Shown: positions 1 to 64,000 of the stretch, piece by piece | How positions within the stretch are numbered: the first letter of the stretch is position 1 | Layout of the letters: every line of letters begins with the position of its first letter | Assembly: GCF_001649575.2 (NCBI RefSeq) | Contig: NC_051444.1 | Span: forward strand, 22,219,287 to 22,283,286 | Direction of reading: 5' to 3' | DNA from: Kryptolebias marmoratus | Taxonomy: Eukaryota; Chordata; Actinopteri; Cyprinodontiformes; Rivulidae | Length of the DNA stretch: 64,000 bases | Translations under genes and position numbers: made by a program | The notes under the pieces: model-generated | Database searches by the model: none | The model's input: the letters and a program-made list of their open reading frames with translations, nothing else | What the model was told of the DNA's origin: nothing

Positions 1-390
1 AACATTTCTATAAATCCTTTGTTTTTATTGGTCTTCAGTAATATTCTAATTTTCTGATATGATGAATTTGAGATTTTCATTTGTTGTCATTTGTAATCAT
101 CAAAATTAAACGAAATAAACATTTGAAATATATGAGTTTGTGTGTAATGTATGAATATAATATACAAGTTTCACTTTTTAAATGGAATTACTGAAATCAA
201 TCTACTTTTTCATGATATTCTAATTTTATGACCAGCACCTGTATACTCTCATCCAATATTGTGAGATGTCAGTGTATGTTTTAAGGATGACTCCCAGCGA
301 CTCCCACACCTACCTAAAAGCAAACTCAGCCTTAAAGATAACACCTTCGGTTGCTTATAAAGCAGAGTTTGCTTGCAGTATATATTTATG
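1..390. other. Unrecognised AT-rich sequence
   Basis: No gene, repeat family or motif that I can name. Confidence 0.6.
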
Positions 391-877
391 ACTGTTCCAA
401 TCAAAAATATTATGTGATTGTCAGTCCGAATGTGTCATCTTGTAAACAAAAATGTCTGAGAATTTCATCTTTGTGCATGCGTAAATAAAAATTTGTGTGT
501 GTAAAAAAAGATTTGTATTTGTAAAAAAATAATTACACAAGTTACATTTTCTTATGTTGTTATTGTCTGTTTTCAGATACAAAGCAAAAAAAACTGTGTA
601 GAACTTTGCCTGTGAGTTTCATTTTGCAAGTACAAATTTTGACTGGGGTTTTATTCCTCTCAGCTGATTGGTCAACATCATGTCAATAATCCAATCAGAG
701 AACAGATGGGTTTGGCTGTCGAGCTGCAGGTCCTGGAAGGGCAGTTTAGTTTTAAGATGGGCTCAGGTAGGCATTACTTTATGGTTTAATGGAACACAAA
801 CAAAATCATTGTCCACATACATATATCTTTGAAAATCACATTTGGTTACTATACTCTGTATTTTCTTGAGGTGCAGG

Positions 878-1147
878 TCAGAGAATTTGCTTGTGGTCCT
901 TCCATTCGATGACTCGGGCGGGTGGGGGGATGTTGGCAGGAGAGCAAAGCAAGCTCTCTGAAACGGGTTTAATTTGAGAGCTGTGGAAAGTCGGATGGAT
1001 CCTCATGGACGGTGGCAAGTGAAGTCTCACTGCAGATGGGTTGATGACTCTTTCAATGGTATATGGACCGATGAACCTGGGTGCCAACTTTCTGGGAGTG
1101 TCCTTAATGTTGATGTTGTGTGTAGACAAGCATACCTGCTGACCCTC
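878..1147 (-). pseudogene. Ty3/gypsy retrotransposon integrase C-terminal remnant
   Basis: Read on the minus strand from the gap edge at 1147, it encodes a typical integrase tail with KLAPRFIGPYTIERVINPSA and IHPTFHSSQIKPVSES, as in teleost gypsy elements. The frame stops at 878, before the chromodomain usually found in this group. The 5' part would be in the gap. Confidence 0.8.
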
Positions 1148-1749
1148 NNNNNNNNNNNNNNNNNNNNNNNNNNNNNNNNNNNNNNNNNNNNNNNNNNNNN
1201 NNNNNNNNNNNNNNNNNNNNNNNNNNNNNNNNNNNNNNNNNNNNNNNNNNNNNNNNNNNNNNNNNNNNNNNNNNNNNNNNNNNNNNNNNNNNNNNNNNNN
1301 NNNNNNNNNNNNNNNNNNNNNNNNNNNNNNNNNNNNNNNNNNNNNNNNNNNNNNNNNNNNNNNNNNNNNNNNNNNNNNNNNNNNNNNNNNNNNNNNNNNN
1401 NNNNNNNNNNNNNNNNNNNNNNNNNNNNNNNNNNNNNNNNNNNNNNNNNNNNNNNNNNNNNNNNNNNNNNNNNNNNNNNNNNNNNNNNNNNNNNNNNNNN
1501 NNNNNNNNNNNNNNNNNNNNNNNNNNNNNNNNNNNNNNNNNNNNNNNNNNNNNNNNNNNNNNNNNNNNNNNNNNNNNNNNNNNNNNNNNNNNNNNNNNNN
1601 NNNNNNNNNNNNNNNNNNNNNNNNNNNNNNNNNNNNNNNNNNNNNNNNNNNNNNNNNNNNNNNNNNNNNNNNNNNNNNNNNNNNNNNNNNNNNNNNNNNN
1701 NNNNNNNNNNNNNNNNNNNNNNNNNNNNNNNNNNNNNNNNNNNNNNNNN
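1148..1749. other. Assembly gap (602 N)
   Basis: A run of N, followed directly by a (TA)n tract at 1750-1780 and a T run. Confidence 1.
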
Positions 1750-1788
<39 letters not shown>

Positions 1789-2305
1789 TTTTTGAAAATT
1801 ACATTTTGTTATTATACTGTCTTTTGATACACAGTAACAATTATTTATTTATTACTGCTAACTTGATCCTGTGTGATTAAAAATGGAGTAAAGTAAAATA
1901 CACAATGTCAATAATTATCTAAAATTGTATTACTATTTGATTACCAGGATATGCAGCTCAGTCAAGTGCCAACCCAACAGCCAAACCCATCTATTCTCTG
2001 ATTGGATTGTTAAATGTGTGATCAGCTGAGAGGAAGAAAACACCAGTTTAAATTCGGACTTGGAAAATGAAACTCAGGCAGAGTTTTACTCACAGTTTTT
2101 TGCTTTGTATTTGTACACAGACTTTAACAAAAAAAATGTAACTTGTGTAATAATTCTTTACAAATACAAATATTTTCTTTACACACACATACACATTCTT
2201 ATCTACACATGCACAAAGATGAAATTCTCAGACATTTTGGTTTACAAGATTACAAAACTTAATTCACAGTCATGCATTTGGACAATCACAAAATATTTAA
2301 GACTG

Positions 2306-4220
2306 GATTTTGTTCCCATAGAACCCATCCAGAGGACCTGACTCAACCTTGTTAGATCAATTCAAATAAAAATCCACACGATGGCAATGTTTAGTCACTT
2401 CTCTCTGTCGGTGTTCAGCGCCAGTGGGCGAAGAAAAGGTGGAGCAGTTACACACAACTAAAACTAGTCCATCAAGTTTCCACTCAGTCATGTTCCAATA
2501 AACAAGTGTCCTCTGACATGCTAGTAGTTTTCCACTGGAGCCAAATGTATGTTAACATGTAGATAATGAGGAGACAAAACAGGAACAACAGGAATGATTT
2601 AAGTCTTCAGGTTAACAATGGCATGTGTCAGTCTTTTTGTGTGGGCTGTAAAAAGAATGTGCCTCTTTTGTCCTGTGTCAAAACTACAAACACACAAAAG
2701 GGAATACGCTTAAAAAGTTGATCACATAAAGGGTGAATATGTTCAATTCAGCTTGATACAAGATGTTTTAAATGTTCATCCAACATTCTCTTTTTTTCAT
2801 GTGACCTTGTGTTGTATATTTTAAGAGGAATAAAACGTATCCAAAGTGGACAGCCTTTCAGGAGCACTCAGTCCCTGAGCCAACAACACTTTGACGAGGT
2901 AACTTATGCCATGAGCAGTTCAGGTTTGGACATTTACATATGAACTAAACTTTACTGATAAAATATACAGTGACACAGGTGATAGCATATTCCTCTTCCC
3001 TGTCTGCATGAATAAACAAAAGACATATTTCAGGGTGGTAATTGGTAGTTGGTGGATATTCCGTGTTTTAACATGTAAGGTTCATGTTAGGTTAACAGTT
3101 TATATGTACTGTGTAAAAAAAAAACAACACCCAGCTTGCATCATTTCACTTCAAGCTTGCGTCCTTCACCAGAGGCTTGGAAGTTTGAGAGGTTCTGCTC
3201 CGTATCTTAGCTGTTCCTCGGACTACACGCTTCTGGACAGAGATCTCTGAGGTTGTTCCGGCTGGAGTCACTCTTCTAGTTTTGGGGGTCACAGCACCGA
3301 GTGCTCCAATGGCCGAGTCGTTGAGTCGCATGAATCTGATACAGAAGATCAGAGGCTCAGGGTTAAAACCCTGATGCAGCCTGTACTTCCAAGCAACGAT
3401 AGTGTGTAATGAGCTTGAGATGTAGAATTGATACCAAGCCGACTCGGATGCCTCCCAGAATAACAGGGTCTGCATCAGCTGCTGAGGAACCAGGACATTT
3501 TGATGAGAAATATGCTACTTGAACGAGACATTCATGAATGAGGACAGATAGCTTAACACTGGTGGAATGCTACTACGGTATATTAGCATAGCTCAGAAAG
3601 GAGGGGTTACATAGGAAGGATTTGGAAACTACTGAAACGTTGAAACCCAATGTCCAGATTGACTTAGAGACAACCTTTGGCTCAGTGTTCCAACATTCGC
3701 ATGAGGAATCTGCTGTCACACCTAGAGATTGATGAAATACAACAAATATGCTCTGGCAAGAGAAAGCCAGGACCACAAGTACAGAATAATTCATCATTCC
3801 CACCATCTAAGTATGAGTACCACGCCCCATCAAAAAGCCCTGTGAAGATCGTGACCAAGTTAGACAACTATGACCTGCACCCCTTGCAGCCCTCTTGCAT
3901 GGCAGCACTACTAAGTATTTCTACTACAGCCATTACAGAGACCAATAAACTTATATACTCCTACAGTGCACGGACAGGTACAAGTAGAGGAATGCTCAAT
4001 AATTACCATAAAAGCTAGAAAATGTTCAGAAGTAAAACTGCTCATGCTGTTGAATGTTAACAACTGACCTGGGTCCAGGTAAGATCTCTTTTGGAATTGA
4101 ATCTGAACCATGGTCTGCCAATTGAGGACTCCTACATTATACCACTTTTAAAAATATTCAATTTTATGTATTTCAATGTAAAAAGAAAATGATGATTCTA
4201 TGAGCATACCTTTTTTTGAA
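2306..4220. other. Unrecognised intergenic sequence
   Basis: A 109-codon minus-strand open frame (3146-3475) has a basic Ser/Thr-rich C terminus but no family resemblance or splice context that I can defend. Other frames are short. Nothing else seen. Confidence 0.5.
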
Positions 4221-4345
4221 ACTGCTCCTTCCATCCATCCATTTTATTTACCCACTTCTCCTTTCTGGGTTGCAGGAAACTGCTGCCTAACTCCAGCCAT
4301 CTCTGTGTGAGAGGCAGGGGGACAGGTTGCATATCCATCGGACTA
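4220..4345 (-). repeat. Common teleost interspersed repeat fragment (catccatccatttt type)
   Basis: Begins ttccatccatccattttatt and continues with the pattern cttctcctttctgggttgca and gtgagaggcaggggg. This is a decayed copy of a repeat very common in fish introns. Strand is a guess. Confidence 0.55.
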
Positions 4346-6835
4346 ACCCCCCACCCCCCCACCCGTGCATGGCGAGCTCCACTACTCTCAAATAGGAACT
4401 GTAATAGCACCAGTACAAGGACCACCACAACATATTTATATTTTTGTTATCTTAACTATATCATTGATGATTAAAAACTTTAAACTTTAGTTTAACTTAA
4501 TCAATAAGCAACCAATTTTCATTTTGAAGTAAAATATCATAGAGTGAACTTGCAATTTATGGTAAAACAAACAGTTTTTTATCAAGCTGTTTGAACAAAT
4601 TCCTCATCTCTTCTTTTGTTTACCACAAACTTAACAGTAATGCACCTAATATAAATATGACTTTGTTAAGTTGCATTTTGACTCAAGTTACTGATCAACA
4701 CATCTTGGACTCAGTCACCGGTGGTGACGGCAGCATAAAGGTTTAAAAATTTGGTTTGCACGAACTGTTATGAAATCTTTGAGGTAGGAGTTGTTTTAAG
4801 CTGGCAGAAGTCTGCTCACTCTGACTAGCTGTTAGCTCATCTCATCCATCGCAACAGCTGCTTAATATTCCGAACCTATAATGCTTTGTGCAATTTTTCT
4901 ACTCCAGGTAAGATACTGATTACTGATAACAACTCCACAGAACACCACTTCAAAATAATATGAACTATCCCTTTAAGAAACGCCTGCCTTCTACAGCTGG
5001 ACGCCAGGATAATGAGAGGAGCTATAAGGCTCGACCAGAACAGTAACATGGCTGCAGGAAAACTAAAGGTTTTGACATAACTTTTGCAAATGGAGAGAGT
5101 TTCCACTGTATAAATGTTCTCTGTTCCTGTAAGCTGCACTTATTTATTTACATGCACGTTTATTTTATTTGCCTCAGAATGTGCATGTGGGGACAACCAA
5201 AGCATTTTGAACCCGGTCCACTGGAAGCTTTATAAGCAGAACGTACTATTAAGTCAATAAGTTTAAATACAAAACCTTTTTTTTTTATTATTTCTTCATG
5301 TGAAAATGTCAACACACACTCACAGAAATTAGCCAAGTTGTATCTCATCACTTGTGTACTGCCTTCGCCTATCTGCATAGGACTGTGAGAAAATGCCCCT
5401 AATCTCACTGCTGGTTGTGGAGGGGTCCAAACTAACAGGCTTTTTTAATTTAAGCCTTGTCATGACAGGAAGTGTGTGTGTACTGTGAGCGTGTGTCTGT
5501 GTGAGAGAGACAAAGATATAGAGAGTGTTTGGGGGGGGGGGGGACAACAGGAAGTGGACAGTACGGTGCATGGGAAACGGTTAATGGAGTTATTTTTGCT
5601 GGGGACACTGGCGCGAGGAGGGCTGCTTGACCTCGGTCCTGTTCACACTGATGCTAAAAATGGCAACACAGGGCTAATATTAGTTTATCAGATCGAGTTC
5701 ATGCCAGAAATTATTAGCGATGAAGTTTGGCACCAATTAGAAATGAAATAGACTAGGTATTAAATCAACAGAATTTGTAAAATAATAATAATAAATTCTT
5801 CACTGAGGTAATAACATAAGACTCTTTCCTCTTTTTTATTTGTGGTTGATTTATATGTGTGAACAAAGACGAGGAGGAAAGATGGCAGTAACATCCCTGC
5901 AGCAAGTGCTGCTCACATTGGTCACATTTTTGTTTGCCATTGTTAAAAATATAATTACAATTTTAAAAAAAAGGAAGACAGAAATCAATAATTCATGTGT
6001 GATTTAAAAAATTGGAACTGCAAAAAAATCATTTAGTTATGCAATCAGCCTATCTTCCTCTTTTCCATTACAAAAGATACTTTTTTGCTGTATGTGAAAG
6101 GAAAGGTAAAGGGAACTATTTCCACAGCCAGTCATTTTCTTTCTATTGTTTGTTTGGCTAATAAAGAGCTTTCTTAGCTACACAATCAGAGAACCATGTT
6201 GCAGGTAATATGTCACTGAGAACTCATACTGACAAAGTAAACAGTTTGATGCATGTGATATAGATTTTCTTTTTTTTTTTAAAAAAAAGGTGTTTGGTTA
6301 AAACAATTAAAAAATGAGGATTTAAATTTTGTCTCTTGCTCATCCGATGGTCTCATTCTGAATAAATGATGGGGTGTCCATCAGGCTTAGATTAAGGTGA
6401 TCACTGTTTACTGTAGGTAATACAGGGCTGTGTGTCATTTGCCTCGGAAGTTCAAACTCGGGCCTGCAATTGGCATCAAACACACAAAGTTGGCAAGTTG
6501 AAAAGGGAAAATAGAAAACCGGTGGGATCTACTTACTCCCTAGGCTAACTACGACAGAATAAAGTGTCACTTTGTTGCAAGCAAGCATCCTGGCAATTTT
6601 TTTTTTCATAGATGTTGAACAGGACTGTGTAAGTTATTTTAAAGAAGCACAATCTGCAGTTGTCACCTTTTTCTTTGTGCAGGGCAGCCATGTTAGGAGC
6701 TCAAGCGTCTTAGGGTTTTGCCCACAGGTGGAGGTAGAAAGGAGCGAGAGATTCTTCAGCAGATCAAGTCGGTGACTGCAATGATGTGCACATGCAAACA
6801 GCTGGAATGAGTTGGACTACCTCTTAGAGATCAGG
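4346..6835. other. Unrecognised intergenic sequence
   Basis: AT-rich with a G homopolymer at 5529-5543 and a short GT-rich stretch near 5470-5500. No coding region recognised. Confidence 0.5.
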
Positions 6836-7085
6836 TGAGGCGTATAGAGTATAAAAAGAAGTCATCTGAGGTGGTTTGAGCATTTGATAAAGGACGCCTT
6901 GTGAACACTTTCCAAGAGAGGTGTTCCAGAAATGTCCCACTGGGAGGAGACCTCAGGGAAGACCTAGGAGCCGCTGAAGAGATTATATCTCACAGCTGGC
7001 CTGGGATCTCTGCCCAAGCTGTTGACCCAGTGACCCGATCTCAGATAAGCAGCAGAGGATTGGTGGAAAGAGTTTGGTGAAGTTC
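6836..7085 (+). repeat. Rex3-like (RTE clade) LINE 3' end
   Basis: The text runs gaggtggtttgagcatttga, then agaggtgttccagaaatgtc, a GGGAGGAGACCTCAGGGAAG block and ends with gatctcagataagcagcaga. This is the 3' coding end of teleost Rex3 elements with frameshifts. The rest of the element is absent. Confidence 0.7.
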
Positions 7086-9380
7086 ATCAAACGTTCTAAG
7101 CTCAGTCTGACTTTGTTGACGTTCCAGTTAGTTTTTCCAACTAAAGACTTGGGAATTGTGACCCTTTCTGTCCAACCACAATTCTGTGGAGTTATAAAAT
7201 ATATTTTTGTCTGTTTAATGTCATGTCACACATAATACATTGGTAATTGTAAAGTTTCAGGATCTACTTTTGATAGAAGGGATTTAAGACTACATTCTTT
7301 TTGAAGACTGCACCTAATCCAGGGTTGCCAACTCCTACACATCTGGTGTGAAGCTCACACTTTTTGTCTATTTCTCACACAGCTCAAACAGATCTCACGC
7401 CGAATAAAGAAAATGGCTGCAGTGAAAGTAAAAGAAAAACCCCTACAAGAACATTTAATTCACACTTCAGTTGGTGAACGGTTCTGCAAAACACAAAGCC
7501 ACTTCTGATTGGCCATCTCTTCCTGATTGATATAATTTAAAGTATGGGGAGGAGGATTGTGGATTTACTTACTTTATCCAAAATGTCAAGTGATCTTCAT
7601 TAAATCTAAATTAGTTAGCAACTCTTCTCTGTTTTATAGCAGCCCTGTCGCTGTAGCAGGAGTGCAGCTGCTAAAATAAAACACAAGATGTGCACATATG
7701 GAGTGTAAACATATTAATGGGCAGTTTGAGCCCATGCTGACAGAATCACAGACAGATGCCACAGACACTTGTTGTGCTTATAAGGTATTTCTGCTTTGTC
7801 TTAGAGAACTTGCAGCATTTCAGCATGTAGGGAGTTCATTCCGTGGAATCACAACAGGAAATTATACTTACATATAATCAGGGGCTGTGTAAGCAGTTCC
7901 TCCCATCTTCTTGCTTGCTGTGCGTGTTATCTGGAGGCTGATGTTTCAAAGATTTTCTCACCCAAATATCAGCTACTTGCACTCAAACCAGTTAGGGGCC
8001 ACTACTTTAACTCGGCATTTTGAATGTTAGTTTAGCTTCAGCAATATATTTTCGCAACTCTTGTGTTTCGTTTTTCCAGCATTCACTGGCGTACATTTCG
8101 AAAATGACAAGAGACACTGGCACTGCAGTAATGACGGCTTGTTGTTGGAACAACTAATGAGGAGTAATCCCAGATAATCCGGGGGAAAATGTCTTTACCA
8201 TAAGAGACAGTTATATTTAAAGTCATAGAGCCTCTCTATACACTATGCACACATTAAACTTAGTTGGTATTATGGATTGTTCAATAAATAAGCAGAGAAA
8301 GCCTTTTACTTTTGGCTTCATATCGCCATAAATTCATATATTTATTGTTGTGATCTGATTTGTATCCATACATGATTGCAAAATCTAAAAGAAAAACATG
8401 TTGTTGTTTTTTTCATTCCAGACGCAAACTGTTAATAAAATGTCCTAAAAAGAGTGAAAATGTTTTTTTTTTCCCAAATCACAGCTGCCTAAGGTGTGCA
8501 CTGAATCATAGAGGACTTGTGATTAAAATTATGCTGAATTCCTTGAAAAATTAAATATATTTTATCCGATTTTATGGGCTGATTAAATTATTTAAATGCT
8601 GTTTTTGGCATTAGGTAAAAGCTGGATGAGTAAAAAGTGGTTAAATCCAAGACCACCTACACTGGAAGATTAATGTTGTATAATCTTGGAAATATTTCAG
8701 AAAATGAAAGCGATCATTCTTGTTTTTTTTTGGTTTTTTGATCAAATGGATCAAATTCATAGTGAGAGGTGGCATAATACTGTATGACTCCATCAGTGTT
8801 ACATAATGCCTTCCATTATTATATTGGTTTTTTTCTCTCTCTCTCTCTGACTATAATTCATTAATGCCTGGTGAACATTAAAAATCAATGTACTACAGAA
8901 TGCAGTGAAATAAAAGTGAATGTAAATGGAAGAATCGATTCATTATGTTCACTATACGGCTCACAATATGAGGATAGAAAATCCAACACTCCCATGTGAG
9001 GTTCAATGTCCACATGATTAGTTCATTTATGTGTTTCTTTAAACAACTGTGGTTTAAAGAATATCATGAAAACAAATTAGGATGGACCAAAAAAAAAAGG
9101 AAAGAAAATGACTAAATGGCTTTTTTAGTTTTTGTTTTATTGTTGTTGTTATTATTAAGATCGCAAGTTCTGTCTATGTGGTTATCTGAAAAGCAGCATG
9201 TGGGCATTCCAGTGTTTTGCACTAACCACCTTCTTTGCAGCTTCCTGAGTGGAAGGGCGAAGCTGTTGCCAGCAGCTGGTTCCTATCCTGCAGATGAGCT
9301 CTTGTGTATGTGAGGCTGGGTGGAACATCAACTTAATGCTGGTAAATGAAACTAATTAGGAGAGTTTAATTATATAGTAC
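7086..9380. other. Mostly unrecognised sequence; possible hAT-type left end near 7321
   Basis: At 7321 the text cagggttgccaactcctaca resembles the left end of fish hAT elements, but I find no matching right end nearby. A short (CT)n tract lies at 8835-8848. No genes seen. Confidence 0.3.
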
Positions 9381-9850
9381 AGTATACTATATAGTGTACC
9401 ACACTCCATACCAGTTGGAAATGCACAACTTTAGTTTTTTTGCCAATAAACTCCACAAGAAGAACTTCTCAGCGCTGGAACATTGGATACCATTGGTCCG
9501 TGACCCCAGTCTCAGATCCTTGGGTTCCGTCCCCTCAGGTTTCTGGCCTCCCTGCGTCTCCTGGTATCTCCCAGTCCCTCCTTTGAAGTCTGTTACCTTT
9601 GATGACCCTGCTATCTGGAAAACTCCACCGACAAGCTCTACAAGAACCAAGCAACCTGACGTGAACTCACCCAGCCGTCTGCCCGTCCTGCCGCTCTCCA
9701 ACCAGACAATTCATCCACTGCCTCACCACTGCTGCAGTCCTCTCCACCCTGGATTCCCCCACCCCTGAAACAAGATAACCCCGTAAGCCAAAAGTCACTA
9801 TCGACATAAACCCAGACTTCAGTTCCGCTGAAGTCTGTTCACCTGTAATC
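9381..9850. other. C-rich stretch of possible repeat origin
   Basis: Pyrimidine-rich on the plus strand (ctccctgcgtctcctggtat, cctcaccactgctgcagtcc), with a 124-codon open frame at 9394-9768 whose product looks like low-complexity Pro/Ser-rich text. It may be part of an LTR or leader of a retroelement; I cannot name it. Confidence 0.3.
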
Positions 9851-12000
9851 AAACCACTTACCTGTTGAATTATCTTGCCTTCCAGTTTTCAGCACTCCTG
9901 GTTACAAACTGTTGTTAAAGATGGCACAGCATAAATTAAAAAAACTGAATTATGAAAAAGTCCTATTTATATGTTTTAACCACAAACAAAAAGCTAAGTA
10001 AATCTGACCCAAGGCACAACACTACGCTAGGCTGCAATATAAAGATCTCATTATTACTCCTCTCACTGGAGGCAAACAAGGACAAACGCATTCAAGAAGA
10101 CCTGGACAGACCGTCAACCTGAAATGTGTGATTATAAATTCACAGAAATGGTATTTAAATGAAATGACTGAAAGCAGGTGCTGCTGCTCCATTGCTAAAC
10201 CTATATAAAAAAATACTTCATAAAATACAGCAAAAAATACTTCTAATCTGAATTACTATCTACAAGTGTATTGTTTGTGCATTTGACAAATTTAACTCTT
10301 GCATGATCTTTGTTTTTGTGTGATTTATTTTCAGTTTTATTTATTTGCAGTCATGAGGAAGGATAGGACAGTGACTGGAACTGTAGACAGGCCAACGGAG
10401 TCTAATAGGGGCAGGAGTAAGTCTGCCCCTATAAACACACTTTGTTTTTAGCTCATTGATACATCCAGTAGTAGTCACCAAACCTGACAGGATTTGATCA
10501 AATGTAGGAATGGCAGGAGTTAGCCTCGCTCTTCCAGTACCTTTAGAGAGGAGTGTAGTTCTTCATTTATTTATACAGAAACCAGGTGCAGGCAAAAATC
10601 TCAGCTATAGAATAACCCTGTATGTGAAGACAAATACCTGTCAACAATGACATTTCCCCTTAGCAAAACAAGAATGTGTAGTATGTGGTTCACAGCATCA
10701 AGGAGAGCAAAGACCTACAGTAGGTATACTAAAAAGGAAAAGCAAAAGGTGGCTCTTCAGGCTTGACTCATCAAAACTCAGACCTTGGGAGTCCTCAGAC
10801 GCCTTGTTGAAGGATAGCCCTTTGAACACACTTAAATACAAAGACTAGACGGCAACATTAGCCTTGTATGTGAAATTAAACACAACAAAACACACCTGAC
10901 ATTTACGCCATGATTCACCATGCGAAATATGAGCTCAATTACACACGATGGGTGGGTCGAAACCGTACGCTGTCGCTGTCACCTCCCAGCCCCACAAACA
11001 GGCCTGGATCTGACACTTTTCCTTTCTGTTTAAGCTTGGCTACCATGCTCTGCACAACCGAGAATCTACGAAGAAGCTAAGTATGAGGGTTCCAAGCCCC
11101 AAAACCACTGTTGTGTTGCATTAACCTTGTGTGAATTTGCAGAAAGAAATTCCAAACATATGTTAAAACATATATTTATATATATTTAAGGGCAAGCTGG
11201 CATTACAGCTTGGAGGTGTGATGCAGTGATGACAGATGGTCTGTGTGAGCAGCCAACTGAGGGATTTAGAATGGAAGATGGCCGACAACACATTTTATGT
11301 GTTGTGCTCTGCTGCTATACTCCCTGCATCCAATTGTTCCATTTACAAAATGCTCACACCATCGTGAAACGTAGGCTCCTCAATTTGTGATTTCCAGAGG
11401 CAGATTCAAAAGGGACTCGTCTTGGCAACCAAATTGCGGAACCGTTTCGTAAAAAGGAATAATATCTTACCTGCAGCTGAAATGGCTCAGAGCATTGTGA
11501 GTTTGAAACACGAGGCAGATGTTCTGTCTGGGGAAAGTGTTGGTGTAGATTCTCAGTCATCCGTAACATGGTAATTTTTAGGAGTTTTTTTTTTAAACAA
11601 AACTCCCCGAATGAGAAGTGAAACAAGAAAAGAGGTCTCTTTGTTAAAAAAGCCTGTCTTGAAGGAGTTGAGCTAACAGCTGGTGTAAGCCAGGCCAAGA
11701 GCAAAGAAGCTTCAGCCATCTTAAAACAACTCCTTTTATTAAACCCAGTGGTTAGTGTTTGGGGAACTGTATATTTGAGCCATATGTTCGGAAAAATAAA
11801 AGCTTCCACTAAAGAACTCTTTTCTTTAGTTTCTAACCAGTTCAAATGTGTTGCTAAAGGAGAAAGAACTGCAGTTCTATGGCATATGTCTGTCTAACAT
11901 TAAATTCATTAAATGTGTATTTCCCTCAAACCATTTACATCTCCCAGTGACAATGTGTATGTTTATATGCCACTATTTTTGATCAATTAAAGAATTACCT
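9851..12000. other. Unrecognised intergenic sequence
   Basis: A minus-strand open frame of 163 codons (11354-11845) has no recognisable motifs. Nothing else supported. Confidence 0.45.
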
Positions 12001-12009
12001 TAAATGAAA

Positions 12010-12665
12010 GTGTGTTTGTTTGCTGTGTCTCAGGAAGTATTCACCGAATGCACAAAACTGATTAACTTCTGGAGTCAATCTGATTTAAGATGGCCTCCGC
12101 AGCTAATCAACTTTTGCAAACACAAAGGTGGCTATGACTCAGTCAGTTCTAAAGATACTGAGCTTAAATTTGGTGTGATAGTAGCTGAGCATCATCCCCA
12201 ACACATGCTCCATGTGTTACACAATGGATGGCATCTTTGCGTTAAACTTAGGCATTAACTGTTGGTGTCAATGCTGCCTGTCTGTTAGCAAAATATCTCA
12301 TGAACCACTGGATGAAATTCGGTTGAAACGTTCAGAAAGTTATCTTTGGGTGTGCCTCTACAGCTGATTAACTTTTGGAGTCAACCCAATTCAAGATGGC
12401 TGCTACAGCTAATCAAACTGATCTAACACATAACTGGCTATAACTTTGTCTATTGTACAGATATTGGGCTAAAATTTGATGTGGTTGGAGCTGAGAGTCG
12501 TTCACAAAAGATACTTTAAGTGCTAACAGATTGTCCAAGACATTGCAATGTATGAGCGAGATCGTGCACAACAACATTTTTAAGATTTGACCAAAAACGG
12601 TTATGACTAAATTTTCAACATGATCTGATCATTTAATCTAAAACTCTGGCCAAGGGATGCTTGGC
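12010..12665 (+). repeat. Unclassified interspersed repeat family, two units in tandem
   Basis: Unit 1 (about 12010-12265) and unit 2 (about 12270-12665) share attaacttttggagtcaa, aagatggc..c.gcagct and the text ctcatgaaccactgga. The second ends near tgcttggcctttaa. Further copies lie at 20310, 40140, 45735, 48935, 50175 and 58915. No coding potential seen. Confidence 0.75.
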
Positions 12666-15205
12666 CTTTAAATATGTCTTGGTTTTCACTGTCTTCTGTA
12701 TGAAATATTTTCATTTGAATGTTGTCAAAATATATTACATATATAAGATACATTTTTCCCACCCTTTAGGATATGTTAAAATGTGAAGTTCACAGCATTG
12801 CTTTGTGGAGCGTATTGTAGCAGCAGCATTTTTCATTCTAGGTCTGCAAAGTGAAGAATTTGGGTGTGTTCTGTGTAAAACAACACCCAGGGCTATGAAA
12901 GTCTTGTTGTTGGTGAGAATCACAAAAGGTGCATAATCGTCTGCCCTTGGATGGAGCTCCCCTCCTGCTCCTACCTGCAACACCAGAAAGGCTTAAATTT
13001 CAATCACTTTGCCAGCAATCTCTGCGCTGACAGCAACTGGGAAGGTGTTTTGCAAACAGCAGGCTTTAAACAGCCGCGGTGTGTGATGCAGCAACAAAGC
13101 AACAGACATGTCAGACAACTGTCCGCGGATTGACCGACTTTGCAACACCTGCAGAGAGACGGGCCTGCAGTGGGACGCGCCTGTTCACACAGGTACACCC
13201 TTCCCTGCAAAAAAATCCCTCGGCTCCTTGCATGTCAAATTCCACAGTCGCCTGACGTCCGCAGACCAGACACCAGCCGTCTCTGCTGCGAGGCTAATAA
13301 ACAAACCACGCTCTGGAACAGCGAGCTTCACAGTTCGGCCGGTCACACACAAACACGCACCAATGAATCTCCACGCAGGGCCTTTTTCTCCGGCTGTTGT
13401 TATCACCGCTTCTACGACCAAAAATGCTGCCAAACTAGCTTGCGCTTCCAAATGAGCGAAAGGCATTCACTGGAGCATTGAACCTTGTTCCAGTTGCGAC
13501 TCGTAAACCCGTAGGATTGGCTAATTGTTTTTGCTCAGTTACCAGACTAAATACCATTAGCAGTACAAGTAGATTTCCATGCATTTCTCAACATCTTATG
13601 CATTCAACCTCTGCAGCGATGCGCTCACCGATAGAGATGGTACAGTGCTGTGTGACTGATTTTATAAGATAGAAACAGGCATAGTTGAAAATGAAACATT
13701 CGTTACTGTCACCACCTTCCATTTGCAAGGATGGGGTTGGTTTGAGACTTTGACTTTCTGAGGTGGAATTCTGACTTTGAGAGGTCGTTCCAACTGAATT
13801 TTCTGATCTGGACCCTAAAATTGAGCCTTTTTGGGTACAAATGGAGCGCATCATTAATTACCCCAAGCCATCAACATTTTTTTCAGCTCTGGTTTGTTGT
13901 GTTCCCACTAAGATCTGACGATAAGATCTTCAGGCCAGATTGGGCAAAGCAGCTCCACAGAACCATGTCGCTTCTCGGCAGCACTGCTCCGCCAAAGGGT
14001 TACTTCTGGTCAGATGGCAGGTTCCAGAGTGGGACAGGAGAACTGTCAAATTAGACTAATAAATCAAGAATATCAGATTGTTTCACAGCTTTTATAAATG
14101 CATCTATCACCACTGCTGTCTTCTGTATGTTGTTGATCGGAACGGTGAAAAAAACAACAACATTTTATTCCTCTTGTAAAAGCAAACAGTGCAGCACACA
14201 TACTTCAATAACTTCTTAGGACTTTTACATTTTTACAATGACTCCATCGTTGAAGATAAAATAAAAATCCAGGCATGTTGCTGGTCACTCAGTGACAGAG
14301 TCAAAGTTCTGGTGGAGCTGTCAAACTGGGTTCTCAGATTATTGATCCTCTTTTCTTTCAGTTCAGATTTCAGGGGGTATGATTGCACAAATAACTGTGT
14401 TTGATTTTGTCGTAGGGCTTTGTGCTGCAGATTTTTAATAGCCGAGCCTCTCTAAACATCTGAGACAAACAGATTTTCAACTCTCCACAGGAGGAATGAA
14501 GACATAAGAGACAATCCAGTTTGCACGAAAACCTCTGTTTTTTCTTCTCTGCTTTTCTCTTTTCCAGGCTTTAAACCCTGCAGAGAAAGATGTGGGACAT
14601 AAGTAGAATCATTTTTAGTATTTCATTACTAAAAAAACCCAAAACAAACCATAATCCTCCACGCACACACAGCAACAGTTGCCTTGTTTTTTTTTTCTTT
14701 TTACATTCACATTTCTAATAGATTGTCTTTGGAGAGCTGTACTCAGCCAGTCAGAAGGATTTTGTGTTCTTTCACCACCTTGAAGGTTCAGGGTTTCAAT
14801 TCAACTCCAACCACACAAAGAGGTTTCCTGGGCAAAAAATTCTACCCAGGTAATGCGCTTCGGCCCTGGTTCCTGCAATCAGAATAGAGCGGATTCAAAA
14901 CATACACCAGAAACAGAACCCTGGATTTTGAACAAGGCTCCTGCACTGGAACCTTTGGCGGAGAGGCACGGTCAGAGAGCCCAATACTGTGAGAAACAAA
15001 CAAAAAAAAATGAAAACATAGACCAAATCTGAGGTGAAGACAGCAGAAACTGAGATAAGCGAGAAGCTGCGACATTCTGCAGCTGGGCTAATAACTGCTG
15101 GAGGAGAACTTCCATATTCAAAACAACCTACACCACCTGGTTATTTCCTGATACAGCCGAACAATAAAACCTCCAAAACAAGACTGATTTAAAGTGGGTA
15201 AAGAA
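12666..15205. other. Unrecognised; moderately GC-rich patch at 12950-13480
   Basis: The patch holds overlapping open frames on both strands, none with a recognisable product. No repeat named. The rest is AT-rich. Confidence 0.4.
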
Positions 15206-15208
15206 AGT

Positions 15209-15253
15209 GGATGGATGGATGGATGGATGGATGGATGGATGGATGGATGGATG
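15209..15253. repeat. (GGAT)n microsatellite
   Basis: About eleven uninterrupted GGAT units. Confidence 0.95.
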
Positions 15254-15999
15254 TGTTTTTCCATATTTTCATATTCACAGCATGGCTCTGTTACCATTCT
15301 CTCATCTAAAGGGATAGAATTTGGAGCTCTCCATCCACTTTTGTAACCAACATGTAAATGGACAGAGGGGTTTGTTTACAGATTCTGAAGCAGGAAAAAA
15401 AAGAAGAACTGGAATTTTCCTGATCATAGCCAGAGGAACTCTGGGTTGTCTGACCCCATCCCGCAAGACACAGGGAAAAAAAAAGAAAAGAAAAACGCAC
15501 AAGTCTTCATGCAGGGTGAGGATCTGAATCCTTTGCGGTGAACATGGATTAGTTTAATATGGAGCAACGCATTAGCAGCTGTAATGGAAAGAAAAATGCC
15601 AGCTGTCTCTCTTATTTACTTGGATAAGTTTGATTATTTCCTACCAAGTGTGTGTTTCGGTAAACACAGTTTGACATGAAAAGCCCTGTCCCTTCAGAGG
15701 AGTTCAGCTGGAAAGTTACCCAGGAGTCCACTACAGGCCCACACATGCCTACCAGGGAATGTTTGTCTGTCAGGAAGAGATTCCATGTCTGCTCACCTCT
15801 TCTCACTTTTTTTTTCTTTTAAAGAAAACAAAACTCCCCAAAACTGCCATGTCTCAGGGAACTGCAGGTGGCACACAACTTCATACCTGACGTGATGTCT
15901 AGGCTTTATTTCACTTTTATTTAGCTATTTGTTTGTTTGTTTGTTTTGTTGCGAATCTGCTCAGGGAAAAAAAACGCGTTTCCGTGCCCCCGTGCTTTA

Positions 16000-16900
16000 G
16001 GCTATTCCGCAGCCCCCATCCCCTCCTGCCTCCACCTTACACAACTCCCGGGGAGCTGGTGCTCACCTGGGGCTCTGGCTGCGTGTGGGAGGGGAATCAT
16101 TACCTGAGGAAACCAGCAGCCACTTCCTCCTCCGCCCTCTCTGCGCACAGGTGTGTACAGGTGAGAGAAGACCGACCCGCTTGTTTCCGTTCAGCCAAGC
16201 AGCTCTCTGGATCCGAGGGAGGAAAGGTAACTTTCTGATTCCACCTTTTTTATTTTTAAACCATGCTTTATATATTATCTTTCCTTGTTAAGTTTAGTAG
16301 GATTTTTTTCGTGTTTGAGTCAATACATTGTATCCGGGTTCATGCTCTTTGCTTTAGTAAAAGTAAAAGTAAAAATAAAAATAAACTGTCTGCGGCAGAT
16401 TTTGGAGAGTTTTGCTTCACGCGCAAGAGCTTCTGTTTGGTTGGAGAAGAGATGTTTGAGGCACGGTGGGTGTGGTGGACGTGGGTGGTCCTCGGGTCCC
16501 CTGGAACTGCGGGAAACCCTGTCCCTGACGCGTCTCGTACGTAAATCGCCTTCGTTCGACGGGAGGTTCGCAGCAGCCCGTGGCGGGTGGTAACCAGCCA
16601 CCGGCGCAAACCCCACGGCTGCTCCGTTCAGAGCCGGAGTCGGTGCAGCTTCAGCAGAGAGGTGTTCCAGCCGTGCGGAGCTCGGACTCCGAGAAGGAGC
16701 ACGGCAAGGTGCGCTCTGATGGAGGAGCACCGCCCCCCTCCGCCGCGAGCATGTTGGCTTCCCCGGCTGGCTCAGCGAGACGCGCCAGCTGGAGGACGGT
16801 GCTGCGTTCAGGCTCCGTAGGAATTAGCAACGCTCTGAAAACCAAGCTCCCCNNNNNNNNNNNNNNNNNNNNNNNNNNNNNNNNNNNNNNNNNNNCCCCC
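16000..16900 (+). promoter_or_regulatory. GC-rich block, possible alternative promoter or noncoding first exon
   Basis: The block has high CpG content, unlike its flanks. A possible exon ends at a donor AAAG|GTAACT (16215/16216), with another GC-rich stretch at 16500-16852 running into a gap bounded by C homopolymers. Open frames exist on both strands (for example 16320-16730 minus) but show no recognisable protein. It could be an upstream ano1 promoter, a separate transcript, or neither. Confidence 0.3.
16853..16895. other. Assembly gap (43 N) bounded by C runs
   Basis: CCCC on the left and 13 C on the right. Confidence 1.
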
Positions 16901-17599
16901 CCCCCCCCAGGTCCTCTAAAATTTCTCGATTTTAGAGTGTGAGAAGCACTCCAAGCGCTTAAGCTCTTTGCACAGAGCCTATTATCTGTTCCAGAAAAAG
17001 ACGGACAAAGCCATCTATGAGCTTGCTTTAACACCCTTTTTTATAGTCCAGCTCTGTTTTGTGCGAGTTTTTTATTTGCATTATATTTAAACCACAAAGT
17101 AGCTAACCAAACACACTCTGTTTGCTAATCTTTGTGTGGAAGGTGAGCAGTGGAGGTTAATCTTTCCACTTTGTGCCCCCACCTGAGTGGGTTAGGTTCA
17201 ACTTAAAGGGGTCAGAAGTTAAGATGAGTAAAGGAGACACAACTAGGGATTTTACAAACATCAGCCTACTTTCAGTTTATAGATTGTATTGTATAAATAC
17301 TACTGCTACTACTACCTTTCTAAGTGAAATCATTAATACTGGGGCAGCTGCCAAGGCAATTCTTTTGATGCAGCATGGATACAGGGTGACCCAAACTGTG
17401 AAAGTATGAATTGACAGGTGAATATCATGTTTACAGGATATGTTTAGATTCTGCTTTCTCCATCGTGGAGCCAGTCTTCATGTTTGATTGTTTTTGTTTT
17501 TACAACCACCCCCCAGCAAACTTTAGATCACAACGATTGCCATTCTGAGTCTGCTTTTGGTTCGAGTCTTCTTGGGTTTAGTCGGTTGTAGCTCAAGGA

Positions 17600-17970
17600 T
17601 TGTGTCCTTGAACCTGGTTTTAGGTTCATTTAACTGTTTCCTTTGTGCGTTTCAAATGGTTTTACTTCCTGTTTCGACCTCCAGTTCACGCCTGAGCTCT
17701 GATTATCTGTGTTTTTCTGGTATTTAAGCCCCTTGCTTCTTCTCCTCTCTTCGCGGCGTGACTGTAGCTTGCTCCGTGCCTGAGTCCTGTTATTTCTGGG
17801 TCTTCTGCATGCGTTTTGAATTTCCTGCCCTGCAGCACCTTTTGTTGTTGTTTTTGTTTTTATTTTTATTTTTTCTTAATTGGTTTAATCCGCCTGCTTC
17901 CTGCTTGGTGACTCTGCATTTCGGGTCCGTGCTGCTCGCCACCTGACACCGTACCCTGAAACAACCTGTC
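17600..17970 (+). repeat. Possible LTR-like sequence
   Basis: Pyrimidine-rich text with ggtatttaagccccttgctt and clustered cctgcttcctgcttggtgac resembles the R/U5 region of fish LTR elements, but I cannot identify both ends or a target duplication. Confidence 0.25.
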
Positions 17971-18828
17971 CAGATGTGAGCCATTTGTAGGTTCAGGTCA
18001 TGTTCCATTACCTTTGTTTCCTTTTCATATTTGACACTGCAGCGTGTTTGAGTCACATCCGAGTGAGCAGAGGCACTAAGGCAAGGAACCGAGTGGTTGG
18101 AGGGTTTTTTTTTTTTTGTTCCAATGATGCTGAAATTTCTCCAAAGTTTGCCAAGAATTTTCCCTGTAGCCTTATTTACAAAACAGCCAGCAGCAGGTTG
18201 CGTGCAAACAGCAACGTGGCCTGTGTGAAAAACACAAGACAATGTGGGTGGAGAGGGAACGTGTTGGAGCACTTACAGTAAATCGGCTCCCAGAGCTTTC
18301 CGTGTGATTGATGCACAGCGAGCTCGGGATCTTAAATGTAAAGGCTGTCATCGCATGTTTGATCACTGGTGTCATGGCAAGTCGGCCAGTGTTCTAAACA
18401 CTTGAATGTCCCCCCCCTCCTCCTCCTCTAACATAAGTTTAGAAGAGCAGCCAAAGCTCTCAGCATCAAACTGTGAGAAGTTTACACTCGGATACATCAA
18501 AAAGGACATATCTGTTTGATTCTGTTTTAAACATGTCGTTCTTTTGAAGCCACGAAAAGCCATCCCCAGATGAAGTGCTCCGACACACACTAGTCACGTC
18601 ACGTTCGTTTTCCTGTTTTTGTTGTAATGCATGTGAGGCATGTGTGAGCTCTGAGCTGCTTGTCCAATTCAGGAACTTTAAAAGTGTTCAATGCGTTTCA
18701 AACTGACCAGTTTTTTTGTTGTTGTTGTTGTTTTAAAAGCTTCAAACCAGCCAACACGGGCTGGGGGTCCCCTTTTTGACAGGTGCTTGCATTGAATGAG
18801 AAGCTGGCAGGAAACAGTCGCCCCCCCC

Positions 18829-18911
18829 NNNNNNNNNNNNNNNNNNNNNNNNNNNNNNNNNNNNNNNNNNNNNNNNNNNNNNNNNNNNNNNNNNNNNNNN
18901 NNNNNNNNNNN
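18829..18911. other. Assembly gap (83 N) beside a C run
   Basis: Eight C bases precede the gap; the putative promoter follows. Confidence 1.
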
Positions 18912-19319
18912 CCTCTCTCGTTTTCCTGCGGGAATTGAATGCAACGTGACGCGTTTTGCAGCGCTCTCCTGCACGATTTGCGCGAAACCCTCTCTGAGCG
19001 GCTTTATTATTACTATTATTATTGTCATATTTAAACCATTTTTTATTTATTATTTTTCCTTTTTGTACGGGTCGTGCCGTCTCCACGGAGAGCAGCACAG
19101 CTCCACGCGCGCGCGCAGCTCAGAGGCGTTCTGGCATAACGTGAGCTGGGCTCGACTCCCCGAGAAAACACCCCCCCCTCCTGGAGAAGCGCACCCTGCT
19201 CGGTTTAAACCCACTCGCATATATACACAGGCTACATGCACGCCTTTTTTTCTCTCTTGGATAAAATTGGTTGTGCAGAAAACCGACAGATCCTGAGTGG
19301 TCAGCTTCCTTAAGAAAAG

Positions 19320-19373
19320 ATGGAAAGCTCTCTGAGCAGCGTTTCCATGCAACAGCAGCTCAGGCGGCTGTGA
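19320..19373 (+). promoter_or_regulatory. Upstream ORF 1 in putative ano1 leader
   Basis: ATG at 19320, 17 codons (MESSLSSVSMQQQLRRL) and TGA. It is in the same frame as the proposed main start, separated from it by this stop. It may reduce translation if the leader is transcribed as proposed. Confidence 0.35.
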
Positions 19374-19380
19374 GGAGCAG

Positions 19381-19414
<34 letters not shown>

Positions 19415-19434
19415 AGGGAACCACGGCTCTGTAG
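19381..19434 (+). promoter_or_regulatory. Upstream ORF 2 with (CTG)10 poly-leucine
   Basis: ATG at 19381 is followed by ten CTG codons (19384-19413), then QGTTAL and TAG. The tract is both a triplet microsatellite and, if translated, Met-Leu10. It ends 53 nt before the proposed main ATG. Confidence 0.35.
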
Positions 19435-19487
19435 ATCTGGTGGGGTGGGGGATCTGTAACCCCCCCCCAGCGTTCTCGTTAAAACCG

Positions 19488-19548
19488 ATGGAGCGACAAA
19501 ATGAGCCAGTCGGGGGCTCGACCCAGCGTGATGGCCCAGAGGAGCGCG
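19488..19548 (+). CDS. ano1: Proposed first coding exon of ano1 (start codon to donor)
   Basis: The ATG at 19488 opens 20 codons (MERQNEP...) and stops at a strong donor, GCG|GTAAGA, leaving one base. The next supported exon at 27835 needs exactly one base (G+GT = Gly), so the phase fits. No other ATG in this frame occurs after the in-frame TGA at 19371-19373. I chose this start because of the donor, phase and GC-rich promoter-like setting, not because of protein similarity: the first 70 residues of anoctamins vary too much to recognise. An alternative start is the ATG at 27891 in exon 2, which has a better context (GCCATGATG). Confidence 0.55.
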
Positions 19549-22500
19549 GTAAGAGAATTTTATTTTGGATATATATATATTTTTTTTACCTGCAGCTTTT
19601 GCGCGAATTCTGTAAATGCATGTGGACCGACGAAGATCGACGGAGATGTCCTTTAATTGAAGTCCGTCCGTCTGATTGAGGATGTTGGTGCTGATGTTGG
19701 ACGCAGTGATCCAGAAGAACCACTTGTGTCCTCAGATCAGAGCGACACCAAGTTTGACTTTTAGGCTGATGCTGGTGGCTTGTAGTGTAGGGTACATGAG
19801 TTTGGACAGTGTGCACATAGACATGCTGGTTCCTGACATGACTTTAACTTTAAATACTTTTTACTATTGCTTAATGGGAGATTAGTTCCACCCTGTAGGT
19901 TTCATGGTTTTACAGAATAATGGAAAAAAAAATAACTTTTATTAATAATTTCTTTCTGATATGGTGTGAATTCCATGATCATACCCCTGAATAAAGAGTT
20001 TGTTTAGTTTGAAAAAAAAAAATCTGAAGTTTTTCATGTACTTTTTCTAATATTATAGATGGGATACAATAGTTCATCCACCTGCTGAAATAAGAGAGAG
20101 CAAAATCATTATTCTTTTAGTCTTTTAGGGGGCAGCAAAAAAGGTTTTATATCAAGATTGACATGTAAAATTACATCAAGTTATTATAATAACGTTTCTT
20201 GGCCCACCTGAAAACCTGTGGTTCAGTGGAAAATTCTTTCAAACTTTATTATCTGCTGTCTCTCTCCCTCTCTCAAAAAAAAAAAAAAAAAAAAGGAATG
20301 CGAACAATTATGGTTTTTGCCTGCATGTTTGTGTGTCTGTTACCAAATTATCTCATAAACCACTGAACAGATTTTAATGAAACTTTTGGGAAATAATCAT
20401 CAGATCTACCTCTACAGCTGATTAACTTTTGGAGCCAATCCAGATTAAGATGGATGCCACAGCTAAATAACTTTAATAAACACACAAATGGCTATAAGTC
20501 AGTCACTTTTACAAATGTTGTGCAAAAATGTGGTGTGGTAGTCACTGACAGTCAGTCACAACACATACTCCCAAGTGCTACTCATTGCACAAGATCTTTG
20601 CTTAAAAATGTAGCATGAACTGTTGGCGCCAACCCTGTTTGTCTGTTAGGTTATCTTAGTCTAAAACTCTAGCATGAAAGACAGCATGCAATATGCATTT
20701 ACGTCAAGGAATGCTAGGCCTTTATTACTCTTTAGTCCTCTTTATTCAAGCATTAAATTAACAATAAATACATTTTGGGGGTTAGTCTAAATGAAAATTG
20801 TCAATTTGTCCTTTTCACTTAAAAAATGAATCTATATACAGTTTTAAAAAAAATGCTTATACCCATTTTTTTCTATTTCCCCACTCCTTTGTTGCTTAAG
20901 CCCCCTTCACACCAGATAAATAATGTTCTACCAGAACAGTGATGGTGTTTGCAGGGTGATGGCTTCAGGTGTGCATTAGGACTACAGTGGGCGCCCAATT
21001 ACATATGATGGATGGATAGATCCAGGGTGGTTTTGAGCATGCACAGAACCTCTGTAATGGGGTTGTGGTGGTTCAATGTCCTGTTGGCAGTGTATTGGGC
21101 CTTTGGGTGGAGTGGACTGTGGTGGACTGATGCATGATGTGGGGCATCAGCATGCTCGCTGGTTTAGCTTAGTCATGGAGAATTTGACATTTGCAATTTA
21201 TTGCTACCCTTTTAACTTTAATATTGTTTGAAAATGCATTCAACCCCCTGAAAAGAAATGAATTTGTTTTAAAGAAGTACTGTGAAAATTTGTATGTGGA
21301 ACAAATTTTTCCCATTAAGAATAAAAGAAATTAAAATAATTCTTTCTTCGCCCTCTTCCCCGAGACACACACACAGCCTTCATAATCATGGTCATTTTCA
21401 GCTCATTAAAGGCATTATTCCTGCCTAATAACATTGTTCAAAGCATAATACAGTGAAACATTAACAAAATAATAAATAATGAAAGCAGTAAACCATTTCT
21501 GTAATACACCTCCCTCTTTGAGGAATTGCGACTGCCACGGGAGACGCAGTGCGTGGGCGGAGGAGGTTATTGTGGAAGGATAATCCCCTTCTATTATGAC
21601 TTTTGGGAAGTCAGCAGGGTTGCTCTCCCTCCTCAGGAGTTTAGCACTGGGTCTGCTCGACACAACTTCACACGTTCTGCAGCCCTGGCTTTACTCACGT
21701 CGTCTTTTTTCCCCCGAACTGACAGCACTCGCCTGACTGTCTCTGCAGGCTTGCACTGAACAAGGCGTTTGCTTCCGCCTTGGCTTCAAAATGTCACAAA
21801 AATGTGCCATAACATTGCCATCGTACCGATTTGTGCTGCACGAGGCAACCGCTTTCTTTGTTCGATGCTGCGCACAGAAGCCACGTCGTGCACACCTCAT
21901 GAGCGGCGCTGCAAGTGAGTTCAAGTTCATTGTAGGGGGAGACACAACACCCCTGGTGCTTCAGGATCCCAAACACAACAGGGTGTTGCAAGGTTTTTTT
22001 TGTAAAGCAATCACAGCAGAACGAGACCCACGTTACATATCAGTCACGCACTTACATTGTTTTTGCAGCCACTGAGCTGAATTGTAAATGGTGAGGTTTG
22101 TATGGAAACCATGAGGATCCAGAATGCAGACAAATGAAGCAGACGGAACTAGGTGGAAAATGACTTTAATGAGGGCAGCAAAACAAACTAAAGAGACAAA
22201 AACCAAAATGCAGGAGCAGAGAATAACAGAAGCAAGAGGAGCAAGAAACTGTAGGAACTATAGCCCCACGTCATGGATATGCTGCTGCTGCTGGCACCAT
22301 GCTCTCCCATGCGCTGCTCAGAACCGCTGCCACCACGACCATTAACCTTCCCAACCTCACTACCAAAGTTTTGTGCATGCTCAGAGTTATTGTGGATTTA
22401 TCATGCATTAGGACACATAATCGGGAGCCCACTGTGTTTCTAATAGGCTCCTGGAGCCCTTGCAAAGACCCTGCAAAGACCATCCATGTTCTGGTTGATT

Positions 22501-25500
22501 TCTTTCTTCTTTACACCACAGTGGGTCATCACCCAGTGTAAAGAGGACCTTAGTACTTCCCACAGTGGTCTCATGCCTGGGCCATAATCTCACCATGCCA
22601 TGAGCGCTGTGCAAGTGCGCCATGATCTTGTGAGTAGCTTCATCCTGACGCATTCTGAGAGAGAGTCATCCCAAGCGGAGCCCTGGGTATGGTGAGATGA
22701 AGGGCTTAGGATCTTCATAGAAATATGCTGTTGTGAGCTGGGTAGGGTTACAAGAGAGCAGTTAGGGCTATTTGGTGGGTACTGATGATGCAGGAGCATC
22801 TTGATTGCCTTCACACTAAAAGAGGCTTTTTAAATCTGATGTGATCTAGTCACATTTTCATAGGTCATGGGCAGCCTAGTGGGGGTCTTAATCCAGTGTG
22901 AAGGGGGGTTTACAAATATGGTTTTAACAGTGTTTTTGTACACGTTGTATCATGTAGATCATGGGTGTCAAACTCCTGGCCTCAAGGGCCACTGTCCTGG
23001 AAGTTTTAGGTTTTTCTGCTTCAACACGCCTGATTTAAATGGTTTAATTACCTCCTCACCAAATCAGCAAGTTCTCCAGAAGCATGTCCCCAGGTCTTAA
23101 TTTAAAGCGTTTAAAAGCAAGAACACATCTAAAACATGCAGGAGAGCGGCCCCAGAGGAACAGAGTTTGACATGTGATGTAGATGATTTGTGAATACCAT
23201 GACAAAGTGCAGCAATTCAATTTTTTTTTACAATTTTCTGACATGTTTGTTGTCTCCCACAAAACAAGAACACAAAAACATAGCCAAAGTTGAAAATCTG
23301 TATTGGTTCTTATGCTTGTTTGAACATGCCATCCAAATCTCTCTGAGCCAGAACCTTCAACAACCGTTGGCACATCTCATTCAGTTTTAAATTTCTGTGG
23401 AAGTTTCTTCTTCCACTGTCTTCCCAGCCTTGGCAACTTGACATGTGTTTCACACTGGATGGCTTTTGCATGTCAAAGATATTTCGGAGCAGGTAGAGCA
23501 ACTCCTGCCTGTCTTCGCTGGGTGTTCCCAGTGCTAGTTCTCAAGGCAACAAGCAAATAATATTTGGACACTTTTGCATGTTAAATACGTCCTGTCTTTA
23601 CATGCTTGCTTTACATGTTTCCTCTGTCTAATCTCCACTGCTTGGGCAGATTCAAAGCATTGGCACAAATGGGTAAATAGTTGCGCAAAGGATTGGCTTG
23701 GGCTGTGGCGGAGCAGACTTTACATTTCAGACAGATGGATCAGACATGTATGTACGTGCTGTTTTTTACTGAAAACTTCACACGCTACTACTGGCAACCA
23801 AATCCAAGACCCACGCTGGGCGTTACCGCTTTACGCAATCTGCCGAGACATTTGGCTGATAGTAGCAAGTCTTAAGTTAAATGTAGACACACGTTGACAC
23901 AGAAAACTGGTTTTTAACATAGACATTTACGCAACGTGACAACCTCTTCTGTGGCAACATAAAGTCACTATTTATACAAGAGCAACAACATAAGAAATTT
24001 GCGGCGGGGTTCAGATGAAGGATAGTATGCAAAACACAAAGACATGTTTACAAGAATAAACCTGCCTTTCCAGACATGTGATATCAAGTTTGCCTCGGGT
24101 ATTTTTCTGTTTTACCCAATGCTATCTTTGTCATGAATCTTGCATGAATCACACATGACACAGACAAGTCTGAGCAGGTATTAGATGCTGGGTAGGGCCA
24201 GAGAAACCCTGACACAATATTTACCATATTGTTAGCTGTTGGCATTGAAAGGGATTTGAATTAAGGACACGATTTGCACAACAATACAGTTCCGATAGTG
24301 CTATTATATTAGGCATGGATAATTAAAGCTGTTAAAATAAACTATTGAACTGAATGGTTTTGTTTCCTGTGCCTACGGTGGCCATTTTTGTCACCGAAGT
24401 CTTTTTGGATTTGCAAACAGGTTTGTCTTTTAATGAAATCAACATTCAAGGGATCAAAAAAGTGCTAATTTTTACACAGTTAGATCTTTACTTTGCTCTT
24501 CACATTTTCTTTTTGCTGCGTACCTACATTTTACTGGTTGAAAGCACCAATAACAAGTGCAAAATTCCCAATAAATTGGAAAACTATTTTATCCCCTCGG
24601 GTGCTCTGCTTTCCTCTCGTTGTCCAGAAAGCATGCCGAATTGATAAATTGATTTTAGATTGGCTGTAGGAATTGGTGCGACCTCGCTGTGACCTGTAGT
24701 GGACTGAAGCTTAGTAAAGGTTCTGCCACACATTTTGCTTAAAGGGATTTCTAATAGACTCTCCAGCCACAGGTAGATGGAAAATAAGTAAGTACCAATA
24801 TGTGTTAAAAGTGTAGTTTTACTACTTGCTTTAGCCATGCGCTCTGCATTTTGATGCACTGCTAAATAGATTTAGGAACATTTGCTAACCTTTCTGACTG
24901 TATGATAGCGATAGTCTCCCAATATATTACTCCTTCTTTTACCCTTGACCAACCAGAGACATAACAGTAGATAAGCTCTCCATTACTTCATGTGATTGTT
25001 CAAATTGTAATGTAGTTGTAAAGAGCTTTATCTTGCAGTGAATGATACCGCTGTAGACTTTATTTAAACCCCACCTCCCAATGATTGACGACCTCTTTAT
25101 ATCATGAAAAGCAGCCAGAATGTGGCGCATCTAGTCACTGGAGTTTTTAACCCATTTCTCAAGACCAAACTGCTCCCGTTCCTTCAAGTTGGATGGGTGC
25201 TGCTTCTGTACAACAATCTTTAAATCATATCAGAGATTCTCAACTGGATTAAGGTCTGGTATATTCCACGATCACAGTTCTGGGATCCTCTTTTGTCTCT
25301 GGCTTGTGTAGAGAGTTTCTTGGTTTTTATGGCGTGTCTTGCTTGGTGGCAGCTTTTCCCACATGGATGATGATATTGATTCTGGAGGCTATCAGAACAG
25401 GTGTCCATAAACTGAGATCACTTGACACCTAAATAGCCCACAGGGGATCTTATTTGTCTAAATATGTCTTCTGAAGGTAATGGTTGGGGGTTCAAAGCAA

Positions 25501-28500
25501 AAACTGCGAAGACATATGCATGTACAACTTTTCAGCTTCATGTTTGTTAGTATTGGTGAGAACATTTTTTTTTTTTTTTTACAATTCAACTTTAGGGTTC
25601 ATTCATTAGGTAGACTATGTGTAGGTCTGTTATTTACAATTAAATTGAAAACTCATTTAAATTCCAGGCTGTAAGACTACAAAAAAAGAAGGAACGCCTG
25701 CAGTAAGACCTGTGTATTTTGTTTTGGTCCTGACGCTAGACACTCTTCAAGAAACTTTTAAGTATCCTGACAATGATGTTAACCACGTTGCTTTCAATTC
25801 AAGGACATTTTATATTTGCCATGAACCTCAACGTTACAGACTTGACTAGACCTCTTAAGCTCTGGTATCTGGCACCATGATCAGATTCTTTAAGGTGGAG
25901 CCTCCGTAAATTTGAGTTGTTTTTTCCAAAATAATTGACAGACATTCAATTGGATCAAGATCCCGTAAACTCATTCTTGAGCTATGTTTTGCATTATGAG
26001 TATTATCTTTCTGAATAAGGCAACTACTATCAGGGAATATCATTTTTAGGAAGGGGTAGATTCAGTCTATAACAATGTTCAGGCAAATATTTTGAGGCAG
26101 CTGTATTTGGGTGACTAGTAAGACCCAGCGTTTCCCTGCAGAATATTGCTTTTAATGGGTTGTCTTCTTCCTGGCATGAGTTTGGACCACAAGGTTTGCA
26201 TGCCCATTCTAAGTGTTTTCTGTGGTGAACAGGGGTCAGCATGGTTACTCTCATCAGTGTGCAGCTTTTTGTTTTAAGAGTTTGAGTGACTGATGCTTCT
26301 CTATTGGACAGAAAAACACAGAACCGTGTGTCTGCCGTGTTAGTTCACAGGTTTTGACCAAACTTTCAAGGAATTGTGCACATTTTTGAAAGGGAGAAAA
26401 TGCACTGCTGTTTGAATGTGCATGGAATGTGTATGTGTGTGTCCACATGCACAGGCTTCCTGAGCCATGTTGACTCAAACATGGAGAACAGACTAGAGCA
26501 CAACAACCGTTGTGGCCAAAAAGGGCAGAATTATATGTCTCAACATGTTATTCTTCTGTGTAGTCACCGTAGGTAATTTAGAGTCTGACTGTGATCCGTT
26601 TTTATTGAGGCAGTGTGTTGTTTTAAAGGGTTGGTCACCTTCCTCTACAGACTTGATATAGAAGTCCTATAAATCAGTAGCAGGGAGTTTAACAGCTCTG
26701 TGATTTTCTTTTCCATTAGAGTTGGCGTATCGCTACCCTTTGTGTAAGCTTGAAACCTACCACATCCTTTAAGTGTTTTTATATCATTCAGGGAGTGAGA
26801 CCAATCTCAGCAGTGCAAAGAGTATGATTCAATCCAGGCAAACTTAAAAACTGGAGTGGTTTCTAGGAGTTAGAAGAATTTTTCTGATGGATTTTTCTAC
26901 TTTAATCAATGTTGTCAGTTTATATGTGAAACTCTTTTGTGCGTTTAGTATGTCAATGTCAGATTTATTTATGTTGCACATCTGAAACAACTGAGGCTGA
27001 CCAAAGTATTTTACAGTCAAGCCAGACAACAAGGCAACAAATAAAAGGACAAAAAAACATACATATAAAAACACAACCAAAGTACAATTCATGAGCTCGG
27101 TTAACATCTTTTTGCATGTTCTGTTTGAATCCAGTGCTGAAGTCACTTAAAAAAGCCTGATTCTCTTGGAACATCCAAGAAAAAAACTGGTTGGTTGACT
27201 GTAGTGCTCATCCTGGTGTATATATGTTCATGAATATCTCAAAGAAGAAGAAGACAGGGCCAGACCATTTAAAACTTTAGAAGTAAGGAATAAAATCCTA
27301 AAATGAATCCTAGAATGGACAGGAAATCAACGAAGAAAGGCCAAGACAAGATTTTGTTCTTGATTGATCTTAGAAGAGCATTACAGTAGATGGGAGGTGA
27401 ATAAAGTTTAAACAACTTTTTTTCAGGTCTTTTATAGGAAAATAAAGCATCACCTTGGCAGAACTGGAGCATTGCTTAAAACCTGATTGGAATTTTTTAC
27501 AAATAATGGAAGTCTAAAGAAAAATTGGAGTTGATTAAAAACAACTTTAGACAAAAACTAGTAGTAATATTTTATTTTTCTATCTACAGGCGATGTTCAG
27601 AAAGAAAGAACATAACTCTGTCACATTTTACTTTCTATAGAGCTCTCTGTCTGAGGATGTTGAGTTGAGGTGTCCTGGCCTCATTAACCATCAGCGTCTC
27701 CTTTTCTTATGCTTTTATATAATTAATGAAAAGTCTGTTTTTTTAATCAAACATTAAGTCTAGAAAATGAATTTCAAAACTATTTAATGGCAAGCCAAAT
27801 GTCAAAACCCTTCTTGTTTTGTTCTCTCCACCAGGTTCTCCTCCTTTCTCCTCTTGTGAGCACACAGACAGCCCAGAGCAGGAGGAAGCCATGATGAGGA
27901 GGAGCGATGACTACCTGCCAGTCCCTGGTGAGGAGAAGAACCTGGCCAGGGACTTCGGCAGCAAGCCTGGGAACAACGAGTCCATAGTAAGACGTTTTCT
28001 CATTCCTGCATGTGATGGTGTGCAGTGTGGAGAGTTTTTGAAACTCTCCTCGAAGCTCTGAGATGCAGGTATCGTGTGTGAGCTGAAGACGCAGACAAGG
28101 GTCGAGTGTGCTCCAGATGAAATCAGAAACTCTGGTTTGCTGTCCACAGAGAGGAGGGGGTCATTTCCAAACACGTTGATGCTCCTTTGAGGGTTTTGCA
28201 GCTGTTTTTCCAACCAGATGTTTTTATTTGTTTTGCTTTTTTTTTTTTTTGTGGTGTTTTGGGAGCTGATAGAGGATCATAGTTAAGTTCTCTGTTTATC
28301 AGCTCTAATACGAACAGAGCTGTTTGTTTCGCTGCCTTTTAAAGAGAAATAAACATGTTATCCATGAAAGCGGGCTCCTCTCTGGGAGCATCTCTGACTT
28401 ATTAAAAGAAGGCTGCTGTGTTCCCACTCGTGAATCAGAGCAGCAATAAAACAAAGGTATGATAAGCTACACTAAATATGACTTTTTAAAAGGGATATTT

Positions 28501-31500
28501 TGATGTTGCCCTTTATAATACTGTGAAAATCAGGTAATCGGCATCATTAAAAAAGAAGAAATATTGACAGCCAATATATATTGAGCTGCAGTGGGCAGGG
28601 ATTATTCTTATTACAGCAGATTTGAAAAATCTATACAACACCATTATCACTGATTGTGCTAATGTGATATTTATTCATAACAAAGTAGACAAAAATGTGT
28701 TTATTCTTAAAATATGAAAACAGAACATCATCACTGCTGACAAGATGACTGCCTTACTATCTATTCTGGTGGGGTGGAAGAGGTTAACATATTCTTATTT
28801 ACTTTATTTCCTATAATTGACAATAAGTTGTACAATTTTTTTTCCTGCACAGTAGTTTTCTGTGCTTTAGTTTAGTTTACAAAGTTTTCCAAGTCGCACA
28901 GTCTCAGACTGAGATGACATCACACCCAAATCCAGTTTGTGTGCATTCAAAGAGGCTTTATATATTGAGTAACTGTATATTACGTAGTCACTGGTGCAAG
29001 GCAATTATTTTGTAGGAATTACAAGCTCCATTGGGTCCAGGATTAAAGGACGTTTTGTAGCTGCAATCCACGATGGCTGCAAACTGAAAAGACCTTTTTT
29101 TAGGTCTAATTGTTGGGTGGAGCATGTTATATGTTGCCTTCTCAGCTACGATTCACAATATTAGGAAATTCATTGAGATTTCTTCGGATCGAAGCTTTGC
29201 TAGTGAAACAGTTATGGGATATTCAGACAACCATGTACTGTATAAAGTAGCTGTATTTTTTTTTTACTCAAATGCCAGAGATCTGAAGGGGTTTTGTTTT
29301 GCAAACCTCTATCCACCCATAAACACATAACCAACACTACAGAAATTTGTCTGTTATCTGCAGGTATCTTCAGATCAAACCCAGACCCAGCCCCGGTCTA
29401 ATTCTCAAATTCTTACAACCTGACTCATTTGTGTAATTAGTAGCCTTAAAGGGGACCATTTTGCTCTTGCCTTTTGCTTAAGAGCAAATATTCATGAGCC
29501 GTAATATTGTTCACATAAGGGGGAATGTGAACATAAACACCAATGTATCTTAGCCCCAAATGAGCAACGGTTCTTTATATGAGCCTTTAAAAACCTGAAC
29601 TCGACAGAAACGAAAGCCTAGAGTTTAGGAAGCTGACACAAGAAATTCGGATTTATTTATTTATATTTTTCTCATTATCACCAGCTGGCCTTAATGCTAC
29701 TTTGGTGCTCTAGTCTTGCAATTTAATGTTTTGCCAACCTGCAGTTATATGCTAAATGTGCATGGCCAATGGGCAAATGAGAATAGCAGTTTGAAAGGTA
29801 ACATTTATACCGTTTCTTTCGTATTTGATCAAAGCGTATCACAGACAGAGACGAGATCTGCCTTGGATCAGAACTTTGTCAAATGGATTGCTGTTTTTCA
29901 TTGGTGTGGGTAGCCTCACTTAAGAGGGATACCCTTCAGACACATTTGTGGTCACACTGCTTAAATGATGTGATCATAAGTGGCTCCGAGTACCTGGTCT
30001 GAGCAGTCTGTGTTCTGAGCTGTCAGATGCACTGGAATTATCGACGCATCATTCTCAGTTCTTGTTCACATTTGGCATTAACATGAGCCTTTGATAAACT
30101 GATTGCGAGCGGACAGCTCTCAGCCATTAACAAATCCTTTTCCTGTTTCTGTTTGGGCTTTGGAGACATTTGCCAGATACATTCTAGACACTGTTGCCAA
30201 GCTGGATGCTGAAACCGTTGCTCTGTGGGAATGTTGTGAATTAAATCCTTCATTATGCAAAACCTGACAGTTCCAGCGTCCAGATTTGTTTTATTGCTGC
30301 TGTGAAATGCAGCAGACCGCTGGACTGTCTCATCCTGAGCTTATCGTGGCTCAGAAGTGTGTGTGTGTGTGTGTGTGTCGATGTGCGTGGGAGTGTGTGT
30401 TTTGTGCACACATGTATGGGGGCGGTTGTGTGCATTTGGAAGCCCAGAGGAGAGGAGAGCCTCATTTCCCGGCGGCTTGGTGAGAAAAGAGTTCCCACTG
30501 GCGAGTGATGCATACACCACAACATCCTCATCTGCCCTCTGAGAAGTGTCCTCTGACCTTTGCCGCTATGACTACTTCCTGTTTAAAGGGGGATGAACAT
30601 GCATGTGAATCTGTGTGTATACCACACGCACAAGCCCCCTCGTGATAATGTCGTTGGCAGGAGGTTTGAGGCTGTAAAGAGGTTTCTTTTCTTTAGCACA
30701 AAGAGTTCTGTGTCAATATTAGTTTTGTTGCTTATTTACAGCCCTAAAAGCAATTCACCTGAATTCAGCCTGAGTTTGAGTATTTTATTGGCAGTAGACT
30801 GTTTGATCTGTGTGTATTGGCATGTAATTGTTTTTTTATTTGTGTTTAAACAGTGGTGACAAATATGAGCTGGTTTTATTGTTGTCATAAATTACACCAC
30901 AGGAGGTGCTTTTTGAAATTCCTTTCTCTGGTTCATACCTATAATTCCCTCGCACACCTGTTGAGTGCACAACCAAAAACTACAACTACGCATTTAAGAA
31001 GTCTACATAATTGATATTGTGCTAACTCTAACCATAAATACAGAGGAATATTTAAAGGCTCTGAACAGTTTTGTCGCTAATAATCCAGATCAAGCACTAA
31101 TTACATTAATGACAACAAGTATAAGGCAAGAATTAGTTCTTTCTCTTTAACTTTCATTTGGTTTAGTTTGTGCACATTACAGCACTGTGGAGTAAAATTC
31201 TACAGAAGGCTAAATGTAGCACATATTCAAAACAAAGATCCATCCTTGAGATAAATGGCTAGGCTTTTACGTCAACTTACTGGGGTCAGTGGAAGTTGCT
31301 GAGCGTGCGTGTGCACGTGCGTGCGTGGTTGTCTACTGTGTGCCTAAGTGTTTCATTGCTGCCTTCCAGAACTGTGTTACTATTACCTCAGCTTTCAGAC
31401 TCACACACAAATCGTTATTCTAAAAAGTAAAAAAGAAAGGTCAATCTCTTTCCGTTCTACAGTTTGTCAAATCAAAGCCTAATAAAAAAATAAAATAAAA

Positions 31501-34500
31501 TCATCAGATCTATATAGGTTCTAAAATTAGATAAACGCATGTAATATATTAAATTAAATTCATAAAAATTGAGCCAAAATGCAGTCAGGGTGTGAAAACC
31601 AAATCAGCTTTGTGAATCAGTAGCTTGGAGAGGTTCCTTTTTATGGCAATAACTTGAAGTGTCTCAGCACCTTAATTGTTTTATTTTTCAGCCATTTTGT
31701 TAAAGATTTGCTGGAATTGTTGTTCTGTTGCATGAAAGTTTGTTGATCAATGACAGGCATAGACTTGGGGTTACAAAAAAGGACCAAATCAGCAACCCTC
31801 CACCATTGTGCTGACGGTTGGTATGAGGTGTTTATGTTGTTTGGTTTTCTACAAACTTTGTGTTGTGTGTTATTGCCAGACAATGTTACTTTGATACTTT
31901 GGTGTCGATTTTGGTGTAGATTTTAGGGCACGCACATATTTGTGTTTTTCATAGAACAGTTAATTTACTTTCAATAATTTCCTGAGAGCTTGCTCTCACA
32001 AATATTAGTTCTATTGCTGTGGCCTATCCTTGAAAAAGTCTAAAAAGTTCAATAATTTATGATGTAAGGATTTGCATTTTGTTTCTTTGGCAGACTGAAG
32101 TGGTGGAGCTTCTTTTTAAGAAGGGGGACTGGAGGGGTGTGTGGTCGAATTGCAGGGGAATTATACTCCTCAGCCTCCCTGGTAAGGTATGTTCAGGGCT
32201 GCTGGAGAAGAGAGTCCAGTTGATGGTTCAACCTCTGATTTAAGAGGAACAATGTGGGTTCTATCCCAGCTGTCCTTGAGGGAGCACACGTTTGCCCAAG
32301 CAGTCTACATTTGTTTTGTGGACTTGGAGAAAGCATATGTACTCTGTGGGTGGGTCTGTGAGTACAGGATTGGTGATTCGCTTTCACGGGCCATTCAGTC
32401 CCTGCACAAACAGTGTGAGATTCTGGATCTCTTCAGGGTGGCAGTAGGACTCAGCCAGGGCTTCCCGTTGTCACCCATTCTTTTCAAACTTTTTATGAAC
32501 AGAGTTTCTTGGTGCAGCCAGGGGGGAGGGGTTTGGTTCAGTTGCCTCAAGATTCTGTTTCTGCTATTTGCAGATGATGTGGTCCTGTTGGCGACATTGT
32601 GCCGTGAATCTCCAGCTCTCACTGGAGTAGTTCTCAGCCAAATGTGATGTGCCTGGGATGAAGATCAGCACCTCCAAATCTAAGGCCATGGTCCTCAGTC
32701 GGAAAAGAATGGACTGCCCTCTTTGAGTTAGGAGTGAGGTGCTGCCTCAAGTGGATGAGTTCAAGTATCTTGGGGTTTTGTTCATGAATGAGGGAAGAAA
32801 GTAGTGTGAGATTGTCAGATAGATCGTTGCAGCTTCCACAGTATTGCATACTTTGTACTGTTCCGTTTCTGAGCTGTGAGGCAAAGCTCTTTGTTTACTG
32901 GTCGGTCTACGTTGCCTTGGAATCCTCTAGAACAGGGGTGGGCAATCCTGGTCCTTGAGGGCCACTATCCTGCATGTTTTCCTTGTTTCCCTGCTCCAAC
33001 ACACCTGATTCAGTGTTTAAATTACCTCTTCATGTTCTGCAGAAGCCTCTTAATCACCCATTGATTCAAATCATGTGTGTTGGAGCCGAGAAACAAGTAA
33101 AACATGCAGAATAGTGGCCCTCAAGGACCAGGATTGCCCACCGCTGCTCTAGAAAGAGCTGGAAGAGGTGGCTTTGGAAAGACATGTCTGGGCCTGCAAC
33201 CCAATTCCAGAACAAGAGGCAGATGATGGATGGATGTCATCTGCATAAAACGGAAATTGTCTTATTTTTGTGCAGAGTTGCAGTCATCAAAGTGACAACA
33301 GCACTTGTCAGAGTGAGATAATAAAGCACCTTATACTCGATTCTCACATCACTTGATCAAATCCCAAATAACACCATGATGTCAGTCAGTTCGCCACCCA
33401 CATGTGGAAAATATACAAAGAGAGGCATGAAAACAATAGACAAAAAAAGAACCAGTTTTTGTCAAATCACTGTCACTTCCCTCTCTTCTAAAATATTCTT
33501 CCTCTTCACTCATCACTTTATAATTAGATGATAATCACACCCATTGGAAGTTGGTGGCTTTACTGATATGACCGCGTGAACAAGAAGTATCAGGTTTTTC
33601 ATTTGCATTGTAGAGATAAAAAGCACATTTGACTGAGAAATTACTATCATTTGCATAAACATATGGAAAAGTCATTTATCCATCACATCTGTCAGTCCCA
33701 AACTACTGTTCACCCTCTCTAAACGGGATGTTGCAGGAGTTTCACATAAGACGTTATTGATTGTCACCACCCTAGGGAGTAATAATTGGAATCGGTTTTA
33801 TTAAAACTGTGTTTTTCTTTGCTGCTGAAATGTTTGCCTTCATCAGATCATTTAATCCTCTGAAAAGCATCTTAAAGCCTTGAAAGAACAATTTTAAAAA
33901 AGGTGCATGAAAAAGGCTTTTGTGTGGTTCTAAAAACATTGAACGGTTATGGATCATCTTAGAAAACCTCATATCTAAATTTAATGCTGAAAAGTGTAGC
34001 ATAAATGAGCAAATAAATAAAATGGGGGGTTGGGAAGGCACGTTACTTTGTAGAAACCCCTTTGGTGTGTAGCCAAGATTGGATAACACAGCTGACCACT
34101 TGCTTGGCTGTTGAGGCATATCTTTGTTGGTCCCTGTTGAGCAAGATGTTTGCTTAGCACTCTGTCCCTACGGCCTCTTCTACTGAAGGTCTCTAAGATC
34201 AGAAATAAATTTTTAAAAAGAAATAACAGTTCAACAGTTAAAGTGGTCCTAAATATAGTGCAGGGTGGAGGATCAGACTGACTTTGAACTCTAACCTGAG
34301 ACACTTTGACACATGCACTACGGTCCCTTTAATTTCCAAAAAAAAAAACGTCATCTTTTTTCAATGGCAGCAGTGTCGTCAACAGCCAGTGTTGGTTGGG
34401 CCAACTGGTGGTCCAGAAAGAGAGAACAGCAGCTGGTCTCATTGCTCCGCCTACCTGCTTCCTGTTTCTGAGTCTGCTAACTGAACTGTTGATGAACCTT

Positions 34501-37500
34501 ATATGAAGAATAAAGTCCAGACTCCAGTAAATGTAATATAATCTTATTGTTGTTCTTGTGCTGTGCCACTTAATGTTGTGGTTTATTTAAAAAGTAAAAA
34601 ATGACATATGTGACGTGTACCCATGCATGTTTTGCCAGACCCATGTCAACCCAGTCACCCCAGGTTGCTGCTATCATATTTAGAGAAGTTACAAAAAAAA
34701 TAGGAAGAAGGTATTTAATAAAATCAGAGCAGAAAATACCACTTCCTTTGTATATTGGATGTAAGGAGTACAATGAAGAAGGTATATTTGTGTGTCTGTT
34801 ACTAGCTAAAATATACTTATTTTCACAACAACCTTCAGTAATCTCTGGTACTCCTTTCTGTTTTGCTTCTAGCCGATGAAAGCTCTGTATGAGGATGGGC
34901 ATCTCGGCCCGTACTTCTCTGATGAACAGTGTCGTGTGGACTATGTACTGACGTACAGCATTCAGAAGCCTGGCGGTGTCCGGCGGCGGTCATCCAAATT
35001 TAGCGACACCAACTTCCTACGACGACTGCGGCGCAGCATGAGCATGAGAAGCAGCCGAGCACCTCTGCAGCCGAAGGAGGACCCCGAGATCGCCGCCCAG
35101 GATCAACGGACTGACTACCACGAGGATGACAAGCGCTTCAAGAGGGAGGAGTTTGAAAAAAACCTCATTGAAATGGGACTGAAGCTGGAAAAGGATGAAG
35201 GGGTGAGAGTAGTTCAAGGTTTATTCTAGGTTGACTGGAAGATTTTAAAAACAGGCCACTGTTTTATTTCAACTATGATTTTTTTGTTTTTGCTTCTTTT
35301 GTTTTGTTTTGTTTGCTAAATGAGGCAACTTCGAGCTGACTGCAAATAAGAGAGGCATAAAATATGTTTAATAGTGCTTTATATTCCAGTTTTTAGTTAT
35401 GAAAAATTCATCAACCTCAAATATTCCTAAAGTGTGTTAATAAAACATCTTTATGTTTACCCTTTAAAGATGAAGAGAACGCCAGTTTTGCAGTGGCGCT
35501 CTGCCTAGCTTAAAGCACAAATGGTTTATTTAAAAATGAGAAAAATGAATTAGAATAAATGTGTTTAAATGCAACAGGTCAGAAATTCAGTTTATGTTAA
35601 ATGCTTTTTGTTTCTTGAAGCTCAAAGGGAGACGGGGGCGGAGCATCAGCTGTGAACCTAGCTCTCCGTTTAGTTGTTTTAAAGTGGGCTGCAGGATAAA
35701 CTGAAAGCAGCTGAGACAAATGCAGCGTCACAAGATTTTTGCTGAATTATGTTGCAGCCATGTGCTGCCTGAGGTCAGACATGGTGCTGTTTGCAGTCAG
35801 AAGCAGGAAGTGCTCAGTGTGAGTGAGCCATGGAATCAGATTTTGTCTCCCCTTTGCTCCTGCTTCCACCCTGATTTGTTTTTGTCCAGATTTATTAAAG
35901 AGCTGCAGTGAAAACTTCACGCTGCAAAGCCTCTGACACTGTTAATTTTGTGTCTGGCCCTCTTGGGTATAGTGTTTATTTTGTCTATTTATTTTTATTT
36001 TGTTGGCATGCTAAATTCAGGGACAGAAGCATTTAAACGATTCACTAAATGTGACTTAATAAGGTTTGACAGTGAGTAAGCTGATACTGCAGGGAAAAGA
36101 AAGTGTCTGCTGGAGGGAAGTGAATCTCTCCACCAGTGTTAATTAATTGGAACACCAGATCAAGGGAGTATTAGAACTATCACTTTGTAGAGATGTGGTA
36201 AACTTTGATTTTTGTCAAGAAAACCTAAGGCAATCTGGAACCAACTATATATTATAATGATGGTAATAACAATCCACTGTATTTATGGGAACCAAATTCT
36301 ACCCAAATTAACAGGTTTTTAAAGCTGGAATTGAAAGTTTTCAGGCTCAGGAAGGTTTATTACTTCATTTGTCTGGAAAGGCAACCTTTTCAATAAATTG
36401 AATCAGTAAGTAATCAGTAAAACCTTCTTATTAATTCTATTCCAGCACTTTGGGTTTTAATGAACAGCTCTGAACATAACAAGCAAGGAGACATTCAAAT
36501 ACTGAGAACTGAAGTCCATGACAGGACAATCAACTGTTATTACTAATCTCATTTAGGTAAGCAAACTTGCTTTAAAGTGCATGGCCTGTCATGGTTTTAT
36601 TTTTATTGCCATTTTTTTTTTGTATTATTTTTTGTAAAAAAAATTTTTTAAAAAAACTCTCCTTAAATTCCAGGTTGTAAGGGGTGTGAATACTTTTGCA
36701 TTCCACTGTATTTCATTTAGATTTTAATGTTTTATTAAATTAAGAAAAAAGTTACAGATTCAAGGTAAATGTGTCACTGCTTAAATGTGTAGTTGTTTTT
36801 TGTAGTTATACTCCTCTTTGAAAACATCAACGAATGAAGTTTGATACAGATTTTTTTGTTTGTTTGTCCTATTAAATGATTGTTTCCTTTCTATAATGTC
36901 CCCTTCAGAGCACTTGGGTCATTTGTGTGCATTTTGCAGCATGGAGGAACAAAACCATTTGTTCCCTGCTGAGTCTGTATCATTTTGGTCCATTTTCTCA
37001 GGAAAAGACAAAATGGTGTTAAAATGACTCTCTCTACTGAGAGCCACATGAGTGACCCGTTGACATTAGGCATTGTTGTTTAAAGATTTGTTCTGGGAAA
37101 AGCTTTTAGTAACTTGCCCTGTCATCAGAAGTCACCATAAATGGCTGGAAACTGTAAGAGCAAACTTTGGAGATGGCATCCTTTAGATGCATGCTGATTT
37201 ACAGAAGTGATGGACGGAATCAAGTTTCCTTTGCTAATTCTGTTATCGCCTTGTATCAGTGCAGCTTGAAATGTTTTACTAAGAGATGCAATGGCCATCT
37301 ACCAATGAACCAATGGAGAACAAGAACAGGAAGATGCATTTTTATGTTTCACTTTTTGGGAATGTGAAATATTTGACAAAGAAATGCTGCCGCATTGCAA
37401 GACAGTTTAATTTATTTAGAATGTAAACATCACAAAACTACTTGGCTCCATAACAAAACAATACAAATTTACAACATTTACATTTTCATAGGATTAAAAA

Positions 37501-40500
37501 AATGGACTTGAACTTAAGTGTTTATAAAACTGTCCTGCTTTAACATGTTTAAATGAACTGGAGTTGATGAGATGCAGTACTAATGATTACATTAGCAATT
37601 AAATAACTAATTATCTAAGCAGTTCTATTTGTCAGGGCTTATGCAATTTTTATATTTAGGGAAAGTCTGCTTTGTGAATACAGTAAGGCAGCTCGTTTCA
37701 GTGTGTAGTTATTCCTCCATCCAGACAGGTCAGTGTGGAGAGGTGGGGGAGGGAGCGTCCAGTATGTCTGGCTCTGCAGAAGTACCTTTATGTAACATAA
37801 CAGGCTGTAGACACAATGTCGTAGGCATTAAAAAAAGATCAGACTGTGTGCTGCAATCAAGTGCAGAGGATTTCCACCAAACAGCAAAGCTTTTTGTTAA
37901 TCAAAAATCTGTCTGTGTCTCTGCTGTTTTTGCCACCTATCTGTTACTTATGGCATTTTATAAACTGCCCCATGTTTCTCCTGACACTGGGATTCCTGTT
38001 CTGATAACTCAAATGTTTTGTATTTCAGAGTAAAATCCCTGGGGTTGGCTTCTTGAAGATCCATGCTCCTTGGGACATTTTGTGTCGAGAGGCGGAGTTC
38101 ATGAAGCTCAAGATGCCAACAAAAAAGGTGCTCCAACCAACAAATACTTGCCTTTAAGCACAATAATTAGCTTTGGGTTTTTTTTTCCACAGTTAAGTAC
38201 TTTAACTTGAATTTACTGTAAATTATTTTGTTTTGTCCTCCCATTTACTGGACAGTTCATGTGCAGGAAAATGTGCACTCTTATTTCTTTAGAAGAGGAG
38301 ACTGAGCTGCAAGAAGCTCACTGGATCACCTGCTGTAGTTATTTGTGAAACTCGCATGAATCTGATATTGGCACAAAATGTGAAGTAGCTAATTCTTCTG
38401 AGAAACTCCGGTTACTTGATGTAACTCTCCACCCTGCACGTTTCCTACTTACCAGCCCCCACTCCAAACATAAGACCACCTTACGGCAATTCTTGCTTCT
38501 CACAATGCTTATTTCCTCCTTTACTCATGCAGTGCTAATTAATGTAGCACAGGGGTCTCCAATCCTGGTCCTCGAGGGCCACTATCCTGCGTGTGTTACT
38601 CTCCAACACACCTGATTCAGTGGTTAAATTACCTCTTCATGTTCTGTTAATCACCCATTGATTCAGATCAGGTGTGTTGGAGCAGAGAAACAAGGAAAAC
38701 ATGCAGGATAGTGGCCCTCAAGGACAAGGATTGGAGACCACTGATGTAGCACAACAAGTGTTAACACACAAGCAAAAGTTTTTGCATAATAAATTACCAT
38801 GTCCACATGGTTGGGAGGAAGACTTCTGGTGAAATCTGGTTTACTTACCTCAAGTCCTGTAGCTGAAAAACACTTTCTTGAAGCAAAGTTTCCAGGTACA
38901 GCAACATGTGCTGCTGCTAATCCTGTCAGCTTTATATGCCTTCATTTTCACTGGTCCAATGGATACCGTAAAGCTGAACTTCCTATGACCACAGCTTCTA
39001 CTTTATAACCCTTTCAAAATAAAGTATAAAGTCAGAAAGACAATGGGGATGAGTGATTTTCCCCTTTTTTATGATGGGAGTGGGCAGAGCAGTTGAGTTG
39101 AAAAAGCATACCAATTAGAAAAAGTGAGATGCCAAAGGTACAACTTTGACTGTCACTATCAGGTGCCAGTGTTTAAAATGCAGAACTAAATAAATAAAAG
39201 TTTGTGACTGTTGCATCATTTTTTTGAATATTGAAAAATCACTGTCTATCGCTAATAAAAAGTTAATTTTAAAGTCTGCATTTGTATTACCAAGTTGGTA
39301 AATTATTCGAAAAGCCTAACCTTCACTCTTTACTGTGCACATAACTTACATCCACTTTGTCACTTGACAGATTATGTACAGTACACATATTTGCAGCTGA
39401 TAGCCATCTAATGTAAAAGTTGTAAAAGCTGTGAATGTGTATCTTTCAGCACATGGTTTGCCTGAGATAACATCAGCCGACATTTTGTTTCTTTCTTAGG
39501 TCTATGAGGTTAAACAAGGCAGCAATCTGGTGGAGAAGACCCGTCAGTTCATTCACAAAGTCACCGGTCCTCTCCACCCCAAAGTGAACGCCGCCCGACC
39601 ACAAAACGTCAAATCCCTGTCTCATCCATTTTCCAGAGAAAAGCAGCATCTGTGAGTCAAATCTCTTCTTATTTATTAAGTGTGATTGTTCCTAATGTTT
39701 ATTTAAAAAGTGGGCTTCATTACCACAAAACAGTTGATCATGTAATCCCCACAAAGTGCATCTTTATGTAACTGTTTCTTCTCTTTTCTTCCTTAAAGGA
39801 TTTTTTTTTTTTCAAGCTGGCCCAATTTTCTGTCTCTTAAATAAAATGTTTGTGACATGTTTTTGGTTCTAATGCTGCCTTGTTAGGTGCTGGTTTTAGA
39901 AGAAGAAAAGAGATGCAGGAGAGCTGCTACGTTTGATTTCACCATGAGCTACAAGCTGCCATGGAAAACTACATTTGGACAAAAATACCACTCACTGACC
40001 CTCAAAGCACCTAATTACTGTATACTGTCCATTTCTCTCTGGGTTTTTAGAGGCTAATGTTAGGAAGTGAAGTAATTAATGCACTTATTTGCACCAATAT
40101 TTAACACCCACCACTAAAAGTCAAATGGCAAGCGATAAACATTTTGTCTGTCTGTATGCATGTGTGTTTGTTAGCCATTTTAGCAAAATATCTCATAAAC
40201 CAATGGATTATTAATGGATTTTAATAAGACTCAAAACACTGGATGCACATCTACAACCGATTGACTTTTAGAAACAACTCTGTTTAAAGATGGCCGCCAC
40301 AGCCAACTGACATAGGACCTCACATAACATTTTTTTTTCAAGCTTTTCCCAAAACAGCTTAAACTCAAATTTCTCAACATAAGATTATCTTAGCCTAAAT
40401 TCTGGCATGAAAGGCAAAGGGTGATATGCATTCCCTTGGGGAATGCTAGGCCTTTAATTATTTTTGTAATAATGGAAAATGAATGAAACTGGAATTTACA

Positions 40501-43500
40501 AATAAAAAAGAACATCCCAAGAATTTGCAGTTAGGATATATAATAAAATGAAACAACTAATGAAGTGTCATTAGCTAATTTGTAAGACCTAAACACCACA
40601 AAAAGTAAGACAATTCAGTCTTTTTTTTTTTCTTTGTTGTAACAATGTTCTTGGCAATAAATTCTACCAATCAGGTGCGTGATTGGCAGCACCTGTGAGC
40701 AACCACTGGTAATTCCATTTCTCCACAGCCTGACTCTATCCTCCAAGATGGTGTGCCTGCAGTGCCCCATGCCATTGAATAGCTGTGGGATCAGCTTGGA
40801 TGTGCTGTTTGTTCCAGAGTAACCAACACAACTACGTTGGCTGACTTCCAAACAAATCCCGGTTGAAGAATGGGATGCCATCCAACAATAGTGTGTGACC
40901 AAACTGGTGGGCAGCATGAGGAGAAGGTGCCAGGCTGTTTTGGCTGTCTACGGCCAATATGGCTTGTTTCTTCATTTTTCAATCCAGTAAACAATACCAA
41001 GCAAGAGCCAATACCTGAATAAGCTGTTTGGGATTGGAAGAGAAGATTTGGCAAATTCTTCATGGGTGCAACCCACATACTCAACTCTGCTGCTCAACCC
41101 ACAAATGCAATTTCCTTACAAATGCGGCACCATTTAAAGGAAGATAAACAGACTTTCCAATAGAATGAGATATTTTTCAATGAGGCATTGTTACAACAAA
41201 GGAATAGTCAACCACACACCTGCATACAGGCCTTATGTGAAACGGTTGAGACCAACCAATAAACAAGTAACAGTGCTGTCAAAGGAGAGCATCTTAACTC
41301 GACAGGATTGCATGGAAATGACTGACTGGAGCGTCTTCAGAGAAGCAGCCACCCTCAGTGACCACATGGATCTACAGGAGTACACAGTGACAGTTATGGA
41401 TTACATGAAGAAGTGCAAATGTGATTTAACAACAATGAAAACAATCACTGTATACTCAAACCAAAAATCATGGATGACCTGTGAGGTTTGCTCCCCGCTA
41501 AAGATCCAAGACATAGCTTTCCGAGAAGGAGATGCAGCAGCTCTGGAAACTAAAACAAACTGCAAGGAGCAACCTGACTTGGGTGATTAAGTAAGCAAAA
41601 CACCAATACACAGTGAGGATCAGCAATGACTTTGCATACAATAAGGATCCGGGACGTCTGTGGCAGGGATTTGAAACCATCACAGACTACAAAGCTTTCC
41701 CACAGATCTGCAACAGCAACCCCTCTCTCCCTGACAAGTTAAATATTCTCTATGCATGATTTGAGGCAACAAACAAAACACCTGCCCAGAAAGCCATACC
41801 ACAATCAGAGGGACATACAAACACACTCTGCCTCACACCAACCAGTATGAAAAGTCCTGTATGGCATCAACCCCCCACAAGGTAGCTGGGCTGGGCAACA
41901 TACATGGACAGGTCCTCAGAGACTGTGCTGACCAGCTGAAAAACATCCTCACAGACATCTTTATCACATCTTGTCACCAGGCTGTTGTCCTAAAATGCCT
42001 CATATCTGCCTCCATCATCCTCCTGCCCTCTAAATTTGACCCCCATCAGTATGTATATCGTGCAAAAAGATTTGTTGAGGATGCTGCATCTGCTGCTATA
42101 CATGTGGCTCTCAAACACCTTGAGCAAAAGGAGACATGTCAAGATGCTGTTTATCAATTTCAGCTCTGTGCTCAATACAAACATCCTACAGTATAAAAAC
42201 TTCTACAGAAGCTGAGCACGTTGGGCTTTACCACATGACACTTCAACCGGATCCTGGACTTTCTTACAGGCAGACCACAGTCAGTGAGGACAGGGAAGTG
42301 AACCTACAGCAGCATCACACTGGGAACTGGCTCCCCCCAGGGCTGTGTGCTCAGCCCTCTTCTGTTCACTCTGCCGACTCATCATAAAGTTTACAGTTGA
42401 CACAACGGTAATCTCATCAACAACAACAATGACTCATTGTACAGAGAGGAGGTGGAGCAACTGACCAGTTGGTGCAACAACCACTACCCCTCACTGTACG
42501 TGGAAAAAAAAAAAAACTAGATAGTTTAGGACTTTAGGAGGGGCAGCAGGGAGCACCCCCTGCTGATCATCAACGGTACTCCTGTTAAAAGGGTCAATAG
42601 CACAAAGGTCCTGGGGATGCACATTGCAGACAACATAATCTGGTCCATTAACACCACTGCCTTGATCTAAAAAGCACCAAAAATGCCTTCACTTCCTGTG
42701 TAGATTCGAAGGCCAAATCACCGACACCCATCATGAAAACATTCTACAGAGGGACAATGGAAACCATCCTGACCCATTGTATCACTGTTTGGTATGACAG
42801 CTGCTCTGCTGCAGATAGAAAACTCCTGCAAAGAACAGTGGGGTCAGCAGTGAGATCACTGGTGCCCCCCACTCCCCCTAGCGAACATTTATAAAGGCTG
42901 ATTTGTAAGAAAAGCCGTAAGCATCATGCTGGACCCCTGTCACCCCTCCCACCATTTTTGTGTTTCTACCCTCAGGTAGGAAACCGCAGAGCATTCAGGC
43001 CAAATCTCCAGACTGTGCAACAATTTTTTGCTTTGTTTTTATTCCTCAGGCCATCAGGATAGCAAACTCCCTTCACAAGCTTCCCCCCCTTCATTCTTCC
43101 TGTCATGGACTAAACAAATGCACATGCACTTTTATAAAACAAAAAATGCATAAAGCATTTTTTTCTCCCATAACCATGCTGCTTTTTAAATAATCTGTAT
43201 TTTATGAGATGCTTTATGTATGTTTTTAATAGTAATTTTTGTGTTTTATGGTATTTGTTAGTATGTTTCAAAGTGTGAATGTCTTTTCTACAGTGTGAAT
43301 TGCTTGATGTCTGGGGAGAATGATGGCTCTCTTTCACATACATTAAAGTGACAAAGAAACCTTTTAAATATCCTTACTTTTTGTGCTAAGTATATATAAG
43401 TTGAAGTTGGACGGAGAGAAATATGTGGACATGGATAAATCTAATCTAAGATCAGTCAGTTGAGTAACAGTACCCTGTTTGTCTGAACAGCTCACTGGAT

Positions 43501-46500
43501 GACAGATTTTGAAACCTAGATGCTCCAAACAAAATGACAGCCTTTGAATTAGTAGCAATATATGTTTTCACATGCAAAAAAGGTAAAGAAAAAAAGTGCC
43601 ACTATATTGGACAAACTCATACTTTTATGCTACTGTCACTTCATACAGCAACATAAAGGTATGAAATGTTTATGATTAGTCTGCTGTCACCATATGTAAA
43701 GAATTAAAATGATTTTTTGGTTCTGTACAGCCAGGCAAAGTCCTGTTAGCCCATAGTTTTGGTTCATTATGAACACACTGCTCTGCTTAAAATGCACAGG
43801 TAAAAATTTTAAATCCACTTTTTGTCAAGAACTTTTAAAAACTTAAAGAGTGAAGACTCGATTTAGCTACTAACAGGAGAATGAGGGCTAATATTACTCG
43901 TTTTCTGCTTGTGAAAATCTAAGCTGCTATAAATCGTGAATATTTAGAAACTGATTGGGGTGAAAACATTTTCAAGATGCCATCCCAATTTTTTCAGCTC
44001 AAAACTTTTCATCTTTAAGTAGCAATTTCCCATCAGAGCATTGAAAATTTCAAGTTGATATTGTCTGATAAATAAAATATCTTCACGAAAACCAGCAAAG
44101 AAAAGAGGTGCTAACCCGTATTATTACCAGCTCAGGGTAATTTGAATAAGCAGCTTCATCTAAACAACCTTCTGAATTATTAAAACCCAGCATGGAGAAG
44201 GAATAAACATCTGAGGGTGAGACAAGCCTATAAAGCTGTCTGAGTTAAATACGGCAGAACAGCTTTGGAGCGATGCTGTCTGACTGCATTCTGCTGAAGC
44301 CCCCATCCCTCACTTAGTCACCCCCGCCCTCGGGCCAACAAACAGCAAGTCTGACTCACAGGACATTTACATTTTCTGAACACTGTTACTGAGGAGGAAT
44401 CACAGCTTGAGTAACAGGATGACAGATTAGCCGTCCACAGAAGTCGGGACTTTGTGGATGCAGCAGCATGTTTAATCCCAACGAGTGAAGCCGCCTTCAC
44501 ATGCAGCATCAAAGAAGAACAATGTCTTGCCCTCGGCCTGCTGGGATGTATGGAGGAGAGAGTGGGCAGTGAGTGGCTATATTTACAGCTCTGACTAACA
44601 GCTAGCAGGAGATCTCCCTCCACACCTTCCCCGTCTCCTCATCAGATCTGAAACCACTCCAGGCCGGTTCCCCGAGAATAAACCTGTTTACAGATTCTAC
44701 TTTAATCTGGCTTTCAAAGCACCCCAGCTTTATCTTCTGGGTTTATTCCCCTACACTGTTACAGTGCTGTCAGATCTTAATCTCACACACACAGAGATTG
44801 AGTAATCTCTTCACTCAGACTTCTCATATGAATGAGGTCCGTGGGTAAATCCAGAGCTCCAATCAATGGCAGGTTATGGATTGTTGTGTCAATCTGTCGC
44901 ATCCAGAACATCACCCCCTGCTTTGTTTTGGTGAAAACAACTTTCACTTCAGTTTTACACTTTGATCACTGTTCTTAATACAACATTCTGCTGATTTATG
45001 GGATTTTGTGAGGTTTTGTTTGGGATGCTTTTTTTTTTTTCCTCCTGAACTATTTTGGATTAGTACCTCTAAGACATACAAACAAACAGTTTTGGAAAAA
45101 TTGGTAGTTTCAAAATTAAAAATAAAAACAAAATAAAAGGAGTAAATAATATCTGAATAAAAAAATAAAGAATATTTCTGAATAAGGACAACAGGTTTAA
45201 TTTGAACAGAGTAAATGATGTGCGGTGAAGCCAATGTCCCAACACGAGGACGCAGGTTCTCAGGAGGTTAAATCTGTTTCATTTCAGTTTTTTTTCCCCC
45301 TAAACCTTGCTAATCGTTTAATTGAATTTAATTAATTCAATCGAGTTTGTTTATGTAGTGCCAATCGTCAACAGGTGTCCCCTCAGGACATTTTAAAAAA
45401 GAAAGAGCAGAGAAAAGCAAATGGGTCTAATTTATGTCAAATCACACGCAATTCAATTCCATCCAGAACGGATCCAGGTTCAAAACCTATACAGTTTAAT
45501 TTAATCCAATTATAACAGTGTAATTAGGTTCAGAATATCACAAAATGCCTATAAGTGAAAAGTTGTCCATTTAAGGACACCAGTAGATTCCACCATGAGC
45601 AAGCATCTACAGCAAAATAAGAAATAACAGGGTTATAGTCTGGCACTCTTCAAAGGTGATCTTATTCTTACCCTAAAGGTAAAAACAAAAACACATAAAC
45701 CTCACTTATGGAAAGCTCATGTTTTTACACGTGAATTAAAAAGTAGCATTCCTTGAAGGAATGCATTTAGTCCACCACATTTCATGACAAGGTTTTAAAC
45801 AAAGATGTTACGTAATCTGGTAACACCCAAAGTATCTGTAGAGGGCACCTTTCAGGTAAAATCACACCAAATTTTAGCTTCTTTCTATAAAAGTAACAGT
45901 GTTTTCCTCATGTTATTACGTGTTAAATCCATGGCACCTTTGTGCAGTTTTCCTTAATGGTTTCTTTTTTTTTCAGCTCTTTTTCTGAAATAGCTCTGGA
46001 GTTTGAAGAAAAAGTCTGTTTTTACAGCCATGTGTCTTACCTCGTTTTATTTCTCTGCGTCTGACACTGAAACTGAACCCGTTTTTTGTTCACTTCCCAG
46101 ATTTGATCTGTCTGACAGAGACAAGTTCTTTGACAGCAAGACAAGAAGTTCAATAGTAAGTATAAGTCTTCCTAGTGATCGGCCGTTTAAGGGGGAACCG
46201 TTTCCATTTACATTCTGAGAATAAACTAATGACTGCAATACCCATGCTCATATATAGGCGTTTTTCTACATCTAATATACCCTTTATCCATCTTGCTTCT
46301 TTAAGCAAGGGAGGGGCTCCTTTGGCCTCTGCACAAAGCCATAACACCTACACAGAACTATCCAGTACCTCACTAATGACTAGATAATGTGATTGACCTC
46401 ACAGTATTGGATGGAGCAGTCCTTGGCTCTCGGTTGTGCTTCAGCTCACATCAATAAAACTCTGTGCAGTTCTTTGTATTTTACAGCTTCTGAAGTCGAC

Positions 46501-49500
46501 GTGAAACTCTGGCTTTTGCCTGATTTTATTTTTGTCCATCTGCTTCCATTTCTCTTGTGTTATAGCAAACGAAAAAAACTAATCAGCAGCTGTGTTTCTC
46601 CCGTGTCTTTGTTTTTAAGGCTGCTTTTAAGTTTCGTGTTTGTTTTCTTTTACTTTTTAATGTGTTTTGTTGTTTCTCCAGGTTTATGAGGTACTGAAGA
46701 GGACAAGATGCACGAAAGCCAAATATTCCATGGGTAAGGCTCCCGATCTCACCCATACAGAATAAATAAACATCTTTTGTATGTTTAGTCCTGTGTTTCT
46801 ATAGGGGTCCTTAAAATGAGGCCAAAACAATTGGAAAAAAAAAAAAAACACACAAAGCAACTTGATTTCTACTCTGTAGTCAAATCTGTTTCTCTACCCA
46901 TCTGAGGAGCTCTTTCTCAGTTCCACAGTGGAGCGAGTGGCGTTCAAAGCTTTAAACTGCATGAGACGCTCTGTTTATGCAAGCTACATTCACTTTCTTA
47001 AAGTTGACCATGACTCCAAAAAGTTCAAATTAAAGTTCCTTCTTGATCTTTACCCAAGCAGAGAAATGGTCAGATCACCAAAACAAAGTTCATATTTTAG
47101 ACATCTCTCACCACCGTTAGAACAAATGCTGACATTATCTGCGTTTAGATCTTTAGGATTTCAGGAATTGCAGATTTAATCTATAATTTTAGACAGATCA
47201 TTTCTTACAGCTATGTTGTGTTCCTATTATTGGCCGAGGTAAGGCAACATGGCAGCTTTTCTAAAAGGGATTTTTTTTTTTTTTACTTGGTAAAAACCAT
47301 GATAATGAAGGATTTAAAGTATTTTGTTTTGGTCAAGAAATGAATCATGAAACAGTTGCAGCAAGTCTGTCATATGTATCCCATCCTGAGCTTCGCTGAC
47401 ACGTTTTCCAACTGGAGCAACTACTTGCAAAGTGTTTATCTGGAATTCCTCTGACTAAAATATAAAAAGGAAAAAACTCCATGATAGGTTTTGATGTATT
47501 CTTGTAAATGTCCTTCCACATCGGTTTTTATGATAATTGCAATTTGTCAATTTAGCCGTCTTACATGGTTTTTTCTGGGCGTTACTGCTGTGTGTGTGTG
47601 TGTGTGTGTGTGTGGGTGTGTCAGGGTTTTAATCTTATTGCATGATCCTGTGTTCAGGGATCACCAGTCTGCTATCCAGTGGTGTCTACACAGCTGCTTA
47701 TCCTCTGCATGATGTGAGTACAACACATTCAATCACATTTTATTTCTCGGGATATCAGGAAATCTCCTCCCTGTTTATGTTTTGTCTTCATAAAACTTCT
47801 TTCTAAAAGATGCAATAATCACTCTTGAACAATGTTAATTTATTTATTTTTAGTTTATTTAAAAAAAGGTTAGATGTGATACAAAGTTATTTCATTTTTT
47901 TATCTCACTTTCTCAACATTCTGATTTGGTAAGACATTAATTGAAAACACTAAAGTGTTTTGTTAATTAACTTTTTGCTTTTAGGGGAGCTTGAATTTTC
48001 TTTAGTCATGTTTCAAATAAAAATTCTTTCAGATCAGCTTTTGACTTTCTCTTAAAGCCCAGGCATGGCCCCATTTGTTTCATTTTAATCCCCTTCCCAG
48101 GAATCACTAACTGTTTTTACTAAAATAAACTGATCGCACAGGAATACCATGACTACATAATGAAAAAAGCTCCTTGTGTGCTTAATAAACACTGCTGCAG
48201 ACGGCACGCTCTGACAACAGGACGATAAGCTTAATTTTCTAATGTAATTATAGCTATTTTTCTTTTTGGCACTGGTACAAATAGATTTAAGGAGGCAAGG
48301 AACAAACAAACAAGTTTTAAAAAGTCATGAAAAAGTAATGCGCTTTGGCGTTTCAATTGATTAAAAAAAAAGTAACCCTAAATTGTTGGCGTGTCCATGT
48401 GTGTGTGTTACAGGGAGACATTGAGGGGCTGAATGCAGAACTTAATGACAGAAAGGTAAGTGAATGATCCGATTAAGTCTAAATCATCAATTCAAAGACA
48501 AACAAAACTACACACACACACATAACAGTGCAGCTGAGAAAGCAGTAAGGAAGTGGCCTTTTGTTTGTGTGTTTCAGCTCACTACATGTTCATGCGCCTC
48601 AGTGGCAGCCTTTCATTGAAATACACAAACTCAAAGTGTCTCACATATGAAAAAGAAGGCCATGGTTATGTATTCTAAAAAGGGTTAAGTAGCATCTATG
48701 TAATTCACAGATCGTGTTTGTTTTTCCTGAAGAATTCCAAAGTAAATGGGCAAGTTTATTGTTATATTTATGCTCAGGGTTTGAGAAAAGTCTGACATTA
48801 GTTTCAAAAAAATGAAACCAGCAGTTATTGTAAAATAGTTTGGTTCTCCATCTGGAGTAGGCCACAACAAAATGCTACCCTCACTGTGACGCTAGCTTAA
48901 CATTTATTTTATTAGTATAAACATGTTAATTTAAAGGCTTAGCATTCCTTGGAGGAAAGAATACGGCCTGCCGCCTTTCATGCCAGAGTTTGAAACCAAA
49001 ATCATGGCATTGTAGCCAGTTTGGGCAAAACCTGAAGATAACATTTACACACAATGTCATGGGACTTCACAGGATCTTGTGTGATCTGTATGTGTTGAGA
49101 GTTGTTGTCAGCTACATGACATTTTAGCCGATTATCTGCAAAATTCTCTGACTTGTAGCCATTTTTGTATTGGCTAAGGTTGATCAGCTGTTAAAGTGAA
49201 TTGGGTTGACTCCAAAAGGTAATCAGTTGTACCTGTACTCCAGCCTTCTGCTGTGTAAGAAACAAAATAACAACTCAGTTGGAAAGACGCAGTTATCGCG
49301 AAGGCAGCAGAGTCATAAGTACTCTTCTGTTCTAGCAGGATCCTGAGAAAAGCGTCACCTCGGTGCGCCACATTAGCATCCTCGTATCATGTCCAAGTGT
49401 ACCTTTTGAAGGAGGGGTGCTTGGTGAGAAGTGGGAACAAGAGAAGGAAGATTTCATCATTGTTTGCTCTCAGGCTCAGCCGTGCCGTCTGTACACTCCG

Positions 49501-50401
49501 CTGCTCCTCGGCGAAGAAACACCTTCTTTTGTCGCTTTGCAGCTTGTTTCTCTGCCCGTGAACGGGGTGTGTAATTACGTGTGAAAATGTTCCACCGACT
49601 CAGCTGAGATGTGAATGTGATATTCTCCTTCTAGTTGTAGGACGGAGCGGAACGTCTACGCGGAGCACGAATGCAGTCATCTGCTCATTATTATTCAGCA
49701 TGACTGATCGCTCAGCAGTCATTTGCATAGAAATATGTTTTATTCTGCGGTGCTTAGATCACAGCGGAGGTGTGATGCGTGCTGCTCTTCTGTGTGTGTG
49801 TTTTTATTTTTTGTTTGTTTTTTCATTATCATACTAAATTATGATACAGTGGATCATATCGTCCTCCTCTTTCACACCATCCCTCTGCATGTCCTCCTTC
49901 AATACATCCATGAACCTTTTCTGTGGACTTCTCCTTTTTCTTCTCTCTTGAAGCTCCATATTCAACATCATTTGTCCAATATGTTTGCTATCCCTCCTCT
50001 ACACATGTCCAAACCATCTCAGCCTCTCTAATTGTGTCTCCAAACATGAGCTGTCCCTCTGTTCGACTCATTTCTAATCATGTCCAGTTTGATCCCTCCC
50101 AATGAAAATCCGAACATCTCATCCTCCTGTCTTTTTGCAAGTGCCACCATCTCCAAACAAAGAGAGCTACAATTCCATTATTTTTCAAAAAAGAATTATC
50201 TTGGTGTAAAACTTGAGCATGAAAGGCAGAGAGCGATGTGAATTCCCTCAAAGAACGCTACGTCTTTCATTTTATCTGAACACCTCCAATGCATAGTTAA
50301 CATTAAAAGTTTTTTTTCTCTTTTTTGTTATACTTGAAACTAAACCTGTTACTTTACTGTATATTAATGATAAAATTATTAGATTAATCAGTGTGTAACC
50401 A

Positions 50402-50462
<61 letters not shown>

Positions 50463-53400
50463 ACAAAAAGTATCAAAACTTTTCTTTGTTCCATTTGTTT
50501 TGTAGAGGGAGGAACTAAAGCAACTTGTTTGACATCACACCTAAAGAACAACCAAATTTAAAAATAATCAATGATCCAGTCCTGTACTGATGTATGAGCT
50601 TTAACAGTACTTGTTGACTCTGGGTTCTCTTCACAGCTGCTGTATGAACAGTGGGCCAGCTACAGCGTCTTTTACAAGTACCAGCCTATTGGACTCATCA
50701 GGTTTGTAGTTCTCTTGTCAAACCCATCGGGTGAATTACATAAACAAATCTGCTAGAGATGGTACTTTTGCTACATCAAAAATAACTTTATCTGCTGGCA
50801 GAAAAGGTACTGTCTCACTGGGCTGCGACGAGTTACCCATCAGCCTTTTTGAGGGAGTCTCCTGAATGTGTTGCAACATTGTTTGGGGTTCTCAGTTTCC
50901 TCGCTTGTGTCGCAAAGGTGCGCTGTCCTGTCTCTTGAATTATGAACATGTTGCACCAAATTTTCTCCCAAAACAGTCAGTCAGGTGTCACGAAGAGTCT
51001 CAAGAGCACAATAGCTGAATTATCACAAATGGATGGGAGCTCTCTTTACACCACAAACATGTCCAGGTCTAAAAGCCATGCTGATGAAAAATGATAATTT
51101 TTAAAAACTGGACCACATCTGCCTGTTTTTTTCATTTCTAAAGTGTTTTCCTGCTAATTAAATCATAAAGCCAACAAAAGGATGTAATCAGTCAGATTAA
51201 TGCAGCTGTGAAACTGGAATGAAAATGTGATTTTTAGTAAACAACTTCAATCTAATCACATCATTTCACTTTTTATGGAAAAGTTCATTGAGTGCTTATA
51301 TATTGACCACAAATACTTTTCCACAGGAAGTATTTTGGCGAGAAGGTTGGCCTTTATTTTGCCTGGATAGGAGTCTATACACAGATGCTTATCCCTGCCG
51401 CCATCGTTGGAGTCATTGTGTTTCTCTACGGCTGCGCCACGGTCGACGATAACATACCGAGGTACGCTGCTCGCACACAACGGGGGAAATGGTTATTAGA
51501 TCTCCTGCTGAGTTTGACAGCTCTTTGGTCTTTGCCCATGGTGATTGATGGGTTGGACTGGAAGAAATGGGTTGTGTGTTTTGTTTTTCCTCATTTCTTT
51601 TAAAAGAAAAAAAAGAAAGTTGAGTCTACAGCTAGCAACCTGCACCCTGTTCTAGTATGCTAAAGACAAATTTGGTCCACTTTTTATTAAGACTTGATTT
51701 GCATACAAAATGATCTGAAGCATTACCTCATTTTTAGATAATAAAAGTGTTGACACAATCGAGATGTTTTGCAGTGCGGCTTCAGTTTTGGGAAATCGTA
51801 GGTGTAGACCACACACACCCTCAAAACAGCTCCACCTGTTCACACACAAACACCAAAGTCATTAACGGACTTCACTTGTAAAAAGAGAGTCAGTTCAGGT
51901 TAGGCAGTGTGAAGACGCCATCAGGCAAATATTCAATATATTTTATTTTTGAGTCAGTGTGATGAGTTTTAGGGTAAAATTTACTTAATTTTTTACAAAA
52001 AAAAATCATCAATTTATTTTATTGTTCATAAGTTTATTTCACTGGCATGCTATAAAATTGTTTTATCCAAACTCAGAAACACAGTAAAATCCTTTAACCT
52101 TTTTTTTTTTTTTTACTTGCTATAAATAATAGAATTGCATGAGACAGAGCACGAGCTAACTAACGGGACTGATTTGAAAATCACCCTGTGTAATGTTCTT
52201 GTTTTATTTATTTATTTATTTTCTTTTTCCATGCAACTGAATCTAATAATTTATTCTGATGTCTCAATTTTTTTTCTGTTCTCCTACGACTCATTAAATC
52301 GATCCTTTATCCGTCTCTGTATTTTTTTGTTGTTGTTCTTTTTTGGAAGTATGGAGATTTGCGATGCCAGGAACAACATCACCATGTGTCCGCTCTGCGA
52401 CAGCGCCTGCAGCTACTGGAAGCTCGTGACAGCATGTGGCACGGCTCGAGCAAGCCACCTGTTCGACAACCCAGCCACGGTCTTCTTCTCCATTTTTATG
52501 GCCCTGTGGGGTAAGAATGCCATCACATCCCCCCCAAAAAAAACCTCTATGGGAAAATAGTTCAGATCCCACCTGCAGACTGGTGAAACGTTTGCCCAAT
52601 ACAAGGTGCGCAGCTAAGTGGTCCTCTGTTTCGGCTAATAACTTGGAAATTAACCTCTTTCTGTAGAGCTCTGACACCAACTTGAATCCTGACATCAAAT
52701 TTGCAACACAAATTCACTAGACTAACACACAGAGAGCCCTCTTCTGATGTCCTGCCAAACTTCGCAGCCATCTGTTAGCAGCAGCAGGGCTTCAGACTGC
52801 AGAAGTGTTGTGTTCAGATGAAGCTGGTATCTGACAGCGTCACCGCATGACAGCCATCTGGATTCATCTGCTGCTGACCCGAGGAGGCACAATACCACAA
52901 AAACAGCCTCTTTTTAAAAAACGGTATAATCAAAGGAAACAACATCACTTTAATAACAAAATGGCTACATGGGTGTGTCCATAAATGCAGATGAGAAGAC
53001 TCGCCTTCATGGTGCTGGGCTTTCTCCCATTGACTAATTTACACATCGGACCAATACCAGCCGAAAAATATTGAAGCCTGTGCTTCACAAAAGGATAAAT
53101 TCAGTTTCTTTGTTTGGCCAAAACAATCAAATTTAAATTTTACCAATCATTTTGTTGTTAGAAGTTCTCCGTGAAGTAAAAGCTCCAGGTGTGAGCTGTT
53201 GAGCAAAGTGGTGATGCCATTTGGAAGAGAAGATGGTGGACATGCAGGAGACTGTCCACTGATCCAAGTTTGTTGGTCTGACATGAAAATTGGACTGAGT
53301 GGGATTTAGGCTGGTTTAACATGTTTTAGTGAATTTTACAATTCTGGTTTAGTCAAACTGATGCAATAATTCTACTTTTAGAAACCTTATCTGAACATAT

Positions 53401-56400
53401 ATTCGTGTCTTTTGACGTACTTTGGCACTCGGAGTGGCTACGCTGCAGTGTCATCAGAATGGGCCTGAAAAACTCAGTGACACACTTAATCTGAAGGTTT
53501 CAGAGCTTTGCTATCAGATGGGAGTAGTATTGAAGTAGACACTCAGTGACTGTAGGCTGACCTTGTGTACAATTTCCTGTTTTTTTTTGTTTTTTTTTAG
53601 CCATTCTGTTCATGGAGCACTGGAAGAGGCGACAGATGCGGCTCAACTATGTCTGGGACCTGACAGGCTTTGGAGAGGAGGAAGAGGTGAGAAACCCCAC
53701 TAATACCTTTTTATGTGCCATTTACAGTAATAAAACCAGATTAATAAAAAAGTGTTGGAATATTTGAGCTGTTTGAAACATTCTCATCTTGATGTCACAC
53801 TCCAGCCCTCAATTAATTATCTTTACTTTGGTGTGGCTGAGTCTACTAATAAATATTAATGTAAAGAAAGAAAACAAAGAGCAATAAGATTTTTTTTTCT
53901 TTTTTTGTAAAAATAAAATACCATCTCCTCCCCCTCGGACAGTGTAAGATGTCCAACTAAAGTTCAGGAGTAGCACATTTGTTCCAACTAATTTGGGCTG
54001 AGATTATATATATATATACATATATAGTATCAAAGGGAAACACTATGTGCTAGCTGCTTTCACATACTGGGATGTCACCTATAACAGTAAAGATGCATTT
54101 TTGCACAAAATAAAGTCCAGTAACAGATGTTTGGATTGTGTCAGGTCAGAATGTGATGATAAATATTATTATTTAGTAAGTCAGCCAAGCTAAGAGTCGG
54201 ACATCAGCATTGGATGTTCTTCAAATACATATAATACATACCTTCTGTGAACCCGTATGTGTATGTCTCTTTTTATCTATTTATCTTTTTTATCTGTTTA
54301 TTTGTTTTATCTATTTCCTTTTTACTGTTTTTTTTGTTTTTTGGGGGGTTTTTTCTATCTATTGTACAGCACTTTTGCTACCCCTGTGGTTTTTAAAATG
54401 TGCTATATAAATAAAGTTGATTGATTGATCGATATAATGCAATAAAACACTGAAGTTTCTTTTTGTAAAAGTCTTGTTTCTGAGCAGCTCTAAAATCAAC
54501 ATGGAAATATTCCCATCTTGAGACACTGCCTGCATTCTGACATCTTTATGTTTGTGTGTCTCTGCTGTATTTTACAGGAGGAGCATAAGGTTTGAATCTG
54601 TTTTTATTTTCCGTTCGTTGTATTTCAGCTGACCGTCTTATTGACTCACTGTTTCAGATCTGTTCTCCAGCTGCTGTTATCTCACACCCTCTCTTCCTCA
54701 GGTGTCTAACAGTCTGCCTCAGGTCCTTTAAGTGGACACCCTTCTTATTGCTTCGAAGCTGTAGAAGATTTAACATTTCACCTGCAGCCCCTTTCTGCTC
54801 CTCTCAGGCTCATCTTGGTTTCTTGCCGGTTCTCATACGACGTTCTAATCTCCTCTGATAACAGATGGTCTGGCGGTCAGATGCTCTGTTGGCTCAGCAC
54901 TATTGTCTTTGCTCTTATCTTTGGCCTTGATTTTTCATGTTTTTCCAGTATTTAAGTTGCAGAGGTTTCTGACCTCTTGGCTAGAAATTAGTCATGATCT
55001 ATCAAGACACAAGCTGATTGTAACAACTTAGATTGAAGGTATTAAAGAAAGTGACCTTTTTATTGCATGTTGCTGCAGATTTCAAATTCTTGTGGAACAG
55101 AATTATCATATTTTTAACTTTTACGCTTGAGTTTGGAGGATTCTTGAATTGTTAAGAAATGTACTGATTGTAGTAATTATTTATAAGTGATGTGAATCAA
55201 TGATTTAAGCTAAAGAAAATATCCAGTTGAAGCACGAGGCTGCCCCTCCTGAGTCTGGTTCTGCCGGAGCTCTCTTCCGGTTTAGAAGAGGGTCTCCTCT
55301 CCGCTGTCACCTGTGCATGCTCAGAACGGGAAAATAAGCAGAAGTGAAGTAAATGGATGTAACGATCCAAAGCAATGAAATGGCTTTCTTTGCTAGGCAG
55401 CTCAGTTTTACAACCTGGGTTTTTATGTTGATTTATTTCCTGAATCTGACTGTATTAAATGGGTTGAATCTGAATGCCTGAAATAATTTTTGAAATGAAA
55501 GTTGTTCTATTTTCCACATAGCACTCTGAGGCTGCTTTTATTGTGAACTAATGCCACACAAATGAACTGAATTGAATGAAAATGTTGAAAATGCACTTTG
55601 ACGCGAGTCTCTGTTAAAACCACAGAATGACCTGCTCTGCAGTTACTCAGCTCCATGTTTTGACATTTTCAACAGCATTGAGCCTTTAGCGGCAAACCAG
55701 AGGATGGAAGAAGAGAAAATATTATTATTACACTCATCAAATAGCCATAAATTCAACCCCAGATCTTTCCCAGTTTCACTGGCGAAGTTGATATTCATGG
55801 AACAGAGCTTTTTTTTGTTGTCACTTTGCCAATTTAACTCAAAACTGGAGCAGGTTTTTAATGAATTTTTTGTTCAAGTACTGAACACTGAAATAACCTG
55901 ATTCTGAACGACAAATTGAAGCGACTTTTACCCACATTGGGATGTTGTTGGAAGTCTGTTTTCATTCTTTCTACCTGCCACACAAACCTTCAAGCCAGCA
56001 GTGACGGTCTAACCCTCGGCTTCGTTTCCTCTCTAACTGCAGACATCCGTCTTCTGGGTTCAGTAATGCTGGTCCATGTGCACACATTCACTCACTACTG
56101 GCTGCATATTAAATGGACGTGTAACCGCATTCCTTAATCTGAAAGGATTATTTGGCTCACTAACGTTTGGAGATTTGTATGCTAATGATTATCACTTGAT
56201 TGGAAGGAGGCTCACATTTGCAAAATGGAACAAATTGATACAGAACATACCTTGGCATAGATGCACAAAACTTGCACTGCACCTGGTTTTTGCTCAATTA
56301 TTTGTTCCCGCTGTCTGCTCCGTCTCAGCGTCATATTCACCAAACAAATAGTGCTATTTCCCATGAAATTCAGCAGGTGCGAGCAGTTTGCACTCTTTCT

Positions 56401-59400
56401 CCACATTTTAAATATGACCGTCATCATACAGTCACTCAGTTTTATGTAAAAAAAAAAGTTATTTAAATGTTTGGTCATTAACATCTCCCACATTTTAATT
56501 CACAAACTCAACTTGTAAACCATGTAGTATGAGTTCTGATGAACTGAATATTAATTGGGGTTATAGCTATGCCATTCCAACACAGTACAACATTTCGGCT
56601 TTAGTTTGAAGTGTGCCATATAATCCTTTCATGATCAGTTGATGCAGTTTTATTTTATTTTATTTTATTTCACCGTGCAATGTCTCACACACAAAAAGCT
56701 TATTCTGCTGAACTCCAGAAGCCCACGCTGTTGTTTTCATTCTTTCCTCTATGCTGAGGTGGATCTTCATTGGCGTCTAGCATCCTCTAACATTTACTGT
56801 TCAGCTAATCAACAGAATGTTTAAACACATTAAGCAAACTGGTTTCCTCTTGCAGGACCACAACCGAGCAGACTACGAGCTCAAGGTCATGGAAAAGACG
56901 ATGAAAATGGATCAGTCGGCTCCAAAGGTAGGATCAATCGATGTTGCACCTTTTTCGTGGGTTTTAAATCCATTTCTGCTCAGTACTATGGGTCTCATGT
57001 CAACAATCTGAGAAAACAAAACCTTCCACAAATCATTGCTTTAACCACTTTCAGACTACGTTTTAGAATATTTCACTCTTCGGCTCGATTCAGGCACACT
57101 TGATAAAAGTAACAACATAAAAGGTACTTTCAGCAAGCTGCTTGGAAAATGGGAAATGCACAGGAAAAAGACTAGAAACACTTCAGAAACTGTAACCTAC
57201 ATCAGCCGAACCATTCAGGTGATGATTATGCATACAGCATTGAAGGGGTCACAAATAAAAGATGATGCAGAAATTCTTGCATTTACTTGGAACTGTCTTT
57301 CATTCCAAGACATTTCTTGTTCTGTATCTTTAACGTCATTTAGTTAGTTAATATGCATCCATTCCTGCATGTCAGTCCTGAAACACATTCTTAAAAGTTT
57401 TGTCAGAAGCTGTTCCAAGCTATTATCTTTTCTCTGCCCCATAAACTCTCCTAATCTCAATTAAAGGACATAATCAACAACAATGAGAAAAGCAGTCAGG
57501 AAACAACAGTTCTAATTAGAGCAGTAATCACATTTATTGGCAGCTTAATCTTGATGGGGGGAAAAGTGTTAATGAGACACTGAGACATCTTTGTGCGAAG
57601 CGATATGTCCTGAGAGTGAGGAGGCCGCATTTAACACAATGTCCTCGTGATGAGGTTCAGAACCAAGAACCAAGCCTGTTCATGCTAAATTTCAGCCCTC
57701 TGGCTGTTGTCTTTCTCTGCACCAAGGTCACATCTTTCCTTTCATCAAGTAAACACACACACACACATACAGATATGCCTGAGCTTCCTGACCTCATTCT
57801 TCGTGGACCTGAATGTGACATGGTAGCTCGGGGTGGCATTAGCTCTGCTCCACTGGAGCTCCAGTTTGCGCACACTTGTGGTGGTTTAAAGAGCTACAAA
57901 CAGACAGACATGAGGCTGTAAGATGAAAAACACACGTCTTAAACACACAGCCGGAGATACTTCAAAAATGCTTACTATTTAATCCCTTGATGTGTGAGCG
58001 CGTGCACTTGTTTGTGTGTGTATTTCAGGAGGAGAAAGTGAAGCTGACTTGTACGGACAGAATGCCAGCTTACATGGCCACTGTGGCCATGATGATCTTC
58101 ATGGTGAGATTCTGCAGTCTCCCCTCACATTCAGACAATACAGTTTGTTCAGGTTTTTTTTACCAAAAACAAATTATTCAAACTGTTTCTGACTTTAAAA
58201 TGAGGTGAAAATAAGACTTTCACACACACAGTGAGTGAGAGGACATAAAAACGAGTGTCAAGTATCAAATTTTGGGGGAAAATATGTAATCATCAGTCTC
58301 TGAGGATGTCTATTCAGCTGTAGTAAAAAAAATAATAAGCAGCCTCATAGAAAACATACATAATGAAACAGGAAGTAGTCATATAGGCATGCAGCTACTG
58401 TGTCTGCCTTACAATAAGGGTAATGTCACGGTGTTTGGTTGTTTGCATCACTTTTCATCGTCGGATGTTCAGCAGATTGTCACACTGAGTGTTCTGCCCA
58501 CGTTTCCCTTAGATATCTGTGACCTTCGCCATCGTCTTCGGGGTTATCCTGTACCGGATCAGCATTAAGGCAGCGCTGCACGTCAGTAGCTACCCTGCAG
58601 CCCGTTCCAACATCCGAGCCACCGTAAAAACCACAGCTGCCATCATCAACCTCATTGTCATCATCATTCTAGACGAAATCTATGCCAAAATCGCTCGCAA
58701 GCTTACAGAAATGGGTGAGGCACGACTTGTTGTTTACACGTGGTGGGTGGGGTGGGCAGGGTAGGTGACTTTTAAGCCTGACAGGATAAAAAGGAAAATA
58801 CTGCAGCATGAAGAGTTTTATCTGGTGTCTCCTGCATCCTGAGATGATTGAACAGCACTGCACAGACAGATGTGCATTGCTTTATTGTTTTGAAAAGTAT
58901 TTTTATTAATTCTGATAAGCATTCCTTTAGGGACTGCTGCCCTTCATACCGGAGTTTTATACTAAGATCATCTTATGTTGAGGAAATGTTAAGGCTGGTT
59001 TAGTAAAATTTTGCAATATTGTAAAATGTTGCCCAATCTGTTAGTTCTTAGAGTATGTGTTGTAAATGACTACCATATCAATTTTTAACTCTGTATTTTT
59101 CAATTGAGTTATAGCCATTTGTGTGTTGGGCAATGTCACGTATCTGTTGTGGCCATTTTGAATTGGCAATCTAAAAGTTAAGTTTAATTTAAATGCAATA
59201 AGTGCTAAGTTCTTTTGGTAATGGACGAACAAGGTTGACTCCAAAAGCTGATGCCAACGTTTTAAACAAAGGAGCATTCAGAGTATGTTTTGGGAATGAC
59301 TCTCAGCTACTGCCCCACCAAAGATTTGCTCAATATCTGCAATATTTGTTGACTTAAAGCAATTTGTGTTTTCTAAGGTCTATTAGCTGGGGGCAGCCAT

Positions 59401-61132
59401 TTTGAATGAGATCGACTTCAAAAGTTAATTAGCTGTGGATGCACAACCAGTAATTACTTTCTGAGAGTTTCAGTAAAATCTATTTTAATATTTCACTGAT
59501 AACATTTGAATGGTTTTACTAAACAATTTAAAACAAGTGAACACACAGATTTGCTGTTGTGGTCTCGTGTATACATTACAGAACAACTACTGAGTGAGTT
59601 AGTTTGTACTTACAGTAATAAGTATGTGTGGTCTGTGTTTCAGAGGTTCCAAAGACAGACAAGAGTTTTGAAGAGCGCCTCATTTTCAAATTGTTCGTCT
59701 TGAAGTTTGTCAATGCCTTCACACCCATTGTCTACTTGGCCTTTTTCAGGGGCAGGTAAAACATTATGATGACTCATTTACCTAAATCCAACATGTCAGA
59801 GGGATTGATGTACCTCACATATTTGTCATGAGTGTTTCTCTGTGTGTTGTTTAAAATTGTGTCATTACCAAACTGCTTACCCCCCAGCTTTTCTCTTCTT
59901 ACTGATGGGTGTGTTTGTTCCCAGGCTTGTTGGGAGACCTGGAAACTACTTGTATGTTGTTGGATCATACAGGATGGAGGAGGTAATTCAGTTTGACTAA
60001 AGTTTAAAACTGATTATATAATTTATTCTGTTTTTTTTTTTTTTTGGTTGCTCTGGTAGGGTTTGTGAAACCTTTTTTAAAAAGTTAAAAAAGAAAAAAA
60101 AAATCCAGAGTATGATGGCACATTAGGCATAAATAATCATGTGAGGCAAAGATAGACAGAAAAGTTTAGGACACGTTTGTCCAATTAGTTGGTGCCAGGT
60201 GTTAGTGTCAGGATTGAGTATAAAAGGAGCATCAACTTTGCAGCTTTGTTTCTTCTGAGATGAATCATAGCTATTGACCATATGTAGAAATACTGGGACA
60301 AATACAGGAATCTGAAAGTTGAAGCTGGAAAAGGACCATTTGTCCCCATAGGCTGGTCTCAGGACGAACCCCACATCCCTAGTTTAGATGCTAGTTCCAA
60401 AAATAAAACATGGTAGCGTCCATAAACCTGGTCCTGGTTCTTCAATTCCCAACAATGATGATCATAACTCATATCTTTGTCCCAAATTAAATCAAAAAAG
60501 TTTTTACATATGAATTTGTTTCTCTCTGCAGTTCATGTCAACCTATAAATGGACTATTTGCTATTCAACAGAATACCTTAAGACCTATGTCAATCAAATA
60601 AATTACTGATTTTCCCCAATTGCTCTCATTTTCTCATACTGCTTGCACTTCTTTGCAGTCCTCACAGTCAGCTCTTTGAAACTGCCTTCATGCTTCATGT
60701 TCTTCGGCTTCAATGCATGTCTCTGTCGCCTTCTAACATTTGTCTTTTTCTTTGTCTTCCCTCCAGTGTGCTCATGCAGGCTGCCTCATGGAGCTGTGCA
60801 TCCAGTTATGCATCACCATGCTGGGGAAGCAGCTCATCCAGAACAACTTGTTTGAGATTGGCATACCGTGAGTGCTGGTGTATCTGACACATACAGAACA
60901 AGAGCTGAACAAAAGACCCTTACAGGTCACTGTATGTGGGTTTAGTAAATCACAGAATATATTAAGCCCACCCACTCACTTGTACTTGCATTTGAGAGGA
61001 GTCAGATAAACGTCTGTCTGGTTTTCAGGCTCTTACCTAGAAAAAAAACACTTTGCTGAGCTCTTTGCAGTCTACAATTTTCTCTGATGTCCTGTCAGTA
61101 CAGTCGTCTGAAAGTGATGAAAGTGTAGTTCA

Positions 61133-61194
<62 letters not shown>

Positions 61195-61892
61195 TGTAAC
61201 ATATATACTATAACAATATATATACTGTTTGATACTGTTTGAACAAAAGCTTCATCCTGAATACAGTCCCATGTCTGGAAGTCTTCAGTATTGTAGTATT
61301 ATCAAGTCAACATCAATAAAACTGATGCTTTAAACTGTTTAAAGAATAAAAACTGAACAAAACAAACAAGAAAAATCTATTACACTTGAACTAATTAACT
61401 TCTTGATCAAAATAAATGCTCTTTCATTTTTATTTCCATTCATTTCATAGTGTTCACATCAGTGAGTAATGTTCTCCCGTTTTTTACTAATTATGTTTTT
61501 ACTTCACTCATTGAACAGCGTTGAGTTTTCTTGACCTCAATTATTCTTTTATTGCTTCGTTTGTTGTCAGAATCCCTTCATGGTGTGATGATGGAGAATT
61601 AAACCTCCTTATTAAAAGTCCACTTAGTAGTCACACACAAGAAGAAACAAAAACATTTCATAAACTAGACTAATCCATGTATTAAACAATAGTCTGTACA
61701 GACTCACCGGTAGCCTTTAGAATAAAACTGAATGGTTCTTGTTATGTTGCAGGAAGCTAAAAAAGCTTCTTCGTAAGAGGAAGTCAGAGGTGACGTCAAT
61801 GCCAGAGGAGGATCTAAAAACGTTGCAGCGCTTTGAGAAGGATTACTTCATGGGTCCGTTTGTTGGCATCAACCCCGAGTACATGGAGATGA
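19488..61892 (+). CDS. ano1: Anoctamin-1-like calcium-activated chloride channel (TMEM16 family), 21 exons, 3' end outside window
   Basis: The product is a plasma-membrane anion channel opened by cytosolic calcium; ANO1 family members act as homodimers with one pore per subunit. I join 21 exons (listed separately) into 739 complete codons plus one base, all with GT-AG introns and matching phases. Visible in order: variable cytosolic N terminus (residues 1-160), conserved dimerisation/cytosolic domain with motifs such as KIHAPW, SREKQHL and [15 protein letters not shown] (160-365), helix 1 (about 365-390), a cysteine-rich extracellular loop with an N-I-T sequon (400-435), helix 2 (about 437-460), an acidic loop, helices 3-6 (about 523-690) and the start of helix 7 (735-739). 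Calcium-site residues equivalent to mouse N650, E654, E702 and E705 are present; the helix 8 pair would be in the next exon. ANO1 rather than ANO2 is favoured by [27 protein letters not shown] and GVYTQMLIP. Which teleost ano1 duplicate this is cannot be told here. Mammalian comparisons are from memory. Confidence 0.93.
20310..20735 (+). repeat. Interspersed repeat family, near-complete copy in intron 1
   Basis: Runs from gtttgtgtgtctgttaccaa through ctcataaaccactgaacaga, gattaacttttggagccaat and aagatggatgccacagct, ending ggaatgctaggcctttatta. It is the most complete copy in the window and preceded by a poly-A/poly-CT tract (20265-20294). Confidence 0.75.
20899..22910. mobile_element. Possible DNA transposon with inverted ends, about 2.0 kb
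   Basis: The left end agcccccttcacaccaga (20899-20916) is mirrored by tccagtgtgaaggggggttt (22892-22911). No transposase is recognised between them and the flanking duplication is not clear. The contents, including 22100-22290 with repetitive agaca-rich text, are unnamed. It may be a non-autonomous or decayed element, or chance. Confidence 0.4.
22960..23176. mobile_element. hAT-type MITE, 217 bp, 8-bp target duplication
   Basis: Imperfect inverted ends (catgggtgtcaaactcctgg at the left; cagagtttgacatgtg at the right) are flanked by a perfect duplication ATGTAGAT at 22952-22959 and 23177-23184. No coding capacity. Confidence 0.85.
23185..24930. other. Intron 1 sequence, nothing recognised
   Basis: No exon with a recognisable product, no named repeat. 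Confidence 0.5.
24935..25430 (-). pseudogene. Tc1/mariner transposase remnant
   Basis: The minus strand reads DLNPVENL, stop, [20 protein letters not shown] and KWVKNSS, the C-terminal catalytic region of Tc1-like transposases, with in-frame stops and frameshifts. Terminal repeats were not found. Confidence 0.75.
25855..26255 (-). pseudogene. Second, distinct Tc1/mariner-type transposase remnant
   Basis: The minus strand reads [16 protein letters not shown], then [10 protein letters not shown] and [13 protein letters not shown], in the order of a Tc1-like DDE transposase (WA..., W-ETLG, DNA-PCHT region). Several frameshifts; the element is dead. It lies 0.4 kb from the remnant at 24935-25430 in the same orientation but is a different subfamily. 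Confidence 0.7.
26930..27420. repeat. Decayed LINE-type 3' region fragment
   Basis: Contains tgaaacaactgaggctgacc, aagtattttacagt and later gggccagaccatttaaaact, a pattern common in fish non-LTR-derived repeats. Class not determined. Confidence 0.4.
27835..27986 (+). CDS. ano1: ano1 exon 2 (N-terminal cytosolic, variable)
   Basis: A pyrimidine-rich acceptor (ctctccaccag) and donor ATA|GTAAGA bound a frame encoding GSPPFSS...[15 protein letters not shown]...NNESI. It ends in phase 0, as the next exon requires. The acidic, low-complexity character fits the unconserved N terminus of ANO1. A well-placed ATG-ATG pair at 27891 could serve as start if transcription begins downstream of exon 1. Confidence 0.75.
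27987..32085. other. Intron 2 sequence, mostly unrecognised
   Basis: Holds a (GT)n tract at 30357-30378 and short open frames without family resemblance. Confidence 0.5.
30357..30378. repeat. (GT)n microsatellite
   Basis: Eleven GT units, followed by an imperfect GTGTGTG stretch. Confidence 0.9.
32090..33235 (+). pseudogene. Rex3-like LINE reverse transcriptase remnant, interrupted by a MITE
   Basis: Plus-strand frames give [13 protein letters not shown], then [29 protein letters not shown] and [10 protein letters not shown], the reverse transcriptase core of Rex3/RTE elements. FADD is the catalytic motif. Further on are [13 protein letters not shown] and EFKYLGVLF motifs in shifted frames. 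Frameshifts and stops make it inactive. A 214-bp MITE interrupts it at 32933, after which agagctggaagaggtggc and a (GATG)n tail follow. Confidence 0.85.
32933..33146. mobile_element. hAT-type MITE, 214 bp, nested in Rex3 remnant
   Basis: Inverted ends (caggggtgggcaatcctggt and the complement aggattgcccaccgctg) pair over about 45 bp. A perfect duplication CTCTAGAA lies at 32925-32932 and 33147-33154. Because the LINE continues on both sides, this insertion is younger than the LINE. Confidence 0.92.
33236..34872. other. Intron 2 sequence, nothing recognised
   Basis: No named repeat or exon before exon 3. Confidence 0.5.
34873..35202 (+). CDS. ano1: ano1 exon 3 (start of conserved cytosolic domain, basic insert)
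   Basis: This 110-codon exon lies between acceptor cttctag and donor GGG|GTGAGA. It carries the first recognisable family motif, [15 protein letters not shown], and ends with [22 protein letters not shown], close to the ANO1 sequence [15 protein letters not shown]. Between them lies a strongly basic, serine-rich stretch (residues about 103-133) with RRRSS and [14 protein letters not shown], longer and more basic than the matching part of mammalian ANO1. Confidence 0.95.
35203..38028. other. Intron 3; possible transposon end near 36672-36715
   Basis: The text ggggtgtgaatacttttgca, then ttccactgta resembles the terminal region of fish Tc1-type elements, but no partner end was found. The rest is unrecognised. 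Confidence 0.35.
38029..38127 (+). CDS. ano1: ano1 exon 4 (cytosolic domain, KIHAPW motif)
   Basis: A phase-0 exon of 33 codons between acceptor atttcag and donor AAG|GTGCTC. It encodes [20 protein letters not shown] and MKLKMPTKK, nearly identical to the ANO1 cytosolic domain. Confidence 0.96.
38550..38743. mobile_element. hAT-type MITE, 194 bp, 8-bp target duplication
   Basis: Same family as the MITE at 32933 (shared caggggt...aatcctggtcct ends and accttcttcatgttct-like core). A perfect duplication ATGTAGCA lies at 38542-38549 and 38744-38751. Confidence 0.92.
39500..39651 (+). CDS. ano1: ano1 exon 5 (cytosolic domain)
   Basis: Starts after ttcttag and ends at CT|GTGAGT in phase 2. It encodes [17 protein letters not shown] and ends in [11 protein letters not shown]. 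The first half differs from mammalian ANO1 as is usual; the SREKQHL end is conserved. Confidence 0.94.
40140..40460 (+). repeat. Interspersed repeat family copy, intron 5
   Basis: Contains ctcataaaccaatggattat, attgacttttagaaacaact, aagatggccgccacagcc and ends ggaatgctaggcctttaatt. Confidence 0.7.
40680..41000 (+). pseudogene. Tc1/mariner-type transposase C-terminal remnant
   Basis: Plus-strand frames give [13 protein letters not shown] text, then [10 protein letters not shown] and WDAIQQ, stop, [20 protein letters not shown], the end of a Tc1-like transposase, with an in-frame stop and frameshifts. Confidence 0.65.
41160..43365 (+). pseudogene. L2-like LINE remnant with degraded endonuclease-linker and reverse transcriptase
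   Basis: In shifting plus-strand frames: [66 protein letters not shown]-like and FADDT-like text, then [19 protein letters not shown]. The order matches the L2/CR1-type ORF2 of fish. Many stops; it ends in a 3' region with acattaaagtgacaaagaaa. It fills a third of intron 5. Confidence 0.8.
45330..45560 (-). repeat. LINE-type 3' tail fragment
   Basis: The text attcaatcgagtttgtttat, gtagtgccaat and later gcaattcaattccatcc matches the common fish pattern near LINE 3' tails (TTTATTTATATAGCGCCAA), reverse orientation. Confidence 0.5.
45735..45905 (-). repeat. Interspersed repeat family, partial copy
   Basis: Begins tagcattccttgaaggaatg, followed by catttcatgacaaggtttta, the inverse of the family's 3' end. 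Confidence 0.55.
46101..46155 (+). CDS. ano1: ano1 exon 6 (FDLSDRD segment)
   Basis: A 55-nt exon after acceptor cttcccag, ending ATA|GTAAGT. It encodes [18 protein letters not shown], matching the ANO1 [18 protein letters not shown] segment rather than ANO2. Confidence 0.96.
46682..46733 (+). CDS. ano1: ano1 exon 7 (VYEVLKRT segment)
   Basis: A 52-nt exon (acceptor tctccag, donor ATGG|GTAAGG) encoding [17 protein letters not shown] and the first base of the following glycine. The family form is [18 protein letters not shown]. Confidence 0.96.
47589..47614. repeat. (TG)n microsatellite
   Basis: Thirteen TG units in intron 7, just before exon 8. Confidence 0.9.
47658..47713 (+). CDS. ano1: ano1 exon 8 (cytosolic domain, YPLHD)
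   Basis: A 56-nt exon (acceptor gtgttcag, donor GAT|GTGAGT) encoding [19 protein letters not shown], the helix-rich segment just before the acidic GD loop of ANO1. Confidence 0.96.
48414..48455 (+). CDS. ano1: ano1 exon 9 (GD...NDRK loop)
   Basis: A 42-nt phase-0 exon (acceptor gttacag, donor AAG|GTAAGT) encoding [14 protein letters not shown]. The ANO1 equivalent is GDYNGENVEFNDRK, so length is conserved while the loop diverges. Confidence 0.95.
48935..49240 (-). repeat. Interspersed repeat family copy, intron 9
   Basis: Starts aaaggcttagcattccttgg, has tttcatgccagagtttgaaa and ends gttgactccaaaaggtaatc, the inverse of the family consensus seen at 20310. Confidence 0.7.
49850..50165 (-). 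pseudogene. Non-LTR retrotransposon reverse transcriptase tail, remnant
   Basis: The plus-strand text (accatccctctgcatgtcct, tacatccatgaaccttttct, cacatgtccaaaccatctca) is the reverse of a widespread fish LINE C-terminal region; the minus strand can be read as a RWFGHV-type end with frameshifts. Class uncertain. Confidence 0.55.
50175..50275 (+). repeat. Interspersed repeat family, 3' fragment
   Basis: Contains aattatcttggtgtaaaact, tgagcatgaaaggcagagag and cctcaaagaacgctacgtct, the family's 3' end. Confidence 0.55.
50405..50460. repeat. (TA)n microsatellite
   Basis: About 28 TA units in intron 9. Confidence 0.95.
50637..50701 (+). CDS. ano1: ano1 exon 10 ([12 protein letters not shown])
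   Basis: A 65-nt exon (acceptor cttcacag, donor AG|GTTTGT, phase 2). It encodes [21 protein letters not shown] and completes an arginine with the next exon. It precedes helix 1. Confidence 0.96.
51327..51461 (+). CDS. ano1: ano1 exon 11 (transmembrane helix 1)
   Basis: A 135-nt exon (acceptor ttccacag, donor AG|GTACGC). It encodes [20 protein letters not shown] followed by [20 protein letters not shown], that is the pre-helix and hydrophobic helix 1, then DDNIP at the start of the extracellular loop. Confidence 0.97.
52350..52510 (+). CDS. ano1: ano1 exon 12 (cysteine-rich outer loop and helix 2)
   Basis: A 161-nt exon (acceptor tttggaag, donor TGGG|GTAAGA). It encodes [20 protein letters not shown] followed by [20 protein letters not shown] and the helix 2 core. 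The five cysteines of the loop, which form disulphides in ANO1, are kept, as is an N-I-T sequon. [15 protein letters not shown] is the conserved start of helix 2. Confidence 0.97.
53601..53686 (+). CDS. ano1: ano1 exon 13 (end of helix 2, acidic inner loop)
   Basis: An 86-nt exon after a long T-rich acceptor (ttttttttag), ending GAG|GTGAGA in phase 0. It encodes [17 protein letters not shown], then [12 protein letters not shown], the first intracellular loop that precedes the alternatively spliced segment c in mammals. Confidence 0.96.
54330..54435 (+). repeat. LINE-type 3' tail, 140 bp before the microexon
   Basis: Text tctattgtacagcacttttg, then gtgctatataaataaagttg and a (ATTG)n tail, the usual end of L2/Rex1-type fish LINEs. 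Confidence 0.7.
54578..54589 (+). CDS. ano1: ano1 exon 14: 12-nt microexon (EEHK), equivalent of segment c
   Basis: Between acceptor attttacag and GT lie exactly 12 bases, GAGGAGCATAAG, reading EEHK in phase 0. Mammalian ANO1 has a 12-nt alternative exon at the same place (segment c, EAVK). The flanking exons end GEEEE and begin DHNRADYE, as in ANO1 (EEEE-EAVK-DHPRAEYE). The donor AAG|GTTTGA is weak, which fits optional inclusion. Skipping it keeps the frame. Confidence 0.85.
54590..56855. other. Intron 14, nothing recognised
   Basis: No named repeat or additional exon seen. Confidence 0.5.
56856..56927 (+). CDS. ano1: ano1 exon 15 (inner loop after segment c)
   Basis: A 72-nt phase-0 exon (acceptor ctcttgcag, donor AAG|GTAGGA) encoding [18 protein letters not shown] and DQSAPK. 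It matches the ANO1 loop DHPRAEYEARVLEKSLKK. It joins directly to EEKVKLT in the next exon, so this loop is shorter than in the longest mammalian isoform. Confidence 0.94.
58029..58103 (+). CDS. ano1: ano1 exon 16 (approach to helix 3)
   Basis: A 75-nt phase-0 exon (acceptor tatttcag, donor ATG|GTGAGA) encoding [20 protein letters not shown] and MMIFM. Mammalian ANO1 and ANO2 have LTW before the DRFP motif; here the codon at 58050-58052 is TGT (Cys). Confidence 0.95.
58513..58714 (+). CDS. ano1: ano1 exon 17 (helices 3 and 4)
   Basis: A 202-nt exon (acceptor cccttag, donor ATGG|GTGAGG). It encodes [17 protein letters not shown] (helix 3), the outer segment ending RSNIR, then [18 protein letters not shown] (helix 4). 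Residues equivalent to mouse R515, R535 and N546 are kept. The equivalent of V543 is Ala, and an extra lysine (ISIKAAL) lies in the outer segment. Confidence 0.97.
58915..59480 (-). repeat. Interspersed repeat family, long (two-unit) copy in intron 17
   Basis: Begins aagcattcctttagggactg, has two inverse copies of the gattaacttttggagtcaa core (near 59232 and 59410) and two aatggc-type blocks (gtggccattttgaatt, gcagccattttgaatg), as in the tandem copy at 12010. Confidence 0.7.
59644..59755 (+). CDS. ano1: ano1 exon 18 (helix 5)
   Basis: A 112-nt exon (acceptor gtttcag, donor AG|GTAAAA) encoding [18 protein letters not shown], then [20 protein letters not shown], helix 5. The pore-lining equivalents of K588 and N591 are present; the V599 equivalent is Leu. 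Confidence 0.97.
59925..59982 (+). CDS. ano1: ano1 exon 19 (helix 5-6 loop)
   Basis: A 58-nt exon (acceptor gttcccag, donor GAG|GTAATT) encoding [19 protein letters not shown]. The arginine of SYRMEE is the equivalent of mouse R621. Confidence 0.96.
60767..60867 (+). CDS. ano1: ano1 exon 20 (helix 6, pore and calcium-site residues)
   Basis: A 101-nt exon (acceptor ccctccag, donor CC|GTGAGT) encoding [18 protein letters not shown], then [16 protein letters not shown]. The helix 6 calcium ligands (N650 and E654 in mouse numbering), the glycine hinge G644, K645, E633 and Q637 are all kept. The hydrophobic gate position I641 reads Thr (codon ACC at 60815-60817), and PGG before helix 6 reads HAG. 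Confidence 0.97.
61135..61191. repeat. (TA)n microsatellite
   Basis: About 28 TA units in intron 20. Confidence 0.95.
61753..61892 (+). CDS. ano1: ano1 exon 21 (helix 6-7 loop, start of helix 7); last exon in window
   Basis: A 140-nt exon (acceptor atgttgcag, donor ATGA|GTGAGT). It encodes [20 protein letters not shown] and, after a charged stretch, [11 protein letters not shown]. The two glutamates of PEYMEM match the calcium ligands E702 and E705. It ends in phase 1; the expected next exon (family motif QFGFVTLF) is not found before 64000, so the gene runs off the window. Confidence 0.96.
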
Positions 61893-64000
61893 GTGAGTCT
61901 TCACTTGATCCTTTTCTTACTCCTCACAGCCAAAAGGCCTTTATTGCCATCATATATAAAAACAATGATAGGCACCACTCAAATGATGCGTTTCTGAGTT
62001 GACTCAACCTCAGTCCATGTCATTATTTCTTCTGGAAGTCTGGTGCCTTTGCACGAGTCCAAAGGTTATTTGAAAGTGGTATTCTTACATAAGTTAGCAA
62101 ACTTAATGGTTGCTGATATATTTTATGGAGCTTGTGGTCATTGTATCTTCTGCTTCATTTTGGACCTTTGGTTGATTTTTGTCAGAAGTTTTTTACTTTT
62201 GACAATCTGGCCTCTTCTAAAAACATGTTTCTTCTTTTAGTTGGTTTAAGCTGCTTCAGCTGTTTCTGAAAATGATTTCATCTTGTCCTTGATCAGCATT
62301 AATCATCTGAACAACAAGGTGAAATGCAGATGCATTTAAAATGTCTGACATTTACCAGACTTGACTGCTGCCCTCCACAAATCGCATCCTATTTATCTGG
62401 AAGATTCAGTGCTCATTGCCATGCACTATAACCTCTAGCAAAAACAATTAATAAATAAAAATAGTATTTACAGCTGTTGGGCAGTGTTCATTTAGCTGTC
62501 TTATATAACAGTGTCACACAAACCAGTTTATTTTAATAACTAAACATTGTGACTTTGTAAGACATTTGTTTGAAGATGTAATATTTTTTGTTTTAGATCA
62601 AAAAAAAGAAACATTATTAAATCACTATGTATCTAAATTTCCTAAATGTATGCCTACACTACTTTAAAAATGCCACAGCTGGCTGGTAAAAGTGAGTTCT
62701 TATAGATGTGAATGAGGTGTAGCTGGCTGACTGACAGGAAACTTGGCTCTGACAAGAGAGCTGTCAGTCAAAACGAGGGACAGGAGTCCAAAACGTGTTC
62801 AAGAAAGTTATGCAACCAGTAGGTCAGAATGCCTCGAAAATAGAAAGTACAAAACAAAATTATAGCTATGAAAACATGAGTGGATGTTTGTGACCACAGT
62901 ATTAAAAAAAATGGCTCAGTTTTGTTTTTTTATCATTTTCTTATATCCCATCTTTTTTTGTTTGTTTGTTTGTCATGTTGTTTTAAGACCGCATCTTCCA
63001 CCATCTTGTACTTTGCAGCTTTGGCCACTTCATACTCATACTTTTATGGGTACAAAAGGAAATCATCTGCCATAGTTTCTTTGTACTAGTCTTTGTGCAT
63101 TTTGTCAGCCACCCATATGTTTATGATTTAATCTACTGGAGTACACTTTTGAAATGCAGATAAGCTCATTTGAACCACTTTATTATTATAACTATTAGTG
63201 GTAGCAGTGTCAACATTGTAGCCTTGAATCTAAAGACAAAAAAAAAGTAGCATGACGTTTTGTTTTAATCAGGAATTAGGCTCCTACAATAATATGTCAG
63301 TTTAAAATGTCTGACTGAAAACACAGGCTGTCTAGGCTGTGCTTGCTCTGTATTTCATACAAGAAGCATCTGTTTCAGTACTGTGACTGCATCCATTTAT
63401 CCTTATTCTAAACCCCCTTAACACCTCTCAGGATCACAGGGGATAGTACTTATCTCCAGTAGTCAACTGGGGAGAAGCAGGGTTCACTCTGCTCAGGTTG
63501 TAATAGAGTTTTTTTTTTTTTTTTAATCCAAAGTAAGAGAGATGCAGGTAAGGCTGCAGGAGTTGGAGAAGTTTCTCCTTTTGCTGCACCAGCAAAGCTG
63601 TGCTGTTTCTTCAACAAAATGAAGTTGGTAAGCTGGAAGAGTTTTTATTCAGCTGTCAGCAAATATAAACAAAGCGGTATGAAACTGCAACAGCTGTGTA
63701 TGAAATAGAAACCACTAACACAAGGCGGAGGTACAGCCTGGCAGAAATAGGACTTAACCAGCACTCAACATCGTATTACTGCCCAGTTTTATTATATGAG
63801 ATCACATATTCATTTTTAATTGAATTGATTCTGATTATGTGAATTGAGCAATCAAAAAGAGCTCAACTTTTCCCACAGTCAACTTGGACCTCAGTCCTGA
63901 ACAGAGCTACAACACCAAATAAATTCCTCTGAAGCTGTTCATCAGTCATTTAAGTGCCACTGAGTGCTTGATTCAACTATCTGAGCATCAAAGTGGTTTA
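61893..64000. other. Intron 21 to window end
   Basis: No further anoctamin exon found. At 63388-63495 the text gcatccatttatccttattc and aggatcacaggggat resembles the repeat at 4220. The rest is unrecognised. Confidence 0.55.

Follow-up and report, generated by a model that had tools for sequence, protein, structure and literature searches.

The threonine that stands at the position of mouse Ile641 in the ano1a channel of the mangrove rivulus, Kryptolebias marmoratus, is, as judged from sequence comparisons, a long-kept natural variant of the pore gate that is common to the close fish relatives examined, and not a sequencing error. Its position makes it notable, since, in the hydrophobic-gate model published for TMEM16A, Ile641 is generally the residue with the strongest effect (PMC7862301). 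The reading that we lean towards is that of a remodelled gate, in which Thr641 would lower the barrier to opening and co-fixed neighbours would restore closure, leaving the channel shut at rest.

The ano1a gene and its TM6 exon

The gene in the window (the whole stretch of DNA that was analysed, 64,000 nucleotides) is ano1a, one of the copies in teleosts of the Ca2+-activated Cl- channel TMEM16A/ANO1. Eighteen hand-spliced coding exon segments at 34888..61892 (+) encode 659 residues in an intact frame, with GT at 18/18 segment ends and AG at 17/18 starts; the lone start without AG belongs to the first segment, which was begun within its exon, the true exon start lying a few codons upstream. 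Further upstream coding exons are found at about 19488-19550 and 27834-28000, and the gene runs beyond the window end. The spliced product exactly matches residues 77-735 of P0001, a public protein named 'anoctamin-1a isoform X2 [Kryptolebias marmoratus]' that possibly comes from the same assembly as the window and would then not be independent of it. Remnants of transposable elements also occur in the window, namely a reverse transcriptase fragment (PF00078) at 32186-32644 (+) and a Tf2-1-like SH3 domain (PF24626) at 878-1147 (-).

The family assignment draws on several comparisons. P0001 contains the anoctamin (PF04547, E 7.9e-153) and anoctamin dimerisation (PF16178, E 7e-63) domains; a search of P0001 against NCBIfam gave 0 families, and Rfam gave 0 matches. 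The window ano1a is 65% identical to mouse ANO1 across its 659 residues, and P0001 is nearer to mouse ANO1 (65%, 1268 bits) than to human ANO2 (55%, 996 bits). The TM6 exon alone scores 50.7 bits against ANO1 and 16.2 bits against ANO6, ANO2 being absent among the solved structures found. A structure predicted from a 24-sequence alignment reached a mean pLDDT of 35.5, which was too poor, and it was discarded. In the published record, a Ca2+-activated anion conductance has been described for zebrafish Ano1a (PMC12364550).

The exon at the start of TM6 (60767..60867, +) encodes 33 residues plus two bases of the next codon, is bounded by an AG acceptor and a GT donor, and matches P0001 exactly. 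Its peptide aligns without gaps to residues 625-658 of mouse TMEM16A (PDB 5nl2), placing the in-frame ACC codon at 60815..60817 (+), which is residue 672 of P0001, at residue 641 in (ac) numbering, the core of the hydrophobic gate in TM6. All of the flanking anchors (Q637, G644, K645, N650 and E654) are present in the exon. The earlier note had read a Thr at the I641 equivalent, and the in-frame reading, the canonical exon and the gapless alignment confirm it. That note had also named misalignment and sequencing error as ways in which it might be wrong; the first is refuted by the gapless alignment and the second by the same Thr in P0001 and 118 further clusters, the named ones all from other fishes. 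With an intact frame and canonical splice sites in addition, there is next to no probability that the Thr stems from an error in sequencing or assembly, from a pseudogene or from misalignment. An alternative TM6 exon with Ile was considered and rejected, as tblastn of mouse ANO1 against the window found only one TM6 exon. The intron directly past this exon holds a perfect (TA)28 microsatellite at 61136-61191.

Distribution of Thr641 and the changes fixed around it

Scoring of 7989 candidates gave 3310 matches, the best 120 of which form the fish set. Thr641 is found in 119/119 of these fish clusters that have the residue, P0119 having none there. The clusters (79 named anoctamin-1a, five unnamed and the rest with other names) were assigned to ano1a by name or similarity rather than from a tree with ano1b, and several are isoforms of one species. 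Ile641 is found in 166/166 other ANO1 clusters, nearly all from mammals with one named bird (Calypte anna), in agreement with the claim of the earlier note that mammalian ANO1 keeps Ile. These 166 combine 120 clusters from an ancestor-like query, which listed rodents and unnamed clusters, with 46 new ones from a second, fish-biased query, which listed mammals, unnamed clusters and the named bird; they are not independent, as many are isoforms of the same rodents and two represent mouse ANO1 chains in the PDB, one of them with I551A. For ANO2, one human sequence has Ile as well.

The fishes with Thr641 include Chanos, Hoplias, Coilia, Esox, salmonids, Lepidogalaxias and many percomorphs. Because Thr641 is found from Chanos, Hoplias and Coilia to Esox, salmonids and percomorphs, it looks long constrained; its origin probably predates the divergence of Otocephala and Euteleostei, and it has been retained ever after. 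From its presence in related orders, we infer that zebrafish ano1a also carries Thr641. Among the 286 proteins compared, none is named ano1b and none is named as coming from a non-teleost fish, so the alignment of teleost orthologues that the earlier note had proposed gives its answer for ano1a-like clusters, which all have Thr where the residue is present.

Thr641 is one of 39 fixed differences that separate the fish clusters from the other ANO1 clusters, counted over columns in which each group is at least 97% constant. Those near the gate are S592A, Y593F, F597V, V599L, K603R, S639C, I641T and F712M. In the window, the Cys at mouse Ser639 is encoded by TGC at 60809..60811 (+), with C in 119/120 fish clusters (P0119 has a gap) and S in 166/166 others. 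The Phe at mouse Tyr593 is encoded by TTC at 59718..59720 (+), with F in 120/120 fish clusters and Y in 166/166 others. The site of F712M falls past the exons identified in the window, and its Met state is taken from P0001 and other proteins (117/120 fish clusters, with three gaps). The Ala at mouse Ser592, the equivalent of TMEM16F Y563, is encoded by GCC at 59715..59717 (+); this change is not specific to ano1a, as the one named bird sequence and human ANO2 also have Ala. In sum, hydroxyls are lost at 592, 593 and 639 in the fish clusters and one is gained at 641.

Other parts of the gate are kept. The TM4 gate residues Leu547, Ile550 and Ile551 are present in the window at 58651..58665 (+), and I550 and I551 occur in 120/120 fish clusters; position 547 is L in 108/120 and V in 12/120. 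The triad Ile550/Ile551/Ile641 therefore retains Ile at 550 and 551 and has Thr at 641, and such a gate may still work like one built of three isoleucines. Phe589, Gly644, Lys645 and Gln649 are likewise kept in the fish clusters. Of the Ca2+-site residues, N650, E654, E702 and E705 were read directly in the window (Asn650 and Glu654 at codons 60842-60844 and 60854-60856, +), and the 120 fish clusters retain all six, including E734 and D738, except for gaps in 1-3 clusters per site and one E702D.

Several other positions vary in or near these segments. Val547 (equivalent to window 58651-58653) comes from six species: Poecilia reticulata, P. latipinna, Cyprinodon tularosa, Oryzias latipes, Hippocampus comes and Cololabis saira. 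Beside it in TM4, at position 546 (Asn in mouse), two Takifugu clusters have Tyr, and Cyprinodon tularosa and Syngnathus scovelli have Ser (P0070, P0074, P0082 and P0109). Also in TM4, mouse Thr539 is replaced by Lys (AAA, 58627..58629, +), with K in 120/120 fish clusters and T in 166/166 others, which makes T539K a new fixed positive charge; K603R is likewise fixed. Directly before TM6 (window 60773-60778), P627H and G628A are nearly fixed in the fish clusters (117/119 and 116/119). Leu647, which together with Ile733 has been described as linking gate and Ca2+ site, is replaced by Phe in Hippocampus comes, Syngnathus scovelli and Oryzias latipes (P0089, P0109 and P0113).

Fixed changes appear to cluster at sites implicated in the closed state, although this post hoc test is suggestive only. 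Of the seven published closed-state sites (550, 551, 589, 593, 596, 641 and 712), ano1a differs at three, for which P is 0.0038 over 580 columns, a value that becomes 0.032 when the seed site 641 is left out. When limited to columns conserved in both groups, the values with and without the seed are 0.016 and 0.081, and when changes are polarised with human ANO2 they are 0.0008 and 0.011.

The interpretation given in the earlier note is thus partly supported. Its gene family, alignment and residue were right; its restriction of the change to this one fish channel was wrong, as Thr is present in all 119 close fish relatives that have the residue. It also missed the co-fixed shell, the Thr being no isolated change. 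Because S639C, Y593F and F712M are fixed with Thr641, an analogy with single mouse mutants is unsafe.

Predicted and reported gating

In the published model, Ile550, Ile551 and Ile641 form the hydrophobic gate, and a secondary closed-state zone of Phe589, Tyr593 and Phe712 branches from Ile641, with Ile596 and Tyr593 as the partners of Phe712 (PMC7862301). Alanine mutants of the gate isoleucines have a left-shifted EC50 and basal activity, with Ile641 generally giving the strongest effect; each methyl at the gate contributes 0.83 +/- 0.21 kcal/mol, and more hydrophilic substitutions in the triad make Ca2+ more potent, the fractional contribution of hydration being 0.37 +/- 0.11 (PMC7862301). 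The maximum open probability is also substantially raised by I641A (PMC7862263). The claim in the earlier note that smaller or more polar residues ease opening is therefore backed by the published V and A substitutions at Ile641 and the hydrophilic ones in the triad. The same residue, numbered I637, belongs to an inner gate common to TMEM16A and TMEM16F (PMC6478717). Site 641 does not follow size alone, because the bulkier I637F also raises apparent Ca2+ sensitivity, in addition to altering selectivity (PMC6704070).

From the constants of PMC7862301 together with hydration energies, the change from Ile to Thr alone is estimated to favour opening by about 2.6 kcal/mol (1.8-3.4), compared with about 2.5 for I641A. 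An uncompensated Thr641 is thus predicted to ease opening about as I641A does, and a leak would be expected. Taken literally, this is the reasoning of the earlier note, by which ano1a would be leaky, constitutively active or less selective, and it finds parallels in the basal currents of mouse TMEM16A I641A (PMC7862301) and in the altered selectivity of I637F (PMC6704070). We nevertheless consider such a channel improbable. In CHO-K1 cells that express zebrafish Ano1a, the iodide signal was 0.230 under vehicle and reached 0.701 when ionomycin was given; in a companion panel, all with ionomycin, it was 0.250 for empty vector, 0.662 for the zebrafish protein and 0.679 for that of mouse (PMC12364550). 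These data show no sign of a leak and no flux beyond that of mouse Ano1, the assay being coarse. Zebrafish myotubes at +80 mV carried 2.70 pA/pF without Ca2+ release from the SR, compared with 114.55 normally (PMC6328546). The small flux in CHO cells and the small current in relaxed myotubes without Ca2+ therefore argue against strong constitutive opening, and hence for compensation or a small effect. Moreover, mouse I637K opens the channel without Ca2+ but does not convert it into a scramblase (PMC6478717), and so even a charge at 641 has bounded effects. Of the altered gating or selectivity that had been suggested, the former thus remains an inference whose direction is likely right, and the latter is without direct support for Thr.

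A small effect is what would be seen if Thr641 were near-neutral, with its hydroxyl tied to the helix backbone, a volume almost that of Val, fixation by drift and gating like that of mammalian ANO1. Among 39 fixed differences, one more need not be adaptive; the zebrafish ANO1 current is a bona fide Ca2+-activated Cl- current with outward rectification (PMC6328546), and ionomycin flux is alike for zebrafish and mouse Ano1 (PMC12364550). Against this, gating of the mouse channel shifts with changes as mild as I641V and I641A, hydrophilic changes in the triad raise Ca2+ potency (PMC7862301), and the occurrence of zero Ile among 119 fish clusters (of the best 120) argues for constraint. We therefore regard near-neutrality as unlikely, if well short of negligible.

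The remodelled gate that we prefer rests on the following link: because Thr is predicted to ease opening, yet little zebrafish current is seen without Ca2+, compensation by neighbouring residues is suggested. Thr641 would lower the hydrophobic barrier of the closed neck, its hydroxyl perhaps bonding to the backbone of its own helix, and the missing hydroxyls at 593 and 639 together with repacking at 712 would re-stabilise the closed state. The net product would be a channel that is closed at rest, yet compared with mammalian ANO1 it may need less Ca2+ to open or may open more quickly. A more specific version, in which Y593F, S639C and F712M epistatically permit the polar Thr641 and the repacked gate responds faster or more sensitively to brief Ca2+ transients than that of tetrapod ANO1, is put forward only tentatively; the about equal ionomycin flux of the zebrafish and mouse proteins gives no backing to the idea that the fish channel opens more fully. 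If true, this version would represent a natural solution to an open problem, the balance between leak and efficacy at the TMEM16A gate.

Roles in which such gating might be placed have been described in fish. Both ANO1-a and ANO1-b are expressed in zebrafish muscle, ANO1-a being the form of red muscle and ANO1-b that of white muscle, and muscle action potentials are briefer owing to the ANO1 current (PMC6328546); gill expression of ano1 in teleosts is higher in seawater, as cited in PMC11993260. The available parts of these two sources do not tie the muscle and gill roles to residue 641.

Relation to known TMEM16 channels

Searches of the open-licence literature, one of them weak (the whole word TMEM16 misses TMEM16A), found no electrophysiology of I641T or of ano1a alone and no print record of a Thr641 gate variant. 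Judged by the alignments, Thr641 is a genuine variant in the gate of a known channel, present in all close fish relatives examined that have a residue there. Together with its fixed shell it forms a natural mutant cycle, which bears on whether hydrophobicity is needed at the core of the gate or just summed over the whole of it. Caution is also called for, as fish ano1a may misreport mammalian ANO1 gating or the pharmacology of gate sites.

The closest known system is mouse TMEM16A/ANO1 (PDB 5nl2, 5oyb and 5oyg), which shares with the fish channel the Ca2+ ligands, the Gly644 hinge, Gln649, Ile550 and Ile551 but has Ile641, Ser639, Tyr593, Phe712 and Ser592 where the fish clusters have Thr, Cys, Phe, Met and Ala. 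The laboratory mutants I641A/V and I637K of TMEM16A change the same site to a smaller or more polar side chain, as does the fish Thr. However, such gate mutants are single changes in a mouse background, whereas the fish gene has fixed changes in neighbouring residues, and Thr was not found among the substitutions in the papers searched. The inner gate of TMEM16F (F518, Y563 and I612) includes the homologous position, which is Ile in the aligned TMEM16F PDB chain; TMEM16F is a scramblase in which I612Q gives a modest gain of function (PMC6478717), and ano1a has Leu or Val at the F518 equivalent. Finally, zebrafish ANO1-a and ANO1-b are Ts3R duplicates, and ANO1-a, a Ca2+-activated Cl- channel of red muscle, is the named counterpart of ano1a (PMC6328546).
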